Program-made: the position numbers and the translations under genes
Assembly (NCBI GenBank): GCA_034440135.1
Contig: JAWXBP010000317.1
Coordinates: forward strand, 1-64,000
Direction: 5' to 3'
From: Planctomycetia bacterium
Lineage (GTDB): Bacteria; Planctomycetota; Planctomycetia; Pirellulales; JALHLM01
Length of the DNA: 64,000 nucleotides
Shown here: in pieces, positions 1 to 64,000 of the stretch
Layout of the letters: each line of letters starts with the position of its first letter
Numbering within the stretch: the stretch's first letter is position 1
Notes under the pieces: model-generated
Seen by the model: only the letters and a program-made list of their open reading frames with translations
Databases searched by the model: none
Told to the model about the DNA's origin: nothing

Positions 1-227
1 CCATCGAGCTCCATTCGCTGGCCCGGCACCGCTCAGTCAATCGCAACCAGCACTATTGGCGCGGCCAGCCCGGCCTCTGGCGACGGCTGGTTACGCGGGA
101 CACGGCAGATCAAATCGCCGCTGCCCAACCCTTGGCGTTTCGAGCCTTCGGCTACGAAGCCGACGCCGATCCGGCGCTCACGCCGGATTCGGCCGCCGAA
201 AACTGGCGGCAATTGCGGGCGGCCTGA
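1..227 (+). CDS. Sulfotransferase-like protein, C-terminal 74 residues (5' end outside window)
   Basis: The frame is open from base 3 and ends at TGA 225-227. The visible peptide contains HYWRGQPGLWRRL followed by a segment ending ALTPDSAAENWRQL. A W-R-G-x-P-G-L-W-R-x-L stretch followed by an Ala-rich helix and a terminal NW motif is typical of the end of P-loop sulfotransferases acting on cell-surface or small-molecule acceptors, where this region closes over the PAPS site. The PAPS-binding P-loop would lie upstream of the window and cannot be checked. It converges tail to tail with rarA, with only 4 nt between the two stop codons. The family call is an inference from a short C-terminus; the reading frame itself is solid. 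Confidence 0.5.
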   Translation, partial: IELHSLARHRSVNRNQHYWRGQPGLWRRLVTRDTADQIAAAQPLAFRAFGYEADADPALTPDSAAENWRQLRAA

Positions 228-231
228 TCCG

Positions 232-1560
232 CTATTCGCCCCGTTTCCCTTCGCGGAGCCTCGCTCGAATCGTTTCCAAGCGCTGCGCCAGTTCCAACTC
301 GAAGCCGCGTGGGACGGGGCGGTAGTATTCGCGGTCGACGCCGAGATAGTCCTGCGCCGCGACGCCTCCTGCGGCGTCGTGGGCGTATTCGTAGCCTTCA
401 CCGTGGCCCATCCGCTTCGCGCCGGCGTAATGCTGATCGCGCAAATGCACGGGCACAGGCAGCAATCTCCCTTCCTTGATATCGCGCCGCGCTTCGCCGA
501 TCGCCACCGTCGCGGCGTTTGACTTTGGCGCACAGGCCAGATACGTGACCGCTTGCGCCAGCGGTAGTTGGCACTCCGGGAGGCCGACGAATTCCGTCGC
601 TTGCATGGCGGCCACGGCGATCGGCAGCGCTTGGGGGTCGGCGTTGCCGATATCCTCGCTGGCGCTGATGACAATGCGCCGCGCGAGGAAACGCACGTCT
701 TCGCCTCCTTCTAACATGCGCGCGAGCCAGTAGATTGCCGCGTCCGGGTCGCTGCCGCGAATGCTCTTGATCAGCGCGCTCGCGGCGTCGTAGTGCGAAT
801 CGCCCGTCGCGTCGTATTCCACCGTTTTGCGCTGCACGCTCTCTTCGGCCAGCGCGCGGGTGAATCGCACCGGTTGCTCGTCGCTCGACAGCACACCGAT
901 TTCGAGCGCCGATAGCGCCCGGCGTGCATCGCCGTCGCTCACTTCGGCCAGGAACTCGAATGCGCCCGGCGCGACCTCGACGCGATGTTTTCCGAGTCCG
1001 CGTTCCACATCCGCCAACGCGCGTTTCAAGAGCGCGATGATGTCCTCGTTCGAGAGCGCCTCGAATTGAAACACACGGCTTCGGCTCACGAGCGCGCTGT
1101 TGATCGAGAAGAACGGGTTCTGCGTCGTCGCGCCCACGAGCACGACGCCGCCGTCCTCGACGTCCGGCAACAACACATCCTGCTGCGAGCGATTGAAGCG
1201 GTGGATTTCGTCGATAAACAGCAACGTCTTCCGCCCCTCGGCCGCGAGCCGATCTCGGGCTTGCTCCAACACTTCGCGCAATTCCTTCACGCCGCTCGTT
1301 ACGGCATTGAGCTGCACAAAATGGCACTTGCTCTCAATCGCCAACAGCCGCGCCAACGTGGTCTTTCCAGTCCCCGGCGGTCCATAGAAAATCACCGAGC
1401 CAAGCCGATCGGCCTTGAGCAATCGCCGCAGCAACTTCCCTTCGCCAAGAAACTGCTGCTGCCCGGCGAACTCGCCGAGCGTCCGCGGCCGCATCCGCGC
1501 CGCAAGCGGCTCGGCCTGGCGGCGGTTATCGGCTTCGGCGGCTTCGAAGAGGGAGGGCAT
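232..1560 (-). CDS. rarA: Replication-associated recombination protein A (RarA/MgsA), AAA+ ATPase
   Basis: A 442-aa protein, the usual length for RarA. Walker A GPPGTGKTT is at residues 60-68 and Walker B LLFIDEIH at 113-120; sensor-1 GATTQNPFF and the SRSRVF arginine-finger region follow, and the C-terminal half is the RarA tetramerisation region. Members of this family act at stalled forks and single-strand gaps together with SSB and RecA. The frame is open for 34 more codons upstream, but MPSLFEAAE at 1560 is chosen because family similarity starts there and the upstream residues are low-complexity and Cys/Arg rich. It stands alone, converging on the sulfotransferase fragment, and is likely constitutive. 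Function is confident from motifs; the start is probable. Confidence 0.93.
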   Translation of the reverse strand: MPSLFEAAEADNRRQAEPLAARMRPRTLGEFAGQQQFLGEGKLLRRLLKADRLGSVIFYGPPGTGKTTLARLLAIESKCHFVQLNAVTSGVKELREVLEQARDRLAAEGRKTLLFIDEIHRFNRSQQDVLLPDVEDGGVVLVGATTQNPFFSINSALVSRSRVFQFEALSNEDIIALLKRALADVERGLGKHRVEVAPGAFEFLAEVSDGDARRALSALEIGVLSSDEQPVRFTRALAEESVQRKTVEYDATGDSHYDAASALIKSIRGSDPDAAIYWLARMLEGGEDVRFLARRIVISASEDIGNADPQALPIAVAAMQATEFVGLPECQLPLAQAVTYLACAPKSNAATVAIGEARRDIKEGRLLPVPVHLRDQHYAGAKRMGHGEGYEYAHDAAGGVAAQDYLGVDREYYRPVPRGFELELAQRLETIRARLREGKRGE

Positions 1561-1678
1561 ATGAATTACGCGGATTGAGCCAACACCAACCCGAAGCGCA
1601 AGCGAGGGGGAGCAACCGCACCAACTTAGCGCATCACCGCGCTGAGATCCGCACCCGCGCACTCACGTCTCACGCGAG

Positions 1679-2176
1679 CTACTTCGCCGCGAACTTCTTC
1701 ACCGAAGTATACGAGCGTTGCGCCTTCAAGCACGTTGAGCGGAACGACTCCGGGTGCGGGACCGCGGCCAGGCGGAGGCTTTCCACTTTGCCTTTCGTGA
1801 AGACCATGTCGCCGCAGCGATACCAGCTCTGGCCGGGCTGAACGACGATTTGGATCTCGTCAAAATCCCCCAGCAGGCACCAGCGCTCGTCGACGCCCGC
1901 GAGCCCTTTCTGGATGATGACGCGACGATTGGTCAGCCGGTAGCGCCGGCAGCGGAAGGGCAGCAGATTGAAGAAATAGAGCTTGAGCGCGAGCGGAATC
2001 GACATCAGCACCCAGACGCGGCCGATCGACAGGTGCAACGGGCCGATCACCGTGTTGTTTTCGAAACGCCGGCCCAGCCACCGTCCCAAAGCGGTCACGG
2101 CAATGCTCGGCCACACCGTGGCGATGCCGACCTCGGACTGTTCCGGGGGTGAAACGCCTGTAATCGCTTGTTGCAT
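1679..2176 (-). CDS. PH-domain (bPH_2-like) protein with one membrane hairpin
   Basis: 165 aa. After a short polar N-terminus there is a hydrophobic stretch (VWVLMSIPLALKLYFFNLL), then RCRRYRLTNRRVIIQKG, the beta-strand pattern typical of bacterial PH domains: a YxLTNxRVIIxxG strand followed by a DFDEIQIVV strand. Related proteins are membrane-anchored and sit beside transport or envelope genes; no catalytic role is established. It lies 228 nt downstream of the overlapping PH-domain pair at 2405-3699 on the same strand, with hairpin copy 1 in between, so it may be co-transcribed with them. I recognise the fold family but not a specific function. Confidence 0.7.
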   Translation of the reverse strand: MQQAITGVSPPEQSEVGIATVWPSIAVTALGRWLGRRFENNTVIGPLHLSIGRVWVLMSIPLALKLYFFNLLPFRCRRYRLTNRRVIIQKGLAGVDERWCLLGDFDEIQIVVQPGQSWYRCGDMVFTKGKVESLRLAAVPHPESFRSTCLKAQRSYTSVKKFAAK

Positions 2177-2315
2177 GGGAACGACGACTCCAACCAGGAA
2201 TGCTGCCGCGGCCCGGCAGGATAACCGCCACGCCAGGCTGGCCCCTTAGATTAGCACGCGCGGCCGGAAAATAAAGACCGGGAGCGGCTTCGCTCGTTCG
2301 GCGATTTTCGCCATT

Positions 2316-2380
2316 AAGCCCATGGAAGGCCACCGAGGTCGTTGGCGATAGCTACGCCTGCGAGGGCCTTCCCTGGGCTT
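2316..2380 (+). repeat. 65-bp hairpin repeat, copy 1 (plus orientation)
   Basis: The left arm 2316-2331 and right arm 2365-2380 are 16-nt inverted repeats (consensus AAGCCCAGGGAAGGCC) with one mismatch, separated by a 33-nt loop. The loop contains GGTCGTTGGCGAT, matching the partly conserved core seen in the other three copies at 3790, 11789 and 23417. It lies between two minus-strand PH-domain genes, 24 nt beyond the stop of the upstream one. It could be a terminator or mRNA stabiliser, a small RNA, or a mobile palindrome. Confidence 0.8.
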
Positions 2381-2404
2381 GTCTCGCACGGCGCAGTTGT
2401 CTTG

Positions 2405-3163
2405 TTAGCCCGCCCGCGCTGCCCGTTGGGCCAAATCCCGAATCTCGCGCAACGCCGTGAGATGAGCCGTCGAAAATGCGGCGGTCGCTGGCTGATGCGC
2501 CGGCGCGGCATGGTGGTCATCCCCCAGGCCGCCGCTCGTGCTCTGCCGCAGTTGGCTCAGGATCAGGTCGCGAATTTCCCGGGCTTCCGCTACCCCTTCG
2601 ATCAAACCAGAATGCCCGGCGCCGCCTTGCTGGCCGTGCGGACCTGGGGAACTCCCGCCCCCGCCGGCGGTCTCGACAACCACGTCGGCGATACCGAAAA
2701 ACCGCTGCAGCGGCCCCTGGTCGATCTTCAGGTTTTGCACGTTTTCGTAGGTGATGGTCGTCTCGTTGATCACCCAGATCCCGCGGCGGATTCGCAGGCT
2801 GCGCTCGCTGAGCACGTACCACGTCGTGTCGTAGCGGAGGTGAATCGCAATGTACGCGAGGACGTCCGGCACAATGATCAGCGCCGCCATCGGAATCGCG
2901 ATCAACGCGCCGATCAACGGCGACGCCACGGTGACGCCCAGCCAGACCGCGATCAGAATGCCATCGATGATCAGCAGCACCAGCCAGAAGAAAAACTTCA
3001 TGTACCGCAGGAAACCCTCGCTGGGTCGAAACGAAGCGACGGAATCGCCCGCGAACGACGGCAGCGTGGGCGGGTCCTGCGGCACGCGGAACCAATCCAC
3101 CAGCACGCGCCACACGCCCTGATAAATCCAAGCGCTGGCGGCCTCGACGCGTCCGGTCGTCAT
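2405..3163 (-). CDS. PH-domain membrane protein (YdbS-like, bPH_2), second of an overlapping pair
   Basis: 252 aa. Residues about 55-105 hold two or three membrane segments (FFFWLVLLIIDGILIAVWLG and the following IGALIAIPMAALIIVPDVL). They are followed by the PH-domain strands WYVLSERSLRIRRGIWVI, ITYENVQNLKIDQGPLQRFFG and ADVVVETAGG. The strand order SLRIRRG - NVQNLKI - FGIADVVVETAGG is diagnostic of the YdbS/YdbT type. The C-terminus is unusually long and disordered: a Gly/His/Ala-rich tail followed by an amphipathic LREIRDLAQRAARAG helix that echoes the LHEIRDAMRTLADRE helix of the partner protein. Its ATG overlaps the partner's stop by 4 nt, so the two are translationally coupled and probably form a hetero-oligomer. 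Confidence 0.82.
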   Translation of the reverse strand: MTTGRVEAASAWIYQGVWRVLVDWFRVPQDPPTLPSFAGDSVASFRPSEGFLRYMKFFFWLVLLIIDGILIAVWLGVTVASPLIGALIAIPMAALIIVPDVLAYIAIHLRYDTTWYVLSERSLRIRRGIWVINETTITYENVQNLKIDQGPLQRFFGIADVVVETAGGGGSSPGPHGQQGGAGHSGLIEGVAEAREIRDLILSQLRQSTSGGLGDDHHAAPAHQPATAAFSTAHLTALREIRDLAQRAARAG

Positions 3164-3699
3164 GCGACGTTCCTTTCGCGATCGGCCAAAGTGCGCATCG
3201 CGTCGCGAATCTCGTGCAACAATCGCAGCGATTCATCCTCCGCGGTCCCACTTCCCACGAGTTCGGCCTTGGCCAGCCCTTCGTCGAGCCCTTTCGCGCC
3301 GCGCATCCGCGTGTAGAGAAAATCGCGCAACGCCTCGGCTTCGAGAATCCCGTCGATGCTCATCTCTGCCGTGGCCGAGCCACTGGCCGTCTGCACGCTC
3401 ACCGTGGCGAGGCCGAGCCAGCGCTGTAGGATATTTCGAGTCAGATGAATATCCTGAATCCGCCGATAGGTCAGCAAAGTCTCGCGCCGGAAGATAATCC
3501 CCCAGCTCATCGAGACGCCCTTCTCGTCGAACTTATAGCGCAACGTCTCGTATTTGAACCAATACGGCCAGATCGCGAAGATCACGCCCGGTCCCGTCAG
3601 AAACGCGCAAATCACGTAGTACCACATCAACACCGGCGCCGGCCGCGTAATGTGATACGGCGTAAAGCCGCCCGCAGTTTCCCGCCCCACGTCATTCAT
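3160..3699 (-). CDS. PH-domain membrane protein (YdbS-like, bPH_2), first of an overlapping pair
   Basis: 179 aa with a membrane hairpin at about residues 24-45 (MWYYVICAFLTGPGVIFAIW). The PH-like strand series follows: FDEKGVSMSWGIIFRRE, LTYRRIQDIHLTRNILQRW and LGLATVSVQTASGS. The RIQDIxLxxxxLQRxLGLATVxVQTASG pattern is the hallmark of the family. The last 40 residues are helical (LLHEIRDAMRTLADRERN). The next gene starts inside its stop codon (ATGA). The pair resembles the YdbS/YdbT arrangement of Bacillus, whose molecular role is unclear; a part in envelope stress tolerance is a guess. Hairpin copy 2 lies 90 nt upstream of its start. Confidence 0.82.
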   Translation of the reverse strand: MNDVGRETAGGFTPYHITRPAPVLMWYYVICAFLTGPGVIFAIWPYWFKYETLRYKFDEKGVSMSWGIIFRRETLLTYRRIQDIHLTRNILQRWLGLATVSVQTASGSATAEMSIDGILEAEALRDFLYTRMRGAKGLDEGLAKAELVGSGTAEDESLRLLHEIRDAMRTLADRERNVA

Positions 3700-3789
3700 A
3701 CCCTGGCTCCGCGCCTTCGTGCTTAAGAACCTGAGGTAGTATTCGCTAGGTCAACGCATTTCTTGCACGTTCCGCCGCTTCGCAGGATG

Positions 3790-3854
3790 AAACCCAGGGC
3801 AGGCCTCCAATGACCAATTCATCAGCGACGTCTTTGAGGGCCTGCCCTGGGCTT
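3790..3854 (-). repeat. 65-bp hairpin repeat, copy 2 (minus orientation)
   Basis: Arms 3790-3805 and 3839-3854 form a 16-bp stem with one mismatch and a 33-nt loop. Relative to the other copies, arm position 11 is C instead of A and its partner is G instead of T, so the base pair is kept by a double change. Read on the minus strand, the left flank (GGTTAAGCCC) and loop start (CTC, then GACGTCGCTGATG) align with copies 3 and 4. It lies between the PH-domain gene start at 3699 and the stop of the HD nuclease at 3959. Confidence 0.8.
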
Positions 3855-3885
3855 AACCAACTCGCCAACCAGCAATCTCCGCCGT

Positions 3886-3958
3886 TCGTGCTTTTTGTGC
3901 CTTTCGTGGTTCCCTGCTCTCCGTCTGTCGCGTGACTTCGCGTCTTTCGCGGTTCCAA
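3886..3958 (-). repeat. Two degenerate direct repeats of a CGAAAGGCAC-type intergenic element
   Basis: Reading the minus strand from the stop codon of the HD nuclease, GGAACCGCGAAAGACGCGAAG occurs near 3958-3938 and a related unit GGAACCACGAAAGGCAC begins near 3912. Both have the pattern GGAACCRCGAAAGRCRC followed by further CGAAA/CACGAA units. Elements of this kind are common directly after stop codons in planctomycete genomes (recollection, not searched). The copy starts within a few bases of the TAA, so it may shape the 3' end of the mRNA. Confidence 0.55.
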
Positions 3959-4954
3959 TTACTCCCCATTCGTCAGCGCGTCCCGTCGCGCGCCGTAACC
4001 CTTGAACAGTTTTCGCCCCGTGGCGTGATTGAAGTTCGTCCAGGGGCTTTCGACGTTCGGGTCTTCCGTCAATTGCTGATAGAAGTTGTGGATCTTCGCG
4101 TCGAGATTGTCGAGTTGATGCAGCGCCACGGCTTCCAGCGTCATCGGTAACTTCGGACTGCCGTACTCGTATTGCCCGTGATGGCTGACGATCATGTGCT
4201 TGAGCCGCAGCGTCAGTTCCACGGGGAACGGCTCGGCCATCAGCTTTTCCGTCTCGACAATCTTGACCTCAAGCATCCCCACGGCCATCACCAGGTGCCC
4301 GAGCATCTGCCCTTCGTCGGTGTAGCTGAACGCCCGCTCGTAACTCAGCTCATCGACCTTGCCCATGTCATGCAGAAAGGCCCCCATCAACAGCAGATCG
4401 CGGTCCACCATCGGAAACCGTCCGGCGACGCACAGCACCACTTCCATCAGATTCGTGACGTGCTGCAACAGCCCGCCGTGATAGGCATGATGATGCTTGA
4501 TGCCGGCCGGCGCCTTGGAAAACTTCCGCATGAACGCTTCGTCCATCAGGAAGCACTGTGCGAGCGCCGACAAGTGCGGATCGCGGACCTGCCGCAGCAT
4601 CTCGCCCAACCGCACGGCGAGGCGATCGATGTCGGCATTTGCCAGCGGCATGAAGTCCGCCAGATCGACTTCATCTTCTCGAGCGCGGCAGACGTTGTTG
4701 ATGATAAGCTGAATCGCCCCTTGGAACAGTTGCGTCGTCCCTTCGATGCGGACGAAATCGCCGTCCTCGAACGCCCGATAGTCGGCGTCCGAAGCGTTCC
4801 ACATCCGCGCACTGATCGAGCCGGTGCGGTCGGACAGGTCGATCTGCAAATAAAGGTTTCCGTTCCGATTCGGCCGCAGTTGCTTCTGCGAGGCAAGAAA
4901 AACCTGATCGACCGCCTCTTGATGCCCCAACTGACTCACATTGCGACGCGGCAC
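3959..4954 (-). CDS. OB-fold/HD-domain 3'-5' exoribonuclease, YhaM-like
   Basis: 331 aa, close to the roughly 314 aa of YhaM. Residues about 15-110 are an OB-fold (SDRTGSISARMWN ... EGTTQLFQGAIQLIINNV). An HD phosphohydrolase domain follows: KHHHAYHGGLLQHV, then GAFLHDMGKVDEL, which gives the HD metal ligands, then KHMIVSHHGQYEYGSP. The start chosen is a GTG at 4952-4954 (VPRRNVSQLGHQE), because family members begin with an RR-x2-xQLG motif and the extra 46 upstream codons look non-coding. YhaM-type enzymes trim RNA and DNA 3' ends with Mn2+. It is monocistronic, reading away from the tRNA gene. Confidence 0.85.
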   Translation of the reverse strand: MPRRNVSQLGHQEAVDQVFLASQKQLRPNRNGNLYLQIDLSDRTGSISARMWNASDADYRAFEDGDFVRIEGTTQLFQGAIQLIINNVCRAREDEVDLADFMPLANADIDRLAVRLGEMLRQVRDPHLSALAQCFLMDEAFMRKFSKAPAGIKHHHAYHGGLLQHVTNLMEVVLCVAGRFPMVDRDLLLMGAFLHDMGKVDELSYERAFSYTDEGQMLGHLVMAVGMLEVKIVETEKLMAEPFPVELTLRLKHMIVSHHGQYEYGSPKLPMTLEAVALHQLDNLDAKIHNFYQQLTEDPNVESPWTNFNHATGRKLFKGYGARRDALTNGE

Positions 4955-5183
4955 TTTCCCCTGCACTTTCCATTTGGAACGGTGGAATCGGCAAACCCAG
5001 AAGTTGTCCGCGATTCTACCAGCCCGCCAGAGCAGCGGACAGCCGCGACGTACAGCGGCGCCCTTCACCTTCCACCGCCCGCCGTCGCCCACGCGGCCGC
5101 CGCCCAGCCTTGGCGGGCATCAATCCGCGCCCTAAACTGTTACGTAACGCAACGGGCAACATGTCGATGTTTCGCCCATGCAC

Positions 5184-5256
5184 GGGGACGTAGCTCAATT
5201 GGGAGAGCACCGGCTTTGCAAGCCGGGGGTTGAGGGTTCGATCCCCTTCGTCTCCA
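5184..5256 (+). tRNA. tRNA-Ala (anticodon TGC)
   Basis: A full cloverleaf of 73 nt. The acceptor stem GGGGACG (5184-5190) pairs with CGTCTCC (5249-5255), with discriminator A5256. The D arm contains GCTCAATTGGGAGAGC. The anticodon stem is CCGGC/GCCGG with loop TTTGCAA (5215-5221), giving anticodon TGC at 5217-5219. The T arm GGGTTCGATCCC lies just before the acceptor 3' strand. No CCA is encoded. TGC reads GCA and, by wobble, other Ala codons. A hairpin followed by a T-tract lies just downstream. Confidence 0.97.
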
Positions 5257-5262
5257 CATTGG

Positions 5263-5308
5263 GAGCACCGGCGTATGAAGCCTGTGCTCTCGCGAGGACG
5301 TTTTTTTT
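5263..5308 (+). terminator. Probable intrinsic terminator after tRNA-Ala
   Basis: GAGCACCGGC (5263-5272) pairs with GCCTGTGCTC (5280-5289) with one mismatch and a 7-nt loop. A run of eight T follows at 5301-5308. The T-tract is 11 nt from the stem, farther than ideal, which lowers confidence. Confidence 0.45.
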
Positions 5309-5621
5309 GCGGGCTGGCGAAGCCAGCCGCGGGTCTTAAAATGCGACTGGAGAGTGGAGGGCCCGCGGGGTCTCCAAGGTGAATTCATTGAGAAAGTTGC
5401 GGATTCTCCGCTCCTCGCGTCCGGTGAAGACTTCCTACTAACTCTCCGACCGCATCTGTATGCGGCGTCGAGCGTCAACTCGGTGCCGCGTTTTTTTCTG
5501 CGCGCTGTTGGCGCTCATGGAGAGTGGCGTCAGCGGGCAGCGGGCGGGTGTATTTCTTCCGAATCACCGGCATTGTTTCTCTCCCTGCATCCAGCTTAAT
5601 CAGCGAACAGGCTGGCAGTCA
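5309..5621. other. No convincing gene; one small hairpin
   Basis: The short open frames here lack family features and mutually overlap. The only structure I see is a strong small hairpin GGCTGG-CGAA-GCCAGCC near 5315-5332. It resembles short dispersed palindromes in these genomes and could also add to termination after the tRNA. Confidence 0.5.
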
Positions 5622-5840
5622 TCAGCGATCCACTCCGGCGAACTCGTCGTTTACGGCTTGCACCAACTGCTGGCCGATGCGGAGTGCGGTTCTCTGATCG
5701 ATCAACTCCGAGACTGCCCGCTGCGCCGCCACGTGACTGCGCGTGAGCTTCGTCGTAACCGTCCCCGAATCGGCATGGTGGTTGGGCGTGGCAAGTTGAC
5801 GGAATGGGCTTGAATTTGGGCTTCCCTCGGTGACGGCCAT
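5622..5840 (-). CDS. Small hypothetical protein or gene remnant (72 aa)
   Basis: The 72-aa product (MAVTEGSPNSSPFRQL ... LVQAVNDEFAGVDR) has balanced, protein-like composition, unlike the Arg/Ser-rich translations of the other frames. The same frame stays open upstream of the ATG to a TAG at 5961-5963, and that part also reads like protein (NLRQNATRSAAEVRDM). There is no better start codon in it, so this could be the 3' end of a gene whose 5' part is lost. I recognise no family. Codon quality is the only support. Confidence 0.35.
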   Translation of the reverse strand: MAVTEGSPNSSPFRQLATPNHHADSGTVTTKLTRSHVAAQRAVSELIDQRTALRIGQQLVQAVNDEFAGVDR

Positions 5841-6124
5841 GTCTCGAACTTCGGCGGCGGATCGGGTGGCGTTTTGGCGTAGGTTGATCGCCCGACAGGC
5901 GTCGTTGCGTTTGACGATCGGCGAACTTTGCCGACAGGCCGGAGTTTCGACGGCGTCGTTCTAAGCTTGGCGTCGGCGTTTGCAAGCGCCGGATGTTGCC
6001 ACGCGACAGTCGTCGCATGCCGTCGCACTGTCGTCGCTCGTGCCGGTGCGCGTGATCGCGGACGGCGGCCGTGAGATCACGATGGAGCAGCTTCTAGCCT
6101 GCTCGCCATTCGTCATTCCTCCCT

Positions 6125-9100
6125 TTACCGCCCTTCGACCGTGATCGCCATGACCACCGGCGCGGTCGTGTCTTCGCCCTTGACAAGTTCGATGCGCTGG
6201 ATCAAGTCCTGTTTCGTCGGCGTTACCGCGAAGTAGCGGATCTGCCGGCCCTGGAGGTCGAACGCGAACTCCGATTTCGGGACGTCGACGCGGCGGACGT
6301 AGTCGGCGAAATGCTCGCCGTTGCGTAGTTCGTGGTCCTCCGCCGTGCCGTCCTCGAAATGCAGTCGCACGATCATCGTGACGGATTTCTCCGTGCCGTA
6401 CGGATAGCCCCAACCGGAGACGCCGCTCAAGAAGTGAATGGCCTTGGCCGGCGCGTTACAGGGCAATTCCACGCTGCGCGGCATCGTCGGCGCCAGGTAA
6501 CCTTGCGGGCCGAAGAGCATGATGGCATTCGCGGCGCGCCCTTGGCGGGGATCGACCAGGATGAAGGGCACGTTTTCGAACGTCTTCGGCGCCCAATCGT
6601 CGAAGATCAGCCGCTCGGCCGGCGCGTCGGCGCTATAGAACATGCCTTTGACCGTCGACACGCGGGCGACTTTGGAAATATCGAGTGGCAGATACTTGCC
6701 GCGGAAGGCCAGGAACTCCAGCAGGTTCGTCAATTCTTCTTGGGTAATCTGCTTTTCGAAGCCCTCGGGCATCAGCGACTTGCGCGACGCGGCAAGTTCT
6801 GAGATGTCGTCGCGCAACAGGCTGATCGTTTTCCCTTCGGCGTCGATCAACTCGATCGACGTCCGCGATTCGGAAGCCAGCAGGCCCGTGAGAATCTGCC
6901 CGTCCTCAGTCGCCACGGTGTAGACGCGGAAGTTGCCTTCCACGCTCTTGCTGGGGTCGATGATGTTGCCCAGCAACTCTTCCTTGGGGTGCACCGCCAT
7001 GCCGGTCAGGTCCGGACCAATGCGTTTTCCCTCGCCGCTGTGCGTATGACAGGTCGCGCAATGTTTCAAGAACAATTGTTTGCCGGCGACGTGATCGCCC
7101 TTCACGTGCGTGATCGGCAACAGTTCTGCGAGCACTTTTTGACGATCAGCGTCCGGCAGCGTGCCGCCTTTCTCCAGCAATCGACCTGCTTGCCGGCGCA
7201 GGGCGCGGCTCGGATGCGCCAACAGCACTTGTTTGCGGTCGAGCGAGAGATCAACAAGCAACTCCGGCCGATCGTCCGCAGCGTTGAGCAACGCCTGCGT
7301 CCATTCCGGGCGGCCCAGCAACACGCCGTAGGCGTTCGCCTTCACGGCAGGCGCAAAGGCGTCGAGCCGCTCGATTAGCCGCACGCCAGCCTCTTCGGCC
7401 GTGCTCAATTCCAACGCCCGGAGCCAACCAGCGGCGAGCTCCGGCGAAGTGCGCGGCGTGATTTCTTCCAGAAGTCTGTCGACCGCTTCAATGCTGTTTG
7501 ACTGGAACTCGACGAACTCTCGCGCCGCCTCAATGCGACGCTCTTCGCTCTGCGCGTCATCCGTGACTTCCGCTAAGAGCGCCTCGGACAACTCTTCGGC
7601 CAGCTTGCCCAAGTGTTCGCTTCCCCACATCGACGCAAGCTTCACCAGCCCGCCGCGCGTGCCGGGCGAAACTCGCTTGGCGACGGTCTCCAAGCTCGCT
7701 TCCAGTGCGGCGTCGACGGGAACCTTGGAGTCCTTCGGCCAGCCGTTCACGAGCCCTTGGACAATCGCCTCGGCGACCGCTGGCGGTGCGTCAACCAACT
7801 TGGACAACAACGCCGGCGCGGCCGCCACGTTTCCAGATCGCGCGAAGTGTCCGGCCACAATGCGCGTCACCTCCATTTGCTGATCGCTGAGCTCGCCCGC
7901 GGCGGCAATCCGGTTCAAAAACGGTCCGCTATGCGCGGCCGCGGCGCAGGTCGCGGCCTCCGGAATCCAACGGTCGGCCAGGTTATTGCGATCGCGGAGC
8001 ATCGCGTCGATTGTCTCGGCGGCCTGTTCGCTGGCCGGAAATTCCGCGAGCGCGAGCAACACATTCAGTCGCACGAGCGCATCGCCGTCTTCGCGCAACG
8101 CGACCAGCGCCGGCAACGACGCTTCGACACGCGGCACGACTTGCGCCGCATTCATCCGCACGCCAGCCGAAGCATGTTTGAGGGCCGCAATCACCGCCGC
8201 GTTCGCGTCGGCATGCTTGCCGTCCAACGCGCCGAGCCCGTGCATCGCCCACAGGGCATGAATTGCGCCAACGTTCAAGCCAATTGCATCCACGGACTGG
8301 TTCTGCGTGAGCGCGATCAACTGCGGCAACACGTCCAGTTCGCCGCGTTCGACCAGCAGACGCTGCGCGTGACGGCGCCAGAATAGATTCGAGTGCGCCA
8401 GCGCGGCGACTAAATCGTCCGGAGCGGCTTTCGCCAGATTCGGCGCGGCGTCCTGCTTCCAGCCGTCCGGCACGATGCGATAGATGCGACCATGCTTTTT
8501 GTCGCGCAGGTCCGATTCGTATGCGTTTCCCTTGCCGTTTTCAAAACCTTGCGGCGTCGGGTTGTGCTGCACGATGTAGTTGTACCAGTCGATCACCCAG
8601 ACGTTGCCGTCGGGGCCGACCTCGGCCATGATCGGCGCGGTCCATTCGTCGTCGCTGGCCGCGAGGTTGAATGAATTCTCCGAACTGAAATTGGTCCCGT
8701 CGCGCTCCAAGACGAACGTCCCGACCAGATGCCCGGTCCCTTCGGTGACAAACGCGGTGCGGTTCCAATACTCCTGCGGATAGTTGCGGGCCGTGTAGAG
8801 CGAGTGCCCCGCGCCGGCCGTGTAACCGCCGTGCTGATCGACTTGTCGCACCTTCGGCGTGGCCGCTTTGAAGAGATACGTGTCGGAGATCATCTCCAAC
8901 ACCAGCGACGGCGACCAGCCGCGCACGGCTTCGTAGTAGCGATTGGCGATCGGCATGTATACGCTCGGGCAGCGATTGGCCGTCGAACCGAAGATCAGCC
9001 CTTCCTCGCTGATGCCGAGGCCCCAGGTGTTGTTGTTCGTCGAGCGGACGAATTCCATCTGCTTCCCGTCCGCTGTGAAACGGAAGAAGCCTTGGCGGAA

Positions 9101-10486
9101 ATGGGCCAGTTCAACACCGTCGGCCGTGGTGGGCGTCGAGTCGTTGTAGCCCTGCATGCCCCAGATCCAGTTGTCGAGCCCGTACTGGAAGTTGCTCACG
9201 CCGCCGTGCGTGTCGTTGAGGGCCCACCCGGTGAACAACACGCGGCGCTCGTCCGCCACGTCGTCGCCGTCGGTGTCTTTCAAGTACAAGGTCTCCACGC
9301 CGTTATGCACGATCACGCCGCCGCGCGAGAAGATCATCGCCGTCGGGATGCTCAGCTTTTCGGCGAAGACCGTGAACTTGTCGGGGCGCAGATCGCCGTC
9401 GGTGTCTTCGCAAATGCGAATGCGGTCGCGCCCGCCGCCCGGCGGTTGCAACTCATTCGGATAGTCGTAGGTCTCGCAAACCCAGAGCCGTCCGCGTTCG
9501 TCCCAATTCATGGCGATCGGCTTGCCGGCCAGTGAAGGTTCGGCGACGAACAACTCCGGATGCATCCCCTCGGGCGTCATCAGATGCTTGATCGATTCTT
9601 CCGGCGGCAGCGGCTGCTGCATCTCGCTGAGCGGTTCGTCCTGCACGCCCCAGCGGGCGCTCGGCGGATAGTTCGGAATTTTTTTGCCGACGTTGACATA
9701 TTCGAACGGCGCGACGTCCTGGCGCGGCTTGGTCATCTCGGGCACGGGGAACGCCCGATTGTCCAGATACGCGGCGGCCTGTTGCGGATCGCGCCCGGCG
9801 GCCCAGCGAATGCCGCGCTCCACCAGGTTCACGAAGCCAGGGTGCCGCCACGTGCGCTGATCGTGTCCCCAGGCGGTATAAAATACGCGCCCCTTGCCGG
9901 GCGTACGGATCCACGTCCAAGGCTCGACATGATCTCCCTCGCGGCGCACTTCCAGCACCGTGCGATCTTTTTCGTTGTGGCGACGATGCACGTAGGTCTC
10001 GTCCCAACTCTCAAAGCTGGCGAAGCCGCGCATGATGTCATTTTGCGGAGCGACAATCTCGGTCCGAAACGTGCCGGTCTCATGTTTCTGAAACTGCGCG
10101 CCGACCAACTCTACGTACTTATCAGAGTTGAGGAAGCAGAACGAAGCACAGTGCAACGGCACCAGCCCCTTGCCGCCGGCGACGAAATCCAACAACGCCT
10201 GCTCCTGCTCCGGCGCGATCTTTTCGATGTTCGCATACACGACCAACACGTCGTACGGCGCGAGCTTCTCCGCCGAGAGCATGCCAATGTCCTCGGTGTA
10301 GTCCAGCTCAATCCCCCGCCCCGCCAGCACCGGCGCCAACTGCGGGTACCGCTCCGCGGGCTTGTGATGCCCCTGATCGCCCAGGAACAAGCCACGAATG
10401 GGGGCGGTGTCCGCGGCGGACGCCTGTCGACCGAGAACGCAAAGCAAAGCAAATACCACGCAGCGGAAGACCAAAGCGAGTCTCAT
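6125..10486 (-). CDS. Secreted ThuA / PVC-type haem-binding CxxCH protein with HEAT-like region
   Basis: 1453 aa. A signal peptide (MRLALVFRCVVFALLCVLGRQASA) opens the protein. A ThuA-like domain follows (about 28-270; LFLGDQGHHKP, PLHCASFCFLN), then the PVC-type beta-propeller (about 300-680; MTPEGMHPELFVAEP, KPIAMNWDERGRLWVCETYDYP, KDTDGDDVADERRV). Helical repeats cover about 700-1100. A cytochrome-c domain has its CATCH haem site at 1143-1147 and a GPDLTGM segment behind it; distal ligand candidates include SLMPEGF. A last beta-rich domain ends the protein. Family members are thought to be periplasmic or surface dehydrogenases in carbohydrate breakdown; the substrate is unknown. The start at 10486 places the signal peptide at the N-terminus; 42 further upstream codons look non-coding. 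It is divergent from the small membrane protein at 10593 over a 106-nt promoter region. Confidence 0.9.
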   Translation of the reverse strand: MRLALVFRCVVFALLCVLGRQASAADTAPIRGLFLGDQGHHKPAERYPQLAPVLAGRGIELDYTEDIGMLSAEKLAPYDVLVVYANIEKIAPEQEQALLDFVAGGKGLVPLHCASFCFLNSDKYVELVGAQFQKHETGTFRTEIVAPQNDIMRGFASFESWDETYVHRRHNEKDRTVLEVRREGDHVEPWTWIRTPGKGRVFYTAWGHDQRTWRHPGFVNLVERGIRWAAGRDPQQAAAYLDNRAFPVPEMTKPRQDVAPFEYVNVGKKIPNYPPSARWGVQDEPLSEMQQPLPPEESIKHLMTPEGMHPELFVAEPSLAGKPIAMNWDERGRLWVCETYDYPNELQPPGGGRDRIRICEDTDGDLRPDKFTVFAEKLSIPTAMIFSRGGVIVHNGVETLYLKDTDGDDVADERRVLFTGWALNDTHGGVSNFQYGLDNWIWGMQGYNDSTPTTADGVELAHFRQGFFRFTADGKQMEFVRSTNNNTWGLGISEEGLIFGSTANRCPSVYMPIANRYYEAVRGWSPSLVLEMISDTYLFKAATPKVRQVDQHGGYTAGAGHSLYTARNYPQEYWNRTAFVTEGTGHLVGTFVLERDGTNFSSENSFNLAASDDEWTAPIMAEVGPDGNVWVIDWYNYIVQHNPTPQGFENGKGNAYESDLRDKKHGRIYRIVPDGWKQDAAPNLAKAAPDDLVAALAHSNLFWRRHAQRLLVERGELDVLPQLIALTQNQSVDAIGLNVGAIHALWAMHGLGALDGKHADANAAVIAALKHASAGVRMNAAQVVPRVEASLPALVALREDGDALVRLNVLLALAEFPASEQAAETIDAMLRDRNNLADRWIPEAATCAAAAHSGPFLNRIAAAGELSDQQMEVTRIVAGHFARSGNVAAAPALLSKLVDAPPAVAEAIVQGLVNGWPKDSKVPVDAALEASLETVAKRVSPGTRGGLVKLASMWGSEHLGKLAEELSEALLAEVTDDAQSEERRIEAAREFVEFQSNSIEAVDRLLEEITPRTSPELAAGWLRALELSTAEEAGVRLIERLDAFAPAVKANAYGVLLGRPEWTQALLNAADDRPELLVDLSLDRKQVLLAHPSRALRRQAGRLLEKGGTLPDADRQKVLAELLPITHVKGDHVAGKQLFLKHCATCHTHSGEGKRIGPDLTGMAVHPKEELLGNIIDPSKSVEGNFRVYTVATEDGQILTGLLASESRTSIELIDAEGKTISLLRDDISELAASRKSLMPEGFEKQITQEELTNLLEFLAFRGKYLPLDISKVARVSTVKGMFYSADAPAERLIFDDWAPKTFENVPFILVDPRQGRAANAIMLFGPQGYLAPTMPRSVELPCNAPAKAIHFLSGVSGWGYPYGTEKSVTMIVRLHFEDGTAEDHELRNGEHFADYVRRVDVPKSEFAFDLQGRQIRYFAVTPTKQDLIQRIELVKGEDTTAPVVMAITVEGR

Positions 10487-10592
10487 GATGGGCGATCCTG
10501 CGACGAGGAGCGAAAAGCGCGGATTTCGAGCTTTAGAGTGTACCCTGGAGGGAGGGGGGACGTCAAAATGCCATTTACCGAAGGGAATTGGC

Positions 10593-11036
10593 ATGAAACC
10601 GCGATTTACCATTTCGACGATCGCAATTCTGACCGCCTACGCGGCTATCATCGCGGCCGCGGTTGCCGAGCCGATTTCGATTTGGCAGACACTTGGGATG
10701 TTCGCGCCGATTCCAATTCTTGGCGTTTGCTTCCGAGTGATTTTGACATCCCCTGGTCCACGGCGCTGGTTTGCAGCGGGGATGATGGTCGGTACTGTCG
10801 CATACGCTGCGGCAATTGTCGTGCTGCGCGAGCGAGTTAGCCTACCTCACGAGTGGATCAGCGACGCAATCTGGGGGCATCCAGCGGAGTACGTCGGCAT
10901 TGGCGTCACACTACAAGAGGCCATTTACCGCCGCGCATTGCTGGCGTTTCAATTCGCGCTCGTATGCGGCGTCGGCACCGGCTGCCTAACGCTGCTGATC
11001 TTCAAGTTCCTTAACCGCAACGCACGCCATGCGTAG
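10593..11036 (+). CDS. Small four-helix membrane protein, unknown function
   Basis: 147 aa. The start is ATG 10593, preceded by GAAGGG at a 7-nt spacing; the longer frame upstream overlaps the divergent gene antisense and is rejected. The N-terminus (MKPRFTISTIAILTAYAAIIAA) resembles the RFTI-x-x-LLxLT leader seen on many short planctomycete membrane proteins. Hydrophobic segments fall at about 8-27, 35-52, 63-80 and 117-140, separated by basic loops. No known catalytic motif is visible. Its expression may be linked to the divergent PVC cytochrome only by the shared promoter region. Confidence 0.65.
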   Translation: MKPRFTISTIAILTAYAAIIAAAVAEPISIWQTLGMFAPIPILGVCFRVILTSPGPRRWFAAGMMVGTVAYAAAIVVLRERVSLPHEWISDAIWGHPAEYVGIGVTLQEAIYRRALLAFQFALVCGVGTGCLTLLIFKFLNRNARHA

Positions 11037-11176
11037 TCCGACTTCTGTGGCCGCGGTCTGTGACCTTGGCGGGGACGCTTACAACCACGGCAACACGAAA
11101 AACGTCCACACTCAAGAGCGGGTCCGCTCCTCCGGCCTCACAGAGTCCGACTACATAAGACGATGAACACCGCGAT

Positions 11177-11737
11177 CTACTTCGCTTGTTCCATCGCCAA
11201 CAACCGCCGTTTCGTTTCCAACCCGCCTGGCGCTGAATACCCGCCCAGCTTGCCCGCCGCTCCCAACACGCGGTGGCAAGGCACGATCAACGGAAACGGG
11301 TTCTTCCGCATCACCGTGCCGACGGCGCGCGCCGCGCCGGGGGCCGAGACTTTTTCCGCCAGCTCCGCGTAGCTGAGCGTCTGTCCGCGGTGAATTTTGC
11401 GGCAGTGTTCCGTCACGCGCCGGCGGAATGGCGTCATCGCTGACGTGTCGATCTCCACGTCGAGGAAGTCATCGTCGTCGCCCTTGGCGAAGGCGGTCAG
11501 GCGATCGCACAGCCGGCGCTGCCACGGCGTGAGCTTCGCCGTAATCTCGCCGGGCATCCGCAGCGAAGCGATCGCGGAGTCCGGCGAGGCATGGCCGAAG
11601 GACAACTCGACGAGGCAATCCCCGCGCGTCGTGGCGGCCATCCAGCCGAACGCGGTCAGGAAAAGGAATCGCTGGCACGTCGTCGTGGCAAGTTTCGCCG
11701 GCATCGCGCAAACCCCCGATGGCGATTGAGTGGACAT
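11177..11737 (-). CDS. ogt: Methylated-DNA--[protein]-cysteine S-methyltransferase
   Basis: 186 aa. The helix-turn-helix and active-site region is clear: GQTLSYAELAEKV, ARAVGTVMRKNPFPLIVPCHRVLGAAGKLGGYSAPGG in shortened form around acceptor Cys154 of IVPCHRV. The protein removes O6-alkyl groups from guanine in a single-turnover reaction. The N-terminal ribonuclease-like domain is short but present. ATG 11737 is used; Met12 is an alternative. The gene is divergent from the CotH protein, and hairpin copy 3 lies in the 320-nt region between them. Confidence 0.92.
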   Translation of the reverse strand: MSTQSPSGVCAMPAKLATTTCQRFLFLTAFGWMAATTRGDCLVELSFGHASPDSAIASLRMPGEITAKLTPWQRRLCDRLTAFAKGDDDDFLDVEIDTSAMTPFRRRVTEHCRKIHRGQTLSYAELAEKVSAPGAARAVGTVMRKNPFPLIVPCHRVLGAAGKLGGYSAPGGLETKRRLLAMEQAK

Positions 11738-11788
11738 GTGGACATCAGCTTAACGCACGCAACATCGGAAACAAGTTCCGCTCTCGTT

Positions 11789-11853
11789 AAGCCCAGGGAA
11801 GGCCAGCGCAAATCCCACCATCCCCCACGACTTGGAGGGCCTTCCCTGGGCTT
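11789..11853 (-). repeat. 65-bp hairpin repeat, copy 3 (minus orientation)
   Basis: Arms 11789-11804 and 11838-11853 are perfectly complementary over 16 bp with a 33-nt loop. On the minus strand the loop starts CTCCAAGTCGTGGGGGATGG, matching copy 4 (CTCGGTGTCGTCGAGGATGG) at 15 of 20 positions. It sits between the divergent ogt and CotH genes, 51 nt from the ogt start, so here it cannot act as a shared terminator of convergent genes. Confidence 0.85.
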
Positions 11854-11981
11854 GGACTGGCGAAGCGCCGGGCCAAAAGCCCCAATCGTCAAGGATTTCC
11901 TCACAAAATCCACACAATTCATTTAATCCTTGTTAAACTCCAAGATGCCCTGTGGCCATTCAAACCGGTCGCCAGGGAATT

Positions 11982-12055
11982 GGGACAGAGAAGACCAGGG
12001 CCGCTTCCGGCTCGCGCTGTCCCTATCGATCGCGCTTCCAGCAGACAGGGGACAG
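11982..12055 (+). promoter_or_regulatory. Possible leader hairpin covering the ribosome binding site of the CotH gene
   Basis: CTGTCCC at 12017-12023 can pair with GGGACAG at 12049-12055, which overlaps the Shine-Dalgarno AGGGG (12047-12051) in front of ATG 12058. A second GGGACAG at 11982-11988 can pair with the same CTGTCCC instead, which would free the ribosome site. Seven-base stems arise by chance, so this is only a candidate. Confidence 0.25.
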
Positions 12056-12057
12056 AC

Positions 12058-15000
12058 ATGGCGGCCAGGCGGCGACCGCGGTGGGGAAAATCTCGGCGCA
12101 CGAATCAAGTGCGGCGTGGCAATTGGCTCGGCGAACGACTTGAGTCGCGCGTCATGATGGCCGGCGACGTGTTCATCAGCGAGTTCCTCGCGCAGAACGA
12201 CGGCGGGCTGCAGGATCAGGATGGCGATGCGTCGGACTGGATTGAGATCTACAACGCCAGCGCGGCCGACGTCAATCTGCAAGGCTGGCATCTCACCGAT
12301 GACTCCGACGAATTGACGAAGTGGGATTTCCCCTTGGCCGTCGTGCCGGCTGGCGGATTCCTCGTCGTGTTCGCCTCGGGTAAGGATCGCGCCGTCGCCG
12401 GCAGCGAGTTGCACACGAACTTCTCGCTCTCTACGGCAGGCGAATATCTCGCACTCGTCGAACCGAATGGCATCACGCTGGCCTCGGAGTTCGATGCGCC
12501 TCAGCAGTACGAAAAGGTCTCCTACGGCATCGGCCAGGACGTCTCCGTCGAAACGTTGCTCGCCAACAGTGCCACGGGCAAGGTACGCGTCCCGACCGCC
12601 GGCGACGCGGCGCTGGGCACAAGTTGGACTAGTCCTACATTCAACGACGGCACGTGGACGAACGCGCAATCCGGCATCGGCTATGAGACCACGGCGCCCG
12701 GCTTCGCGGTGAAGAACTACAAAGCCAGCGTCACGGTCAATGATCTCTCCACCGCGGAAGAGGTGATTGAGAATCCGAACAACTACTCCAGCGTCGTGAG
12801 CGAGAACGCGGCGACGGTCAATTACCTCGGCACCGACAGCGCCGCGCACTATGGCAACGACCGCGCCTTCCCAGGACAAGTGATCGGGCAAGACGTCGAT
12901 GATTTCGTGATCGAAGCCACGGCGCAGCTCACCATTCCTGCGACCGGCGCCTGGACTTTCGGCGTCAACAGCGATGACGGCTTCGGGCTCACGCTCAGTC
13001 GCGGCGGCGTACCGGTGTTCAACTCTTCCTTTCCCAGCCCACGCGGCGCCTCGGACACGCTGGCCGTGTTCAATGCCACAGAAGCCGGCATCTACGACGT
13101 GCGGCTGACTTTCTACGAGCGCGGCGGCGGCGCCGGGTTGGAATTTTTCGCCGCGCAGGGCAGCCACGGCGCCTTCAACGCGAACTTCGATCTGGTCGGC
13201 GACACCGCGAACGGCGGCCTGGCCGTCGAGTCGGTCGTCGTCACCGGCGGCAGCGGGCCGAGCTTGTCGACGTTCATCAAGACGGATCTCGAAACGTCGA
13301 TGTTCGGCGTGAACAGTTCCGCGTATCTGCGGCTGCCGTTCAACGTGGCCGATCCGGCGAGTTACGAATCGCTCACGTTGCGGATGCGCTACGACGATGG
13401 CTTTGTGGCGTATCTCAATGGTCAGGAAATCGCGCGCCGCAACGCGCCCGGCGCCGCGACGTGGAATTCCACCGCGGTGCAAGATCGCCCCAACGCCCAA
13501 TCGATCGTTGTCGAAGAAATCAACGTCACGGCGTTTATCGACGACCTGGTCGCCGGTAACAATGTGCTGGCCATTCAGGGGCTGAACGAAGTCTCGAACA
13601 GTACTGGCTTCCTGATTCAACCGGAGTTAGTTGAGATCACTGTCCTCGGCGATCAGGAGCGCTACTTCGGCGAGCCGACGCCGGGCGAATTCAACGCAAC
13701 CTCTTTCTTCGGCGTCGTGGCGGATACCGACTTCAGCGTCGATCGCGGCTTCTACAGCGCGCCGTTCGATGTCACGATCACCACGCCGACCGCGGGCGCG
13801 ACGATCCGCTACACCACGGACGGCAGCGAGCCGACGCTCAGCAACGGTAACAATTACACAGGCCCGATTCACGTCGACGGCACCACGACCGTGCGCGCCG
13901 TGGCCTTCAAAGACGATTTCCTGCCCACGAACATCGATACGCACAGCTATATCTTCGTGGCGGATGTGCGCAGCCAGACCGGCGCTGGCTTCCCCGGCGG
14001 CTGGGGTTCCCCCGGCCCGGACTACGAAGTCGATCCAAACGTCACGAACAACCCGGCGTACAGCGCCACGTTCGAGCAGGATTTGCTCACCATCCCTTCG
14101 ATGTCGCTGGTGATGGAGATGAGCGATCTCTTCGACCCGGCGACCGGCATTTATGCCAACGCACAGCAATCCGGCGACGCCTGGGAGCGGCCCGGTTCGT
14201 TGGAAATGATCTACCCGGACGGTACGGAAGGTTTCCAGATCAACCAAGGCGTCCGGATGCAAGGCAACGTCGGGCGCAATCCTGAGTTCGTCAAGCACTC
14301 GTTTCGCTTTGTCTACAAGAACGAGTACGGCCCCAGCAAGTTGCGCTACAACCTGATTCCGGATTCCGGCATCGAGGAGTTCGACAACATCGTGCTCCGC
14401 GCCGGGTTCAACAATTCGTACATGTGCTGCGGCGGCGATCAGAACCAGCGCACCACGTTGATCCAGGACGAATGGGCGCGCGAAACGCTGCGCGATATGG
14501 GCCAGCTGCAAGGCGCCGGCACGTTCGTACATCTGTACATCAACGGGCTGTACTGGGGTCTCTACAACGTCGTCGAGCGCCCGAACGCGGCATTTATGGC
14601 CGACCACTTGGGCGGCGATAAGACAGACTACGACGCACTCAACTCGCTCAAGGTGCTGGACGGCGATCGCGCGGCTTGGGACGCCATGCGCAATCTGGCG
14701 GCGGCAGGACTGAGCACGCCCGCCGCCTACCAGGCGATTCAAGACCAGTACTTAGACGTCGACAATCTGATCGACTACTTCATGCTCAACCTGTATGGCG
14801 GCAACCAGGATTGGGACGACCACAACTGGTACTCCGGCCGCCTGCGCGAGGAAGGCGCCAAGTGGCAGTTCTTTAGCTGGGACGCTGAGCGGACGCTCGA
14901 ATCGATCACCGGCATGAACATGACACCCGTCAATCAGGACTACCGCCCGTCGTTCATCTACAACGCGCTGCGGGCCAACCCGGAATTCCGACTGCGCTTC

Positions 15001-16965
15001 GCGGATCGCATTCAGCAACACATGTTCAATGGCGGCGCGATGTCCGTGGAAGCCAACACCGCGCGGTTCCTCAAGTGGGTCGAAGTGATCGATCGTGCCA
15101 TGGTCGGCGAATCGGCCCGCTGGGGCGATACCCGCCGCGAGCCGCCCTACACGCACGACGTGGAGTTCGTCAACGAAGTGAACCGGGTCGTGCAGCAATA
15201 CTTCCCCGGACGCCATGCCGAGATGATTAAGCAGTTCCGCGCAGCGGGTTTGTATACCAACGTCGATCCGCCCATTTACAGCCAGCACGGTGGCGCAGTG
15301 GCGCCAGAGGACGCGGTTACGCTAACCAGCGTCGGCACGACGTCGTTCACGCCGATCATCGCGGCCGGCTCCCAATGGTACTATCTCGATAACGGCACCA
15401 ATCAAGGTACGGCCTGGAAGGAAGTCGCCTTTAGGCCGGAAGACGTGAAAGACGGGAATGGTGTGCCGATCTGGAAGTCGGGCTTCGGCGAGTTCGGCTA
15501 TGGTGATGGTGGCGAGCAGACCGTGGTGGGTTTCGGACCTAACGCCGGCAACAAGCACATCACGACGTACTTCCACAAGAAATTCAACATCACAGACCTG
15601 GCCGGCATGGATTCCGTGGTGCTACGCGTCATGCGCGACGACGGCGCCGTCGTGTACATCAACGGTCAACCGCTCCCGACGCGCTTTAACATGCCCGGCG
15701 GCGACATCAACTATCTGACCCCGGCCTCTGGGGCGGTCGGTGGTGGGGACGAAAGCGCCTTTCAAGAACTGATCATCGACAAATCGCTCTTGCACGACGG
15801 CGTCAACACCATCGCCGTCGAGGTCCATCAATCGGGCGGCGGCAGCTCCGATCTCAGCTTCGATCTCCAACTGCTGGTCCCAACGTTCGACCCTTCTGGC
15901 GGCTCGATCTATTACACGCTCGACGGCAGCGATCCGCGACTGCCCGGCGGCGCGCCGAGCCCGACGGCCGTACTCTACGACGGTAACGGGCTGCAATTCG
16001 ACGCCTCGGCGGAAGTCCGCGCCCGCGTGTTGCTTGATGGAGAATGGAGCGCGCTCGACGCCGCGACATTCACGGTCCTCGCGCCGAAATTGCGGATCAC
16101 CGAGATCATGTACCATCCGCCGGAGCCGGCCCCGGGCAGCCCGTACGGCGACAACGACTTCGAGTACCTGGAGTTGCAAAACACCGGCGCGACTCCGATG
16201 CAACTCGCCGGCATGAAGCTTTCCGGCGGCGTCGACTTCACCTTCGTCGGCGGTGCGTTGGCGCCGGGCGCGCATGTGCTGCTCGTCAACAACCAGTTGG
16301 CGTTCGAATCGCGTTACGGCGCAGGCCTGACCATCGCCGGCGAATTTAACGGCAACCTCAATAACTCCAGCGACACCTTGCTGCTGGAGTCGGCGTTCCA
16401 AGAGAAGTTGCTCGATTTCAGTTACTCCGATGACTGGCAACCTTCGACCGACGGCGGCGGTTTTTCGCTGGTGATTGTCAACCCGCTGGCGGAAACCGGC
16501 ACTTGGGGCGATGCGCCATCCTGGCGCGCGAGCAACAAGGCGCTCGGTTCTCCCGGCAAGGACGACGCCAATCCGCTCGCAGGGGATACGAACAACGACG
16601 GCGATGTGAACATTGCCGACTTGAACAACGTCCGCAACAACTTTGGCGCGAGCGGCCCCGGCGTCGTCGGCGATACCAACGGCGACAACCAGGTCAACAT
16701 CACCGACCTGAACGCCGTTCGCAACAACTTCGGCGCGTCGAACAACAATTCGCCGGCGCCGTTGCGGCGCAGTGTTTCCGCATCGCAACTCGCCACCACG
16801 ACGAGCGTAACGACCACCGTCGCCGCCCGGCTGGAAACGAAACGCGAGTCGGATGGCACGTTGTCCGCCTGGGACCGCGCGATTCTGGAATTTGTGGGGA
16901 CGACGATTTCGCCGAAGCGAAAGTTGACGAAGGATGTCGCCCGCGATTGGGATTGGCGAGAATAA
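12058..16965 (+). CDS. Giant surface CotH-kinase/lamin-tail/PA14/dockerin protein
   Basis: 1635 aa. An Arg-rich N-terminus leads into GERLESRVMMAGD, resembling the planctomycete N-terminal motif on secreted giants. Approximate domain order: lamin-tail (37-150, WIEIYNASAADVNLQGW), PA14-like (245-380), chitobiase C-terminal-like (565-635, IRYTTDGSEPTLSNGNNY), CotH kinase-like (680-1055; HLYINGLYWGLYNVVERP, NQDWDDHNWY, FFSWDAERTLE), a beta-domain (1090-1275), a second chitobiase-like repeat (1278-1338, YYTLDGSDPRLPGG), a second lamin-tail domain (1343-1475) and a dockerin-like pair (1510-1561; GDTNNDGDVNIADLNNVR and GDTNGDNQVNITDLNAVR). CotH enzymes phosphorylate spore-coat proteins in Bacillus. 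ATG 12058 follows AGGGGACAG. The dockerin loops suggest calcium-dependent assembly outside the cell. Confidence 0.9.
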   Translation: MAARRRPRWGKSRRTNQVRRGNWLGERLESRVMMAGDVFISEFLAQNDGGLQDQDGDASDWIEIYNASAADVNLQGWHLTDDSDELTKWDFPLAVVPAGGFLVVFASGKDRAVAGSELHTNFSLSTAGEYLALVEPNGITLASEFDAPQQYEKVSYGIGQDVSVETLLANSATGKVRVPTAGDAALGTSWTSPTFNDGTWTNAQSGIGYETTAPGFAVKNYKASVTVNDLSTAEEVIENPNNYSSVVSENAATVNYLGTDSAAHYGNDRAFPGQVIGQDVDDFVIEATAQLTIPATGAWTFGVNSDDGFGLTLSRGGVPVFNSSFPSPRGASDTLAVFNATEAGIYDVRLTFYERGGGAGLEFFAAQGSHGAFNANFDLVGDTANGGLAVESVVVTGGSGPSLSTFIKTDLETSMFGVNSSAYLRLPFNVADPASYESLTLRMRYDDGFVAYLNGQEIARRNAPGAATWNSTAVQDRPNAQSIVVEEINVTAFIDDLVAGNNVLAIQGLNEVSNSTGFLIQPELVEITVLGDQERYFGEPTPGEFNATSFFGVVADTDFSVDRGFYSAPFDVTITTPTAGATIRYTTDGSEPTLSNGNNYTGPIHVDGTTTVRAVAFKDDFLPTNIDTHSYIFVADVRSQTGAGFPGGWGSPGPDYEVDPNVTNNPAYSATFEQDLLTIPSMSLVMEMSDLFDPATGIYANAQQSGDAWERPGSLEMIYPDGTEGFQINQGVRMQGNVGRNPEFVKHSFRFVYKNEYGPSKLRYNLIPDSGIEEFDNIVLRAGFNNSYMCCGGDQNQRTTLIQDEWARETLRDMGQLQGAGTFVHLYINGLYWGLYNVVERPNAAFMADHLGGDKTDYDALNSLKVLDGDRAAWDAMRNLAAAGLSTPAAYQAIQDQYLDVDNLIDYFMLNLYGGNQDWDDHNWYSGRLREEGAKWQFFSWDAERTLESITGMNMTPVNQDYRPSFIYNALRANPEFRLRFADRIQQHMFNGGAMSVEANTARFLKWVEVIDRAMVGESARWGDTRREPPYTHDVEFVNEVNRVVQQYFPGRHAEMIKQFRAAGLYTNVDPPIYSQHGGAVAPEDAVTLTSVGTTSFTPIIAAGSQWYYLDNGTNQGTAWKEVAFRPEDVKDGNGVPIWKSGFGEFGYGDGGEQTVVGFGPNAGNKHITTYFHKKFNITDLAGMDSVVLRVMRDDGAVVYINGQPLPTRFNMPGGDINYLTPASGAVGGGDESAFQELIIDKSLLHDGVNTIAVEVHQSGGGSSDLSFDLQLLVPTFDPSGGSIYYTLDGSDPRLPGGAPSPTAVLYDGNGLQFDASAEVRARVLLDGEWSALDAATFTVLAPKLRITEIMYHPPEPAPGSPYGDNDFEYLELQNTGATPMQLAGMKLSGGVDFTFVGGALAPGAHVLLVNNQLAFESRYGAGLTIAGEFNGNLNNSSDTLLLESAFQEKLLDFSYSDDWQPSTDGGGFSLVIVNPLAETGTWGDAPSWRASNKALGSPGKDDANPLAGDTNNDGDVNIADLNNVRNNFGASGPGVVGDTNGDNQVNITDLNAVRNNFGASNNNSPAPLRRSVSASQLATTTSVTTTVAARLETKRESDGTLSAWDRAILEFVGTTISPKRKLTKDVARDWDWRE

Positions 16966-17070
16966 ACCGCGACAGACGAGAGTTCCCGGCCGCGACGCTG
17001 GTTGAAATGCCGGTGATTTGGGCTATCTTTTCGAGGTTGCCCTTACGCTCGCGGCGGGAAAAGACTGCGC

Positions 17071-17805
17071 ATGATGACGTTCTACGAATGGCAAATGACC
17101 CTAGCCCGCCCGATCTTGCCAGTACTTCCGCACCTTGTGAACCGCGAGATCCGCCGCCTCGTGCGGGGGAGCGGCGTCGCCCAGCCCAAGCTACTGGACG
17201 TGGGCGGCAGGAAATCGCCGTACACCATCGGCGTCGCCGCCGACGTCACGGTGAGCGACATCCCCCGTGAATCGGAAGTGCAGGAACAGTTGCATCTCGG
17301 TTTCACGGATCAGATTTTGCGCAATCTCCAGCGACGTCGTTCGAACATCGTGAACGTCGTGCTGGAAGACATGTGCCGCAGCGCGCAGCCGAGCGATCAC
17401 TTCGATGGCGTCGTCAGCATCGAAGTGATCGAACATGTGCCCGACGACGAAGCCTTTGTGGCGCAAATTGCCCGCGTGATCAAACCCGGCGGCTGGTTGT
17501 TCCTGACCACGCCCAACGGCGACTACGTCAAGAACGAACCGCCGAACTACAACCCGGATCACCTCCGCCACTATCCTAAAGCGGCGCTCGCGGACTTGCT
17601 GTCGAGATACTTCCGTGACGTACGCGTGGACTACGCGATCCAAACCGGCAAGCACCGGGCGCGAGGCGGCAAGGGCATCAAGTTGTCACGGCCGCTCCAC
17701 AGCGCCGGCACCATCGTCAGCAACGTGGCCAGCCACTTCGAGTCGCGCGGCACGTCCAACGAACCCAGACGTATGGCTCACCTGATCGCTGTAGCGAAGA
17801 AGTGA
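17071..17805 (+). CDS. Class I SAM-dependent methyltransferase (Methyltransf_11-like)
   Basis: 244 aa. Motif I is slightly unusual (KLLDVGGRKSPYTIG instead of VLDxGxGxG). Motif II/III follows with FDGVVSIEVIEHVPDDEAF, and then IKPGGWLFLTTPNGDYV. The acceptor is unknown; the EVIEHVPD and TTPNGD motifs are common in methyltransferases that modify lipids, quinones or surface sugars. ATG 17071 is the first of two Met codons and no other start is near. It is 105 nt after the CotH gene and converges with the DUF3303 gene, 32 nt apart. Confidence 0.85.
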   Translation: MMTFYEWQMTLARPILPVLPHLVNREIRRLVRGSGVAQPKLLDVGGRKSPYTIGVAADVTVSDIPRESEVQEQLHLGFTDQILRNLQRRRSNIVNVVLEDMCRSAQPSDHFDGVVSIEVIEHVPDDEAFVAQIARVIKPGGWLFLTTPNGDYVKNEPPNYNPDHLRHYPKAALADLLSRYFRDVRVDYAIQTGKHRARGGKGIKLSRPLHSAGTIVSNVASHFESRGTSNEPRRMAHLIAVAKK

Positions 17806-17837
17806 TTGATCCCACACGCCGACCGGTTCGCGTTGCG

Positions 17838-18086
17838 TCAATACTGCTCCACATCCGTCACGGGAAACACTTCGAACTCCCCGAATTGGCCCCAGGATGC
17901 GCCGGCGGCCGCGAGGTGTCGATCGTCACTCGCTTCGAGCAAGGCAAAAACCACCTCGACCTCGTTGCCGATCCATGCGCCGAGAAACTTAACCCCCGGA
18001 TTGCGATTTGGGCCACGAAGCTCGAACGAGTCGATGACCTGATTCTTGACTCCCGGCCGAAGCTTGAATTGTACCATGTACTTCAT
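17838..18086 (-). CDS. DUF3303-like small protein
   Basis: 82 aa. The sequence MKYMVQFKLRPGVKNQVIDSF, then GAWIGNEVEVVFALLEASD and GQFGEFEVFPVTDVE, fits the ferredoxin-like dimeric barrel of DUF3303, whose members are short and of unknown function. The start at 18086 (ATGAAG) is chosen because upstream codons in the same frame run into nested palindromic repeats. It converges with the methyltransferase gene. Confidence 0.8.
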   Translation of the reverse strand: MKYMVQFKLRPGVKNQVIDSFELRGPNRNPGVKFLGAWIGNEVEVVFALLEASDDRHLAAAGASWGQFGEFEVFPVTDVEQY

Positions 18087-18230
18087 GACGAAACCTTTGC
18101 TGCTGGCAATCCCGTGGGCGACACCGCCGGCCGCGCGTTGAGCTTGGCGGCTGGTTGAGATCGATCGTAGCCGTTTGTGCGCCGGATGCAACGTGCTCGA
18201 CACACGGTTATGCTGGCGAATGCCAACGTC

Positions 18231-18352
18231 GTTGCGGCATGGTCTCCCGACCATGCCACCCGTGCGACCGCAGGTCTCCATCTCATTGCCGCGATTTAAA
18301 ACTGGAGACCTGCGGTCAGGCCGGCGGCACGGTCGGGAGACCGTGCCGCAAC
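18231..18352. repeat. Nested inverted repeats (two stems inside one another)
   Basis: The outer arms are 18231-18258 and 18326-18352 (near-complementary; each arm is itself palindromic, for example GGCATGGTC/GACCATGCC). The inner arms 18266-18280 and 18303-18317 are perfectly complementary over 15 bp (GACCGCAGGTCTCCA). A partial third unit (GACCGTGCCGCAAT) follows at about 18357-18370. The segment can fold as a cruciform. It separates the DUF3303 gene from decayed VapC and IS630 pieces. Confidence 0.8.
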
Positions 18353-18433
18353 ATTAGACCGTGCCGCAATATTACTTACAGATCAACTAACCCACCGATG
18401 TGGCGCCGTAAACTCAAGCCACGGTTCGGCTGG

Positions 18434-18612
18434 CTAAAACAGCCCTCGTTGTTGATTGAATGGAACGGGTCTCGCCATCCCTAGCGACTTAACCGGCCCA
18501 AGACCATTCAGACGCAACATGCGGTTGTCGAGTGCGTGCTGCACGTCGACGTTATGGATGGCCGCCGTCGCGATTACAATTGCGTCCGGCGTCTTGATCT
18601 TTCTCAGTTGAG
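18434..18612 (-). pseudogene. PIN-domain (VapC-like) toxin, C-terminal remnant
   Basis: On the minus strand one frame reads KIKTPDAIVIATAAIHNVD then HALDNRMLRLNG and ends at TAG 18436-18434. The TPDAIxxATA helix and the following D-x-R-x-L element are the C-terminal half of PIN-domain ribonucleases, including one acidic site (TPDAI). The N-terminal half with the first catalytic Asp is missing; upstream the frame runs into an IS630 fragment. No antitoxin is adjacent. I read this as a decayed VapC gene, probably broken by the neighbouring insertion element. Confidence 0.5.
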
Positions 18613-18860
18613 TTCCGGGCTGTAGGTCGGCAGTTGCCCGTGGCTGACGATGTGCGGCGCCCGCGCCTTTTTGGCCGTGTGGAAGCCTGCTCCGTGGGAC
18701 CGGTTTCGAGGCGGCGCCCCTCGACTTCTTGTTCCGGCGTCAGCCGACTGCGCGGTTCGCGACCGCGCTCATCGTCGAGCCAGGCCAGTCCCTGCTCGTG
18801 GTAACGCCGCACCCAATGCTGAAGGATTCAACCCTCGGCCGGTTCGCCCGCCCGCACTAG
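18604..18860 (-). pseudogene. IS630-family transposase remnant
   Basis: The frame contains ILQHWVRRYHEQGLAWLDDE and SRLTPEQE, the helix-turn-helix region of IS630 transposases, interrupted by an in-frame TGA (18828-18830). A second frame just downstream reads GFHTAKKARAPHIV and LPTYSPELN, the signature of the C-terminal DDE region. The roughly 150-200 residues normally between these parts are missing and the frames differ. This is therefore an internally deleted, dead element. It overlaps the VapC remnant by a few bases. Confidence 0.6.
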
Positions 18861-18993
18861 AATCGGCGTAAGATGCAGGCCGGGGATTGCCTCCCGAGCC
18901 GTGGCGAATTACGTTCTTAGGGGCGGCGCGGCCGGTCGTCGTCGCTTGAATTGCCGAGTTTTCCGTCTGCCATCGACTGAAGGAATAACGCCC

Positions 18994-19758
<765 letters not shown>

Positions 19759-19763
19759 TTTGA

Positions 19764-19862
19764 ATGCAGAATGACGAATGCAGAATGATGAATGGCGGAG
19801 AGCGACCGTTCATCTTGTCCACGTCCGTCATTCATCATTTGTCATTCATCGTTCATCATTTC
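19764..19862. repeat. GAATGA/TCATTC inverted array, copy 1
   Basis: The left half repeats short units GAATGCAGAATGACGAATGC and so on. The right half repeats the complement (CATTCATCATTTGTCATTC), so the whole folds into a long imperfect hairpin around a unique centre near 19800-19827. It fills the gap between the DUF1080 stop and the mutL start. The same type of array recurs at 21719 and 25384. Confidence 0.8.
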
Positions 19863-19880
19863 CTGCCGGGACGGACCCCC

Positions 19881-21713
19881 ATGCCTGCCATTCAACAACT
19901 GTCGCCGCACGTGGTGAATAAGATCGCCGCGGGCGAGGTGATTGAGCGGCCGGCGAGCGTCGTCAAGGAGTTAATGGAAAACGCCCTCGACGCCGGCGCC
20001 ACGCGCGTCGACGTGGCGGTCGAACAAGGCGGCCTGGAACTGATTCGCGTCAGCGACAATGGTTGCGGCATTCCGCCCGAGGAATTCGCACTGGCCGTGG
20101 CCAGCCATGCCACCAGCAAGATTCGCGACGCCGACGATCTGTTTCGCGTCGGCACGCTCGGCTTTCGCGGCGAGGCTCTGGCCAGCATCGCCGCGGTGAG
20201 TCGGTTGATGCTGCGCAGCAAACCGCGCGGCGCCGACGCGGCCGCCGAACTGGAGGTCGTCGGCGGGCAGTCGAGCGAACTGATTCCGTGCGGTGCGCCG
20301 ATCGGCACCACGCTGGAAGTCCGCACGCTGTTTTTCAATACGCCGGTACGACGGAAGTTCTTGAAGTCGACGCAGACCGAGATGGGACACGTCGCCGAGG
20401 CCTTCACGCGGCTGGCGCTCGCGCATCCGCAGATTCATTTCACGCTCCGCCACAATGAGCGGCTGGTGCAGGAACTGCCCGCGGGCGAACCCTGGCTGGA
20501 GCGCATCCGTCGACTGCATGGCAGCGAGCTGGCCGACGCCTTGATCTGGGTCGAAAGCGCCGACGGCGACGTCGAACTGGCCGGTTACGCGGCCGATCCC
20601 AGCCAGAGCCGCAACAACGCGCGGATGCAGTACCTGTTTCTGAACGGCCGCTTCATTCGCGATCGCTCGCTGCAGCACGCCTTGGGCGAGGCCTATCGCG
20701 GGCTGCTGCTCACCGGCCGTCAGCCGATCAGCTACTTGTCGTTCAAGATGCCGCCGGACGTGGTCGACGTGAATGTCCACCCGACGAAGCTCGAAGTTCG
20801 CTTCCAGGACGGCGGGCGGATTTACAGTCAACTCCTTGGCGCACTGCGCACCAAGTTTCTCAGCACCGACCTCACCGCCCGCTTGCAGCCGGTCGGCGCA
20901 GGCGTGGCTGAGCTGGAGTCGCCGGTCAGCGGTTGGGGACGCGCCGATTGGTCCAGCCAGGGGAATGGCACGAGCCGGTTGGCAGGCAACGGCCATGCCG
21001 CGGCGGAGTTGTTTGCGCCTTGGTCGCCGGCGGATTCCGCTCCGTTGGAAGTCACCATGTTAGATCGACCATTCCCAGCGAGGAACGGTCAGACATTGCC
21101 CGGGCCCACTGCGCCGAACGTGGCGCGGTTCGACGGGCCCCAGCCGGTGCCGGCGATTCAGATTCACAATCGCTACTTGATCGCCGAGAGCGACGATGGC
21201 GTGGTGGTGATCGACCAGCATGCGCTCCACGAGCGGATTCTCTACGAGCAACTCAAAAAGCGGATTCTGGCCGGGCCGCTCGAATCCCAACGGTTGCTGG
21301 TCCCGGAACCGGTCGATTTGAGCACCTCCGAAGCGGCGCTCGCGCTGGAGCATCGCGAGACCCTCGAGCAGCTCGGCCTGGAGATTCAACCCTTCGGCGG
21401 CGACACAGTGCTGGTCTTGAGCCAGCCGGTGCTTTTGGCCCGGGTGAAGGTCAAGGAACTGCTGGCCGAGGCGCTCGAAAAGCTGCAAGCCGGCGGCAAG
21501 GCGCCCGATCGCCGTGATCTGCTGGACGAACTGCTGCACATGATGTCATGCAAAGCGGCGGTGAAGGCGGGCGATCGCCTGGCGGCGACCGAGATCCAGG
21601 CCCTGTTACAGCAACGCCACCTGGCCCAGGATGCCCATCATTGCCCCCACGGACGCCCGACGGCGCTCGTCTTTACGCGGGAAGAGCTCGACCGGCAGTT
21701 TCGCCGCACGTGA
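19881..21713 (+). CDS. mutL: DNA mismatch repair endonuclease MutL
   Basis: 610 aa. The GHKL ATPase motifs are complete: E33 in KELMENALDAGAT, DNGCG at 59-63 and GFRGEAL at 94-100. The C-terminal part keeps the DQHA(x)2E(x)4E metal motif at 445-456 (DQHALHERILYE) and the ending CPHGRPT, so this is the nicking type of MutL found in organisms without MutH. The linker (about 345-430) is poorly conserved. ATG 19881 (MPAIQQLSPHV) is the family start; upstream codons belong to the repeat array. No mutS is in the window. Confidence 0.97.
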   Translation: MPAIQQLSPHVVNKIAAGEVIERPASVVKELMENALDAGATRVDVAVEQGGLELIRVSDNGCGIPPEEFALAVASHATSKIRDADDLFRVGTLGFRGEALASIAAVSRLMLRSKPRGADAAAELEVVGGQSSELIPCGAPIGTTLEVRTLFFNTPVRRKFLKSTQTEMGHVAEAFTRLALAHPQIHFTLRHNERLVQELPAGEPWLERIRRLHGSELADALIWVESADGDVELAGYAADPSQSRNNARMQYLFLNGRFIRDRSLQHALGEAYRGLLLTGRQPISYLSFKMPPDVVDVNVHPTKLEVRFQDGGRIYSQLLGALRTKFLSTDLTARLQPVGAGVAELESPVSGWGRADWSSQGNGTSRLAGNGHAAAELFAPWSPADSAPLEVTMLDRPFPARNGQTLPGPTAPNVARFDGPQPVPAIQIHNRYLIAESDDGVVVIDQHALHERILYEQLKKRILAGPLESQRLLVPEPVDLSTSEAALALEHRETLEQLGLEIQPFGGDTVLVLSQPVLLARVKVKELLAEALEKLQAGGKAPDRRDLLDELLHMMSCKAAVKAGDRLAATEIQALLQQRHLAQDAHHCPHGRPTALVFTREELDRQFRRT

Positions 21714-21718
21714 AGCGG

Positions 21719-21874
21719 AAATGATGAATGCCGCATGATGAATGGCGAAGCGGAAAACCCGTTCAGATTGCCGGCTGAATCGGGCGAATCGTTCAGACTA
21801 TACTAGAGGAGCGAGCACGTCCGGCCGCTCGCGTTCGTCATTCAACATTCATCATTCTGCATTCATCATTCCCC
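21719..21874. repeat. GAATGA/TCATTC inverted array, copy 2, with a possible promoter inside
   Basis: ATGATGAATGCCGCATGATG near 21720-21740 and the complementary run (CATTCAACATTCATCATTC) before 21875 flank a 90-nt unique centre. The centre holds a TATACT hexamer (about 21797-21802) that would make a good -10 for the aroD-aroE gene, though I find no good -35. The array ends directly at the ATG, so it may influence translation. Confidence 0.7.
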
Positions 21875-23362
21875 ATGATCTGCGTCAGCATTGGCCGGGG
21901 CCGGCATCGGCATGTCATCGCCGAGCACAAGCACTTGGCTGAGCAAGGGGCCGAGCTCGTCGAGCTACGGCTCGATTACATCAACGGCAATGTGAATCTG
22001 AATCGGCTGCTGCCGGAGCGGCCGACGCCCGTGATCGTCACGCTGCGCCGCAATCAGGACGGCGGCAAATGGCCGGGCACCGAGGAAGCGCGGCAATTGC
22101 TGCTGCGGACCGCCATCGTGCAGGGTGTGGAGTACGTCGATCTGGAGGAAGACGTGGCGGCCAAGATACCGCGGTATGGCAAGACCAAGCGGATCATCAG
22201 CCTGCACGATTTTCGTAAGACGCCCGAGGACTTGCCAGCGATTCACGCGCGGCTCAAGGCGCTCGACGCCGACATCGTCAAGCTCGCGACGTTGGCCAAC
22301 GAGCCGCACGACAACTTGCGGATGCTGGAACTGGTCCAAAGCGCGGACATTCCCACGATCGGCATCTGCATGGGCGAGATGGGCGTGCCCACGCGCGTGC
22401 TGTGCGGCAAATACGGCTCGCCGTTCACCTATGCGACGTTTCATCAGGAACGTTCGCTTGCGCCGGGGCAGTTGAGCTACCAACAGATGCGGAATCTCTA
22501 TCGCTACGACGAAATCAACGCCGAGACCGAGGTCTACGGCGTGATGGGGGACCCGATTGCGCAGAGCATGAGCCCGCTGGTGCACAACCGCGCGTTTCGC
22601 CACGCGAACCTGAACAAGGTCTACGTGCCGTTTCGGATTCCGCGCGAGGACGTGCCGAGTTTTCTGGACGACGCCAAGCAACTTGGCGTGCGCGGGCTGA
22701 GCGTGACGATTCCGCACAAGGAGTCGGTGCTGAAGAAGCTCACCAAGGTCGACGGCGGCGCGAAGGGGGTCGGCGCGGCCAACACGATCATCTTCAACGG
22801 CGACGAGCTGATCGGCTACAACACAGACTATCGCGGCGCCATGGACAGCCTGGAAAAGGCGATGAACCTGCCGCACGGCAATCATGAATCGCTGAAGGGC
22901 AAGACGGCGATGGTGCTCGGCGCCGGCGGCGCGGCCAAGGCGATTGCGTATGGATTGAAGCGGCGCGGCGCGGACGTCATCATCACCGGCCGCACGCTGG
23001 AGCACGCTGAAACATTGGCCAAACGTTTGGAGTGCAAGTCGCTCGACTGGGGCGCGCGACATGCGCCCGCGACGGACATTTTGATCAACTGCACGCCGAT
23101 GGGCATGCACCCCAACGTCGACGAAACCCCCTACGACAAGCACCGCCTGCGGCAAACCATGGTGGTCTTCGATACGGTGTACAATCCCGAGACGACGCTG
23201 CTGGTGAAGGAAGCCAAGCTCAAAGGCTGCAACGTGATCACCGGCGTGGCGATGTTCATTCGCCAGGCGGCGCTGCAATACGAACTATTCACCGGCCAAC
23301 CGGCGCCGGAAGACTTGATGCGCGAGGAATTGAAGAAAGCGATTGGGCCGGTGAAGTATTGA
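21875..23362 (+). CDS. aroDE: Fused 3-dehydroquinate dehydratase (type I) / shikimate dehydrogenase
   Basis: 495 aa, two enzymes of the shikimate pathway in one chain. Residues 1-210 are type I dehydroquinate dehydratase: general-base His111 in ISLHDF and Schiff-base Lys136 in DIVKLATLA. Residues 218-495 are shikimate dehydrogenase: SMSPLVHN at 231-238, catalytic Lys282 in VTIPHKE, Asp318 in YNTDYRG, and an NADP-binding VLGAGGAAKAI loop near 350. The two domains carry out consecutive steps via 3-dehydroshikimate. The same fusion is known from plants and some bacteria including planctomycetes and chlamydiae. aroK, the next enzyme, follows 172 nt downstream after hairpin copy 4. Confidence 0.96.
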   Translation: MICVSIGRGRHRHVIAEHKHLAEQGAELVELRLDYINGNVNLNRLLPERPTPVIVTLRRNQDGGKWPGTEEARQLLLRTAIVQGVEYVDLEEDVAAKIPRYGKTKRIISLHDFRKTPEDLPAIHARLKALDADIVKLATLANEPHDNLRMLELVQSADIPTIGICMGEMGVPTRVLCGKYGSPFTYATFHQERSLAPGQLSYQQMRNLYRYDEINAETEVYGVMGDPIAQSMSPLVHNRAFRHANLNKVYVPFRIPREDVPSFLDDAKQLGVRGLSVTIPHKESVLKKLTKVDGGAKGVGAANTIIFNGDELIGYNTDYRGAMDSLEKAMNLPHGNHESLKGKTAMVLGAGGAAKAIAYGLKRRGADVIITGRTLEHAETLAKRLECKSLDWGARHAPATDILINCTPMGMHPNVDETPYDKHRLRQTMVVFDTVYNPETTLLVKEAKLKGCNVITGVAMFIRQAALQYELFTGQPAPEDLMREELKKAIGPVKY

Positions 23363-23416
23363 AGTGGATCGAGGCTTGCGTGCCGAGCGCGACGCCGTTC
23401 CAATACTCGCGCGGTT

Positions 23417-23480
23417 AAGCCCAGGGAAGGCCCTCGGTGTCGTCGAGGATGGAAAGACTCGGATGGCCTTCCCTGGGCTT
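23417..23480 (+). repeat. 64-bp hairpin repeat, copy 4 (plus orientation)
   Basis: Arms 23417-23432 and 23465-23480 are perfectly complementary (AAGCCCAGGGAAGGCC) with a 32-nt loop beginning CTCGGTGTCGTCGAGGATGG. Both flanks resemble the other copies (TTAAG before, GTCT after as in copy 1). It sits 54 nt upstream of the aroK start within a likely aroDE-aroK transcript, so it could separate or attenuate the two. Confidence 0.85.
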
Positions 23481-23534
23481 GTCTTCGACGACGACGATTG
23501 CGAGATCCGAGACTTCTACTTGCGCATTGAAGCC

Positions 23535-24086
23535 ATGCCCGCCGCTGATTTCAATATCGTCCTCATCGGCTACCGCGGGACGGGCAAGACCTCCGTCGCG
23601 CGGAAACTCGCGGCGCAGGTCGGCTGGCCGTGGTTCGACTCGGACGTCGAAATCGAACGGGCCGCAAAAAAGACGATCGCCGAAATCTTCGCCCAAGATC
23701 GCGAACCGGCGTTTCGCGACTGGGAAACGCAGGCTATTGAAAAACTGAGTGAACGGCACGGCGCGATCCTCGCCACGGGCGGCGGCGCGATCTTGCGCGC
23801 ATCCAATCGTCAGGCATTGGCGCGACACGGGCGTTTTGTCTGGCTCCACGCCACGGCGGAGACGATTCAAGATCGCCTGCGTATTGATGTGACCACCGCT
23901 GCGCGGAGGCCAAGCCTCACTGGCATGAGCGAACTGGATGAAATCCGCACACTGCTCGCGGAGCGCTCACCAATCTACGCGGCGTTGGCGGAGTTGACTG
24001 TCGACACCGAGGCGAAGTCCATCGAAGTGTTGGCTAGCGAGATCGTCGCCGCCTGGAACCTTCCCATTGCGACGGAGGCGACGTGA
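23535..24086 (+). CDS. aroK: Shikimate kinase
   Basis: 183 aa. The Walker A loop is GYRGTGKTS (12-20), the shikimate-binding DSD is at 35-37, Arg61 lies in FRDWE, and GGG is at 82-84; the lid and adenine loop follow with RRPSLTG. The protein phosphorylates shikimate at the 3-hydroxyl. Met at 23535 (MPAADFNIVLIGY) is chosen over the longer frame because the upstream part translates the hairpin repeat. The next gene's GTG overlaps its stop by 4 nt. Confidence 0.95.
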   Translation: MPAADFNIVLIGYRGTGKTSVARKLAAQVGWPWFDSDVEIERAAKKTIAEIFAQDREPAFRDWETQAIEKLSERHGAILATGGGAILRASNRQALARHGRFVWLHATAETIQDRLRIDVTTAARRPSLTGMSELDEIRTLLAERSPIYAALAELTVDTEAKSIEVLASEIVAAWNLPIATEAT

Positions 24087-25387
24087 GCGGCTGGATGTTG
24101 CTCCTTGTCGCCGGACTCGGGCTGATCGCGGGAGCGATCGCCAATCACTGCGCGGAACGCTGGAGCGAAGCGCCGCGCGGGATCAATCCCTGGCTCAAGT
24201 CACGCGCTGGATCCACGCCGTCGAGCATTGGCGGCAAACTCCCCGTCCTCGGTTGGTGGCTGCGGCGTCAAGAACTCAGCGCAATTGCGGCCGGAGTCTG
24301 GATTCGTCCCCTTGTGGTGGAAGTGCTGACCGGGGCGCTGTTCGTGCTGTTGGCCTGGTTGCCGCAGGATCACTCCAATTTCCTGGCGCCGCTGGTTCGT
24401 TGGGGCAACGAAGTTGCCGAGCGAGGCCCTTGGCCCGTTGGAACATGGCTGTTTCCGGTGAACACGACCTGGCACTGGGCGCAGTTCCTAGCCCAGGCGC
24501 TGTTGGTCACGTTGATGTTGATCGCCTCCTTGATCGACTTCGACGAGAAGCTCATCCCGGATCAAATCACCATGCCGGGCACGCTGCTGGGATTGATCCT
24601 GGCCGTCGCCTGGCCGCGCACGCTGCCGGTCGGCATTGCTACGACCGTGAACGGCCGAGCGGAAACGGCGATGCTGAACCTCGCGACGCCCAACGATTGG
24701 CCGCGGTGGCTCGAAGGCGCGCCGCATGCGCTTTCCTTGGCGCTGGCGCTCAGTTGCTTCGCCGCATGGTGCGCCGCGTTGTTGCCTTGGTACTTTCGCC
24801 GCGGCCGCGCCTGGCGCAAGTCACTCGCGCTGACCTGGTCCGGCATGCGCCGCGGCGGCAGCCCCTGGGCGTGGCTGGGCTTCATGGCGTTTCACATGGC
24901 GCTGATCGGCTCCATTTGGAGCAGCGGCGGCGAACACTGGCAGGCGCTGGTTTCGTCGCTCGCCGGAGTAGTCGCTGGCGGCGGGTTGATTTGGACCACG
25001 CGGATCGTCTCCGGCCGCGTGCTGGAGCGCGAAGCGCTGGGCTTCGGCGACGTGACGCTGATGGCCATGATCGGCGCTTACATCGGCTGGCAGGCCTGCG
25101 TGCTGGTGTTCTTTATTGCACCGCTGTTCGCGCTCGTCGTGGCACTGATTCAGTGGCTGCTGCGCCGCGAAACGGAAATTTACTACGGCCCATTCCTCGC
25201 GCTGGCCACGCTCTGGGTGGTACTCCGCTGGCCCCAGTGGTGGGACTGGGCCGGGCCGCTGTTCGGCATTCCTTGGCTGGTCCCCTGCGCCTTGATGACC
25301 TGCCTGGCCCTGCTGTTCGTATTACTCTACGCGGTCCGTATCATCAAAGAGACGGTACTCGGCTGGCTGGGAGGCGGGGCGGAATGA
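24083..25387 (+). CDS. Prepilin peptidase (A24 family), planctomycete type
   Basis: 434 aa, an integral membrane protein with about eight helices. Two aspartyl-protease motifs are visible: ASLIDFDEKLIPDQIT and LGFGDVTLMAMIGAYIGW, giving one catalytic Asp each. The usual N-terminal zinc-binding Cys pairs are absent; the equivalent loop is GGKLPVLGWWLRRQELS. The cytosolic loops are long, including an insertion around 185-290. It would cleave type IV pilin or pseudopilin leaders. The GTG at 24083 overlaps the aroK stop (GTGA), so translation is coupled. No pilin gene is in the window. Confidence 0.88.
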   Translation: MSGWMLLLVAGLGLIAGAIANHCAERWSEAPRGINPWLKSRAGSTPSSIGGKLPVLGWWLRRQELSAIAAGVWIRPLVVEVLTGALFVLLAWLPQDHSNFLAPLVRWGNEVAERGPWPVGTWLFPVNTTWHWAQFLAQALLVTLMLIASLIDFDEKLIPDQITMPGTLLGLILAVAWPRTLPVGIATTVNGRAETAMLNLATPNDWPRWLEGAPHALSLALALSCFAAWCAALLPWYFRRGRAWRKSLALTWSGMRRGGSPWAWLGFMAFHMALIGSIWSSGGEHWQALVSSLAGVVAGGGLIWTTRIVSGRVLEREALGFGDVTLMAMIGAYIGWQACVLVFFIAPLFALVVALIQWLLRRETEIYYGPFLALATLWVVLRWPQWWDWAGPLFGIPWLVPCALMTCLALLFVLLYAVRIIKETVLGWLGGGAE

Positions 25388-25503
25388 CAAATGTCGAAAT
25401 CCGAATGACGAATCAAATCCGAATGTCGAACGACTGAATGATTTGCTAACAGCGCGAAATCGACATCGTTCATTCGTCATTCGGATTTAGAATTTTTTCA
25501 TTC
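25384..25503. repeat. GAATGA/TCATTC inverted array, copy 3
   Basis: GAAATCCGAATGACGAATC and related units (25390-25440) are answered by CATTCGTCATTCGGATTT (about 25470-25488) to give a hairpin. The element overlaps the last bases of the prepilin peptidase gene. Downstream, CATACAAT near 25513-25520 could serve as a -10 for coaC. Confidence 0.75.
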
Positions 25504-25561
25504 CGCCCGCCTGCATACAATACCCACGTCGAACTCGCACAGCGCCTTTCGTACTTCCCCT

Positions 25562-26194
25562 ATGTCCAATATTCTCCTCGGCGTGACCGGTTCCGTGGCG
25601 GCGATCAAGACGCCGGACCTGCTTTCGGCGCTGCGCGCTCGCGGGCATGAAGTGCGGGTCGTGGCGACGCGAGCGGCGTTGTATTTTTTCGATCCCGCCG
25701 GCTGGCCGGACGGCACGCTTGCGACTGACGACGACGAGTGGCCGCGCCGAAGCGCCGGCGAGCGCTACCAGCGCGAGGATCCGGTGCTGCACATCGAACT
25801 GCGGCGCTGGGCCGACGCGCTGGTGATCGCGCCGATGGACGCCAACACGCTGGGAAAGCTCGCCTCCGGATTAGCTGACAATTGTTTGACCTGCGTCGCC
25901 CGCGCCTGGGACGTGGGGCGGCCGGTGATCGTGGCCCCGGCGATGAACACGCACATGTGGGAACATCCCGCGACGCGCCGGCAGTTGGCACAATTGGCCG
26001 CGGACTACGGCGTGCCCGTGACGGAGGGGAGCGACTTGGATGCCATCCTCGAAGCTGCGCAGTCGCACGCTGGCACGTTGACGATCGTCGCACCGCAAGT
26101 CAAAGAACTGGCCTGCGGCGACATCGGCCTGGGCGCGATGGCCGACGTGGAAGCAATCGTCTTCGCCACGCAGGCGGCGCTCTCACTCGTTTGA
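25562..26194 (+). CDS. coaC: Phosphopantothenoylcysteine decarboxylase, HAL3-like stand-alone flavoprotein
   Basis: 210 aa. The FMN-binding start ILLGVTGSVAAIKTP, the candidate active His77 (VLHIELRRWAD), DANTLGKLASGLADNCLT and the PxMNxxMW motif (PAMNTHMW, 126-133) define the HFCD family. Most bacteria fuse this domain to CoaB; here the synthetase half is missing, as in eukaryotic HAL3. It decarboxylates 4'-phosphopantothenoylcysteine on the way to coenzyme A. The stop codon abuts a repeat element. A separate coaB is expected elsewhere. Confidence 0.88.
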   Translation: MSNILLGVTGSVAAIKTPDLLSALRARGHEVRVVATRAALYFFDPAGWPDGTLATDDDEWPRRSAGERYQREDPVLHIELRRWADALVIAPMDANTLGKLASGLADNCLTCVARAWDVGRPVIVAPAMNTHMWEHPATRRQLAQLAADYGVPVTEGSDLDAILEAAQSHAGTLTIVAPQVKELACGDIGLGAMADVEAIVFATQAALSLV

Positions 26195-26392
26195 ACCGGC
26201 GAGGCGCGGAGACGCTGAGAGGGAGGGCGCACTCCGCGGGTGCACAATTGGCTGTGCGACTTAATGCCGGTGTGATTGTTGATGCGTCATCGTGCGTCAG
26301 AAAAACCACACCAACTTGGTCGAAAATCGTTCACGCTCTATTGTGAACGGTAGTCCTCTCGCATGCTTTCAGCGTCTCAGCGCCTCCGCGGT
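26195..26392. repeat. Inverted repeat pair of the ACCGCGGAGGCGCTGAGA family
   Basis: Arms 26195-26216 and 26371-26392 match at 19 of 22 positions when one is reverse-complemented. The 154-nt spacer is AT-richer than the surroundings and I see no gene in it. The left arm begins at the base after the TGA of coaC. A single arm of the same family overlaps the stop of the gene ending at 51331. From 26393 to the Rrf2 start I see nothing else. Confidence 0.75.
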
Positions 26393-26489
26393 AAAAGTTA
26401 GCAGAACTTTGTTGCTTGCAATTGGGACGCGGACGCGTAAAGATCAAGGCGCTTAGGGGCCAGTCGCGCGCAGCCATTGACGAGACACT

Positions 26490-26900
26490 ATGAACATTTC
26501 CCGTTCGGTCAGCTATGCCGTCGGTATTCTACTCAAAGTTGCCCAAGACGGCGGCGACGGTCCGCTGACCGCGGCGCAGATCGCGAAGGGAGCGAAATTT
26601 CCACCGCGATTTCTGTATCGCGTGTTGCGCCGGCTGGTCGACGCTCAGTTGCTGCGCGGCGTTTCGGGTCCGGGCGGCGGGTACTTGTTGGCGCGACCCA
26701 CGACGAAGATCAACCTGCTGGAGATCATCATCGCCGTGGAAGGCGCGCACGAATCGATGCAACTGCACGCCGTGCATCCGCGCGATCGCGGCGCTATAAT
26801 CGCTATTAACGCTGCGCTCACGAAAGAACACGCCACCATGGATCGCGGGCTGAAAAAACTGACCTTGGCGAAAATCGCTCGCGGCAAACCGGGGAAATGA
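26490..26900 (+). CDS. Rrf2-family transcriptional regulator
   Basis: 136 aa. A winged helix opens the protein (ISRSVSYAVGILLKVA, LTAAQIAKGAKFPPRFLYRVLRRL) and the wing reads GVSGPGGGYLLARP, the clear Rrf2 signature. The Cys residues that hold an iron-sulfur cluster in IscR or NsrR are absent, so it must sense something else or act without a cofactor. The C-terminal part is short and basic. It stands alone before a convergent HU gene. Confidence 0.88.
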   Translation: MNISRSVSYAVGILLKVAQDGGDGPLTAAQIAKGAKFPPRFLYRVLRRLVDAQLLRGVSGPGGGYLLARPTTKINLLEIIIAVEGAHESMQLHAVHPRDRGAIIAINAALTKEHATMDRGLKKLTLAKIARGKPGK

Positions 26901-26901
26901 A

Positions 26902-26946
26902 TCAAGCCATTCGCCCGACCGCTTGCGCGGCGGACGAATGGCTTGA
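26902..26946. terminator. Hairpin between convergent Rrf2 and HU genes
   Basis: TCAAGCCATTCG (26902-26913) is perfectly complementary to 26935-26946 with a 21-nt centre that is itself partly paired (CCGCTTGCGCGG). It starts 1 nt after the Rrf2 stop and ends 43 nt before the HU stop. There is no T-tract on either strand, so it may be a bidirectional stabilising hairpin rather than a classical terminator. Confidence 0.6.
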
Positions 26947-26989
26947 AATGGCTCCGATGCGGCGCGTTTTGTTGCGCCGGATGGACGAC

Positions 26990-27325
26990 TTAGGCCATCG
27001 ACTTCAGGGCCTTGAGCGCGAGCACCTTGACCTTGTTGTAGGCCGGCTTCGCGGGGCGATCTTGCAGTTCGCCGGTGAACGGATTCTTGACGTTCTTCTG
27101 CGCCGGGCGGGCGGGAACCTTCTTCTTCACGATCTTGATCATGCCCGGGATCTGGAACACGCCCGATCCACGGTTGCCCATCGCCTTCTTGATTTCCGTG
27201 CCGAGGGCTTCGAAGACGGCGGCCACGTCCTTCTTCGACAGCTCGGTGGCTTCCGAGATCGAGGCGAAAATTTCACTCTTCGACGGGGCCTTCGCGGCCG
27301 GTTTCTTTGCAGCGGCTTTCGCCAT
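26990..27325 (-). CDS. HU-family DNA-binding protein with Lys/Ala-rich N-terminal tail
   Basis: 111 aa. A 16-residue tail (MAKAAAKKPAAKAPSK) precedes the HU fold: SEIFASISEATELSKKDVAAV, then IPGMIKIVKKKVPARPAQKNVKNPFTGE in shortened form, the DNA-binding arm, ending KVKVLALKALKSM. The arm lacks the usual RNPxTG and reads KNPFTGE. Such a basic tail resembles histone-like extensions and should add DNA contacts. ATG 27325 is preceded by a perfect AGGAGG, pointing to high expression. A palindrome at 27368 lies in its leader. Confidence 0.93.
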   Translation of the reverse strand: MAKAAAKKPAAKAPSKSEIFASISEATELSKKDVAAVFEALGTEIKKAMGNRGSGVFQIPGMIKIVKKKVPARPAQKNVKNPFTGELQDRPAKPAYNKVKVLALKALKSMA

Positions 27326-27367
27326 TTACGAACCCTCCTTGCGAGGTCAAAAGTGGGGAACACGAGT

Positions 27368-27387
27368 CCGTTCGATGGTTCGAACGG
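27368..27387. promoter_or_regulatory. Palindrome in the HU leader
   Basis: CCGTTCGA-TGGT-TCGAACGG gives an 8-bp perfect stem 43 nt upstream of the HU start codon. It could be an operator or an mRNA hairpin. The rest of 27388-27651 holds T-rich runs on both strands and no gene that I can support. Confidence 0.4.
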
Positions 27388-27651
27388 GATGATTAAAATC
27401 GACGCGTCGAAAAAAACAACCCGGTAAAACCCTGCTTTTCGTGGATTTCGGCCGATTTTTCGCGGAGTTTCCCGCGTTTTCGCGACGCGAACGTGTTGAT
27501 ATAGCTTGTTTTTGGCCGCCAAGCAAAGCCATCCGCGAAGAAAACCCGCATTTTTCCGCGAATACTCACGAGGGAGGCGATGCGCACGGGCATTCACCGC
27601 AAAGCCCTTACCGCTGACTCGCGCCGCATGGGAGCGGCGCCGCGCGGCTAG

Positions 27652-27680
27652 TTGTCGCTCCCGGAGGGCAGCTATAAGAT
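27652..27680 (+). promoter_or_regulatory. Candidate sigma-70-type promoter of the PQQ-protein gene
   Basis: TTGTCG (27652-27657) and TAAGAT (27675-27680) are separated by 17 bp and lie 86 nt before ATG 27766. An overlapping TATAAG is also present. The match to consensus is moderate and planctomycete promoters are poorly known. Confidence 0.3.
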
Positions 27681-27765
27681 ATTGTTGTTGAATCGGTTAG
27701 GGCGATTTCGCGCGCCCCCGATTTCGAATGGAACGTGGCTCCCGCAACTGTGAGAGGATGCTGCT

Positions 27766-30700
27766 ATGCCTCGCCGAATGTGGTACGCCGTGGCGCTTAT
27801 GGCGGGATGCGGCCTCTGGATCCGCGGTAGCGTCGCTCAACAGGCGCCCGCGCCGGCGCCGCAGCAATGGCAGGCCCTGCACGGCGCGCAGATGCGGATG
27901 CAGTTGCAGCAAAAGTTGCTGCAGCAGCGCGTCCAGCGGCAGGTCATCGGCGTTGACGGCGAGATCGAGACCGGCGAAGGCTATGCGTTCCGCGAAGATC
28001 GCGAGACCCTCACTGTCCTCCGCAAAGCGGGCGAACTGCGCGAGCAAAAGCGCTTCGCCGAAGCGGTCGAAGCCTTGGGGCGCTTGCTCGAAGCTGGCGA
28101 AGACCATTTCATCAAGCCTGAGGCCGGCAGCAGTATTTATCGCAGCGCGAAGACCAAAGCCCGCCAGGCCCTGGCGGACATGCCGGCCGAGGGGCGCGAT
28201 AGTTACGAACTGCAATTCGGCGCGGTCGCGCGGCAATCACTCGACGAAGCGGTCGCGCGTGGCGATATCGAAGCCCTGGCGGAAGTCGCTCGGCGCTTCT
28301 ATCACACGCAGGCCGGTTACGAGGCGACGTTCCTGTTGGGCATGCATCATGCCGACCACGGACGGCCTTTGGCGGCGGCGCATGTGTGGCGTCCGCTCGT
28401 GAATTTGGAAGACGCTCGTAAGTCTGAATTCGAGCCGCTGTTGAGTTTGTTGTACGCCCGGGCGCTCCTGGAATCCGGGCGCACCATGGAAGCGCAAGCG
28501 CAGTTGGTCGCCGCGCGGCAACGCCATGGCAACGTGGAAATCAACCTGGCTGGCGAGGCCCTGCCTTGGTTCGAGCAGGACGATCAAGCGCTCGCATGGC
28601 TGCAACGCTTGTCGAGCGGCGCGCCCGTGAACAATCTGCCCAACGACTGGACGCAATTCCGCGGCGGACCTGCGAGGAACGAAGCAAGCCGGGGCGGCAC
28701 GCCGCTCTTGGCCTATCGTTGGCGCGTGCCGACGGCGAATGACGATCCCGCCGTGGAACGCGCCGTCGAGCAAATGCATCGCACGTATCGCGACGAAAAC
28801 CTGACGACGCTGCCGGGCTTGCACCCGTTGGCCGTGGGGAACACCGTCTTAATGCGTTCCGCGCGGAACCTGTTGGCCATTGATTTCGCTACCGGCAAAC
28901 GTCTCTGGGAAGTGCCGACGGACAATCCGTTTGAGTCCCTGCCGAGCGGGACGTCGCGCGCGAGCGGCCAGGATTCCTCGCAAGCACTGTTTGAATTGCT
29001 GGAACGCCGGCTGTGGGACGACGCGATCTACGGCACCTTGAGTAGCGACGGCAAATTGGTGTTCGCGGTCGAACCGGTCGAAAACGATGGCAGCGCTTAC
29101 ACCGGCCGGATCGTATTCGGCGCAAATCCCCGGATGCAAGTGCAGTCGATGTTCGGCAACGGCCCGGTGCAGGCGAATCGTTTGACCGCTTTCGAAATCA
29201 CCACCGGCAAGCTGAAATGGGAGATCGGCGGTCCCAAGGGGAATTATCCTTTGGAGCAAGCCGGCGCGTTCTTCCTGGGACCGCCCTTGCCGCTGTTTGG
29301 CCGCTTGTACGTGCTGGCCGAGATCGAAGGCGAGATGCGCCTGCTGGCCTTGGAAGCCGCGACCGGTGCACTCGCTTGGTCGCAACAGATCGCCGTCGGG
29401 GCGCAAGAATTCTTGAACGACCAGGTGCCGCATCTCTCCGGCGCAATGCCTTCCTATGCCGACGGCGTGTTGATTTGCCCGACGTCGGCGGGCACCGTCG
29501 TAGCGGTTGATTTGAGCACGCGTTCGTTGCTCTGGGGAGTGCATTATCCACGGCAGTTGGAACAGTGGATGTACGGCCAGACGCGCAACGCGCTGATTCA
29601 GATGAATCTGTTTCCCGGCGCGCGGGATGCGCAGGCGCAGCTGCGCTGGACCGACGCGACGGCAACGATTGCCGATGGCCGCGTGCTGTTGACCTGCCCG
29701 GATTCGGACAAGCTGGTGTGCCACGACCTGCTGACCGGCGCCAAACTGTGGGAAGCGCCGCAAGAGGACGGGCTTTACATCGCCTGCGTCGAGGACGGCC
29801 GCGTGTTGTTGGTCGGCGCGACGAAACTGCGATCGCTCGACCTGCAAGACGGCCGCGAACGCTGGGCCCCGCACGGCGTGAAGTTGCCGGAAGGCACTAG
29901 TCCCACCGGGCACGGGTTTCTCAGCGATCACATCTACTACTTGCCGACTTCGGCGGGCGAAGTGCTGGGAATTCGCGTGGCCGACGGAGAAACCGCCTCC
30001 GTGGCGCGGCCGATGTCATCGGTGCGCGGCGCGCGGGCGGAACGCAGTTCGCTCGGCAACTTGATCTGCCATCGGGGCTCGGTGCTCTCGCATAGCGTGG
30101 AACAGTTGGAGTGCTTCGATCAACTCGACAGCTTGTCCGAACGCACAGCGGCGATCCTGGCGGCCACGCCCGACGATCCGAAAGCGCTCATGCGGATGGG
30201 CGAGATTCAATTGCAGCGGCAGGACTACGCGGCGGCAGTCGCCTCGCTGCGCCGCGCCTGGGAATTGGACGCCGACGAAGCGACTCGCAAGTTGTTAATC
30301 GACGCCTATCTCACCGTGCTGGAACAAGACTTCGCCGCCTTGCGAGATCAGCTTCCGGCCGTGGAAGCCGTGGTGAAGGAACCGGCCGAGCGCGGCGCGT
30401 ATCTCCGTTTGAAGGCCGACGGTTTAGAGTCGGTCGGCGACCGCGTCGCGGCGTTTGTTGCCTATCAAGAATTGGCGGACCTCAGCGACGCCTGGTCGGA
30501 CAAAGAACTGGAACCGGTCAAGCCGCATTGGGAAGTCCGCCGCGAGCGTCTGGTGCGCGCACATTTGGAGCGATTGCATCAGTCGGCCGCCGAGGCTGGC
30601 GACGAGCCGGCCGTCAAACAGATGTTGAGCCTGGTCGACGAAGCCTGGCGTAAGAGCGAGGCGGTCGGCGATCGCGAAAGCGTGGAACGCTTTGTCGCCT

Positions 30701-32766
30701 TCTACGGCGGGTTCGCCACGGCCGAGGAAGCCCGCTTCCGGCTCGCGGAAGCCCGCGCCGCGGCAGGGGAATGGCTCGCGGCGGAACTGTTGCTGATGGA
30801 TCTGGAACAAAGCCCGCGAGGGGAAATCGCCCGGCGCGCTTGGGCGCGGCATGCGCAATTGCTGGCCGATGCCGGACGTCCCGACGACGCGGCCACTTAC
30901 TACGCCCGCCTGACCGGCGAATGGGCCGACGAGCTCTGCGGACCCGAAAGCACGGGCCGCCAATGTTTCGAGGCGCTGCCGGCCGAGCATGTGATTCGCA
31001 CGCTATTGGACCAGCGTCCGAGCTTTCCCATGGGCGCCGTGAAGGTCGCGGAACAAGACCAGGAGTTCGATCCCAGCAACGCCCGCACGCCGGTGGATAT
31101 CGAAGGTCAGCGCGGACCGTTCTTCCGTACTACGTCGCTGTTCGTCACGCATTCCACGCAACGCAGCACGGTCTCGGCCGATGACGGCCTGGGGAATAAA
31201 GTGTGGAGTCTGCCGCTGCAGGATCCCTCGCAATCCGAGTTGCCGATCATCGCCCCGAACGCTGGGCTGAGCCAAGGGCGCGTGCATGGGCACTTGGCCG
31301 TCGTCTCGTATGGCTATCATTTGTTTGCAATCGATCCGCTGGGGAGTCAAAAATCGAACGACCCGCGCGTCCTTTGGCGGGCGGACTTGAACGACGGCAT
31401 GCCTGGCATGGGGCGCTCGCAAGGGATCATCCAGCAGCAGGCCACGCAACGCTTCGCTCCGCCCCGGTTCTACGCGGCGGATCAGTTCAATCGACGCATC
31501 GGCAACACGGCCTGCCTGGGCGAGATCGGCCTCGTATATCAGCGCGGCCGCGTGTTGTGCTGCGTGTCGCCGGTCACGGGTCAGTTGCAATGGACCCGCG
31601 ACGACGTGCCGCCGGGTTCCGATTTGTTCGGCGACGGTGACGTGCTGTGCGTGATTCCGCCGGGACAAGACGCGCTCCTGTTGGACGCCGTCGACGGCCA
31701 TGAGCTCGGCCGGCGCAAAGTCCCGCCGCAAGACCAGCGCGTGCAAACGTTGGGGCGCTGCCTATTGAGTTGGACCGATCTCGGCGCCAAGGGAGCGCTC
31801 CGCTTCCACGACCTGCTGGAAGATCGCGAGATCTGGTCGGAGGAGTTTCCCGTCCGCGCCAAGGCCTGGCTCGTGGACGGCGAGTCGATCGGCGTGTTCG
31901 CGCCGGAAGGGCGCTTCGTGTTGCTCAACATTGCCGACGGCAAGAAGCTGGTTGACGAAGCCCTCGACGAGGAGCGGAAAGTCAGCGACGTGTACGTGTT
32001 TCCGTCCCGCGACCAATACAACCTGCTGGTCACGCACACGGTGGACCGGCGGCGGCGCAGTCGGGTTTCGCCAGTTTCCGGCAGTTACAACAACCCGGCG
32101 GTGATCATTAACGGCAAACTGTACGGGTTCTCGCGCGCCACGGGCAAGAAACTCTGGGACAAGCCGTATCTGATCGAAGACCAAGGCATGCTGCTTAAGC
32201 AGCCTGTCGAGTTGCCGATCCTCGTCTTTTTGAGCCAGAACAACGAGGCCAATCGCCCGGGACGAAAACAAGGCAAATTGCTGTGTCTCGACAAACGGAC
32301 GGGCCGCGTCGCGTATGAGGAGACGTTCAATGTCACCGGCAACGACTCCCTGGGCGGGATGCGTGTGACCGGCGACGTGGAGAAGCGAACGGTCATCGTC
32401 GCCACCACGGGCAAGACGGTCGAACTGGAATTCACCGACGCCCCGGCCGCGCCGGAACCCCCCGATGCGGCGGGCGACCTGCAGGCCAAGAAGTCGGGAA
32501 CCGGGGCTGGATTCCTGTTTTCCGCTCTGAAGGCCCTCGGTCAGGCGTCTCAAGAACTAAGGGCTCCCTTGGACAGGGCGCAGATCGAACTGGTGGACGA
32601 GGCCGTAGAAGCGGCCTTCGACGAAGTTGACCCGGACGGCGACGTACCGCCGTTCGACGACGTGGAAGCAATTGAGGACGACCCCTTCGAGGAGGGGCCT
32701 GCGGAGGGAGCGGAGCCTAATTTAGAGGAAGCGGCCCCAAATTCGCCGCCGGAAGAGGCCCCTTAA
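27766..32766 (+). CDS. Giant exported PQQ-like beta-propeller / TPR protein
   Basis: 1666 aa. Signal peptide MPRRMWYAVALMAGCGLWIRGSVA, then a Gln-rich start. About 60-280 are TPR-like helices (FAEAVEALGRLLEAGED). About 285-790 form a first PQQ-type propeller (WTQFRGGPARNEASRG, LLAIDFATGKRLWEVP, LLALEAATGALAWSQQ, LVCHDLLTGAKLWEAP). About 800-1090 are more TPR-like repeats (LMRMGEIQLQRQDYAAAV). About 1100-1560 form a second propeller (LYGFSRATGKKLWDKP, LLCLDKRTGRVAYEE). The final 80 residues are very acidic. AxTGxxxWxxP blade ends mark non-catalytic, BamB-like propellers used as binding scaffolds. It is the first gene of the long plus-strand cluster, 111 nt before the MoxR gene. Confidence 0.88.
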   Translation: MPRRMWYAVALMAGCGLWIRGSVAQQAPAPAPQQWQALHGAQMRMQLQQKLLQQRVQRQVIGVDGEIETGEGYAFREDRETLTVLRKAGELREQKRFAEAVEALGRLLEAGEDHFIKPEAGSSIYRSAKTKARQALADMPAEGRDSYELQFGAVARQSLDEAVARGDIEALAEVARRFYHTQAGYEATFLLGMHHADHGRPLAAAHVWRPLVNLEDARKSEFEPLLSLLYARALLESGRTMEAQAQLVAARQRHGNVEINLAGEALPWFEQDDQALAWLQRLSSGAPVNNLPNDWTQFRGGPARNEASRGGTPLLAYRWRVPTANDDPAVERAVEQMHRTYRDENLTTLPGLHPLAVGNTVLMRSARNLLAIDFATGKRLWEVPTDNPFESLPSGTSRASGQDSSQALFELLERRLWDDAIYGTLSSDGKLVFAVEPVENDGSAYTGRIVFGANPRMQVQSMFGNGPVQANRLTAFEITTGKLKWEIGGPKGNYPLEQAGAFFLGPPLPLFGRLYVLAEIEGEMRLLALEAATGALAWSQQIAVGAQEFLNDQVPHLSGAMPSYADGVLICPTSAGTVVAVDLSTRSLLWGVHYPRQLEQWMYGQTRNALIQMNLFPGARDAQAQLRWTDATATIADGRVLLTCPDSDKLVCHDLLTGAKLWEAPQEDGLYIACVEDGRVLLVGATKLRSLDLQDGRERWAPHGVKLPEGTSPTGHGFLSDHIYYLPTSAGEVLGIRVADGETASVARPMSSVRGARAERSSLGNLICHRGSVLSHSVEQLECFDQLDSLSERTAAILAATPDDPKALMRMGEIQLQRQDYAAAVASLRRAWELDADEATRKLLIDAYLTVLEQDFAALRDQLPAVEAVVKEPAERGAYLRLKADGLESVGDRVAAFVAYQELADLSDAWSDKELEPVKPHWEVRRERLVRAHLERLHQSAAEAGDEPAVKQMLSLVDEAWRKSEAVGDRESVERFVAFYGGFATAEEARFRLAEARAAAGEWLAAELLLMDLEQSPRGEIARRAWARHAQLLADAGRPDDAATYYARLTGEWADELCGPESTGRQCFEALPAEHVIRTLLDQRPSFPMGAVKVAEQDQEFDPSNARTPVDIEGQRGPFFRTTSLFVTHSTQRSTVSADDGLGNKVWSLPLQDPSQSELPIIAPNAGLSQGRVHGHLAVVSYGYHLFAIDPLGSQKSNDPRVLWRADLNDGMPGMGRSQGIIQQQATQRFAPPRFYAADQFNRRIGNTACLGEIGLVYQRGRVLCCVSPVTGQLQWTRDDVPPGSDLFGDGDVLCVIPPGQDALLLDAVDGHELGRRKVPPQDQRVQTLGRCLLSWTDLGAKGALRFHDLLEDREIWSEEFPVRAKAWLVDGESIGVFAPEGRFVLLNIADGKKLVDEALDEERKVSDVYVFPSRDQYNLLVTHTVDRRRRSRVSPVSGSYNNPAVIINGKLYGFSRATGKKLWDKPYLIEDQGMLLKQPVELPILVFLSQNNEANRPGRKQGKLLCLDKRTGRVAYEETFNVTGNDSLGGMRVTGDVEKRTVIVATTGKTVELEFTDAPAAPEPPDAAGDLQAKKSGTGAGFLFSALKALGQASQELRAPLDRAQIELVDEAVEAAFDEVDPDGDVPPFDDVEAIEDDPFEEGPAEGAEPNLEEAAPNSPPEEAP

Positions 32767-32877
32767 CTCCCGGCGGGGTATGATGGAGGATGCCGGGTGC
32801 GACTTTGCCGACCAGGCAAGATATTGCGCCCGCCAGACGGCACGTTTGATATATCCCCCCTGATCGAGGAGTCCCGG

Positions 32878-33930
32878 ATGACCGCAAGTTTCGGTGCGGG
32901 CGACAATGCCGCCATTCGCCGGTTGGGCGAAGCCCGCGCGAAGATCATGGAGCAGCTCTCGCAAGTCATCGTCGGTCAGGAAGCGGTCATCGAGGAATTG
33001 CTGATCTCGCTGTTCAGCCGGAGCCACTGCCTGCTGGAAGGCGTGCCGGGCCTGGCCAAGACGCTGCTGATCAGCACGCTGGCGCGCACGCTGAACCTCT
33101 CGTTCAGCCGCATCCAGTTCACGCCCGACTTAATGCCGGCCGACATCACCGGCACCGAGATCATCGAAGAAAACAAATCGACCGGCACGCGCGATTTCCG
33201 GTTTCTGGAAGGGCCGCTGTTCGCCAACGTGATCCTGGCGGACGAAATCAACCGCACGCCTCCCAAAACGCAGGCCGCGCTCTTGGAAGCGATGCAGGAA
33301 CGCCAGGTCACCGTCGGCCGCGTAAGGCATCCAATGGCCGACCCGTTCTTCGTGCTGGCGACGCAAAACCCGATTGAGCAGGAAGGCACGTATCCGCTGC
33401 CGGAAGCGCAGCAGGATCGCTTCATGTTCAAGGTCTACGTGAGGTATCCGAAGTTCGATGAGGAATTCGAAATCGCGCGGCGCACCACGGCCGTGATGAC
33501 CGATTCGATCGAGCCGGTGATGAGCGCAGAAGAAATCATCGCTCTGCAGCGGCTGGTGCGCGAAGTGCCCGTCTCGGATCACGTGATTCGTTACACGCTG
33601 TCACTGGTAAGACAAACTCGCGTTGGCGAAGCGGGCGTGCCGGACTTTGTCCGCGAGCAAGTGAGCTGGGGCGCGGGACCGCGCGCGGTGCAATTCCTGA
33701 TTCTCGGCGCGAAGGCCCGGGCGCTCTTGCATGGTCGCACGCACGCCTCGACGGAAGATATTCAGGCGCTGGCCAAACCGGTCTTGCGTCATCGGCTGGT
33801 CGTGAATTTCGCGGCCGAGAGCGAGGGATTGACCACGGATCACGTGATCGATCGCTTGGTGAAGGAAACTCCCTCCAAGGAAGATGAGCTGACGCGCGAT
33901 GCACGCTTCCAGCAAATTCTTGCATCCTGA
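32878..33930 (+). CDS. MoxR-family AAA+ ATPase
   Basis: 350 aa. Walker A GVPGLAKT at 55-62, Walker B VILADEIN with Asp122-Glu123, sensor [18 protein letters not shown] and the MoxR lid ([18 protein letters not shown]-like, here GPRAVQF) are complete. MoxR ATPases work as chaperones for von Willebrand factor A proteins, inserting metal or maturing complexes. ATG 32878 is preceded by GAGGAG at 6 nt and replaces a longer frame. The next gene, a DUF58 protein, overlaps its end by 32 nt, the usual MoxR-DUF58 order. Confidence 0.95.
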
Positions 33931-34801
33931 GGCCATCCGCCGCATCGGCCGGCTGGAGCTACGGGCACGCCACGTGGTCGAGGGATTTCTCTCGGGCATC
34001 CATCGCAGTCCGTACTTTGGGCGCTCCATCGAGTTCCTGCAGCACCGCCAATACGTGCGCGGCGACGACGTGCGCCACATCGACTGGAAAGTCTGGGGCA
34101 AGCAGGATCGGCTGTACATCAAGCAGTATGAAGAGGAAACGAACCTCCGTTGCACGCTGCTGGTCGACGTCTCCAAGTCGATGCGTTACGGCCAGGGGGC
34201 CATGACGAAGTACGACTACGCGGCCACAATCGCCACCAGCCTGGCGTACTTGCTGCTGCGTCAGCAGGACGCCGTAGGGTGCGTGGCCTTCGACGCGATT
34301 GTGCGCAGCACAATGCCATTACGCAGCAAACGCAATCACCTGATGAGCATCGTTAAGGCGCTCGAGGCCAACGATCCGTCGGAAAAAACCGACATGGGCA
34401 AGGTGCTGCGCCACGCCGCGGAGACGTTTCCCGCGCGCGGCATGATGGTGCTGATTTCCGACTTGCTCTGCGATCGCGAGAAGTTGTTTCAGGGCCTGCG
34501 GATGTTGGAACAGCGCGGGCACGACGTGCTCGTGTTCCACGTGATGGACGACGACGAGCTCGATTTTCCGTTCAGCGGCCCGACGCGCTTCGACGGACTG
34601 GAAACCGACGACCGGATTCATTGCAACCCGCGCGCCTTACGCGACGGATACATGCAGGCGCTCGAGGCGTTTCTGGAGGAAGTCCGGCTGGGCGCGGCCC
34701 GCTATCGTTGCGACTACGCGTTGTTCCGCACGAGCGATCCTTTGGACGCGGCGCTGGCCCGCTTTTTGACCCACCGCACGGCGATTCATCACCACCAGTG
34801 A
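33899..34801 (+). CDS. DUF58 domain protein (VWA-like partner of MoxR)
   Basis: 300 aa. The DUF58 signature [18 protein letters not shown] is present, followed by a VWA-like strand with an intact MIDAS motif DVSKS (Asp90, Ser92, Ser94). DxSxS usually binds Mg2+ with a partner's acidic residue. No membrane helix is seen, so the protein probably acts in the cytoplasm with MoxR. The start overlaps the moxR-type gene; the stop is shared with the GTG of the next gene (GTGA). Confidence 0.92.
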
Positions 34802-37014
34802 TTCCCACGTTTCTCAACTCCGGGCTGTTGCTGGGGGGCGCGATCTTCGCGCTCGTCGCGCTCCCGGTATTGATTCACCTCATCAACCTGGTGCGCCGCC
34901 GGCGGATCGAATGGGCGGCGATGGAGTTCCTGCTCGCCAGCCAAAAGAAAAACAGCCGCTGGATTCTATTGAAGCAATGGCTGTTGCTGCTGTTGCGCGT
35001 GCTGGCCGTGGCGGCCGTGATTCTGATGCTGGCGCAGCCGCTCGTGCAGAACCGCGTGGGGCGCTGGTTCGGTGCTTTGGTGACGCACCACATTGTGTTG
35101 GTCGACGACACGTATTCCCAGTCGGATCGTTGGGCGAATACGTCCGGCATCGGCGAGGCGAAGCGCGCGATCGAACGCCTGACGCGGCAGATGACAGCCT
35201 CGTCGCAGCGGCAGACGTTCACGTTACTTCGCGCGTCGGAAACGCAGCATGCCAATGGGCGGCCGCTGCCGGATCTGTACCGCGTGCCGGTCGACGACCG
35301 CTTTTCCGAACGCATCACGGCCGCGCTGGAACAGCTGGAGCCGAGCGAAATGGACGTCGCGCCCGCGCAATCGCTGGAGGCACTCTCCAAGCTGCTGGCA
35401 GACCAGACCGACGAAAATCGGGTGATCTACTTGCTCTCCGATTTCCGCACGAAGGATTGGGACGATCCGCGCCCCGCGCGGGAATGGCTTGATCGTTTCG
35501 CCGACGACGGGGCGAAGCTGCATCTGGTGCGCACCATCGACGAAGCGCGGCCGAACCTGGCGGTCAGCGGTCTCACGGCGCTGCCGGGCATTCGCGCCGC
35601 GGGCGTGCCGCTGGCGATGGAAGTCACGGTGACGAATTTCTCGCCGAACCCAGCGCGGCAGGTTTCGGTGCTGTTGCAGGAAGACGGCAAGGCGCGGCCG
35701 GCGCTCGTGATTGACGAGATCGCGGCGGAAGGTTCCGAACGCCGCCGGTTCCCGGTGTTCTTCGGCACGGCCGGCGAACACGTCGTGACCGCGGCGCTCG
35801 AAGCAGACGGCGTCGACGCCGACAATCATCGCCACGCGGTGATTGATTTCCCGCTGACGCTGGAAGTGCTGCTGGTCGACGGCGATCCGGCCGCCAAGGA
35901 CGCGCGGTTTCTCGCTACGGCCTTCGCTCCCGGCGGCGGCGTGAAGACTGGCATCGACGCGCGGATCGAAACGACCACGTATTTGAATCGCGAACCGCTC
36001 GCGCGCTTCCGGGCGATCTACCTGACCAACCTGGAACGGCTCGACGACGCCGCGATCAACGCGCTCGAGCAGTACGTGCGCGACGGCGGCGCGTTGATCT
36101 ATTTCACCGGTGCGCGAACCGTCCCGAGTTTCGTGAACGACTCGCTCTACAAGAATGGCGAGGGTTGGTTTCCGGCCCCCGTGGGCGACGCGACGGCGCT
36201 CCCCGTGAACCGGTTGGACAAGGCGGCCGACCTGGAATTCGTCGATCACCCGATGTTCCGCGTGTTCGCCGGCGAGCGAAACACATTCATCAGTGCAGTG
36301 AACGTGGAAAAATACACGGCGGTCGCACCGGGATGGGAACCGGCCAAGGACGGTCCCACGCAAGTCATCGCTCGCTTGCGCAACGGCGCGCCGCTGGTGA
36401 TCGAACGGCGCTTCGGCGCTGGGCGCGTAACCGCGGTGCTCACCACCGCGAGCACCGATTGGAACAACTGGGCGAGGAACCCCAGCTATGTCGTGGCGAT
36501 GCTGGAAATGCAAGCGCATCTGACCGCCGAGGCGAAACCCCAAGACGCGCGGCTCGTTGGCCAAGGGATCGACTTGAACCTCGATGGCGCGACGTACGGA
36601 ACGCGGCACCGCATGATCGCGCCGGCGCGTGCGGGACAGATCATCGAAACCTTCGATGCGCGCACGCGCGGCGATCGACTGGAACTGACGATCCCGGAGA
36701 CCCGCCGCAGCGGCATCTATGAAATCGAGTTGGCCGAAACGAGCGGCGCGACGAATATGCGCCGCTTCGCCGTGAACGTCGCACCGGGCGAGGGCGACCT
36801 CCGCGCACTGGATCGGCAAGACCTGGCGACGCGTTTGCCGGAACTCGAATACGATTTCAGCCAGGCCGGAGACATCGAACAGCGCACCGAAAGCCTGGCC
36901 GGCATCCCGCTGGCGAGCAGCTTCTTGTACGGGCTGATCGTGCTGTTGCTGGCCGAGCAGGCCTTGGCCTACGCGGTGAGCTATCACGCTCCGCAACGGG
37001 GGGCCGCACGATGA
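34798..37014 (+). CDS. BatA-domain membrane protein with VWA-like and amidotransferase-like regions
   Basis: 738 aa. The N-terminus FLNSGLLLGGAIFALVALPVLIHLI is split here by position: a first helix at about 5-27 and the basic NLVRRRRIEWAAMEFLL that defines the BatA N-terminal domain, then a second helix (about 61-80). A VWA-like fold begins IVLVDDTYSQSD, where the MIDAS is degraded to DDTYS. A late segment (about 360-500) with LEVLLVDGDPAAKDARF and AIYLTNLERLDD looks like the class I glutamine-amidotransferase-like domain of such proteins. A C-terminal helix (about 705-725) closes it. GTG 34798 overlaps the DUF58 stop by 4 nt; its own stop overlaps the next ATG by 4 nt. Confidence 0.87.
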   Translation: MIPTFLNSGLLLGGAIFALVALPVLIHLINLVRRRRIEWAAMEFLLASQKKNSRWILLKQWLLLLLRVLAVAAVILMLAQPLVQNRVGRWFGALVTHHIVLVDDTYSQSDRWANTSGIGEAKRAIERLTRQMTASSQRQTFTLLRASETQHANGRPLPDLYRVPVDDRFSERITAALEQLEPSEMDVAPAQSLEALSKLLADQTDENRVIYLLSDFRTKDWDDPRPAREWLDRFADDGAKLHLVRTIDEARPNLAVSGLTALPGIRAAGVPLAMEVTVTNFSPNPARQVSVLLQEDGKARPALVIDEIAAEGSERRRFPVFFGTAGEHVVTAALEADGVDADNHRHAVIDFPLTLEVLLVDGDPAAKDARFLATAFAPGGGVKTGIDARIETTTYLNREPLARFRAIYLTNLERLDDAAINALEQYVRDGGALIYFTGARTVPSFVNDSLYKNGEGWFPAPVGDATALPVNRLDKAADLEFVDHPMFRVFAGERNTFISAVNVEKYTAVAPGWEPAKDGPTQVIARLRNGAPLVIERRFGAGRVTAVLTTASTDWNNWARNPSYVVAMLEMQAHLTAEAKPQDARLVGQGIDLNLDGATYGTRHRMIAPARAGQIIETFDARTRGDRLELTIPETRRSGIYEIELAETSGATNMRRFAVNVAPGEGDLRALDRQDLATRLPELEYDFSQAGDIEQRTESLAGIPLASSFLYGLIVLLLAEQALAYAVSYHAPQRGAAR

Positions 37015-39707
37015 ACCTCCCCATGTTATTGCTAGCGCAAACCACGCCCCGCGCGGAGTTCGAGTTCGCGCGGATTTCTACGCCCAGCGATTGGCTCTGG
37101 CCGGTGCTGGGGTTCTGCGCCGTGGCTGGCGTCGTGGCTTGGATTTATCGCCGCGACAGCGTGGAACTGCGCCCGGCTGTGGCGCGCTTGCTGGTGGCGC
37201 TCCGCCTGGCGGCGTTCCTGGGCTTGGCCATCGTCTACCTCGAACCGCAATGGCGCAACGAAGTGGAGCAGACGCACCACAGCCGCGCCGTGGTGCTGGT
37301 CGACACCAGCCAAAGCATGGCGCTCACCGACGACGGCGGCACGTCGACCGATGGCGGCGCGAGTTCGCGATTGGAACAAGTGACCGGACTGCTCGCCGGT
37401 TCGATGTTGGATAAACTGCGCGAGAAGCACGACGTGGTCGTCGCGCATTTCGATGATGAAGTGCATCAACTCGTGGTGTTGCCGCGCGCCGGATCGACGT
37501 CGTCCGCGGCCGTGACGGCCCGAACCAGTGGCATCGTCGATTCGCGCCTGCCAACAGTCTTCTACGCAACGGTCGCCGCCGCAGTGCTGGCGATCGTCGC
37601 AATTGCGTGCCGCCTGGCGTTGCCGCATTGGTCGTTGACCGTCACGTCGCTCGTCGCGATGATCGGCCTGAGCGCCGGCGTCGCGTATCTGGCGTCGCGC
37701 TCGCAGCCCATCGATTGGCTCACGCTCGCGGGGCTGGGACAAGAAATCGAAACGCCAGCGACGGAACGTTCGCCCACGGACCAAGACAAAGCAAACAAAG
37801 CGAATACCACCGATTGGCGACAAGCGCTCGCGGCAGGCGGATCGGAAACGCGATTGGGCCAATCGCTGCGGCAAGTCATCTACGACGAAGCCGGGCAACC
37901 ACTATCCGGCGTCGTGCTGATCACCGATGGGCGACAAAACGCGGGACTCGATCCCCGCGCGGCGATTGCCGCGGCGCTCGAGGCGAAGACGCCGGTGCAT
38001 GTGATCGGCGTCGGTTCCGATCGCCAGCCGGTCAACGTGCGGATCAGCGACTTCACCGCGCCGACGCGCGCCTTTCCCGGCGACAGTTACACCGCCACCG
38101 GCTTCGTGCAAGCGCACGGCCTGGCCGGACAGACGGTGACGATTGAACTGCAATCGCGACAAACGACCTCGGACCTCGCCGCGCCGGCGCCGTCGCGCAA
38201 CGAGGGGACCGAAACGGTGACGTTGCCCGCCGACGGCGAAGTGCTGCCGGTGCGGTTTCAATTGAAACCGGAAGACGTCGGCCGCCGCACGTTGCGCGTG
38301 GAAGTCAAAGCGCCGCCCGGCGACTTGAATACGGCTGACAACGCGCAAGAGGCCGAGATCGAAGTCGTCGATCGACAGACCCGCGTGTTGCTGTTTGCCG
38401 GCGGGCCGACGCGGGAATACACCTTCCTGCGTAATCAATTGAATCGCGACAAGTCGATGCAAGTCGACGTACTGCTACAGACCGCGCAGCCGGGCATTTC
38501 GCAAGACGCGCGCCGCGTGCTGGCGGATTTTCCTTCGACGCGCACTGAGATGTTCGAGTATGACGTCGTCGTGGCGTTCGATCCGAACTGGCGAGCCCTC
38601 AAGCCGGAACAAGTCGATCTGCTGGAAACCTGGGTCGCCGAACAAGCCGGCGGATTGATCGCCGTGGCGGGCCCCGTTTACACCGAAGGCTGGTCGCAAG
38701 ATCCGGCGCTCGGCAAGATCCGCGCGCTCTATCCGGTGGAAATGCAACGTCGCTACGCGGCGCTCAGCGACGCGAAGTACGGCTCGAAAGATCCTTGGCC
38801 GATTGAGTTTTCACACGAGGGCGAAGCGGCGGAGTTCCTTTGGCTGGCCGACACCGCTTCCGCGGCGCGCCAGGCTTGGAGTCAGTTCCGCGGCGTCCAC
38901 GGTTACTTCGCCGTCCGCGGCGCGAAGCCCGGGGCCACGGTCTATGGCCGCTACTCCGACCCCCGCGCGGCCTCGACCGACGGCAAGCCGGTCTATCTGG
39001 CGGATCAGTTCTACGGTTCGGGGCGCGTGTTCTACCTCGGCAGCGGCGAGATGTGGCGGCTGCGGAGCGTGGACGACGCGTACCTGGAGCGCTTTTACAC
39101 GAAACTGATTCGCCACGTCTCCCAGGGGCGCCTAGCCCGCGGTTCCAATCGCGGCGTACTGCTCGTGGAGCGCGACCGCTACCTGGTCGGCAACACCGTC
39201 GTGGTCCGCGCTCAATTGAACGATGCGCAGTTGCAGCCGCTCGCTTCGCCGGCGGTGTCGCTCGACGTCGCCGCGCCGGATGGCACGCTCCAGAACGTGC
39301 GGTTGGTCGCGGATCCCGCCCGTGTGGGAAGTTTTCAAGGACAATTCGCCGTGCGTCACGAGGGGGCGTATCGGCTGGAACTGTTGGTCCCACAGAGTCA
39401 GCAGGAACGGCTCACGCGGCGGATTCAAGTGCGTATGCCGGACTTGGAACGCGAAAGCCCGGAACGAAACGACGCGTTGCTGAGTGAAATCGCCGGCGGC
39501 ACCGGCGGCGTCTATTACGTGGGACTCGCCGCGCCGTTCAGCCGCCCGGTCGGAGAGGACCTGGCCAGCGTGTTGAAAGACAAGAGCCGCGTAGTGACCC
39601 TGCCGCTCGCGCCGCGCAAGCTGTGGGACAACCACTGGCTGCTCGGCTGGGTCGTGGGAGCGCTTTCGTTGGAATGGTTGGTACGAAGATTGTCTCGACT
39701 CGCCTAA
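37011..39707 (+). CDS. Membrane VWA / amidotransferase-like protein
   Basis: 898 aa. Hydrophobic helices at about 28-45 and 60-80 precede a VWA domain starting AVVLVDTSQSMALTDDGG, with an intact MIDAS (DTSQS). Two further helices interrupt the VWA domain at about 183-203 and 210-230, and the VWA continues with SGVVLITDGRQNAGLDPRAA. A second half has a GATase1-like region (VLLFAGGPTREYTFLRN, YDVVVAFDPNWRAL, AGGLIAVAGPVYTE) and a beta-rich end. A last helix (HWLLGWVVGALSLEWLV) anchors the C-terminus. It forms with the two upstream proteins the membrane partner set expected for MoxR. Confidence 0.87.
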   Translation: MNLPMLLLAQTTPRAEFEFARISTPSDWLWPVLGFCAVAGVVAWIYRRDSVELRPAVARLLVALRLAAFLGLAIVYLEPQWRNEVEQTHHSRAVVLVDTSQSMALTDDGGTSTDGGASSRLEQVTGLLAGSMLDKLREKHDVVVAHFDDEVHQLVVLPRAGSTSSAAVTARTSGIVDSRLPTVFYATVAAAVLAIVAIACRLALPHWSLTVTSLVAMIGLSAGVAYLASRSQPIDWLTLAGLGQEIETPATERSPTDQDKANKANTTDWRQALAAGGSETRLGQSLRQVIYDEAGQPLSGVVLITDGRQNAGLDPRAAIAAALEAKTPVHVIGVGSDRQPVNVRISDFTAPTRAFPGDSYTATGFVQAHGLAGQTVTIELQSRQTTSDLAAPAPSRNEGTETVTLPADGEVLPVRFQLKPEDVGRRTLRVEVKAPPGDLNTADNAQEAEIEVVDRQTRVLLFAGGPTREYTFLRNQLNRDKSMQVDVLLQTAQPGISQDARRVLADFPSTRTEMFEYDVVVAFDPNWRALKPEQVDLLETWVAEQAGGLIAVAGPVYTEGWSQDPALGKIRALYPVEMQRRYAALSDAKYGSKDPWPIEFSHEGEAAEFLWLADTASAARQAWSQFRGVHGYFAVRGAKPGATVYGRYSDPRAASTDGKPVYLADQFYGSGRVFYLGSGEMWRLRSVDDAYLERFYTKLIRHVSQGRLARGSNRGVLLVERDRYLVGNTVVVRAQLNDAQLQPLASPAVSLDVAAPDGTLQNVRLVADPARVGSFQGQFAVRHEGAYRLELLVPQSQQERLTRRIQVRMPDLERESPERNDALLSEIAGGTGGVYYVGLAAPFSRPVGEDLASVLKDKSRVVTLPLAPRKLWDNHWLLGWVVGALSLEWLVRRLSRLA

Positions 39708-39787
39708 GAGCCACACGAACACACAACAGATAGAGCCGGAAGCGTCAGCGCCCGGAGCGGTTCATCCCGAAACTCATTGCCCCGAAC

Positions 39788-41980
39788 ATGCCCGCACCTG
39801 CTTCACCTTTGATCGGTCCCACGCTCGGCGAGATTCTGCGCCGATTGCGGCGGAGAATCCGCGTCCAGGTGTTGCTGTATGGGTTGGCAAGTCTCGTGCT
39901 GTTGGCCGGTCTGGTGTTCTGGCTGTCGCTGGCCATCGACTGGACGTTCGAGCCGCCGCGCGAAGTGCGAATCGGCGTGATCGTCGTGGCACTCGCCGCA
40001 GGCGTCGCGGTCATCTATGCCCTTATATTGCGACGGTTATTCGTGCCGTTATCGGATGCGAACCTGGCGTTGTTGCTGGAGCGCAAGTTTCCGCAGTTCA
40101 AAGACGGCCTGATCACGGCCGTGCAATTGGCTGCGCGCCGCTCCACCGGCATGTGGCATCAGCAGATGCTGGCGGAAACGATCGGCCGGGCGCGCGAGAC
40201 GTTGCGCGCCGCCGATTTGGACGCCGTATTGAACGCCGCGCCGACCGTGCGTCGTGGCGTCTGGGCGACCGTGCTCACCGGCAGTGTGATGGTCTTCGCC
40301 GTGGCGATGCCCGATCAATTCCGCGTCTGGCTGGAGCGCTCGCTGCGACTGAGCGAGGCGCGTTGGCCCCGGTATACGTCGCTGCACGTGGTGGGCTTGG
40401 GCCCTGACAACTCCATCAAAGTGGCGCGCGGCGGCGACGTGGCGCTCGTCGTGCAGGCCGACGTTGCGAAGCAAGTGCCGCGCACGGTGGAGATCCGCTA
40501 CGAGACCGAAGACGGCGCGCGGGGCCGCGAACCGATGGATCGCGTCGGCCGCGCAATTCCCGGCCAGGATCCGTTCCAGGAGTTCGGTTACACGTTCGCC
40601 GGCGTGCTCACGTCGCGGACGTTCGACGTGCTGGGGGGCGACGACCGCATCGACGACTTGCGGATTCAAGTCGTCGATATGCCGACGCTCGAAGGCATGA
40701 CGCTGGAGTGCGACTTTCCCGATTACACAGGGCGCAGCACGCGCACGCTCGCCGCGGCGGGCGCGATCCAATTGCCGCAAGGGACCCGCGTCACGCTCGA
40801 CGCCACGGCCAGTAAGCCGCTCGAATGGGCCGAGGTGACCATCGCCTCGGGGCGCGACTCCTTGAACGCCGAGCGCGTCACGCCGGACCAGCAATCGCCG
40901 CGGAAGTTTCAAATCGCGCTCGAAGCGCTCACGTCGGACACGACGTTGTTGATTCGCCTGCGCGATACCGACGGCATCGAGAACCGCGAGCCGCTACGCG
41001 TGGCGATGACGGTCGTGCCGGACGGCCCGCCGCAGATCAACGCGCAACTCGCCGGAATCGGCACCGCTGTCACGCCCCAGGCGCAGTTGCCGATGCGCGG
41101 CGCGATCAACGACGACTACGGCGTGGCCGATGCGCGGTTCGAGTACGCCGTCGGCGACGAAGCGCCGCGCGAGCAAATAGTCTTCAAGCACGAGGCGGAC
41201 GCGGCGCAGCCCGCCGCGCAGCGCCCGTTGGACGCGGCGCTCGATTTGCGCGAACTGGGACTTGCGCCAGGACAAAAACTCGCGGTTGGGCTCCGTGCTC
41301 GGGATAACTTCGCTTTAGCGGATGCGCCGCATGACGCGACGGGCGAACGCTATGTGCTGGATATCGTGACCGCCGAAGACTTGCTTCAGTTGCTGCAGAC
41401 GCGAGAATTAGGGATGCGGCGTCGCTTTGAGACCTTGCTCGACGAGGCGACCTCGCTGCGCGACAGCTTGCCGGCATTGGCGGACGCCAAGGATCAGGCC
41501 CAGACGGCCGACGACGCCCAGGTCGGGCTGGCGCTGGCCATCCAACGGATGGTGCAGTTGAGCCGCAAGGACGCACAGGAGACGTTGGGCGTGGCGGGGG
41601 CCTTCGCCGACATGCGGGAAGAGCTGGACAATAACCGGATCGACAACAGCGAACTGAAAGACCGGCTGCAAACGCGGATCGCCGACCCGTTGCGACGCTG
41701 CGGCGAGGAGATGTTCGGGGAACTGGACCGGAGATTGGAATTGATCCGCACCGCCGCGGCGGACGACAATGCACGGCGCGAGGCGGTCGAAGGAGCGGTG
41801 CAGCAGGCCGACGCGATCCTGCTGGAAATGCAGCGGGCGCTCGACCAGATGCTGGAACTGGAAAGTTTGAACGAGGCGGTGGCCCTGCTCCGCGAAATCA
41901 TCGCGTCGCAGGACCAGGTAACCGAGTCGACCAAGCAACGCCGGACCGAAAAAGCCCGGCAGTTGCTCGAAGGGGAATAA
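39788..41980 (+). CDS. DUF4175-like membrane protein
   Basis: 730 aa. Two N-terminal helices (about 30-55 and 60-82) and one at about 158-176 are followed by beta-rich Ig-like domains (about 195-490; YETEDGARGREPMDRV, MTLECDFPDYTGRSTRTL, VVPDGPPQINAQLAGIG). Long coiled-coil helices make up the last 200 residues (MLELESLNEAVALLREI). The architecture matches DUF4175-type proteins that lie next to MoxR/VWA genes. No catalytic motif is visible. It begins 80 nt after the VWA gene and ends 19 nt before the next. Confidence 0.75.
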   Translation: MPAPASPLIGPTLGEILRRLRRRIRVQVLLYGLASLVLLAGLVFWLSLAIDWTFEPPREVRIGVIVVALAAGVAVIYALILRRLFVPLSDANLALLLERKFPQFKDGLITAVQLAARRSTGMWHQQMLAETIGRARETLRAADLDAVLNAAPTVRRGVWATVLTGSVMVFAVAMPDQFRVWLERSLRLSEARWPRYTSLHVVGLGPDNSIKVARGGDVALVVQADVAKQVPRTVEIRYETEDGARGREPMDRVGRAIPGQDPFQEFGYTFAGVLTSRTFDVLGGDDRIDDLRIQVVDMPTLEGMTLECDFPDYTGRSTRTLAAAGAIQLPQGTRVTLDATASKPLEWAEVTIASGRDSLNAERVTPDQQSPRKFQIALEALTSDTTLLIRLRDTDGIENREPLRVAMTVVPDGPPQINAQLAGIGTAVTPQAQLPMRGAINDDYGVADARFEYAVGDEAPREQIVFKHEADAAQPAAQRPLDAALDLRELGLAPGQKLAVGLRARDNFALADAPHDATGERYVLDIVTAEDLLQLLQTRELGMRRRFETLLDEATSLRDSLPALADAKDQAQTADDAQVGLALAIQRMVQLSRKDAQETLGVAGAFADMREELDNNRIDNSELKDRLQTRIADPLRRCGEEMFGELDRRLELIRTAAADDNARREAVEGAVQQADAILLEMQRALDQMLELESLNEAVALLREIIASQDQVTESTKQRRTEKARQLLEGE

Positions 41981-41999
41981 CTCTCGGGAGGACCGACTG

Positions 42000-43820
42000 A
42001 TGACCGCTCGCTATGTCGCCGTCGCCCTATTGCTCAGCGCAATCTTCATCGCGCCAGCGGGTGTCGTGTGGGCGCAAGCGCCGGCCGCGGAACCAGCCGC
42101 TCCGGCGGCCCCCGCCGCGCAGCCCGGCGCGGCCTTGCCGGATCGCCAGCAACAGGTGGCGCAGCAATTCAAGCAGCTCGAAGCGGTGCTGTTGCGGATG
42201 GCGGAATTGACCGACGATCCGCAGCGCGCGGCGCTGTTGCGCAAGGCGGTCGCGCAGAGCAAGAATCAATTGATTGGCGAACAGCTCGCCGAGATCGCAC
42301 AGTTGTTGGAGCAAGATCGCCTGGCCAACGCGCTCACGGATCAGGGCGAAGTGCGCGTCGACATGGTGAAGTTGCTGGAGTTGCTCTTAAGCGAAGACCG
42401 CGGGCAGAACCTCGACGAGGAAAAGCGCCGGTTGCAGCAGTGGATTCGCGAGATCGGCAATCTGATCAAGGACCAGCAAGGCTTGCAGGGGGAAACCGAG
42501 GGCGGTTCGGAAACGAAGGACCTCGCGGAGCGGCAAGGCAAGCTCGGCGAGAAGACCGGCCGCATGTCGGATGAAATCAAGGCAGCCGAAGACCGCGAAC
42601 GCGGTGAAGCCAACCCGAGCGCAGAGTCATCCGGCGATTCCAACAAACAGCCTGCGAATGGCGAAGCGCCCAAGCCGGAAGACAAGCCGGCGACGGACGA
42701 AGGCAAACCCGGCGACGATGCGAAACCGACAGAGCCAGCCGATGATGAAAAGCCGTCGGATGACAAACCCGCCGATGGCAAGCCGACCGATGGAAAGCCA
42801 GCGGACGGAAAGCCGAGTGATGGCAAGCCCAGCGAGGGAAAACCATCCCAGGGAGAGCCATCCGAATCGGAACCGTCCGAAGGGCAACCCTCCGAGGGGC
42901 AACCGAGCGAAGCGCCGCCGAGCCAAGGACAACGCTCGCAGGGCGAGCCCTCCGAGACGCCGCTGGGCGATCCGCAACCGGCGGAGGAGCAACCGCAGAA
43001 TCCCACGCAGCAACGGTTGAAGTCCGCACAGCAACGGATGGAAGCGGCACAGAAAAAACTAAAGGACGCGCAACGCAAAGAGGCGACCGAAGATCAGGAA
43101 GCGGCGATCCGCGAATTGCGCGAGGCCAAGGCGGAGCTGGAAAAGATTCTCCAACAACTGCGCGAAGAAGAGATGCAGCGCACGTTGGCGATGTTGGAAC
43201 AACGTTTCCGCAAGATGCTCGCGGCGCAGATCGACGTCTACGAGGCCACGCAACGGCTCGATAGCGTGCCGCTCGAACAGCGGACGCGGAACGACGAAAT
43301 CGAAGCCGGTCGCCAGAGCCGACGTGAGGCGAGCATCGCCGACGACGCCAGGCGCGCGCTGGAATTACTGAAACAGGACGGCACCGCGGTGGCGTTTCCG
43401 GAAGCGGTCGAGCAATTGATCGAAGATATGGACCAAACCACGACCTGGCTGGGCGAAGCCAAGGTCGGTGAACTGACGCAGGCCATGGAGCAGGACATCA
43501 TCGCCGCGCTCGAAGAAATGTTGGCCGCGCTCGAAAAAGCCCAGCAAGACTTGGAGCAAAAGCAACAGCAATCTGGAGAGCAGCAGCAACAGGGAGAGCC
43601 GGAGGAGCCGCCGCTGGTGGATTCTCTGGCCGAAATCAAGTTGATTCGCTCGCTGCAGATGTGGGTCAACAAGCGCACGATGTTCTACAGCAAACGCCTG
43701 GACGGCAAGCTGCCTGCGGAAGAGCAGCAGGACGTTGAAGCAGGCCTGCGGAAACTGGCGGAACGCGAGCAGCGCATTTACGAAACCACGCGCGACATCG
43801 CCCAGGAGAAAAACCAATGA
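42000..43820 (+). CDS. Exported coiled-coil protein with a GKP-type low-complexity linker
   Basis: 606 aa with signal peptide (MTARYVAVALLLSAIFIAPA then AGVVWAQ). Helical, Gln- and Glu-rich stretches (about 45-195 and 340-600) flank a linker at about 200-335 built of tetra- and pentapeptides: KPADGKPTDGKP, then KPSEGKPSQGEPSE and PSEGQPSEGQPSE. The linker is rich in Pro, Ser, Glu and Lys and should be extended and disordered. The RBS GGAGG is 8 nt before the ATG. I recognise no family. Position inside the MoxR/VWA cluster and the ATGA overlap with the next gene suggest a structural part of the same machine. Confidence 0.8.
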   Translation: MTARYVAVALLLSAIFIAPAGVVWAQAPAAEPAAPAAPAAQPGAALPDRQQQVAQQFKQLEAVLLRMAELTDDPQRAALLRKAVAQSKNQLIGEQLAEIAQLLEQDRLANALTDQGEVRVDMVKLLELLLSEDRGQNLDEEKRRLQQWIREIGNLIKDQQGLQGETEGGSETKDLAERQGKLGEKTGRMSDEIKAAEDRERGEANPSAESSGDSNKQPANGEAPKPEDKPATDEGKPGDDAKPTEPADDEKPSDDKPADGKPTDGKPADGKPSDGKPSEGKPSQGEPSESEPSEGQPSEGQPSEAPPSQGQRSQGEPSETPLGDPQPAEEQPQNPTQQRLKSAQQRMEAAQKKLKDAQRKEATEDQEAAIRELREAKAELEKILQQLREEEMQRTLAMLEQRFRKMLAAQIDVYEATQRLDSVPLEQRTRNDEIEAGRQSRREASIADDARRALELLKQDGTAVAFPEAVEQLIEDMDQTTTWLGEAKVGELTQAMEQDIIAALEEMLAALEKAQQDLEQKQQQSGEQQQQGEPEEPPLVDSLAEIKLIRSLQMWVNKRTMFYSKRLDGKLPAEEQQDVEAGLRKLAEREQRIYETTRDIAQEKNQ

Positions 43821-44869
43821 GACCGCTGGCTCTCCTCATGGTCGCGGCGGCGCTCGGCGGTACTTCCATCGCCTTGGCCGCCAATGAAACCACGACAAAG
43901 TCCTTGCGCGCGTCCACTTCGGACGAAGCGAAGGGCCAATTGTTCGCCTGGCTCGATGCGCAAAACGCGTCGCCGGAGTTGCGGCTCCAAGTGGAAACGC
44001 AATGGGCGGAGTCCGAAGCCTCGACCGGCGATTTGCTGGAGCGCGTAGCGCGCGCCATTGCGATCGTCGACGAGCGCGCTCGCCCGCTGTTGGAATCCAG
44101 CCAGGCCGCGGCGCTGCGAGCGCCGTTACCGGACATCGCCTGGCTGCAAGCGGCGGACGTGGCGCCGTTCATGAGCAACAACTTGCGTCTATGGTACGGC
44201 CGGTCGCTCGCGCAGCGCGAATATTACGACGAATCCTCGGCGCTGCTCACCGACCTGGAACCGCGCAACGTCGTCGACCCGGCCGCGCTGTTGTTCTATC
44301 AAGCGGTCGTGCATCAAAGGCTGCTCGCCAAGGACCCGGGCTTGAAAGCGATCGACGCCTTGCTGGACGATGTCGATGCCGCGCCGCGGCGATACTTGAA
44401 GCTCGCCGCGTTGCTGCGCACCGATCTCGCTGCGCTCGAAGACGAATCGCTCGAACATATTTCGCGGCGGATGGAGAACATCGAACGCCACCTTGGTTTG
44501 GGCCGGACAGACCAGAAAGTTCGCGACATCGAAGACGGCGTGATCGAGTCGCTCGACAAGATGATTAAGAAGCTCGAAGACCAAGCGAAACAAGCGGCGC
44601 AGTCCTCAGGAAAAGGCGGCCAGCAATCGGGCCGCGCGCAAGGAATTAAGCCCGGCGGTAGTCCGGCGCAACAGAGCACGCCAGCGGGCGGCCGGGGCGC
44701 CGGCGAGGTCAATCCTCGCGATCTGGGAAGCGAAGACGGCTGGGGCAACCTGCCGCCGAAGGAACGCGAAGAAGCCTTGCAACAAATCGGTCAGGATTTC
44801 CCGGCTCACTACCGCGACGTAATTGAGCAATACTTTCGCAAGCTCGCGGACGAGGGACGGGAGAACTAA
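43817..44869 (+). CDS. Exported helical protein of unknown function
   Basis: 350 aa. A signal peptide (MRPLALLMVAAALGGTSIALA) is followed by helices about 30-240, including LWYGRSLAQREYYDESSALL, which looks like a TPR-like hairpin. A Gly/Gln/Ser-rich linker (about 262-300) and a C-terminal PPKEREEALQQIGQDFPAHY helix ending YRDVIEQYFRKLA follow. That last element occurs at the C-terminus of many planctomycete proteins in this kind of cluster (recollection). The start overlaps the previous stop (ATGA). Confidence 0.78.
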   Translation: MRPLALLMVAAALGGTSIALAANETTTKSLRASTSDEAKGQLFAWLDAQNASPELRLQVETQWAESEASTGDLLERVARAIAIVDERARPLLESSQAAALRAPLPDIAWLQAADVAPFMSNNLRLWYGRSLAQREYYDESSALLTDLEPRNVVDPAALLFYQAVVHQRLLAKDPGLKAIDALLDDVDAAPRRYLKLAALLRTDLAALEDESLEHISRRMENIERHLGLGRTDQKVRDIEDGVIESLDKMIKKLEDQAKQAAQSSGKGGQQSGRAQGIKPGGSPAQQSTPAGGRGAGEVNPRDLGSEDGWGNLPPKEREEALQQIGQDFPAHYRDVIEQYFRKLADEGREN

Positions 44870-44933
44870 GCGAAGAGCCTCGGCCGCGAACTACTATTCC
44901 TTCTAGCTACGACCACGACTCCACATAATTCCC

Positions 44934-46124
44934 ATGCATAACCTGCTCGCCGTACTGCTGCTCGCCGCCGCGCCCAGCGTGGAATTGCGCACCTTGGATG
45001 GGCGGACGCTGGTGGGCGAATTGGAGAACTGCACGGCGACGAGCGTGACGATCAAGACCGCGGACGGCGTCACCGAGTTGGCCGCGGAGGAGGTCTGGGA
45101 GTTCGCGCCGACAGGCAATCGTGAGTTGCCGCGGAGCGCGCCGGAAGGCTTGGTGGTGCGCCTCACCGATGGTTCGCAGCTGGTGGCCGACAAGTTTTCC
45201 GTAAGCGAAGGCAAGGCGACGGCGCGGCTCGCCGGCGATCGAAGTGTCGACGCGCCGACCTCGGGCGTGGCGCATGTGCGTTTCGCGGTGCCGGAAGAAC
45301 TGGACGCACAATGGCAGGAAGTATTGGAGACCAAGGCGACGGGCGATCTAGTCGTGATCAAAAAAGACGGCGCGCTCGATTTTCTGGAAGGCGTGCTGGG
45401 CGATACGGATGACGACGGCGGATTCGCGTTCACGCTCAATGGCGACACGCTCGCGGTGAAGCGCTCGCGAATGGCCGGCATCGTGTACTTTCACAAAGCG
45501 ACCGATCCGCTTCCCAAGGCCGTCGCCATCGTTAGCGACGTGTTTGGCAATCAGTTTTCCGCGTCGGAAATCAAATTGGAAGCTGGCGTCCTCTGCGGTG
45601 CGACGCCGTCCGGCGCCGCTTGGTCTGTGCAATTGGAACAACTCCAGCGCGTCGATTTCTCGCAAGGGCGCGTGGCCTATCTCAGTGATTTGACGCCGGT
45701 CCGCGATACTTGGACGCCGTTCGTCAGCGGCGGGAAGCTGCCGAAGTCGGTCGCCGCGTTCTATGCCGCGAAGCGCGACCGGAGCCTCGAGGCGCAGGAT
45801 TTGCTCGTCGGTGGTCAGCGCTACGTGAAGGGATTGTCCCTGCACAGCCGAAGCGAAGTGGCGTATCGATTAGACGGACAGTACCGCCGATTCCAGGCGT
45901 TGGCCGGCATCGACGACCGCGCCGCGGGCTTGGGAGCGGTGCGTTTGGTCATTCGCGGCGACGATCGCGTATTATGGGAAGGGGAGATTGCCGGCGCCCA
46001 ACCGCCGGAAATGCTCAATTTCGCGACGGACGATGTGCGCGTGTTGAGCATTCTCGTCGACTTCGGGGCAGGCCACGAAACGGCCGACCATTTGAACCTG
46101 TGCGACGCCAAGCTAATCCGCTGA
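44934..46124 (+). CDS. NPCBM/NEW2-domain exported protein
   Basis: 396 aa. The first 15 residues (MHNLLAVLLLAAAPS) are a short export signal. Residues 15-245 are beta-rich with two SH3-like units (VELRTLDGRTLVGELEN, VVRLTDGSQLVADKFS). Residues about 255-396 match the NPCBM galactose-binding-like domain: GGQRYVKGLSLHSRSEVAYRL in shortened form, FQALAGIDDRAAGLGAVRLVI and a final HLNLCDAKLIR. NPCBM domains bind carbohydrate beside glycosidases. It is 64 nt after the previous gene and 13 nt before the protease gene. Confidence 0.83.
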   Translation: MHNLLAVLLLAAAPSVELRTLDGRTLVGELENCTATSVTIKTADGVTELAAEEVWEFAPTGNRELPRSAPEGLVVRLTDGSQLVADKFSVSEGKATARLAGDRSVDAPTSGVAHVRFAVPEELDAQWQEVLETKATGDLVVIKKDGALDFLEGVLGDTDDDGGFAFTLNGDTLAVKRSRMAGIVYFHKATDPLPKAVAIVSDVFGNQFSASEIKLEAGVLCGATPSGAAWSVQLEQLQRVDFSQGRVAYLSDLTPVRDTWTPFVSGGKLPKSVAAFYAAKRDRSLEAQDLLVGGQRYVKGLSLHSRSEVAYRLDGQYRRFQALAGIDDRAAGLGAVRLVIRGDDRVLWEGEIAGAQPPEMLNFATDDVRVLSILVDFGAGHETADHLNLCDAKLIR

Positions 46125-46137
46125 CCAGGGTGATTCG

Positions 46138-47907
46138 ATGAAACAGAGCTACGCCGCTGGAATCATCGCCGCAGCCTTGCTGGCCGCCGCGCCGGTGGCG
46201 CACGCCGACGTCGATCCCACGGTACTGGACGCCGAGCGGGAACGCATCGAGGCGATGAGCCGGGCGATGTCCCCGTCGATCGCCATTTTCGCCGGCGGCC
46301 AAGGGGGCGGGTCCGGCGTGATTATCTCCACGGACGGCTACGCGCTCAGTAACTTCCACGTAACGAGCGCCGCCGGCAACGCGATGAAATGCGGCCTCTC
46401 CGACGGCGGGTACTACGACGCGGTGCTCGTGGGCCTCGATCCCACCGGCGACGTGGCGCTGATTAAAGTCTTGGGACGCGAACGCTTCCCCGCCGCGGAA
46501 CTCGGCGATAGCGATCTGGTGCGGCAAGGGGACGCGGTCTTCGCCATTGGCAATCCGTTCCTGCTGGCGACCAACTTGCAGCCGTCGATTTCGTATGGCA
46601 TCGTCTCCGGCGTGCATCGCTATCAGTATCCGGCCGGCACGATCCTGGAATACGCCGATTGCATCCAGACCGACGCCGCGATCAACCCCGGCAATTCCGG
46701 CGGGCCGCTGTTCAACAGCAGCGGGCAGTTGATTGGCATCAATGGCCGCGGTTCGTTCGAAAAGCGCGGCCGTGTCAACGTCGGCGTAGGCTACGCGATT
46801 TCGATCAACCAGATCAAGCATTTTCTCGGTTGCTTGAAGGGAGGACGGATCGTCGATCACGCCACGCTCGGCGCGACCGTGGCGGCCGATGACGATGGCC
46901 GGATTCTGGTGAGCGATATTCTCGAAGAGAGCGACGCCTATCAACAAGGCCTGCGCTACAACGACGAAATCGTCCGCTTCGCCGATCGTCGCATCGCCTC
47001 GGTGAACGCGTTCAAAAATGTGCTCGGAACGCTGCCGAAAGATTGGCGAGTCCCGTTGGTGTATCGCCGTCGTGACGTCGAAACGACGCTGATGGTCCGC
47101 CTGGCCGGTGTGCATCGCAGCGGTGAGTTGGAAAAAATGGTCGAAGGGGGCGAAGTCGAGCCGCCAGGACCGAAACCTGACGATCCAGACCAAGAACGAA
47201 AGCCCGACGCTCCGCCAGCGCCGAAGGAGATTCCCGCGGCCGAACAGGAACCGTCGACCGAACTGCCCGAAGCGGTGAAGCCGTTTTACGAAGCCAAGTC
47301 GGGCTATGCCAATTACCACTTCAATCGCGTCGAGCGCGATCGCGTTTGGAAAGCGTTTCAGTCGAATGGTGATTTCTCCGCGCTGACCGGCACCTGGTCG
47401 TTGAGCGGCGATCTGCCGACCGGCGGTGAAGTGCAGTTCGATCTCGGCGACGCCGCCTGTGCCTGCACGGTGCCGGCAGGGCAATTCGGTTTCGCGCTCA
47501 ACGAAAACTTGAGCGAGGCGCTCGATCCTCCCAGAAGCGGCGGCATGCTGGCGGCGCTCTCGCTGTGGCGGCGATTGCTCGTGAAAGGGCCGGCGCAGTT
47601 CGGCGACGTCACTTACCTGGGCGCGATGCCGCTGGAGCGCTGGGGCGAACAACTCGACGTCTTCGCCGCGATGCATGCCGGCGTGGAATGCCGGTTCTAT
47701 TTCGAACCGACGACGGGCCAACTTGCCGCGCTCGAGTTTTACCCCACCGACGACGCGGCGCCGTGCCGCTTGCATTTCCGTGAGCATTTGGTCGTCGACG
47801 GAAGGCATTGGCCGAGCTTTGTCGAGGTCTCGTTCGGCAGCACGCATTTCGGGGACTTCCGTTTGAAGGAGTTCAGAGTCAAGCCGCCGATGGGGAACGG
47901 AACATGA
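46138..47907 (+). CDS. HtrA/DegP-like trypsin-type protease with PDZ and an extra C-terminal domain (active triad)
   Basis: 589 aa. Signal peptide (about 1-23, ending PVAHA). The S1C protease domain has a full triad: His74 in ALSNFHV, Asp105 in DPTGDVALI and Ser187 in NPGNSGGPL. One PDZ domain follows (about 250-320, GRILVSDILEESDAYQQG). A Pro/Asp/Lys-rich linker (about 340-385) leads to a unique 200-residue C-terminal domain with ATG-proximal FYEAKSGYANYHFNRVERDR, a Cys pair (DAACACTV) and beta strands; I do not recognise it. The gene's stop overlaps the start of the next protease-like gene by 4 nt. It is the only one of three paralogues that can be catalytic. Confidence 0.9.
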   Translation: MKQSYAAGIIAAALLAAAPVAHADVDPTVLDAERERIEAMSRAMSPSIAIFAGGQGGGSGVIISTDGYALSNFHVTSAAGNAMKCGLSDGGYYDAVLVGLDPTGDVALIKVLGRERFPAAELGDSDLVRQGDAVFAIGNPFLLATNLQPSISYGIVSGVHRYQYPAGTILEYADCIQTDAAINPGNSGGPLFNSSGQLIGINGRGSFEKRGRVNVGVGYAISINQIKHFLGCLKGGRIVDHATLGATVAADDDGRILVSDILEESDAYQQGLRYNDEIVRFADRRIASVNAFKNVLGTLPKDWRVPLVYRRRDVETTLMVRLAGVHRSGELEKMVEGGEVEPPGPKPDDPDQERKPDAPPAPKEIPAAEQEPSTELPEAVKPFYEAKSGYANYHFNRVERDRVWKAFQSNGDFSALTGTWSLSGDLPTGGEVQFDLGDAACACTVPAGQFGFALNENLSEALDPPRSGGMLAALSLWRRLLVKGPAQFGDVTYLGAMPLERWGEQLDVFAAMHAGVECRFYFEPTTGQLAALEFYPTDDAAPCRLHFREHLVVDGRHWPSFVEVSFGSTHFGDFRLKEFRVKPPMGNGT

Positions 47908-48947
47908 TGCCACGAGGCGCTAAAATCGAGTTGCGGCGCGCATGGCTTTGCGCGGTGGCGCTCTGCGCGTTAGGCGTGCAACATGCATCGGCGGCGCCGC
48001 TAGCCGACGTCGTGGAAAGCGCGCAACCAAAAATCGCCAAGCTCTACGGCGCTGGTGGCCTGCGCGGATTGGAAGCCTATCAAAGCGGCGTCGTCATCTC
48101 TCCTTCCGGGCATATTCTCACCGTGTGGAGCTACGTCCTCGACGCCGAATCGATCACCGTCGTGTTGAACGACGGTCGCCGCTTTGAAGCGGAGTTGGCC
48201 GGCGCGGATCCCAAATTGGAAATCGCAGTGCTGAAGCCGCGCGAGGAGTTAGACGAGATTCCGTACTTCGATCTGGAACAAGCTCCTTCGGCGGGCGGCG
48301 GCACGCGCATCGTTGCGTTTAGCAATTGTTTCGGCGTCGCCGCTGGCGATGAAGCGGCCAGCGTGCAAGCCGGCACCGTGATGGCGGTGACACCGCTCAA
48401 CGCGCATCGAGGCGTCTTCAAGGCGACCTATCGCGGACCGGTCTATGTGTTGGACGCCGTGACGAGCAACCCCGGTGCAGCCGGAGGCGCGATTACCGAC
48501 GACGATGGACACTTGGTCGGCTTGATCGGGCGCGAGCTGCGCAACTCGGCTAACGGAACCTGGCTCAACTACGCGCTCCCGATCGAAGAATTGCGCGCGT
48601 CGGTGACGCGTATTCAAGCGGGCGAACTCGCGCCGGCGCAACCGATCGCGCCTAACAACGTCGGCGCGGCCAATCCGTTTAAGCTCGCCACGTTGGGCAT
48701 CGTGCTGGTGCCGGACGTGTTGGATCGCACGCCGGCCTATGTGGATGCCGTCGTCGCCGGATCGCCGGCCGCCAAAGCGGGGCTCAAGCCGGACGATTTA
48801 TTCGTTACGATCAGCGGCCGCTTGGTGCAATCGCGCGGCTTGATGGAAGAAGAGCTCGCGCGCTGCGAAGCGGACAAGCCCATCAAAGTCACTGTGCTGC
48901 GCGGTGACGACGAATTGCTGGAACTGGAGTTGACGCCGACGCCCTAG
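47904..48947 (+). CDS. HtrA-like pseudoprotease with PDZ (all three triad residues replaced)
   Basis: 347 aa. A signal segment (about 10-31) is followed by an S1C-type fold: YQSGVVISPSGHILTVWSYV, then ADPKLEIAVLKP, then SNPGAAGGAITDDDGHLVGL. At the catalytic positions, His is Ser76, Asp is Glu106 and Ser is Ala193; the flanking glycine and hydrophobic framework is conserved. One PDZ domain ends the protein (about 255-345, YVDAVVAGSPAAKAGLKPDD). The conserved fold with lost catalysis argues for binding, scaffolding or regulation. The ATG overlaps the stop of the active protease (ATGA), so the two are co-made. A longer frame upstream is rejected because it lies inside the previous gene. Confidence 0.88.
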   Translation: MMPRGAKIELRRAWLCAVALCALGVQHASAAPLADVVESAQPKIAKLYGAGGLRGLEAYQSGVVISPSGHILTVWSYVLDAESITVVLNDGRRFEAELAGADPKLEIAVLKPREELDEIPYFDLEQAPSAGGGTRIVAFSNCFGVAAGDEAASVQAGTVMAVTPLNAHRGVFKATYRGPVYVLDAVTSNPGAAGGAITDDDGHLVGLIGRELRNSANGTWLNYALPIEELRASVTRIQAGELAPAQPIAPNNVGAANPFKLATLGIVLVPDVLDRTPAYVDAVVAGSPAAKAGLKPDDLFVTISGRLVQSRGLMEEELARCEADKPIKVTVLRGDDELLELELTPTP

Positions 48948-48958
48948 GCCGCCACCGC

Positions 48959-50923
48959 ATGAAATGCTTGAACTCGAAAACGCCCGCGATCCTCGTCATG
49001 TGCTGTGCCCTGAGCGCACTTGCGCACGCGGCCATCGCTCAGGATGATCTCTCCGCCAAGGAAGAGGCCGCCCTGCGCGCTGCTGTCGCCCAGGTCGCGT
49101 CGAGCGTGGTGAAGATCGAAGCTCTGGGTGGCCTGGAAAAAGTCGGCGACGTCCTGTTGGGCGACGGTCCCACGACCGGGCTGATTGTTACCCCGGACGG
49201 CTACATCGTCTCGAGCATCTTCAATTTCGCACAAAAGCCTGCATCGATCTTGGTCACGTTGCCGGACGGCACGCGCACGCCGGCCACTTGGGTTGCTGCC
49301 GATAAGAGCCGGATGCTGGTGCTGCTCAAAGTGAACGCTGCCACGCCGTTGTCGGTAGCGGAAGCCAGTCCCTTGGCCGATCTCCGTCCGGGGCAATGGG
49401 CGATCGCCGTGGGACGCACGTTCGATACCTCGCTGCCGCAGTATTCCGTAGGCATTGTGAGCGCGCTCGATCGCATCTGGGGCAAAGCCGTCCAGACCGA
49501 CGCGATGGTCTCGCCGAACAACTACGGCGGGCCGCTCGTGGATATCCAAGGGCGCGTGATCGGCGTGCTGGCGCCGTTTTCGCCGGATGCCGCCGGAGAG
49601 TCAGCGGGCGTCGAGTGGTATGACTCCGGGATTGGCTTCGCCGTGCCTTATGAGCACATCCAGCAGGCGTTGCCGCGACTGCGCGAAGGAAAGGATCTCA
49701 CGTCCGGCGTGCTGGGCATCAGCTTGAAGTCTAAGGACATCTACGGCGAGCCGCCGCTGATCGCCATCTGCCGTTCCGATTCGCCGGCCTACCAGGCCGG
49801 GTTGCGCGTCGGCGATCGCATCGTGGCGATTGACGGCCGCGCGGTCGACTCTCAGGCCGAGGTGAAGCACGCCATCAGCCCGCGATACGCTGGCGATAGC
49901 TTGCAAGTGAAAGTCGCACGGGGCGACGCGGAGTTCGAGCGCGCGATCACGCTGATCGAAAAGCTGAAACCCTACCGCCACGCGTTTCTCGGCATCTTGC
50001 CGCGCCGTGACGTCGGCGAGGATGGCGTCCGCGTCCGTTTCGTCTATCCCGACAGCCCCGCGGCGAAAGCGGGCATGCAGATCGATGATCGCCTCGTTTC
50101 CATCGACGCCGCGCAAGTTGCGGACGCAGCAACAGTGCGCGAACGCTTGAACGGCCTCGCGCCGGAGCAATCGGTACGCGTCGAATTTCGCCGTGGCGAC
50201 AAATCCCACTATCCCGAGATCAAACTCGCGGCGCTTCCCGAAACGGTTCCGGATGCACTGCCTGCTGCGGCCGAGGCGACAGCAGCGGCAGCGGGGGAAC
50301 GGCCGGCCGTGGGACAATTCACGCTGGAGCTGCCGGAGTACCCGAATCGGTCGCGAGTGTACGTGCCTGCCGATTACGATCCTCGGCGCGCTTACGGACT
50401 CCTGGTCTATCTGCATGCGGCGGGTGGCGAGGAAGAACAGCAGACGCTCGACCGTTGGAAAGCGATGTGCGATCGCGACAGCTTGATCTTGCTTGCACCC
50501 CAGGCGACAGAACCCAAGCGTTGGCAGCCGGAGGAATTGCCGTACATTCGCCGCGCCGTGGAGCACATCACCGGACGTTACACGATCGACCCATCGCGGA
50601 CCGTGGCCGTGGGGCGTGAAATGGGCGCTTCGCTGGCCTACCAACTCGGCTTCCAGCAACGCGATTTGTTCCGCGGCGTGGCGGCCATCGACGGCCCATT
50701 CGCGGCGCGGCCGACCGACAACGATCCGGCCGAGCGCCTGGCGTTTTATGTCGCCTTCGCCAAATCCTCCCCGCACGCCGGCATCTCGGTGAAGGCCATC
50801 GAAATGTTGCGCGAATTGCACTATCCTGTCACCACGCGCGACCTCGGCGACGCCCCGCGCGAGCTGAACGAGACGGAACTCGGCGAACTCAGCCGGTGGA
50901 TCGATACCCTGGATAAGCTGTAG
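48959..50923 (+). CDS. HtrA-like pseudoprotease with two PDZ domains and a degenerate alpha/beta-hydrolase domain
   Basis: 654 aa. Signal segment about 8-27. The trypsin-like domain has DGYIVSSIFNF, ADKSRMLVLLKV and SPNNYGGPLVD; at the triad positions His is Phe88, Asp is Met119 and Ser is Tyr189. PDZ 1 (about 250-335) reads SPAYQAGLRVGDRIVAIDGR, PDZ 2 (about 340-425) SPAAKAGMQIDDRLVSIDAA. Residues about 455-654 are an esterase-type alpha/beta-hydrolase: YGLLVYLHAAGGEEE, DPSRTVAVGREMGASLAYQL. The nucleophile elbow is GREMG, with Glu554 instead of Ser. Both enzymatic folds thus look dead. It starts 11 nt after the second protease-like gene. Confidence 0.87.
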   Translation: MKCLNSKTPAILVMCCALSALAHAAIAQDDLSAKEEAALRAAVAQVASSVVKIEALGGLEKVGDVLLGDGPTTGLIVTPDGYIVSSIFNFAQKPASILVTLPDGTRTPATWVAADKSRMLVLLKVNAATPLSVAEASPLADLRPGQWAIAVGRTFDTSLPQYSVGIVSALDRIWGKAVQTDAMVSPNNYGGPLVDIQGRVIGVLAPFSPDAAGESAGVEWYDSGIGFAVPYEHIQQALPRLREGKDLTSGVLGISLKSKDIYGEPPLIAICRSDSPAYQAGLRVGDRIVAIDGRAVDSQAEVKHAISPRYAGDSLQVKVARGDAEFERAITLIEKLKPYRHAFLGILPRRDVGEDGVRVRFVYPDSPAAKAGMQIDDRLVSIDAAQVADAATVRERLNGLAPEQSVRVEFRRGDKSHYPEIKLAALPETVPDALPAAAEATAAAAGERPAVGQFTLELPEYPNRSRVYVPADYDPRRAYGLLVYLHAAGGEEEQQTLDRWKAMCDRDSLILLAPQATEPKRWQPEELPYIRRAVEHITGRYTIDPSRTVAVGREMGASLAYQLGFQQRDLFRGVAAIDGPFAARPTDNDPAERLAFYVAFAKSSPHAGISVKAIEMLRELHYPVTTRDLGDAPRELNETELGELSRWIDTLDKL

Positions 50924-50986
50924 AGCGAACGCGGAGCGCGGAAGTTTAATGCGCGACACATCTACGCAGTTGACGTTTCCGGCTCT

Positions 50987-51331
50987 ATGAATACGTTGAG
51001 CGAAACGGATCCGCGGCGTAATTTGCTCGGCGTGATCGCGCTCGTTGCTTTGCTGGCCGGCGCGGTGCTCTACTTTGTCGACGGCGCGCATTCGCGCTAT
51101 CTGGAATGGACCAGCGCCTGCCTGCGCGTGGGCGCCGTGCTCGGCGCGGTCTGGCTGGCGATGCCGGAGTTTCGCCGACCGGGCAATCGCTGGCTCGTGG
51201 CGGCCATTCTGGCGGCCTTTGTCGTGCTGGCCTGGCGACCTAGACTTTTCCTGATCGCCGCGGTGCTGTTCGTCGTGGCCTGGTTCTTGCGGCCGAGGGG
51301 GTCGGCTGCGATTGAACCGCGGAGGCGCTGA
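50987..51331 (+). CDS. Small membrane protein, last gene of the cluster
   Basis: 114 aa with four hydrophobic stretches (about 14-30, 42-60, 68-84 and 86-103). No motif is recognised. The final residues IEPRRR and the stop codon are encoded by a repeat element of the ACCGCGGAGGCGCTGAGA family, so the original C-terminus has probably been replaced. It is 63 nt after the last protease-like gene and likely part of the same transcript. Confidence 0.72.
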   Translation: MNTLSETDPRRNLLGVIALVALLAGAVLYFVDGAHSRYLEWTSACLRVGAVLGAVWLAMPEFRRPGNRWLVAAILAAFVVLAWRPRLFLIAAVLFVVAWFLRPRGSAAIEPRRR

Positions 51332-51338
51332 GATGCGG
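51316..51338 (+). repeat. Single arm of the ACCGCGGAGGCGCTGAGA repeat, overlapping a stop codon
   Basis: The 23 bases match the right arm of the repeat at 26371-26392 closely. As in that case they follow ATTGA or TTGA directly, and here they supply the gene's TGA (51329-51331). No complementary arm is found before the ggt start. Confidence 0.65.
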
Positions 51339-51406
51339 AGGTGGGAGAGGGATGAGAGCGAGGAGTGTTGTGCGCGGAATGACCTGTTGACTGCGAGTTT
51401 GGTGTG

Positions 51407-53119
51407 ATGAATCTGAACTGCGTTCGCTTCGTCGTTGCAATCTTGATGCTCGTGGCTGCGCCGGACCATGCCTTCGCTCAGCTTGCGGTGGCGCCGGAGG
51501 CCGCGCACGGTTCGATTGAAGTCGAGCATGGTGTTGTCGTGTCGGCGCAGCGGGATGCGAGCGAGGTGGGCGTTGATGTTTTGCAGCGCGGCGGGAATGC
51601 GGTCGATGCGGCGGTTGCCACGGCGTTTGCGCTCGCGGTCACGCATCCCGAGGCCGGCAACATTGGCGGCGGCGGGTTTATGTTGGTGTTTCCAGGCGAC
51701 GGGCGCGCGCCGGTCTGCGTCGACTACCGCGAAACCGCGCCGGCCGCCGCGACGGCCACGACGTTCACGCCGGGCGAGAGTCGCTTCACCTGCAAGTACG
51801 TCGGCGTGCCCGGCACGGTACGCGGCCTGGAGTTGGCACACCGCGAATTCGGCAAACTCTCTTGGAGCGAGTTGGTGTCGCCGGCCGTGAAGTTGGCGGA
51901 AGAAGGGTTTGCACTCGACAAGTACCTGGCGAATTCGCTCAATGAGTTATTGAAGGAGTCGCCGGACTTCGCCGAGTTGCAGCGCGTCTACGGCAAGGAC
52001 GGCGGGAAGGCGGAGTGGCACGAAGGCGATCAACTCGTGCTGCCGGAGCTGGGTAAGTCGTTGCGTGCGATCGCCGAGCATGGCCCGAGCGCCTTCTACG
52101 ATGGTGAAATTGCCGAACAACTCGTCGCGGAAATGACAGCCGGCGGCGGGTTGATCGCCCGCGACGATCTCCGCGGCTATCAAGCCAAGCTGCGCGAGCC
52201 GATTCGCGGCGTCTATCGCGGCTACGACATCTACGCCGCGCCGCCCCCCAGTTCCGGCGGCATTTGTCTCATTGAAATGTTGAACATCCTCGAACCGCTG
52301 GAACTCCGCAAACACGGCCGCCATTCCGCCGAGGCAATGCACTTCACGATCGAAGCGATGCAACGCGCCTTCTGTGATCGCGCACGGCATTTGGGCGATC
52401 CGGATTTCAACACGATTCCCGCCGACTTGACCGACAAGGCCTACGCGAAAAAACTGAGCGAGGCGATTCCCGCCTGGCAGGCCACGCGCAGCGATACCCT
52501 CGCGCCGGAGATTCCGCTCGCGGGCGAAGGGCCCAACACCACGCATTTCTCGGTGATCGACGCGAGTGGCATGGCCGTGGCCAACACCTATACGCTCGAA
52601 GAAAGCTACGGCGCGAGGATCGTCGTCCGCGGCGCAGGCTTTTTACTGAATAACGAGATGGGAGATTTCAACCCTCAGCCAGGTGTGACGACTCGGACCG
52701 GCCAGATCGGCACGCCTGCGAACATCATCGCACCGGGCAAGCGGATGCTCAGCTCGATGTGCCCACTGATCGTCGCGCAAGAGGGCCGCGCGGTCCTCGT
52801 CACTGGCAGCCCCGGCGGGCGCACGATCATCAACACCGTGCTCTCGATCGTGCTCGGCGTGTTGGAATACGAGCTCGACGTCCGCGCCGCAGTCGACGCC
52901 CCGCGCTGGCATCACCAATGGCTGCCGGACGAAACGATCTTCGAGCGCAGCGCCGACTCCGCCTATCGGGCGGCCATTCAACGGCTCAAACTGATGGGCC
53001 ACAAAACGAAGCTTTCCGACGTGCAGGGTTCAGCGCACAGCATTTACGTTGACCCGAAATCGAAAAAACGGATCGGCGCCGTCGACTTGCGCCGCACTGG
53101 TCACGCGGCCGGCTATTGA
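51407..53119 (+). CDS. ggt: Gamma-glutamyltransferase, exported
   Basis: 570 aa. Signal peptide about 1-25 (VAILMLVAAPDHAFA). The large-subunit motifs GGNAVDAAVATAFALAVTHP and GNIGGGGFMLV and the cleavage site with nucleophile Thr378 in NTTHFSVID are intact. The substrate motifs LNNEMGDF and GKRMLSSMCPLIV follow, and TGSPGGRTIINTVL is near the end. The enzyme self-cleaves and transfers or hydrolyses gamma-glutamyl groups of glutathione in the periplasm. A GTG codon just before (51404) is an alternative start; ATG 51407 is preferred. It converges with the anti-sigma gene across a long palindrome. Confidence 0.95.
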   Translation: MNLNCVRFVVAILMLVAAPDHAFAQLAVAPEAAHGSIEVEHGVVVSAQRDASEVGVDVLQRGGNAVDAAVATAFALAVTHPEAGNIGGGGFMLVFPGDGRAPVCVDYRETAPAAATATTFTPGESRFTCKYVGVPGTVRGLELAHREFGKLSWSELVSPAVKLAEEGFALDKYLANSLNELLKESPDFAELQRVYGKDGGKAEWHEGDQLVLPELGKSLRAIAEHGPSAFYDGEIAEQLVAEMTAGGGLIARDDLRGYQAKLREPIRGVYRGYDIYAAPPPSSGGICLIEMLNILEPLELRKHGRHSAEAMHFTIEAMQRAFCDRARHLGDPDFNTIPADLTDKAYAKKLSEAIPAWQATRSDTLAPEIPLAGEGPNTTHFSVIDASGMAVANTYTLEESYGARIVVRGAGFLLNNEMGDFNPQPGVTTRTGQIGTPANIIAPGKRMLSSMCPLIVAQEGRAVLVTGSPGGRTIINTVLSIVLGVLEYELDVRAAVDAPRWHHQWLPDETIFERSADSAYRAAIQRLKLMGHKTKLSDVQGSAHSIYVDPKSKKRIGAVDLRRTGHAAGY

Positions 53120-53137
53120 ACGTCGGCAGCCGAAAGT

Positions 53138-53239
53138 CTGTGGGAGGCGTCTCCGACGCCGATAGAGTTGACTTCGCCAGATCAGTAACGTTTACGATAG
53201 CAACGCCCACTCCATCGGCGTCGGAGACGCCTCCCACAG
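53138..53239. repeat. Perfect 26-bp inverted repeat between convergent genes
   Basis: Arms 53138-53163 and 53214-53239 are perfect reverse complements over 26 bp (core GGGAGGCGTCTCCGACGCC), with a 50-nt loop. It begins 18 nt after the ggt stop and ends 35 nt before the anti-sigma stop, so it probably also acts as a bidirectional terminator. The GTCTCCGAC core is unrelated to the other repeat families here. Confidence 0.8.
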
Positions 53240-53274
53240 TCGATGGAGAGGCACTCGTTTCTCAGCGCGCCAGG

Positions 53275-53517
53275 CTACTTCGCCTGACGTGCCGCCATGA
53301 TCGCCCGCACCAGCTCTTCCGGCATCTTCGGCGGTTTCTGCTCTTCTTCCTGGCAGGCCGATTTCCCCAGGCAGATCGCCTGCTGGTAGGTTTTCATGTA
53401 CGCCACGCAGGGCGGGCAGCAGGCCAGGTGCTTTTCGAAGTATTCCCGTTGCTCGGGCGGCAATTCGCCGTCGCAGTATTCCATCAGGAATTCGACCAAC
53501 TCACGGCAGCTCAGCAT
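53275..53517 (-). CDS. Zinc-finger anti-sigma factor (zf-HC2-like)
   Basis: 80 aa. The motif CDGELPPEQREYFEKHLACC then PPC gives the H-x3-C-x2-C zinc-binding set (His30, Cys33/34, Cys37) with Cys15 upstream. Such ZAS domains hold an ECF sigma factor inactive and release it on redox or zinc change. A C-terminal tail CQEEEQKPPKMPEELVRAI replaces the membrane segment, so this is the soluble type. Its ATG shares one base with the sigma stop (TAATG). Confidence 0.85.
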   Translation of the reverse strand: MLSCRELVEFLMEYCDGELPPEQREYFEKHLACCPPCVAYMKTYQQAICLGKSACQEEEQKPPKMPEELVRAIMAARQAK

Positions 53518-54149
53518 TACAGGCCTCCTCGCAAATGGGGATCGAGGAGCGCACGGAGGGCCTGCCTGGCTCGATGAAGTCGGGTTTTGACGGCGTTCGA
53601 GGTCATGCCGAGGAGTTTCGCGGTTTCGTCGGTGTCTCGTTCTTCGATGTCCCGGAGCAGCAATACGATACGGTAGCTTTCGGGCAGAGCGTCGATCGAG
53701 CGGCGGACCAGATCCTTGGTTTCCGCCTTTTCCAGCGCCGCCAAGCCGCCGTCGCGCCATTCCGAGGCTGGCGTCGCATGATGCCCATCTTCCAGAAACT
53801 TGGGCAGCAGCTCGTCGCCCGAATGCTCCGCCGGACGGGATTTCCGGGTTCTGAGTTTCATCAAGGCCGCGTTCACGGCGATCCGGTGAAGCCAGGTGCC
53901 AAGCCGAGACTGTCCCTCGAAGCGGTCGAGGGCCTTGAAGGCGGACAGGAAGGCCTCCTGGACCGCGTCCTGGGCGTCCTCTTCGCTGCCGAGGAACCGT
54001 CGGGTGACCGACAGCATCCGCCCGCCATGGTCCCGCACGAGCTGCTCGAACGCCGCGGCGTCGCCTGCCCGCAGTCGCTCTAGAATGGCCCGCTCGTCGG
54101 ACGGTAAGTCCTGGGTGGCAAGATCGGCTTCCGGCGGCACTTGGCTCAT
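53517..54149 (-). CDS. ECF-type RNA polymerase sigma factor
   Basis: 210 aa. Region 2 (AFEQLVRDHGGRMLSVTRRF, EEDAQDAVQEAFLSAFKAL) and region 4 (LPESYRIVLLLRDIEERDTDE, AKLLGMTSNAVKTRLHRARQ) are complete. ATG 54149 (MSQVPPEADLA) is chosen over an upstream TTG 13 codons earlier. Coupled to a soluble zf-HC2 anti-sigma, it probably answers a redox or metal signal and likely controls its own operon. Confidence 0.93.
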   Translation of the reverse strand: MSQVPPEADLATQDLPSDERAILERLRAGDAAAFEQLVRDHGGRMLSVTRRFLGSEEDAQDAVQEAFLSAFKALDRFEGQSRLGTWLHRIAVNAALMKLRTRKSRPAEHSGDELLPKFLEDGHHATPASEWRDGGLAALEKAETKDLVRRSIDALPESYRIVLLLRDIEERDTDETAKLLGMTSNAVKTRLHRARQALRALLDPHLRGGL

Positions 54150-54214
54150 GTTGGATAGTATTCTCGCCGGGCGGCCGCCGATTTTCAATGCGGCCGCAGC
54201 GCGTCACTCGGCGC

Positions 54215-54357
54215 GGGTGCCTGGGGCAGGGGCACTGGCTTCGCGGTCGCCATGGTCCAACCTGCTGGGGCTTCGTTGGACCTGTCAACGGATCGCCACG
54301 ATGCCCCAGTCGAGTTGACGTGGTAGCCCTCGTCGTTCGCCTCAGCCCCAGACACCC
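54215..54357. mobile_element. 143-bp MITE-like element with imperfect terminal inverted repeats
   Basis: It starts GGGTGCCTGGGGCAGGGGCA (54215-54234), and the other end, read on the opposite strand, is GGGTGTCTGGGGCTGAGGCG, identical at 15 of 20 positions. It contains no gene. It separates the sigma gene from the GH38-like gene and may carry either promoter. Target duplications are not clear. The rest of 54150-54420 shows nothing else. Confidence 0.5.
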
Positions 54358-54420
54358 ATCGTGGAGTTGCAGTCCCGCCACCTACTAGCCAGGCCGTAGG
54401 GCAACTAAGCTAGCTACGCC

Positions 54421-57193
54421 ATGAAACTTCAAGAGATTGCCATCCTGCTGCCGTGCCATAGCCTGGAGGATTTTCCCTCCGAGGGCGATTCCGACACCGC
54501 CGACGGGCTGTTCGCCGCTTGGACCGCGCTGTGGCATCCGGCGTTGTTGGCGGATTCCGGGCGTAAGCCGACCTGGTACCGGGCCGATAACCCGCCGAGC
54601 GAGTTCGCGGGGCGGTTGTACGTCGTCCCGCCGGCGAGCGAGGCCAAACTCGTGGCCGGTTGGGTCGATCGTGCGCTGGAAGGAGGCGCCGCGGTCATCG
54701 TCGACCAATTGAAACGCGGGGCGATCGTCGAGGAGGCTCTCGCGCAACTGGATGCCGGCGCGCCCACGGTCGACGACGAAACCGCGGCCGATTTCTTCGC
54801 GCTGGGGTTTGCGTTCCTGATGGTCGAATTGCTCACGCGTCAGATGCGTTACATGAGCAACCTCGATCAGATCCACATGGAGAATCAGTCAGTGGCCGCC
54901 GCCCGCGCGGCGATGGCGGGCGATATGGAAACTTCCGGCGGCCATCTCAAGCGTTGCTTCGAAGTGCTCCAAGAAGCGCGGGAGCGGTTCTACCCGGTCG
55001 ACTCGTATTTGATCGATCTGACGTTGCTCGCGGAAACGACATTGCAGGCCGGGTTGAAGCGCGAACTGGAACGCGGCGACACGACGAGCGTGCTCGCCAG
55101 CGGCGAAGTGTTGCAACGCCTGTTCGACGAAGCGCCGGAAAACGGCCGGCTCTTGCGCGAGTCGATCGCGCGCGGGCGGGCGTCAGTCGTCGGCGGCGAA
55201 TGGCGCGAAACGGAACTGCCGCTGCTGCCGGCCAACGATCTGATCGAAAACCTCACGCGCGGTTTGGAAACGCACGAACAGTTGCTGGGCAAACGCCCGA
55301 TGGTGTTCGGCCGCCGACGTGCAGGGCTGTCGCCGATGCTGCCCCAGGTGTTGACGCGGTTCGGGTTCAAAGCCGCGCTGCACATGACGCTCGACGACGG
55401 GCTGTTCCCTAAATCGGATCAGAGCCGGATTCGCTGGGAGGGGATCGACCGCAGCGTGATCGATTGTCTGGCCCGCATTCCGCTCGACGCCAGTCGCCCG
55501 GAGAGTTTTCTCGGGCTCTGCCGCGCGCTCGGGGATTCAATGGACCGCGACCAGGTGGCGACGATGATCTTCGCGCATTGGCCAGACCGCGCCTGCACCT
55601 GGTACGACGACCTGCGACGCGTAGCGCGGCACTGTGATTGCCTGGGCAAGTTCACCACGCTTGACGATTATTTCACGCAAACCACGGGCTCGGGTCGACT
55701 CGTTCGATTCGAACCGGAAAAGTACCGCGTGCCCTATCTGCACCAAGCAGTGGCGAAGCAAGACCCGCGGCCGGTGTCGTTTTCGATCGAACGGCATGAG
55801 CAAGCCGGCGCGAAGTTCAAAACGGAGACGCTAACGGCGCTGGCCAGCATGTTGGGCTGCACTGCAACGCCGACGAATGAATCCGCGGAGGTAAGCGCGC
55901 GCGGCGCACAGCAGGCCGCCGCGTTGGCAGCTTGTCTGACGCGCGGTTCGAGCGATGCGCGCGAAGGCTTATTGGTCTTCAACGTGCACAGCGCCGCGCG
56001 CGACCTTCCGGTCGAGTGGCCGGCGTCGTGGGGACGACTGAGCGCGCCGTCGTCGCCGCAACAGTCGCTGGGGGATCGCATCGTCGCGATGGTAAACGTG
56101 CCGGCGCTCGGCTACGCCTGGTTGCCGCTCGCGCCGGGCGCGCCACCACCGCCGTTGGCCAAGGGCGAAGCCACGATGGTCGACGGCCACGTGCTACGCA
56201 ACGAGCTGATCGAGGCCACGATCTCGCCCGATACCGGCGCGCTAAAATCGCTGCGCGACTACCGCGTGCGCGGGACATTGCTGTCGCAACAAATCGCGCG
56301 GCGCTGGCCCGGGCCGGCGTCCAAGCCCGGGGACACGTGGCGCGATCCGGATGAAACGGCGGTGTATTCCCGTGATGGCGGCCGACGCCATCGACGTCGT
56401 CAGCAACGGCCCGGTGATGGGGGAGGTCCGCACGCGCGGGCGGCTGATGCATCCGGAAGGCAGTGTCGCCGCGCGCTTTGAGCAAGTGTTTCGACTAAAG
56501 CGTGGCAGCCGCGTGTTGGAAATCGACGTCCGTTTCACGCCGGCAGATCTGCCGAGCGGCAATCCCTGGGAGAGCTACTACGCGGCGCGGTTCGCTTGGG
56601 CGGACGCCGCGGCCGAGGTGCGTCGCGGCACGGCCGGGGGCCAGTACGCCACCGAGGCCAAGCAGATCGAAGCGGCCGAATTCATCGAGATTCAGGCCGC
56701 CAAGCGACGGTTGACGATTTTCTCCGGCGGAGCGCCGTACCATCGCCGCGCCGCGATGCGGATGCTGGACACGATCCTGATCCCGTCCGGCGAAACGCGC
56801 CGCGATTTCAAGTTGGCGCTCGGCATCGACGTGGCCTATCCCTATCCGGAAGCCTGGGCACGCGGTGTCGGGGCTGCGCTCGCTCCCACGCCGGTGTGCT
56901 GCCCGGCCGGCGGTCCAACGGGCTGGCTGTTTCACGTCGATGCGAAGAATTTATTGGCGGTACATTGGACGCCCCTGGTGCGCGAGGGACGCGTCGTCGG
57001 CGCGACCGCGCGGCTGCTGGAAACCGCCGGACGTCCCGGCCAGGCGAACATTCGCGCGCTGCGAACGCTGACCGGCGCGCGGCAGGTCGACTACCAGGGC
57101 CAGACGCTGACCGAGTTGTCCACCAGCAGCGACGCCGCTACGATCGAATTCAGCGGTTACGAATGGATGGATATCGAGCTACGGTGGGCCTAG
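54421..57193 (+). pseudogene. GH38/GH57-like glycoside hydrolase, interrupted by a one-base frameshift
   Basis: The 5' frame (about 650 codons; LLPCHSLEDFPSEGD, FGRRRAGLSPMLPQVLTRFG, MTLDDGLFPKSDQSRIRW, MIFAHWPDRACTWYDDLRR) and the 3' frame (from MAADAIDVVSNGPVMGEVR to SGYEWMDIELRWA) join at CCC 56369-56371. Removing one C gives a continuous protein of about 923 aa, the length of alpha-mannosidase-like proteins with a beta/alpha barrel and a large C-terminal beta domain. I infer a GH38-like role in sugar breakdown; the catalytic Asp pair is not firmly placed. Either the gene is broken or the read has a homopolymer error. cmk starts 3 nt after its stop. Confidence 0.7.
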
Positions 57194-57196
57194 CGC

Positions 57197-57853
57197 ATGA
57201 TCGTCACCATTGATGGACCGGCCGGGGCCGGAAAAAGCTCCGCCTCGCGCGAACTGGCGAAGCGGCTCGGCTTCCGCTTTCTCGACACCGGCGCGATGTA
57301 CCGCGCCGTGGCCCTGGCCGCGATGCGCCGCGGGCATGATTGGGATCAAGCCGAGGTGCTCGCGGAGTTGGCGCAATCGGTCCGCATCGAACTAACCGAT
57401 TCGCAAGTGTTGCTCGACGGCGAGGACGTCTCACGGAAGATTCGCACCATGGAAGTCACGTCGCTCACGCATTTCGCGGCCAACAACTCCGGCGTCCGAC
57501 GGCGCATGGTGGAATTGCAGCGGCAAGCGGCCGGAACCGACAACGTCGTCACCGAAGGCCGCGACCAAGGCACCGTCGTTTTCCCGCAGGCGGAATGCAA
57601 AATCTTCCTGACCGCCAGCCCTGAGGAACGCGCGCGGCGACGACTGCTCGACCTCGAGCGCAACGGCGAACACGTCACGTTCGAAGAAGTGCTCGCCAGG
57701 CAAACGGAACGCGACGAACGGGACTCCGCGCGGGTCGACGGGCCCTTGCGTCAGGCCGATGACGCAATCGAGTTCTGCACGGACAACCTCTCAGAAGAAG
57801 AAGTCGTCGACGGCCTGGCTCGCATCGTGGAATCACGCATGGCCGCGACATGA
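57197..57853 (+). CDS. cmk: Cytidylate kinase
   Basis: 218 aa. The Walker A loop GPAGAGKSS is at 7-15, followed by LGFRFLDTGAMYRA, the CMP-binding region, and VVTEGRDQGTVVFP. In place of the usual DIGT this has RDQGTVVF, a common variant. Ending with RRDxxDSxR-like ERDERDSARVDGPL. It phosphorylates CMP and dCMP. The stop overlaps the plsC ATG by 4 nt. Confidence 0.95.
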   Translation: MIVTIDGPAGAGKSSASRELAKRLGFRFLDTGAMYRAVALAAMRRGHDWDQAEVLAELAQSVRIELTDSQVLLDGEDVSRKIRTMEVTSLTHFAANNSGVRRRMVELQRQAAGTDNVVTEGRDQGTVVFPQAECKIFLTASPEERARRRLLDLERNGEHVTFEEVLARQTERDERDSARVDGPLRQADDAIEFCTDNLSEEEVVDGLARIVESRMAAT

Positions 57854-58536
57854 GCAGCCACCAACGGTCACTGCCGAAACGCATCTGGTACGACTCGCTG
57901 CGCGTTCTCTGCCGCATCGTATTTCTCGTCGTGTATCGCATTCGCTGCGAGGGGCGCGAGCACATTCCGCGCGAAGGGGGCGCCCTCGTCCTCGCGAATC
58001 ACCAGAGCCATCTCGATCCGATCATCGTCGGCCTGGGCTGCGATCGGCGGATGAATTACCTGGCGCGCGAAACGTTGTTTCGCTTCCCGCCGTTTCGATG
58101 GTTGATCCATTCGCTCGATGCGATCCCCATCGACCGCGAGGGCTTGGGACTCAACGGGTTGAAAGAAACCTTGCGGCGCATCAAACGCGGCGAACTGGTC
58201 GTGATGTTTCCGGAGGGTACGCGCACGCCGGACGGCGAGGTGCATGCCTTGAAGCCCGGCTTTAGCGCGCTCGCGCGGCGGTTGAATGTGCCGCTCGTGC
58301 CCGTCGGCGTGGACGGGGCGTTCGACGCCTGGCCGCGCACCAGGATGTTCCCGCGTTTCGGTCGGATTCACGTCGAGTACGGCGCGCCGATCTTGCCGGA
58401 GGAGATTCTCCAGTTTGAGGATCGCGAACTAGTGGCCGAAGTGGAACGCCGCATTCGCGCCTGCCACGCCAGAGCCCGCCAACAATTGCGGCGCATGAAC
58501 GGACATCGCCTGGACCTGGTACGGGTGCCGGAATGA
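57850..58536 (+). CDS. plsC: 1-acyl-sn-glycerol-3-phosphate acyltransferase (PlsC-like)
   Basis: 228 aa. A membrane helix (about 17-31) is followed by the acyltransferase motifs NHQSHLD with His51 and Asp56, FPEGTR around Glu122, and VPLVPVGVDGAFDAWPR. It makes phosphatidic acid or a related lipid at the inner membrane. The ATG lies within the cmk stop (ATGA). Beyond its stop the minus-strand remnants begin. Confidence 0.93.
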   Translation: MSSHQRSLPKRIWYDSLRVLCRIVFLVVYRIRCEGREHIPREGGALVLANHQSHLDPIIVGLGCDRRMNYLARETLFRFPPFRWLIHSLDAIPIDREGLGLNGLKETLRRIKRGELVVMFPEGTRTPDGEVHALKPGFSALARRLNVPLVPVGVDGAFDAWPRTRMFPRFGRIHVEYGAPILPEEILQFEDRELVAEVERRIRACHARARQQLRRMNGHRLDLVRVPE

Positions 58537-58549
58537 TAGACCTGCTACG

Positions 58550-58720
58550 CAAAATGCCTGAACTAAGTCCTCCGATGATGTCGGCCGCGTAGCGCGCCAC
58601 TTCCGAGCGCAATTCCGCAGTGAACGCTTGAGCCGGTGCTCGATACCGCAGGCGATCATTCTCCAGGTACAAAGCCACCGAGCGCCGGTCGAGCTCAGCC
58701 AACAGCGCCTCGTATGTCAT
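58550..58720 (-). pseudogene. TubC N-terminal docking-domain-like small protein, 3'-truncated
   Basis: From ATG 58720 (RBS AAGGAG) the frame reads MTYEALLAELDRRSVALYLE then NDRLRYRAPAQAF and ELRSEVARYAADI. This is the pattern of the TubC_N-like domain often found after primase-type genes. The conserved part stops near 58550; the frame then runs on antisense into plsC until 58262, which looks accidental. The start overlaps the stop of the DUF3987-like gene (ATGA), so the two were once an operon. Confidence 0.5.
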
Positions 58721-59565
58721 GTGAGGACTTCTCCTTCCTCCCACGACTCGACTGGGCTGAAGGAAGCAGCACATTCCTGCGAGGCGTCGTCAGTCGTATC
58801 TGACCTGACCAAACTGACCAGAACGGAGGTTTCCTCTGTTTTCTGGTTAGTTTTGCTGGTCAGGTTGGCTACCGCATCCCTGCGAAACTGACCAACAACC
58901 TGACCAGGCAACTGACCACAAGTCGTGGTACTTTCGAAGTTAAGGGGTGAATTGGTCAGTTTGGTCAGGTGCTCGCCAGTGAGAGAGCCAAAGTGGAGAT
59001 GTATTACTTCTCGACGACTGCCTTCGAGGGTGCGGCGAACCGTGTTGGTTTGGCGGTTGGCGTCGGTGGAACGCAGGTGACCCTTCTCACGAAGTCGTTT
59101 CTGCAGCGTTCGCAGAGCTGCGGCCAGGCTGTCCCCCTGTTCCACCGCCAGGCGATTCGCCACAGCGAATGCGGCATCGGGATCCAGGAACAGCTCATCT
59201 CCATCCACCCAGCCGATACGGCGGCCTTGCGGACTCCACGATTCATGGGCGGTGCCTCCCGAACCGGAGTGCGAGGTACGCCAGACGCAGGCCTCGGGCG
59301 CATCGGTGTACACAAACCATCTGGACTTGCCAGATGGGCGCGCCCAGACCCAAGTGCCGCCGAGAGCAATCGCAGATACTGTTTGGTCGGCTCGGCGGCA
59401 ACTTGATGGGCTGTTTGAGCTGCAGCGGCCGCGCAAATCTCCTGGCTGGCCAGCTGGAAATACTCGTCCGCCTTAACGGAATCGAGCACGCCGCGCTCAA
59501 GGGCGAACCACAAGAAGTATTGCCAACCCAGCAGTAACTCAGCGACGATTCCCGGTGTCCGGGCA
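58717..59565 (-). pseudogene. DUF3987/primase-associated protein, 5'-truncated and frameshifted
   Basis: Two frames are needed. The 5' part reads GIVAELLLGWQYFLWFALER then PTKQYLRLLSAALGSGRAHL, and the 3' part DAPEACVWRT, SWSPQGRRIGWVDGDELFLD and TLQKRLREKGHLRSTD. They join near 59300 by a one-base loss (ACACCGATG). The upstream, catalytic part is missing: homology-like sequence stops at about 59565, where a plus-strand PEP-CTERM remnant begins. Proteins of this type belong to plasmid or phage-like replication modules. A TGACCAAACTGACC-type internal repeat (58804-58975) encodes a polar linker. Confidence 0.6.
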
Positions 59566-60177
59566 CCCACGATTGACGCCAAACTCGAAGGACTCGGCCT
59601 AAGTAGCGGCGGCGTGACCGTTTCGTTGCTCGGCAACAGCTACAGCAGCGGTGCTGCCGGTCGATTTGACTGGACCGTGCTGGCAAATCCTGACAATCTG
59701 CTTTTTCGCACGCCCAGCGGCGGAGAATCGAAAACTTCCTTCGTGTCATTCTGCATCGAGCTGACGCAGCACGTCTCCCCCGGCGCATTCTATAGCGGGA
59801 TCATGGTCAACTTGTTGGCTAGCTCCCCTCAGCCAGGGACGAACAACATTCCGATGGGAAGCACCGCCGCAGCATTACTTGCCTACATGTGGTATCAACA
59901 CATCACCACGCAGGTGTCGACGTTGCCTTTGACGAACGCTTTGCAGGCAGCGGCGTTCAAGTGGCGATCTGGGAAATCGTTTTATGACGGCGGTACGTGA
60001 TTGAACCTGGGCGCGCTGGTCTGAAGGCGAACCTGTACGGTATTTCGCGTGGGCCGAACTCGAACTTCCAGGATCAGGTCGTCGAAATCGTGCCGGAGCC
60101 CGCATCGATCGTGGCCTGGTCGCTGATCGGCTGCTGCTTCGTCGCCGGCGCGCGTTTTCGTCGCCAGTCGAACTAGC
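59566..60177 (+). pseudogene. PEP-CTERM sorting protein, 5'-truncated with frameshifts
   Basis: The open frame (IDAKLEGLGLSSGGVTVSLL, SFVSFCIELTQHVSPGAFYS) has no signal peptide. It changes frame twice: one base is lost near 59957 and one gained near 59981, so the peptide AIWEIVYDGG is split between frames. A stop follows at 59998-60000. A further frame carries QDQVVEIVPEPASIVAWSLI and ends CCFVAGARFRRQSN, the PEP-CTERM motif, hydrophobic helix and basic tail. Intact proteins of this type are secreted and anchored via exosortase. Here both the N-terminus and reading frame are lost. Confidence 0.6.
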
Positions 60178-60208
60178 GCGACGGCGGCAGTACAGATTTG
60201 AATGCGTC

Positions 60209-60239
60209 AGGAGCCAAGGTCCCTCAGACCTTGGCTCCT
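60209..60239 (+). terminator. Intrinsic terminator
   Basis: AGGAGCCAAGGTC (60209-60221) pairs perfectly with GACCTTGGCTCCT (60227-60239) with a 5-nt loop. Only two T follow, so termination may be partial. It marks the end of the PEP-CTERM remnant. Confidence 0.6.
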
Positions 60240-60443
60240 TTGCTACTGGTAGGGACCGGTTTCACGGGCAATTGAGCTTTCGTCCCTCTGCGGTTGAGAT
60301 GTCGCCGCAGACCTGCGGTGCGCAATCGAAGAATGTTGTACCATCTTGACTGTGGCGCCCTGTCCATGGCGACCTGCGTTGACTCATCGACGGCGTCCTA
60401 TGCGAAACTGACCGACCTGCGCGGATTGAAGTGGGAGAACCAA

Positions 60444-61238
60444 GTGACAAATCTGCATCAAGCCGTCGCCATCGCATTACTGACGCTGATCGCGAACGCA
60501 GCAGTCGCCACGGAACCGCTTCGTTTACGCATCCTTAGCTACAACATTCACCACGCGGAAGGCGTTGACGGCAAACTGGATGTGCCAAGGATCGCTGATG
60601 TTATTCAATCGGTCGAACCCGACCTGGTGGCGCTCCAAGAGGTCGACAAGAAGGTACAGCGCACACAGTCGGTAGACCAACCGGCGGAGTTGGCACGGCT
60701 GACCAAAATGCACGTCGCGTTTGGCGCCAACATCGAACTGCAAGGCGGTCACTACGGCAACGCGGTGCTTTCCAAGTTCCCCATCGTTCGCCATGAGAAT
60801 CATCAGCTGCCCAACATCGACGCCGGAGAACAGCGGGGAGTCATCGAAGCGGAAATCAATGTGTCGGAGACGAGCCCGCCTTTCCTGCTTTACGCCACGC
60901 ATCTGGACTATCGCGCCGACGACCGGGAACGCCTGGCATCGGCCCAGAAGATCAACGAACGGGCAGCCCGGCATTCAGATCGCCCGGCACTGCTAGCTGG
61001 CGACCTGAACGACACGTCGGATAGCAAGACCCTCGAGCGGCTCGCTTCACACTGGACCCGGGCGAACGTGCAGCCCCTCGCTACGACGCCCGTCGATCAG
61101 CCGACCCGGCAAATCGACTTTGTTCTGTTTCGCCCGCAACAAAGTTGGAAAGTAATCGACGTGAAGGTGCTCGACGAAGCTGTTGCATCCGATCATCGGG
61201 CGATCTTCGCCGTACTGGAACTCGTACCAGGCAAGTGA
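60444..61238 (+). CDS. Exported endonuclease/exonuclease/phosphatase-family protein
   Basis: 264 aa from GTG 60444, which has GGGAG 6 nt upstream; the longer frame is rejected because the signal peptide (about 5-21, AVAIALLTLIANAAVA) would become internal. The EEP motifs are RILSYNIHHAEG, LVALQEVDKK, YGNAVLSKFPI, ATHLDYRADDRERL, LLAGDLNDTSD and ASDHRAIFAVL, giving the Asn, Glu, Asp-x-Asn and Asp-His set for metal-dependent phosphodiester hydrolysis. The substrate could be nucleic acid, a phospholipid or a sugar phosphate. It lies upstream of a DUF1080 gene. Confidence 0.92.
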   Translation: MTNLHQAVAIALLTLIANAAVATEPLRLRILSYNIHHAEGVDGKLDVPRIADVIQSVEPDLVALQEVDKKVQRTQSVDQPAELARLTKMHVAFGANIELQGGHYGNAVLSKFPIVRHENHQLPNIDAGEQRGVIEAEINVSETSPPFLLYATHLDYRADDRERLASAQKINERAARHSDRPALLAGDLNDTSDSKTLERLASHWTRANVQPLATTPVDQPTRQIDFVLFRPQQSWKVIDVKVLDEAVASDHRAIFAVLELVPGK

Positions 61239-61358
61239 CTCTTGCCGGCATTGGATCGATGCTATGATAGGGGGCGGGAGCGGTCGCCGCTCGCATTCCA
61301 ACGCATCGAGCATCTTGGGCGGACCGTTGCTTTGCCAAGCTGAATGGGAGAACAAATC

Positions 61359-62039
61359 ATGATCGTGCATCTTTGTCTGTCGGTGGCATGCATCCTGTTT
61401 AACTTCGGCGACGGCGATCCGGCGCCCCGCAGTTTGTTCAACGGGCGCGACTTAACGGGTTGGCACGCGGACGTCCCGGAATTGGACGATACGCCCGACG
61501 GCAAGCCTGTGTTCATCGTGCGGGACAGCAAACTCGTCAGCCTTGGCACGCCGGGCGGCCATTTGATTACCGACGAGGTGTTCGACAATTATCGACTGGA
61601 GGTCGAGTATCGGTTTGTGGGCGAACCGGGGAACTGCGGCGTGCTGGTTCACGCATCAAAGCCGCGGATGCTCTATAAAATGTTTCCCCAGTCGATCGAA
61701 GTTCAAATGCATCACACGAACGCCGGCGATTTCTGGTGCATCGGCGAAGACATCACGGTGCCGGACATGGAACAACGACGCGGACCCAAGGAAAACTGGG
61801 GCGCCACGGAAGGAAAGGAACGACGGATCCTGAATCTCACGGACGAATCGGAAAAGCCCGTCGGCGAGTGGAACTCGATGGTGATCGAATGCAGCGGGGA
61901 TCAAGTGAAGGTGTGGGTCAATGACGACTTGGTCAACCACGGCACGAATTGCACCGCGTCAAAGGGGCAAATCGCTATCCAGGCGGAAGGCTCCGAAGTG
62001 GAGTTTCGGAAAGTACAATTGACGCCGCTAGAGAAATAG
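61359..62039 (+). CDS. Secreted DUF1080 (3-keto-disaccharide hydrolase-like) protein
   Basis: 226 aa. ATG 61359 has GGGAG at an 8-nt spacing; an ATG 15 nt earlier is inside that RBS region and less likely. Signal-like start MIVHLCLSVACILFNFG. The fold is marked by RSLFNGRDLTGWHADV, LITDEVFDNYRLEVEYRF, NCGVLVHASKPRMLYKMFPQ, IEVQMHHTNAGDFWCIG and EWNSMVIECSGDQVKVWVND. It is related to the DUF1080 gene at 18994 but only at fold level. It converges with the DUF1501 gene, 28 nt apart. Confidence 0.9.
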   Translation: MIVHLCLSVACILFNFGDGDPAPRSLFNGRDLTGWHADVPELDDTPDGKPVFIVRDSKLVSLGTPGGHLITDEVFDNYRLEVEYRFVGEPGNCGVLVHASKPRMLYKMFPQSIEVQMHHTNAGDFWCIGEDITVPDMEQRRGPKENWGATEGKERRILNLTDESEKPVGEWNSMVIECSGDQVKVWVNDDLVNHGTNCTASKGQIAIQAEGSEVEFRKVQLTPLEK

Positions 62040-62067
62040 AAGTTGTCACGGTGGCGCGGCCCGACGC

Positions 62068-63495
62068 TTACGCCAAGATCGGGGTGAGCAATTCGCCGGC
62101 CACGTCTGTCAGTCGATAGCGCCGGCCGTTGTGGAGATACGTCAATCGCTTGTGATCGAGCCCCAGCAAGTGCAGCATCGTGGCATGAAGGTCGTGTACC
62201 GTCACTGGGTTTACCGCCGCGCGATACCCGATTTCGTCGGTCTCGCCATAACTGACTCCTCCCTTGATGCCTGCACCCGCCATCCAGACGAGAAACCCGC
62301 GCGGGTTGTGATCCCGTCCGCTACCACCTTGAGACACCGGCATCCGGCCGAATTCTCCGCCCCAGATTACCAACGTCGATTCAAACAATCCGCGGCGTTT
62401 GAGATCAGACAGCAATCCATGAATCGGCGCATCTGTCGCAGCGCAATGCGCGGCATGATTTCCAGCGAGGTCGCTGTGCGCGTCCCATTCGCCGTCGCTG
62501 TAAACTTGCACGAAGCGCACTCCGCGCTCTACGAGCCTTCTTGCCATCAGGCATTTTGTGCCGAACGATCGTGAAACGTCCTCCTTCAGTCCATAGAGGC
62601 GATGCGTTTCTTCCGTTTCGTCAGAAAAGTCAACCAGATCGGACGCTTCGGTTTGCATACGGTAGGCAAGTTCAAAGCTCTGAATACGAGTTTCTAGGTC
62701 GGGCTCGCCCAGGTGATCCTTCAGATGGATCTGATTCAACGATTGCAGCAGATTGAGCTGTGCGCGCTGGTCCACGTCGGAAACATCTTCCGGCCGCGAA
62801 AGATTGAGAATGGGACTGCCTTGCGAGCGAAAGAGTGTCCCCTGATAGGTCGTGGGCAGAAACCCGGCGCTCCAGTTGACCGGGCCACCCTTGATTCCGT
62901 CGTTGTTGCCCAACACGACGAAACCAGGAAGGTTACGGTTGTCGCTGCCCAGCCCATAGGTCACCCACGCGCCCGCGGTCGGAAGTCCGGCCCGCGGAAC
63001 GCCCGTATTCATCTGATACAGCGCCGGAACGTGGTCGTTCGATTCCGTGAAGCACGATTTGACGAAGGCGATATCATCTACATGGCGGGCCACACGGGCG
63101 TACTTCTCGCAGACCCAGGCGCCGCAATCGCCATGCTGTTGAAACTTGAAGGGCGACTTCATCAAGGGGCCGGGGTTGCCGTTGAAGACATCGATCGCCA
63201 CTTGTTTCCCATCGCTCTTCTGCAATTCCGGCTTGGGGTCAAACAGATCGACGGCGCTCGGCGCTCCTTCCATAAACAGCCAGATCACCGACTTTGCGCG
63301 GGCAGTAAAGTGAGGCGGGCGCGGAGCAAGCGGATCATTCGATGCGCCATCAGGTTGTCCGGCGGAAATCGCAGAATCACCCAGCAGGTCGCTCAGCGCG
63401 AGCAAGCCCAGTCCTCCGCCCGCGCGCGCCAAGAATTGGCGGCGGGAACGCGGCCGCATGACATTTCCGCATGACACACGTCGCTTAGTCGACAT
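62068..63495 (-). CDS. DUF1501 protein with Tat-type signal
   Basis: 475 aa. The N-terminus carries RPRSRRQFLARAGGGLGLLA, a twin-arginine signal. The DUF1501 (sulfatase/alkaline-phosphatase-fold) body shows KSVIWLFMEGAPSAVDLFDP, RHVDDIAFVKSCFTESNDH, FGTKCLMARRLVERGVRFVQ, DGEWDAHSDL, LVIWGGEFGRMPVSQGG, GRDHNPRGF and TVHDLHATMLHLLGLDH. Metal-binding residues of the family lie in the WDxH, EFGR and RDHN segments. ATG 63495 overlaps the stop of the DUF1553-like gene; Met at 63459 is an alternative. The pair is a hallmark of planctomycetes, but its substrate is unknown. Confidence 0.9.
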   Translation of the reverse strand: MSTKRRVSCGNVMRPRSRRQFLARAGGGLGLLALSDLLGDSAISAGQPDGASNDPLAPRPPHFTARAKSVIWLFMEGAPSAVDLFDPKPELQKSDGKQVAIDVFNGNPGPLMKSPFKFQQHGDCGAWVCEKYARVARHVDDIAFVKSCFTESNDHVPALYQMNTGVPRAGLPTAGAWVTYGLGSDNRNLPGFVVLGNNDGIKGGPVNWSAGFLPTTYQGTLFRSQGSPILNLSRPEDVSDVDQRAQLNLLQSLNQIHLKDHLGEPDLETRIQSFELAYRMQTEASDLVDFSDETEETHRLYGLKEDVSRSFGTKCLMARRLVERGVRFVQVYSDGEWDAHSDLAGNHAAHCAATDAPIHGLLSDLKRRGLFESTLVIWGGEFGRMPVSQGGSGRDHNPRGFLVWMAGAGIKGGVSYGETDEIGYRAAVNPVTVHDLHATMLHLLGLDHKRLTYLHNGRRYRLTDVAGELLTPILA

Positions 63496-64000
63496 ACATG
63501 AACTCATTGAGGCCGAAGAGGGCTTGGCAAAAGTCAGTCAACGCGAGCTGGCGAGCCTCACCGGCGCCTGCCGATAGTTGAGCAGTCCGACGAGCTTGTT
63601 GATCTTTAAGGAATTGGCGGCAAGCAATTCGTTCCTCTTTCGTTGGCTCGCGAGAAACGGCCAACCAGTAGCCGCGGGTCACCCAGTCATCGGGCGATTG
63701 GCTTTCCGCCCAAAGCCGTTGTGAAAAATTGGCCGCCCGATCGCGGAGAAAGTGATCGTTCATGAGCGCCAGCGCTTGGGGAGCGACCGTCGTTTGATTG
63801 CGCCGGCTGCAACTCACGGAGGCGTCCGGTGCGTCAAACGCCTGCATCCATGGATACTGCACCACGCGCTTGTGGAACATATAGACGGAACGCCGGCTCG
63901 TCTCGGCGTTGTCTGGCGCGTCCGTCGGATACGGGTCTTGAGTATTTCTCGCCAGCATCGCCTCGGCGGGAATCGGCGGCTTGAAGGCCGGGCCAAACTG
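63485..64000 (-). CDS. DUF1549/DUF1553 (PSD1-like) protein, C-terminal 171 residues (5' end outside window)
   Basis: The frame is open to the window edge. It shows RRSVYMFHKRVVQYPWMQAF, FDAPDASVSCSRRNQTTVAP, QALALMNDHFLRDRAANFSQ and a final FCQALFGLNEFMYVD, the usual C-terminus of DUF1553 proteins (xFDAPxxxxxCxRRxxTTVAPQALxLMN). The N-terminal cytochrome-c-like or DUF1549 parts would lie beyond 64000. It overlaps the DUF1501 gene by 11 nt and is transcribed before it. Confidence 0.9.
   Translation of the reverse strand, partial: QFGPAFKPPIPAEAMLARNTQDPYPTDAPDNAETSRRSVYMFHKRVVQYPWMQAFDAPDASVSCSRRNQTTVAPQALALMNDHFLRDRAANFSQRLWAESQSPDDWVTRGYWLAVSREPTKEERIACRQFLKDQQARRTAQLSAGAGEARQLALTDFCQALFGLNEFMYVD

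Follow-up and report, generated by a model that had tools for sequence, protein, structure and literature searches.

An HtrA-type protease gene and two adjacent pseudoprotease genes in Planctomycetota: a candidate three-part envelope protease

Described HtrA systems and the three-gene locus

HtrA proteases are homo-oligomers that are switched by their own PDZ domains, and in DegP, DegQ and DegS (HtrA family S1C) all subunits are active. ClpP/ClpR, in which catalytic and non-catalytic homologues form one protease complex, resembles in its way of working the complex that we propose below; its fold is unrelated to HtrA, it is ATP-dependent, and it belongs to a different compartment. Within the HtrA family, the MamE/MamO pair of magnetotactic bacteria combines an active and a triad-less member encoded in one genome region; MamO, which has no catalysis of its own, is required for MamE proteolysis, and its pseudoprotease domain binds a transition metal through two histidines (as given in the parts of PMC4794232 drawn on here). 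PflC of Campylobacter jejuni is a periplasmic protein with an HtrA fold, PDZ domains and no catalytic triad, which forms a lattice and is part of the flagellar motor, and the excerpts of PMC12222027 on which we rely describe it as a motor scaffold, with no gene row containing an active partner. Inactive Deg proteases with mutated peptidase domains occur in some cyanobacteria; they are reported for single species, and the excerpts of PMC4877387 used here describe no conserved trio. Planctomycete PDZ proteins and inactive serine protease homologues in general are treated, in the portions available to us, in PMC6411480 and PMC2605481, respectively. No description of the trio reported here was found among the open-licence PMC papers listed by literature searches, each limited to its top 10-20 papers.

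The window (the whole stretch of 64,000 nucleotides analysed, from a planctomycete of the order Pirellulales) contains three successive genes on the forward strand, which we call G1, G2 and G3. G1 (46138..47907, + strand, 589 amino acids) encodes an HtrA-type protease with an intact triad, a PDZ domain and a C-terminal domain; G2 (47904..48947, + strand, 347 amino acids) encodes a pseudoprotease with one PDZ domain; and G3 (48959..50923, + strand, 654 amino acids) encodes a second pseudoprotease, which has two PDZ domains and ends in an alpha/beta-hydrolase-like domain. The ATG of G2 and the stop codon of G1 share a 4-base overlap, and G3 starts 11 bases after the G2 stop. The original prediction, made from the letters of the window, had described three trypsin/PDZ genes in succession, overlapping or nearly abutting, and both the coordinates and the Trypsin_2 and PDZ_2 matches agree with it. 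The Trypsin_2 scores of G1, G2 and G3 (105.5, 72.3 and 71.7 bits) all exceed the Pfam cut-off of 27.6, and PDZ_2 is matched above its cut-off once in G2 and twice in G3; the single PDZ_2 match in the window's G1 falls below it (23.9 versus 27), and a match at E <= 0.01 was present in 35 of 35 G1 orthologues scanned. The residues that had been assigned to the triad sites were likewise found at their positions, namely His74, Asp105 and Ser187 in G1, Ser76, Glu106 and Ala193 in G2, and Phe88, Met119 and Tyr189 in G3. Judged by eye from their signal-like N-termini, all three proteins are probably exported.

The trio resembles DegP, DegQ and DegS in fold (the G2 and G3 models) and in triad (G1), but scores far under the curated cut-offs of their models; for the DegP/DegQ 'Do' subfamily TIGR02037 the scores are 211.3 (G1), 98.2 (G2) and 169 bits (G3), against a cut-off of 416.2. 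Structure prediction, which had been proposed as a check, was carried out for G2 and G3, and the HtrA/DegQ fold is kept in both predicted models: the top structural match of the G2 model is DegQ 4ynn (E 1.1e-22), and the G3 model matches the same structure at E 3.0e-30 (Z 26.9, rmsd 8.0 over 361 residues), a second structural comparison of G3 covering mainly residues 28-337. The C-terminal domain of G1 (about 385-589) is without a known family; no relative with a solved structure was found for it, and DUF4292 gave a weak match to G1 in 2 of the 35 orthologues. The locus differs from MamE/MamO, as that system appears in the text of PMC4794232 used here, in having two pseudoproteases rather than one, and in its occurrence in many families of one phylum beside a MoxR/BatA gene row rather than in magnetosome islands. 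MamO further carries a C-terminal TauE-like domain and metal-binding surface histidines (same excerpts), neither of which is seen in G2 or G3; neither protein had a TauE-like Pfam match at E <= 0.1, and their scores with the MamO family NF040961 (35.7 and 28.3 bits, respectively) lie far under its curated cut-off of 800.

Replaced triad residues and selection

We aligned the window's genes with the loci of 120 relatives in its order (taken from 132 with a G2 match below 1e-40; G003, G036, G010 and nine weaker ones were omitted), in 121 rows for G2 and 118 for G3. G1 keeps His, Asp and Ser in all 115 rows that are lettered at the three sites, six more being gapped. The His site of G2 is Ser in 121/121 rows and His in none, and its Ser site holds Ser in a single row of the 121. 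In G3 the Ser site is Tyr in 116 of the 118 rows and Ser in none, and the His site retains His in two. Two or more triad residues occur together in no row of either protein (0/121 and 0/118). The original prediction had held that every triad residue was lost and had asked whether the replacements are fixed and whether orthologues with intact triads exist; within the order the replacements are fixed and no such orthologue was found. The loss of every residue is true of the window but overstates the case for the family as a whole, the G2 acid position being acidic in 113 of 121 rows.

Outside the order, where 40 loci were used from 55 matches of at least 167 bits (one later addition, L330, being uncounted), G1 keeps all three residues in 38/38, G3 has Tyr at the Ser site in 35/35, and G2 has Ser at its Ser site in 0/40; the G2 His site varies there, with Ser in 24 of 40 and His retained in 2. 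A deeper set of 19 loci from 17 genomes was selected from the next-scoring matches (hereafter the deep loci), and in 4 of these 19 the G3 counterpart retains Asp and Ser, His alone being gone. The window's own genome has 16 Trypsin_2 matches, three of them the trio; of the remaining 13, twelve could be assigned: eight have the His, Asp and Ser motifs, three weak ones have the His and Ser motifs, and one partial match has the His motif. Because the replacements are fixed in relatives and most other genomic Trypsin_2 copies keep their motifs, the triad loss in the trio is more than chance.

The C-terminus of G3 (about 452-652) scores below the cut-offs of both families with which it was compared (54.6 against 150 for NF050058 and 19.7 against 107.85 for TIGR01840), and at the level of sequence it appears to be only a relative of alpha/beta hydrolase or PHA depolymerase-like families. 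The nucleophile site of its GxSxG motif is Glu554 in the window and Ser in one of the 101 rows with a letter (17 more have a gap); read from the alignment, the hydrolase-like domain is without its nucleophile. Features that go beyond what had been noted earlier are the hydrolase-like C-terminus with its lost nucleophile, the G1 C-terminal domain, the upstream MoxR/DUF58/BatA row and the retained acidity at the acid site of G2.

These alignments bear on two readings in which the altered sites would still do chemistry or bind a ligand. That G2 or G3 remain enzymes through a different catalytic arrangement would fit the conservation of their sites and the retained acid of G2, but we consider it very improbable, given the near-complete absence of Ser from the Ser sites and of His from the His sites, the two never occurring together, and a hydrolase-like domain whose nucleophile is missing from 100 of the 101 lettered rows. 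Somewhat less improbable, though still doubtful, is a rebuilt active site that binds a metal or other small ligand, as the protease domain of MamO does in the passages of PMC4794232 cited above; the strong conservation of the rebuilt sites within the order is in keeping with this, but the positions of G2 and of G3 that reach 93% conservation include no histidine, and a site of the MamO type is not seen.

For the nearest pair, dN/dS over the trypsin domain is 0.044 (G1), 0.024 (G2) and 0.046 (G3). Within-genus pairs were retained if dS lay between 0.1 and 2 in all three genes; 52 such pairs, which are not independent of one another, passed. Three of them involve L122 and were dropped; the G3 of this locus is a fragment from the end of a contig that the alignment misreads, and the three pairs give G3 values of 0.41-1.0. 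Over the 49 usable pairs the medians (from rounded values) are 0.053, 0.084 and 0.146 for G1, G2 and G3, that is, about 1.6 times the G1 value for G2 and about 2.8 times for G3, and the highest single value is 0.38; with all 52 pairs the medians are 0.051, 0.098 and 0.163. The ratios of G2 and G3 lie far below 1, and selection on both genes is purifying. The faster evolution of G2 and G3 than of G1 is what simple decay of duplicated protease genes would offer in its favour, but ratios of at most 0.38, fixed replacements and open frames in the order, the lack of any row with two triad residues and the spread of G2 and G3 over many families of the phylum refute it, and we reject it with near certainty. 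The alignments support the view that G2 and G3 are conserved pseudoenzymes rather than decaying genes.

The original prediction had the triad lost twice, which the trees do not support. A constraint placing G2 and G3 in one clade was not rejected (AU p 0.76, and 0.55 with the triad columns removed), and the tree so constrained scored slightly above the free quick tree. G1 and G2 were together set apart by a branch whose support was 40. A single loss followed by duplication is therefore possible. In a second tree (68 of 138 rows retained; six rows of L311 and L328 omitted as long or odd), G3 groups with its deep counterparts (97) and G1 with its own (95), and a clade of G2 with its deep counterparts was not rejected (AU p 0.55).

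Joint occurrence of the genes and the upstream row

Presence was judged from E-values in 127 genomes of the order with completeness of 90% or more and contamination of 5% or less, the window's own included: the trio is complete in 119, absent from 8 and partial in none. In one of the eight (G081) an active gene instead adjoins a fusion of two deep-type pseudoprotease domains; in the other seven, a query of that type gave just weak single-domain matches. Among lower-quality genomes, G064 (77% complete) has G1 only and G066 (84% complete) G3 only. A second copy of the trio is present in G009 and G046. Of the 120 order loci, 117 have the three genes adjacent and on the same strand; in one locus (L079) G3 lies on a separate contig despite 4.4 kb available past G2. 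G1 and G2 form a single open frame in 4/120 order loci (f7) and in 6/40 of the wider loci (f56, f60, f65, f103), five families in total. Trios are found in other classes too, partly with a different gene order, and 15 of the 19 deep loci contain an active gene with two pseudoproteases, and 13 of these 15 are arranged pseudo-pseudo-active. A scan of genome contigs with G2 confirmed 452 loci; among the best 80 of these, examined by title, 77 have titles that name Planctomycetota or one of its subgroups, the remaining three being 'bacterium' (L199, L212) and 'Candidatus Nealsonbacteria' (L200).

Joint presence and absence, adjacency in another gene order and the G1-G2 fusions together support an association of G2 and G3 with G1, and the retention of the trio in many planctomycete families points to a role of the inactive copies in controlling the active protease, in feeding it or in serving as its scaffold. 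Adjacency and joint loss are also compatible with three proteins of one pathway that are never in contact.

In the window the trio closes a row of forward-strand genes. The row starts with a PQQ/BamB-type beta-propeller protein of 1666 amino acids (27766..32766), followed by a MoxR-type AAA ATPase (PF07726; 32797..33930), a DUF58/vWA protein (33899..34801), a BatA-type protein (PF07584; 34621..37014, the longest open frame, whose real start may lie further in) and a vWA/MG2-like protein (37011..39707). Three conserved hypothetical proteins come next (39788..41980; u3, with much low-complexity sequence, 42000..43820; and u2, 43817..44869), and then an NPCBM-domain protein (44934..46124), a conserved neighbour immediately upstream of G1. 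The MoxR-DUF58-BatA row was kept in 10/10 chosen genomes of the order; it is absent upstream of L366, the one deep locus examined for it.

In a reading that draws on this tie to the row, G2 and G3 would be HtrA folds put to new use in the MoxR/BatA envelope machine, as structural scaffold or to bind peptides, in the same pathway as G1 but leaving G1 unregulated. PflC sets a precedent for a lattice built from a triad-less HtrA fold (in the excerpts of PMC12222027 cited above), and in 5 of the 17 loci L271-L287 the neighbour of G2 is not G3, which is found elsewhere in the genome (2.9 Mb away in one single-contig genome), two of these five also having G2 without an adjoining G1. The fusions in five families and the joint loss, however, link G2 to the protease itself, and we regard this reuse as rather unlikely.

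A possible division of catalysis and regulation

We think it probable that the locus encodes a three-part envelope protease in which G2 and G3 are non-catalytic partners of G1. G1 would be the catalytic HtrA subunit, and G2 and G3 would have abandoned catalysis long ago while retaining the HtrA fold and the PDZ domains. The two pseudoproteases may assemble with G1 or act upon it; as non-catalytic subunits they could bind peptides through their PDZ domains and altered groove, and such binding might determine how active G1 is or which substrates it takes, by analogy with MamO and MamE. The nucleophile-less hydrolase-like domain of G3 would be an extra binding module, and the membrane MoxR/BatA machine a controller or a client of the protease. 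Weighing against the model are the split G3 loci, the seven genomes without the trio, the variable replacements beyond the order, the higher dN/dS of G2 and G3 than of G1 and the deep locus without the row.

In a trio of one active and two inactive members that genomes of the order either have complete or lack altogether, catalysis and regulation may be divided among genes, and the trio makes testable what a pseudoprotease contributes to its active relative; it is also a plausible envelope partner for the MoxR/BatA gene row. More tentatively, many families of Planctomycetota may possess a hetero-oligomeric HtrA machine in which a catalytic subunit is joined by two different pseudo-catalytic ones and which, in the window's order and class, is wired to a MoxR AAA+/BatA membrane complex. 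The activity of this envelope protease would then be set by its own inactive subunits rather than by the switching of a homo-oligomer, and the cytoplasm might supply its power or its gating.

Triad sites, their conservation and selection

The HtrA-type protease gene G1 (46138-47907) and the neighbouring pseudoprotease genes G2 (47904-48947) and G3 (48959-50923) lie on the + strand, with a 4-base overlap between G1 and G2 and an 11-base gap between G2 and G3. Each has a Trypsin_2 match, accompanied by one weak PDZ domain in G1, one PDZ domain over the cut-off in G2, and two over the cut-off in G3; all three N-termini are signal-like (judged by eye). Re-reading the window returned the same letters at the triad sites as the original prediction (H74, D105 and S187 in G1; S76, E106 and A193 in G2; F88, M119 and Y189 in G3). 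AlphaFold2 models of G2 and G3 (pLDDT 86.5 and 89.9, respectively) predict a DegQ/DegP-like fold for both. Thirteen other Trypsin_2 matches occur in the same genome; eight have the His, Asp and Ser motifs, and the remaining five are weak or partial (His and Ser in three, His in one, and one ambiguous).

We fetched 120 loci out of the 132 relatives in the order Pirellulales with a G2 match below 1e-40, and detected G1 and G2 in all 120 and G3 in 117. With the window included, G1 keeps H/D/S (HDS) in 115 of 121 rows, the other six being fragments with gaps at one or more sites. The His site of G2 is Ser in all 121 rows, its acid site is E in 100 (D 13, G 6, Q 1, R 1), and its Ser site is A in 95 (P 16, T 5, Q 2, and S, V and G once each). 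Over 118 rows, the His site of G3 is F in 82 (Y 18, V 5, I 4, A 4, L 2, H 2, gap 1) and its Ser site is Y in 116 (V 1, Q 1), the single Q coming from a fragment at a contig end (L122). Ser76 is encoded by AGY in 117 of the 120 loci and by TCN in three, and Tyr189 by TAC and TAT. The original prediction held that both genes had been kept as non-catalytic proteins rather than decaying; in agreement with this, none of the G2 or G3 rows of the order or the window carries two or more triad residues, and none has an intact triad. A second set of 80 named records, which partly overlaps the first and contains Blastopirellula marina DSM 3645, has Ser at the G2 Ser site in 0 of 80, Tyr in G3 in 77 of 78 (one Trp), and HDS in G1 in 70 of 76 (remainder partial or misaligned).

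The dN/dS estimates likewise bear the prediction out, in that G2 and G3 are under purifying selection, though it is looser there than in G1. For the trypsin domain, comparing the window with the closest relative (Nei-Gojobori) gives 0.044, 0.024 and 0.046 for G1, G2 and G3; the 49 within-genus pairs have medians of 0.053, 0.084 and 0.146 and maxima of 0.198, 0.380 and 0.351. Three more pairs were excluded for a broken G3 row (L122), and including them gives medians of 0.051, 0.098 and 0.163.

The C-terminus of G3 (50300-50920) is alpha/beta-hydrolase-like, related to short-chain PHA depolymerases/esterases with scores under the family cut-offs. Because the nucleophile Ser of its GxSxG motif, site 554, is replaced in 100 of the 101 rows with a letter there (G 31, E 23, Q 20, K 11, others; Ser in one), this region is predicted to be a third dead domain of the trio, a conserved pseudoenzyme domain. 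The conserved C-terminal domain of G1, approximately 200 amino acids after the PDZ domain (47293-47904), finds no explanation in Pfam or solved structures, the sole exception being a weak DUF4292 match in 2 of 35 orthologues.

The trio as a unit and its surroundings

The same-strand order G1-G2-G3 is found in 117 of the 120 loci of the order, with G2-G3 spacings of 542 and 1055 bases in two of them; the remaining three have G3 on a different contig, and G2 is at a contig end in two of these but not in L079. Presence was scored by best E-value (G1 < 1e-45, G2 < 1e-40, G3 < 1e-35) in 146 genomes including the window's own: 133 have the full trio, 11 have none of the three genes, and two, 77% and 84% complete (G064 and G066), have part of it. 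Restricting the count to the 127 genomes with completeness of 90% or more and contamination of 5% or less gives 119, eight and zero. One of these eight, G081, a genome of the order, carries on a single contig (C316; L374/L367) a 790-amino-acid frame that joins two pseudoprotease domains resembling those of more distant loci, followed by an active HDS gene, possibly a second system or a foreign contig in the assembly; the other seven, queried with this frame, gave weak single-domain matches only. Divergent second copies also occur: G009 (C12) and G046 (C3) each have another entire trio, and G026 (C778) has another G2 and G3 at the beginning of a contig.

Run against 392 genomes of the phylum, the G2 profile matched strongly in one additional family of the class, f21, and other classes supplied a middle tier of matches that clearly outscored ordinary HtrA. 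The trio is adjacent in 35 of 40 loci fetched from 55 such matches outside the order. The five exceptions, all within L271-L287 (L277, L279, L282, L286 and L287), have G3 away from G2 and elsewhere in the genome, and in L277 and L279 G1 is also not near G2. In these wider loci G1 has HDS in 38 of 38 and G3 has Tyr in 35 of 35; the G2 Ser site is Ser in 0 of 40, and its His site is Ser in 24 and His in two. G1 and G2 are naturally fused into a single open frame in five families (L140, L151, L159, L163, L293, L302, L304, L306, L307 and L309). One genus accounts for all 4 cases among the 120 loci of the order, and four further families account for the 6 cases among the 40 wider loci.

Upstream of the trio (27766-46124) is a row of genes for a PQQ-propeller protein, a MoxR AAA ATPase, DUF58, BatA, vWA/MG2, three unnamed proteins and NPCBM, and the same row in the same order precedes G1 in all 10 order genomes picked for long contigs. 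From MoxR onward it is present in two of four f21 genomes and two of five middle-tier genomes, the others holding part, and it is absent in the single more distant (deep) genome examined. Downstream, beyond a short hypothetical gene, is a gamma-glutamyltranspeptidase gene (PF01019; 51404-53119).

Ancestry of the pseudoproteases

The G3 profile scores at least 205 bits in 67 of the 392 genomes, the next score being 162, and from next-scoring matches we took 19 deep loci (L311-L329, 17 genomes). An active gene with two pseudoproteases is found in 15 (that of L320 is truncated ahead of its active-site Ser), 13 of them ordered pseudo-pseudo-active; the remaining four begin or finish at a contig end. 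The two pseudoproteases are fused in G081 and in L328 (3201-5999), a 933-amino-acid frame from another family with two pseudoprotease domains and an adjoining active gene. The G3 counterparts have F (12), Y (5), N (1) or D (1) at the His site, and keep Asp in 16 of 19 and both Asp and Ser in four; from this pattern, the loss of His looks like an ancient, shared step, and the change to Tyr at the Ser site like a more recent one.

In a tree of the trypsin domains with the triad columns removed (68 of 138 rows retained), G3 and its deep counterparts form one clade (SH-aLRT 97), as do G1 and the deep active genes (SH-aLRT 95), and a single clade of G2 and its counterparts is not rejected (AU p 0.55); these supports and tests indicate that the three groups are old and distinct. 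A clade uniting G2 and G3 is not rejected either (p 0.55 in this tree, 0.76 with all columns and rows), and the triad may therefore have been lost once or twice.

Possible roles of G2 and G3

G2 and G3 are thus two fixed, selected and co-inherited pseudoproteases beside an active relative. Active/inactive HtrA pairs were already known; the trio differs in having two pseudoproteases, and among the best matches listed from open-licence papers we found no conserved two-pseudoprotease trio tied to a MoxR/BatA row. The principle of a catalytically dead partner is supported because MamO, without a triad of its own, is required for proteolysis by MamE (PMC4794232). G2 and G3 might instead serve as a scaffold, as structural parts, a reading that PflC favours as a precedent (PMC12222027) and that we regard as unlikely.

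That G2 and G3 are partners of G1 seems to us reasonably probable. In HtrA proteases the active site is switched by PDZ and loop contacts between adjacent subunits. The pseudo-subunits G2 and G3 could provide such contacts to G1, or alternatively could grip substrates through their PDZ domains and altered grooves without cleaving them.

What the first reader, a model, noticed from the sequence alone, without database searches (positions are those of the whole stretch)
48959..50923. Protein with two dead enzyme folds: pseudo-trypsin plus alpha/beta-hydrolase with Glu in the nucleophile elbow
The C-terminal 200 residues have the esterase-type layout, but the GxSxG elbow reads GREMG, so Glu554 stands where Ser is expected. 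Combined with the lost protease triad, this fuses two non-catalytic folds through two PDZ domains. Such a fusion is more easily explained as a binding scaffold than as an enzyme. A Glu at the elbow is not unprecedented elsewhere, so a different chemistry is not excluded.
Basis: partly seen in the sequence, partly recalled or inferred. Interest (0 to 1): 0.62.

Follow-up and report, generated by a model that had tools for sequence, protein, structure and literature searches.

The report
Dead HtrA partner of live protease
This protein is a secreted HtrA-type protease that has lost its protease site and carries an esterase-like domain that has also lost its active site; it is always encoded next to one working HtrA protease and a second dead one, so it most likely assembles with and controls the working one rather than cutting anything itself.

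Summary
The 654-aa protein (gene C) is a signal peptide, a triad-less HtrA protease domain, two PDZ domains and an alpha/beta-hydrolase domain (AlphaFold2 pLDDT 90.7). Glu554 sits at the nucleophile elbow, and the acid and His positions are Ser604 and Arg634. Glu is not special: at that position 165 aligned rows have Gln 39, Glu 36, Gly 30, Lys 12, Asp 11 and Ser only 3. A different Glu chemistry is therefore unlikely.

The larger finding is the context. C is the last of a conserved tandem trio. A always keeps His-Asp-Ser (101/101, 101/101, 104/104), B is always dead, and C has Tyr at the serine in 164/165. The trio is found in the class and in other classes of the phylum. A and B are fused in three separate lineages. 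C keeps the DegS Arg178 and Gln191 equivalents in 150/150, residues through which one HtrA subunit switches on its neighbour. B has lost Gln191.

Best explanation: A, B and C form a mixed HtrA complex, perhaps a heterotrimer with one working site, in which C is a trans-activating, substrate-holding pseudoprotease. The dead esterase is an optional docking module. Complex formation itself is not shown. Closest precedents are MamE/MamO and plant Deg7.

The parts
48959..50923 (+). Gene C: 654-aa secreted HtrA-like pseudoprotease with two PDZ domains and a dead esterase-like domain (the finding)
   Evidence: ORF and translation; Pfam; AlphaFold2 pLDDT 90.7
48959..49042 (+). Signal peptide of C (residues 1-28, by inspection)
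   Evidence: hydrophobic N-terminal stretch ending AHAAIAQ; least conserved part
49130..49687 (+). Dead HtrA/trypsin-type protease domain of C (residues 58-243)
   Evidence: Pfam Trypsin_2; profile match to DegP/DegQ E 2e-47; Foldseek DegQ/DegP E 1e-30
49220..49222 (+). Phe88 at the catalytic His position
   Evidence: alignment to DegS
49313..49315 (+). Met119 at the catalytic Asp position
   Evidence: alignment to DegS
49472..49474 (+). Arg172, equivalent of DegS L3 Arg178, kept in 150/150 C proteins
49493..49495 (+). Gln179, equivalent of DegS Gln191, kept in 150/150 C proteins
49523..49525 (+). Tyr189 at the catalytic Ser position (164/165 rows)
49706..49939 (+). PDZ1 of C (residues 250-327)
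49985..50233 (+). PDZ2 of C (residues 343-425)
50309..50920 (+). Dead alpha/beta-hydrolase (PHB-depolymerase/feruloyl-esterase-like) domain of C (residues 451-654)
50618..50620 (+). Glu554 at the nucleophile elbow
50768..50770 (+). Ser604 at the catalytic acid position
   Evidence: alignment with L157/L160
50858..50860 (+). Arg634 at the catalytic His position
   Evidence: alignment with L157/L160
50894..50920 (+). C-terminal helix RWIDTLDKL, the best conserved stretch of the esterase-like domain
47904..48947 (+). Gene B: 347-aa secreted dead HtrA-like protein with one PDZ; ATGA overlap with A
46138..47907 (+). Gene A: 589-aa secreted HtrA-like protein with intact His74-Asp105-Ser187, one weak PDZ, and an unassigned C-terminal domain
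44934..46124 (+). NPCBM-domain protein, conserved upstream neighbour
43817..44869 (+). conserved operon protein (label TPRish44), no informative Pfam match
42000..43820 (+). conserved coiled-coil-like operon protein (label coil42), no Pfam match
39788..41980 (+). conserved operon protein (label bat39), no Pfam match
50987..51331 (+). small hydrophobic protein, often downstream of C in relatives

Best explanation
C is a secreted HtrA-type pseudoprotease that works as a partner subunit of the live HtrA-like protease A, together with the second dead paralogue B. SHOWN: C and B lack the triad in all homologues examined and A always has it; the three genes are adjacent in one order; A, B and C are each one clade across the classes sampled; A and B are fused in three lineages; C keeps the Arg and Gln through which, in DegS, the L3 loop of one subunit acts on the LD loop of its neighbour. 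INFERRED: A, B and C assemble through their protease domains, HtrA proteins being trimers, into a mixed complex, possibly 1:1:1 with one active site. C's PDZ domains hold the substrate or a ligand, and C's Arg172/Gln179 help to set A's active site into the cutting conformation. The esterase-like domain, dead in this protein, is an optional docking or ligand-binding module, with the conserved C-terminal RWxDxLDR helix as its likely contact face.
For: Trio and order. Live/dead pattern: A His 101/101, Asp 101/101, Ser 104/104; B Ala 116 of 150 at the Ser position and no Ser seen; C Tyr 164/165. Each gene one group over the classes sampled: B 100, C 98, A 99 SH-aLRT. A-B fusions: three loci of one genus (L067, L069, L072), plus L214 and L224 in two other families. 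ATGA overlap of A and B. Donor residues: DegS Arg178 and Gln191 equivalents 150/150 in C and 100/100 in A; B has Val/Ile/Leu for Gln; the same in other classes. [quoted passage not shown] MamO lacks activity yet is needed for MamE proteolysis (PMC4794232); the degenerate protease domain of AtDeg7 takes part in trimerization (PMC3473262).
Against: No complex was modelled or measured; the structure tool takes one chain. The 1:2 gene ratio matches a trimer only by count. [quoted passage not shown] Arg178/Gln191 are general HtrA residues, so retention may be structural (though B shows that the fold tolerates loss of Gln191). C's L3 loop between them is only 6 residues, against 12 in DegS and longer still in A, so contacts cannot be identical. 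In C the LD residues Pro161 and Leu164 are not kept. Some genomes in the order give only weak matches and may lack the trio (for example G017).
Confidence: 0.5

Rival explanations
1. C is a stand-alone binding scaffold (own homotrimer), using its PDZ domains and dead folds to hold periplasmic proteins, without forming a complex with A or B.
For: Both catalytic sites are lost; two PDZ domains; all characterized HtrAs are homo-oligomers (PMC11642142).
Against: Strict adjacency with A and B in one order across classes, A-B fusions, and invariant Arg/Gln donor residues in C are better explained by mixed assembly.
Confidence: 0.27
2. C is a ligand- or metal-binding pseudoprotease in the manner of MamO, with the protease fold reused for a new binding function and only loose coupling to A.
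For: MamO precedent: an HtrA relative without activity that binds transition metal and also promotes MamE proteolysis (PMC4794232); invariant Tyr189 and Asn188 suggest a kept function at the dead site.
Against: No conserved surface di-His motif was searched for or seen; the MamO model scores 28 bits against a cut-off of 800.
Confidence: 0.12
3. The C-terminal domain is still an enzyme with Glu554 as an unusual nucleophile or acid.
For: Glu occurs at the position in 36 of the 165 aligned rows; the Gly frame of the elbow is kept (552 G 61/66, 556 G 63/66).
Against: The position is Gln, Gly, Lys, Asp, Arg or Ala in most homologues; no His (Arg634) and no acid (Ser604) in this protein; position 554 is below the median conservation of the domain (rank 76 of 204 from the least conserved).
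Confidence: 0.03
4. B and C are decaying pseudogene-like copies of A without a function.
For: Catalytic residues are lost; the esterase domain decays at many positions and is missing in some genera.
Against: Open frames kept over whole classes; the dead protease domain of C is the best conserved part of the protein (mean conservation 0.73 against 0.52 for the esterase; Tyr189, Asn188, Gly190 and Gly191 66/66).
Confidence: 0.02

Closest known systems
MamE/MamO pair of magnetotactic bacteria (PMC4794232)
   Same: HtrA-family live protease and a triad-degenerate paralogue from one gene cluster; the dead one is needed for proteolysis by the live one but its own triad is not; residue 193 not Gly, as in C
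   Different: Here two dead partners rather than one, Tyr rather than Thr at the Ser position, an added dead esterase domain, no magnetosome context; NCBIfam MamO scores 28 bits against a cut-off of 800
Plant Deg7 (clade III Deg/HtrA, PMC3473262)
   Same: One live and one degenerate HtrA protease domain working together; the dead domain is reported to take part in trimerization; resembles the A-B fusions found here
   Different: Deg7 is a single chain with four PDZ domains; in the window A, B and C are separate genes, and a third dead member carries an esterase-like domain
DegP/DegQ/DegS (HtrA/Do family)
   Same: Protease plus PDZ architecture and fold (Foldseek E 1e-30; profile E 2e-47); L3 Arg178 and Gln191 equivalents kept
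   Different: C lacks the catalytic triad and the oxyanion Gly, has a shortened L3 loop and an extra C-terminal domain; degP_htrA_DO model 169 bits against a cut-off of 416
PHB-depolymerase/feruloyl-esterase type alpha/beta-hydrolases (3wyd LC-Est1C, NF050058)
   Same: Fold, elbow Gly frame and order of elements
   Different: Ser, Asp and His replaced by Glu554, Ser604 and Arg634 in this protein; not a free enzyme but a C-terminal module of a pseudoprotease

Membership tests
HtrA/Do family serine protease (for C) | Trypsin-type protease domain followed by PDZ domain(s) | tested here: met
   Pfam Trypsin_2 71.7 bits (cut-off 27.6), PDZ_2 93.2 bits; folds
HtrA/Do family serine protease (for C) | His-Asp-Ser catalytic triad | tested here: not met
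   Phe88/Met119/Tyr189
HtrA/Do family serine protease (for C) | Score above the curated family cut-off (TIGR02037) | tested here: not met
   169 bits against 416.2
HtrA/Do family serine protease (for C) | Trimeric assembly through protease domains | not testable with these tools
   single-chain predictions only
HtrA/Do family serine protease (for A) | His-Asp-Ser triad | tested here: met
   His74, Asp105, Ser187 invariant
HtrA/Do family serine protease (for A) | Score above the curated family cut-off (TIGR02037) | tested here: not met
   211.3 bits against 416.2
PHB-depolymerase family esterase | alpha/beta-hydrolase fold with nucleophile elbow | tested here: met
   3wyd alignment; strand 543-553, turn at 554, helix 555-566
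PHB-depolymerase family esterase | Ser-Asp-His triad | tested here: not met
   Glu554, Ser604, Arg634
PHB-depolymerase family esterase | Score above curated cut-off (NF050058) | tested here: not met
   54.6 bits against 150
MamO-type pseudoprotease | Degenerate triad with non-Gly residue at position 193 | tested here: met
   Asn187 at the Gly193 position in P0001; Asn/Ala/Val/Ser/Ile/His in the family
MamO-type pseudoprotease | Membership of the MamO sequence family | tested here: not met
   NF040961 28.3 bits against 800
MamO-type pseudoprotease | Needed for proteolysis by the live partner | not testable with these tools
   requires deletion strains
Deg7-type live plus dead fusion | Live and degenerate HtrA protease domains in one chain | tested here: not met
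   separate genes in the window; met only by relatives with A-B fusions

The most novel reading that the evidence does not exclude
Planctomycetes carry an obligate heterotrimeric HtrA protease with one working subunit (A) and two permanently dead subunits (B and C), in which the dead subunits supply the trans-activation contacts and substrate-holding PDZ domains, and in one class C has also taken up an esterase fold, now dead in most members, as a docking module.
Probability: 0.38. Interest if true: 0.78.

Novelty: new variant of a known kind. Interest (0 to 1): 0.58.

Why it matters
HtrA proteases are described as homo-oligomers whose identical subunits switch each other on (PMC11642142). A conserved set of one live and two dead HtrA paralogues would be a natural split of the catalytic and regulatory roles of the trimer onto different chains. 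It would let activator and active site be studied separately, and it would give planctomycetes, whose cell envelope biology is poorly understood, a recognisable regulated periplasmic protease. It also shows that the eye-catching feature (Glu at the elbow) is the drifting part, while the dead protease core is the conserved part.

Tried and rejected
(1) Glu554 as a conserved alternative nucleophile: rejected by the residue counts. (2) Assembly artefact or recent fusion: rejected by order-wide and class-wide conservation. (3) Plasmid-borne copies: tblastn found only partial matches in the protease and PDZ part, where annotated to Do-type proteases, none covering 80% of the query. (5) Identification of A's C-terminal domain: the Foldseek top 50 for A were again HtrA; no Pfam match. 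(6) Literature on the MoxR/DUF58 operon in planctomycetes: no paper held; on non-catalytic alpha/beta-hydrolases: no paper held. (7) An early idea that B also lacks the oxyanion Gly was wrong: Gly is kept in 134/134 B.

Full report
WHAT IS THERE. Window 48959-50923 (+) encodes a 654-aa protein, here called C. It has a signal peptide (by inspection), a Trypsin_2 domain, two PDZ domains and a C-terminal alpha/beta-hydrolase domain. AlphaFold2 with 66 sequences gives mean pLDDT 90.7 and pTM 0.83. The N-terminal two thirds match DegP/DegQ by profile (E 2e-47) and by fold (E 1e-30). The C-terminal domain matches PHB-depolymerase/feruloyl-esterase type enzymes (3wyd, E 1.6e-12 as a family profile; NF050058 54.6 bits, below its cut-off).

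BOTH ACTIVE SITES ARE LOST. Against E. coli DegS, taken from its genome record, the His position is Phe88 (Asn89 in a second alignment), the Asp position Met119, the Ser position Tyr189 and the oxyanion Gly position Asn187. In the hydrolase domain GREMG 552-556 aligns with GHSMG of 3wyd. In the model a strand ends at 553 and a helix begins at 555, so Glu554 is at the elbow. The acid and His positions are Ser604 and Arg634, placed with the help of homologues that keep them.

GLU IS NOT THE POINT. In an alignment of 165 C rows, residue 554 is Gln 39, Glu 36, Gly 30, Lys 12, Asp 11, Arg 8, Ala 8, Ser 3; 15 rows have a gap there, nearly all of them proteins without the domain. The Gly frame of the elbow is kept, but the middle residue is no better conserved than the average position of the domain. 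In a tree built on the protease and PDZ columns only, the well-supported clade of 95 rows that holds the window protein has no member with the His motif of a complete triad. Two members of a neighbouring clade, L157 and L160, have Ser, a GDxD acid and HxYP, and several of their neighbours keep the acid and His without the Ser. The simplest history is that the domain was a working esterase when it joined and lost its site more than once; direction was not tested formally. Some genera of the same order have a short C without PDZ2 and without the hydrolase domain, in the same operon position. So the dead esterase is an accessory.

THE TRIO. Directly upstream lie A (46138-47907, 589 aa) and B (47904-48947, 347 aa); A and B overlap by ATGA. 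All three are secreted HtrA-like proteins (signal peptides by inspection). In relatives the order bat39 - coil42 - TPRish44 - NPCBM - A - B - C (often followed by the small protein) is kept in the order and in a second family of the class, including Blastopirellula marina DSM 3645 (L143) and a Gimesia assembly (L170). In other classes of the phylum it is kept with a C that lacks the esterase domain. A always has its triad (His 101/101, Asp 101/101, Ser 104/104); B has Ala in 116 of 150 at the Ser position and Ser in none seen; C has Tyr in 164 of 165. A tree of protease domains gives A, B and C as three separate, well-supported groups across classes, so the dead state of B and C is old. More distant clusters (L218-L223, L225) again combine one live with one or two dead members, mostly in another gene order. 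A and B are fused into one chain in L067, L069, L072 (one genus), L214 and L224: three lineages.

A MECHANISTIC CLUE. In DegS an Arg in loop L3 (Arg178) and Gln191 belong to the cluster through which one subunit stabilises the active form of the neighbouring protease domain (PMC11642142). Aligned to DegS, C keeps Arg and Gln in 150 of 150 proteins and A in 100 of 100, while B has lost the Gln (Val, Ile, Leu) and mostly the Arg. C-type proteins in other classes keep both too. A protein that has lost every catalytic residue but kept the residues used to switch on a neighbour looks like a trans-activator. The loop between the two residues is short in C (6 residues, against 12 in DegS and longer still in A), so it may not respond to PDZ ligand as DegS does. 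This is inference.

MOST LIKELY FUNCTION. A, B and C form a mixed periplasmic HtrA complex with one working site, C acting as activator and substrate holder through its PDZ domains. Shown: dead sites, trio, fusions, conserved donor residues. Inferred: assembly, stoichiometry, activation, and the docking role of the hydrolase domain, for which the best conserved stretch is the C-terminal RWxDxLDR helix and not the cleft.

COMPARISON. MamE/MamO is the nearest functional precedent: MamO has no activity and a non-Gly residue 193, yet is needed for MamE-dependent proteolysis (PMC4794232). Plant Deg7 joins a live and a degenerate protease domain, and the dead one takes part in trimerization (PMC3473262). 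C is a member of neither: it falls far below the MamO model's cut-off, and it is not a live-dead fusion. [quoted passage not shown] No paper describing this trio or operon was found in the held library, which is not proof that none exists.

LIMITS. No complex could be modelled. Genome samples carry codes, not names, and class membership comes from those codes. How widely the trio occurs in the phylum was not counted exactly: clear C-type matches were listed for about 40 of 246 sampled genomes, and the list was truncated.

Noticed in passing
L157:7956-9992 and L160:7006-9051: C homologues whose esterase domain keeps a complete Ser-Asp-His set (HTYSNGG / HSFSSGG, GDKD / GDQD, HKYP / HEYP), unlike nearly all others.
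   Followed up: partly
L067:3160-5994, L069:534-3431, L072:4005-6803, L214:4945-8814, L224:4282-7236: Natural A-B fusions of 933-1290 codons (stop to stop): one live and one dead HtrA domain in one chain, resembling plant Deg7.
   Followed up: partly
window 46138-47907, residues about 393-582 of A: C-terminal domain of the live protease A: confidently predicted helix plus beta-rich fold without any Pfam match.
   Followed up: partly
window 39788-41980 and 42000-43820: Two large operon proteins without Pfam matches, conserved upstream of the HtrA trio, and preceded in the window by MoxR, DUF58, BatA-type and VWA genes (32797-39707).
   Followed up: partly
L228-L234, L236, L237: Genera of the same order whose C is short (380-450 codons), without PDZ2 and esterase domain, in the same operon position.
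   Followed up: yes
L218-L223, L225: More divergent HtrA clusters with one live and one or two dead members, mostly in another gene order; the C-type dead member has Val, Thr, Asp, Phe or, in L220, Ser at the nucleophile position.
   Followed up: partly
window 53517-54188 (-) and the end of ORF 53275-54381 (-): Looks like an ECF sigma factor followed by a short zinc-finger anti-sigma-like protein (by reading the translations).
   Followed up: no
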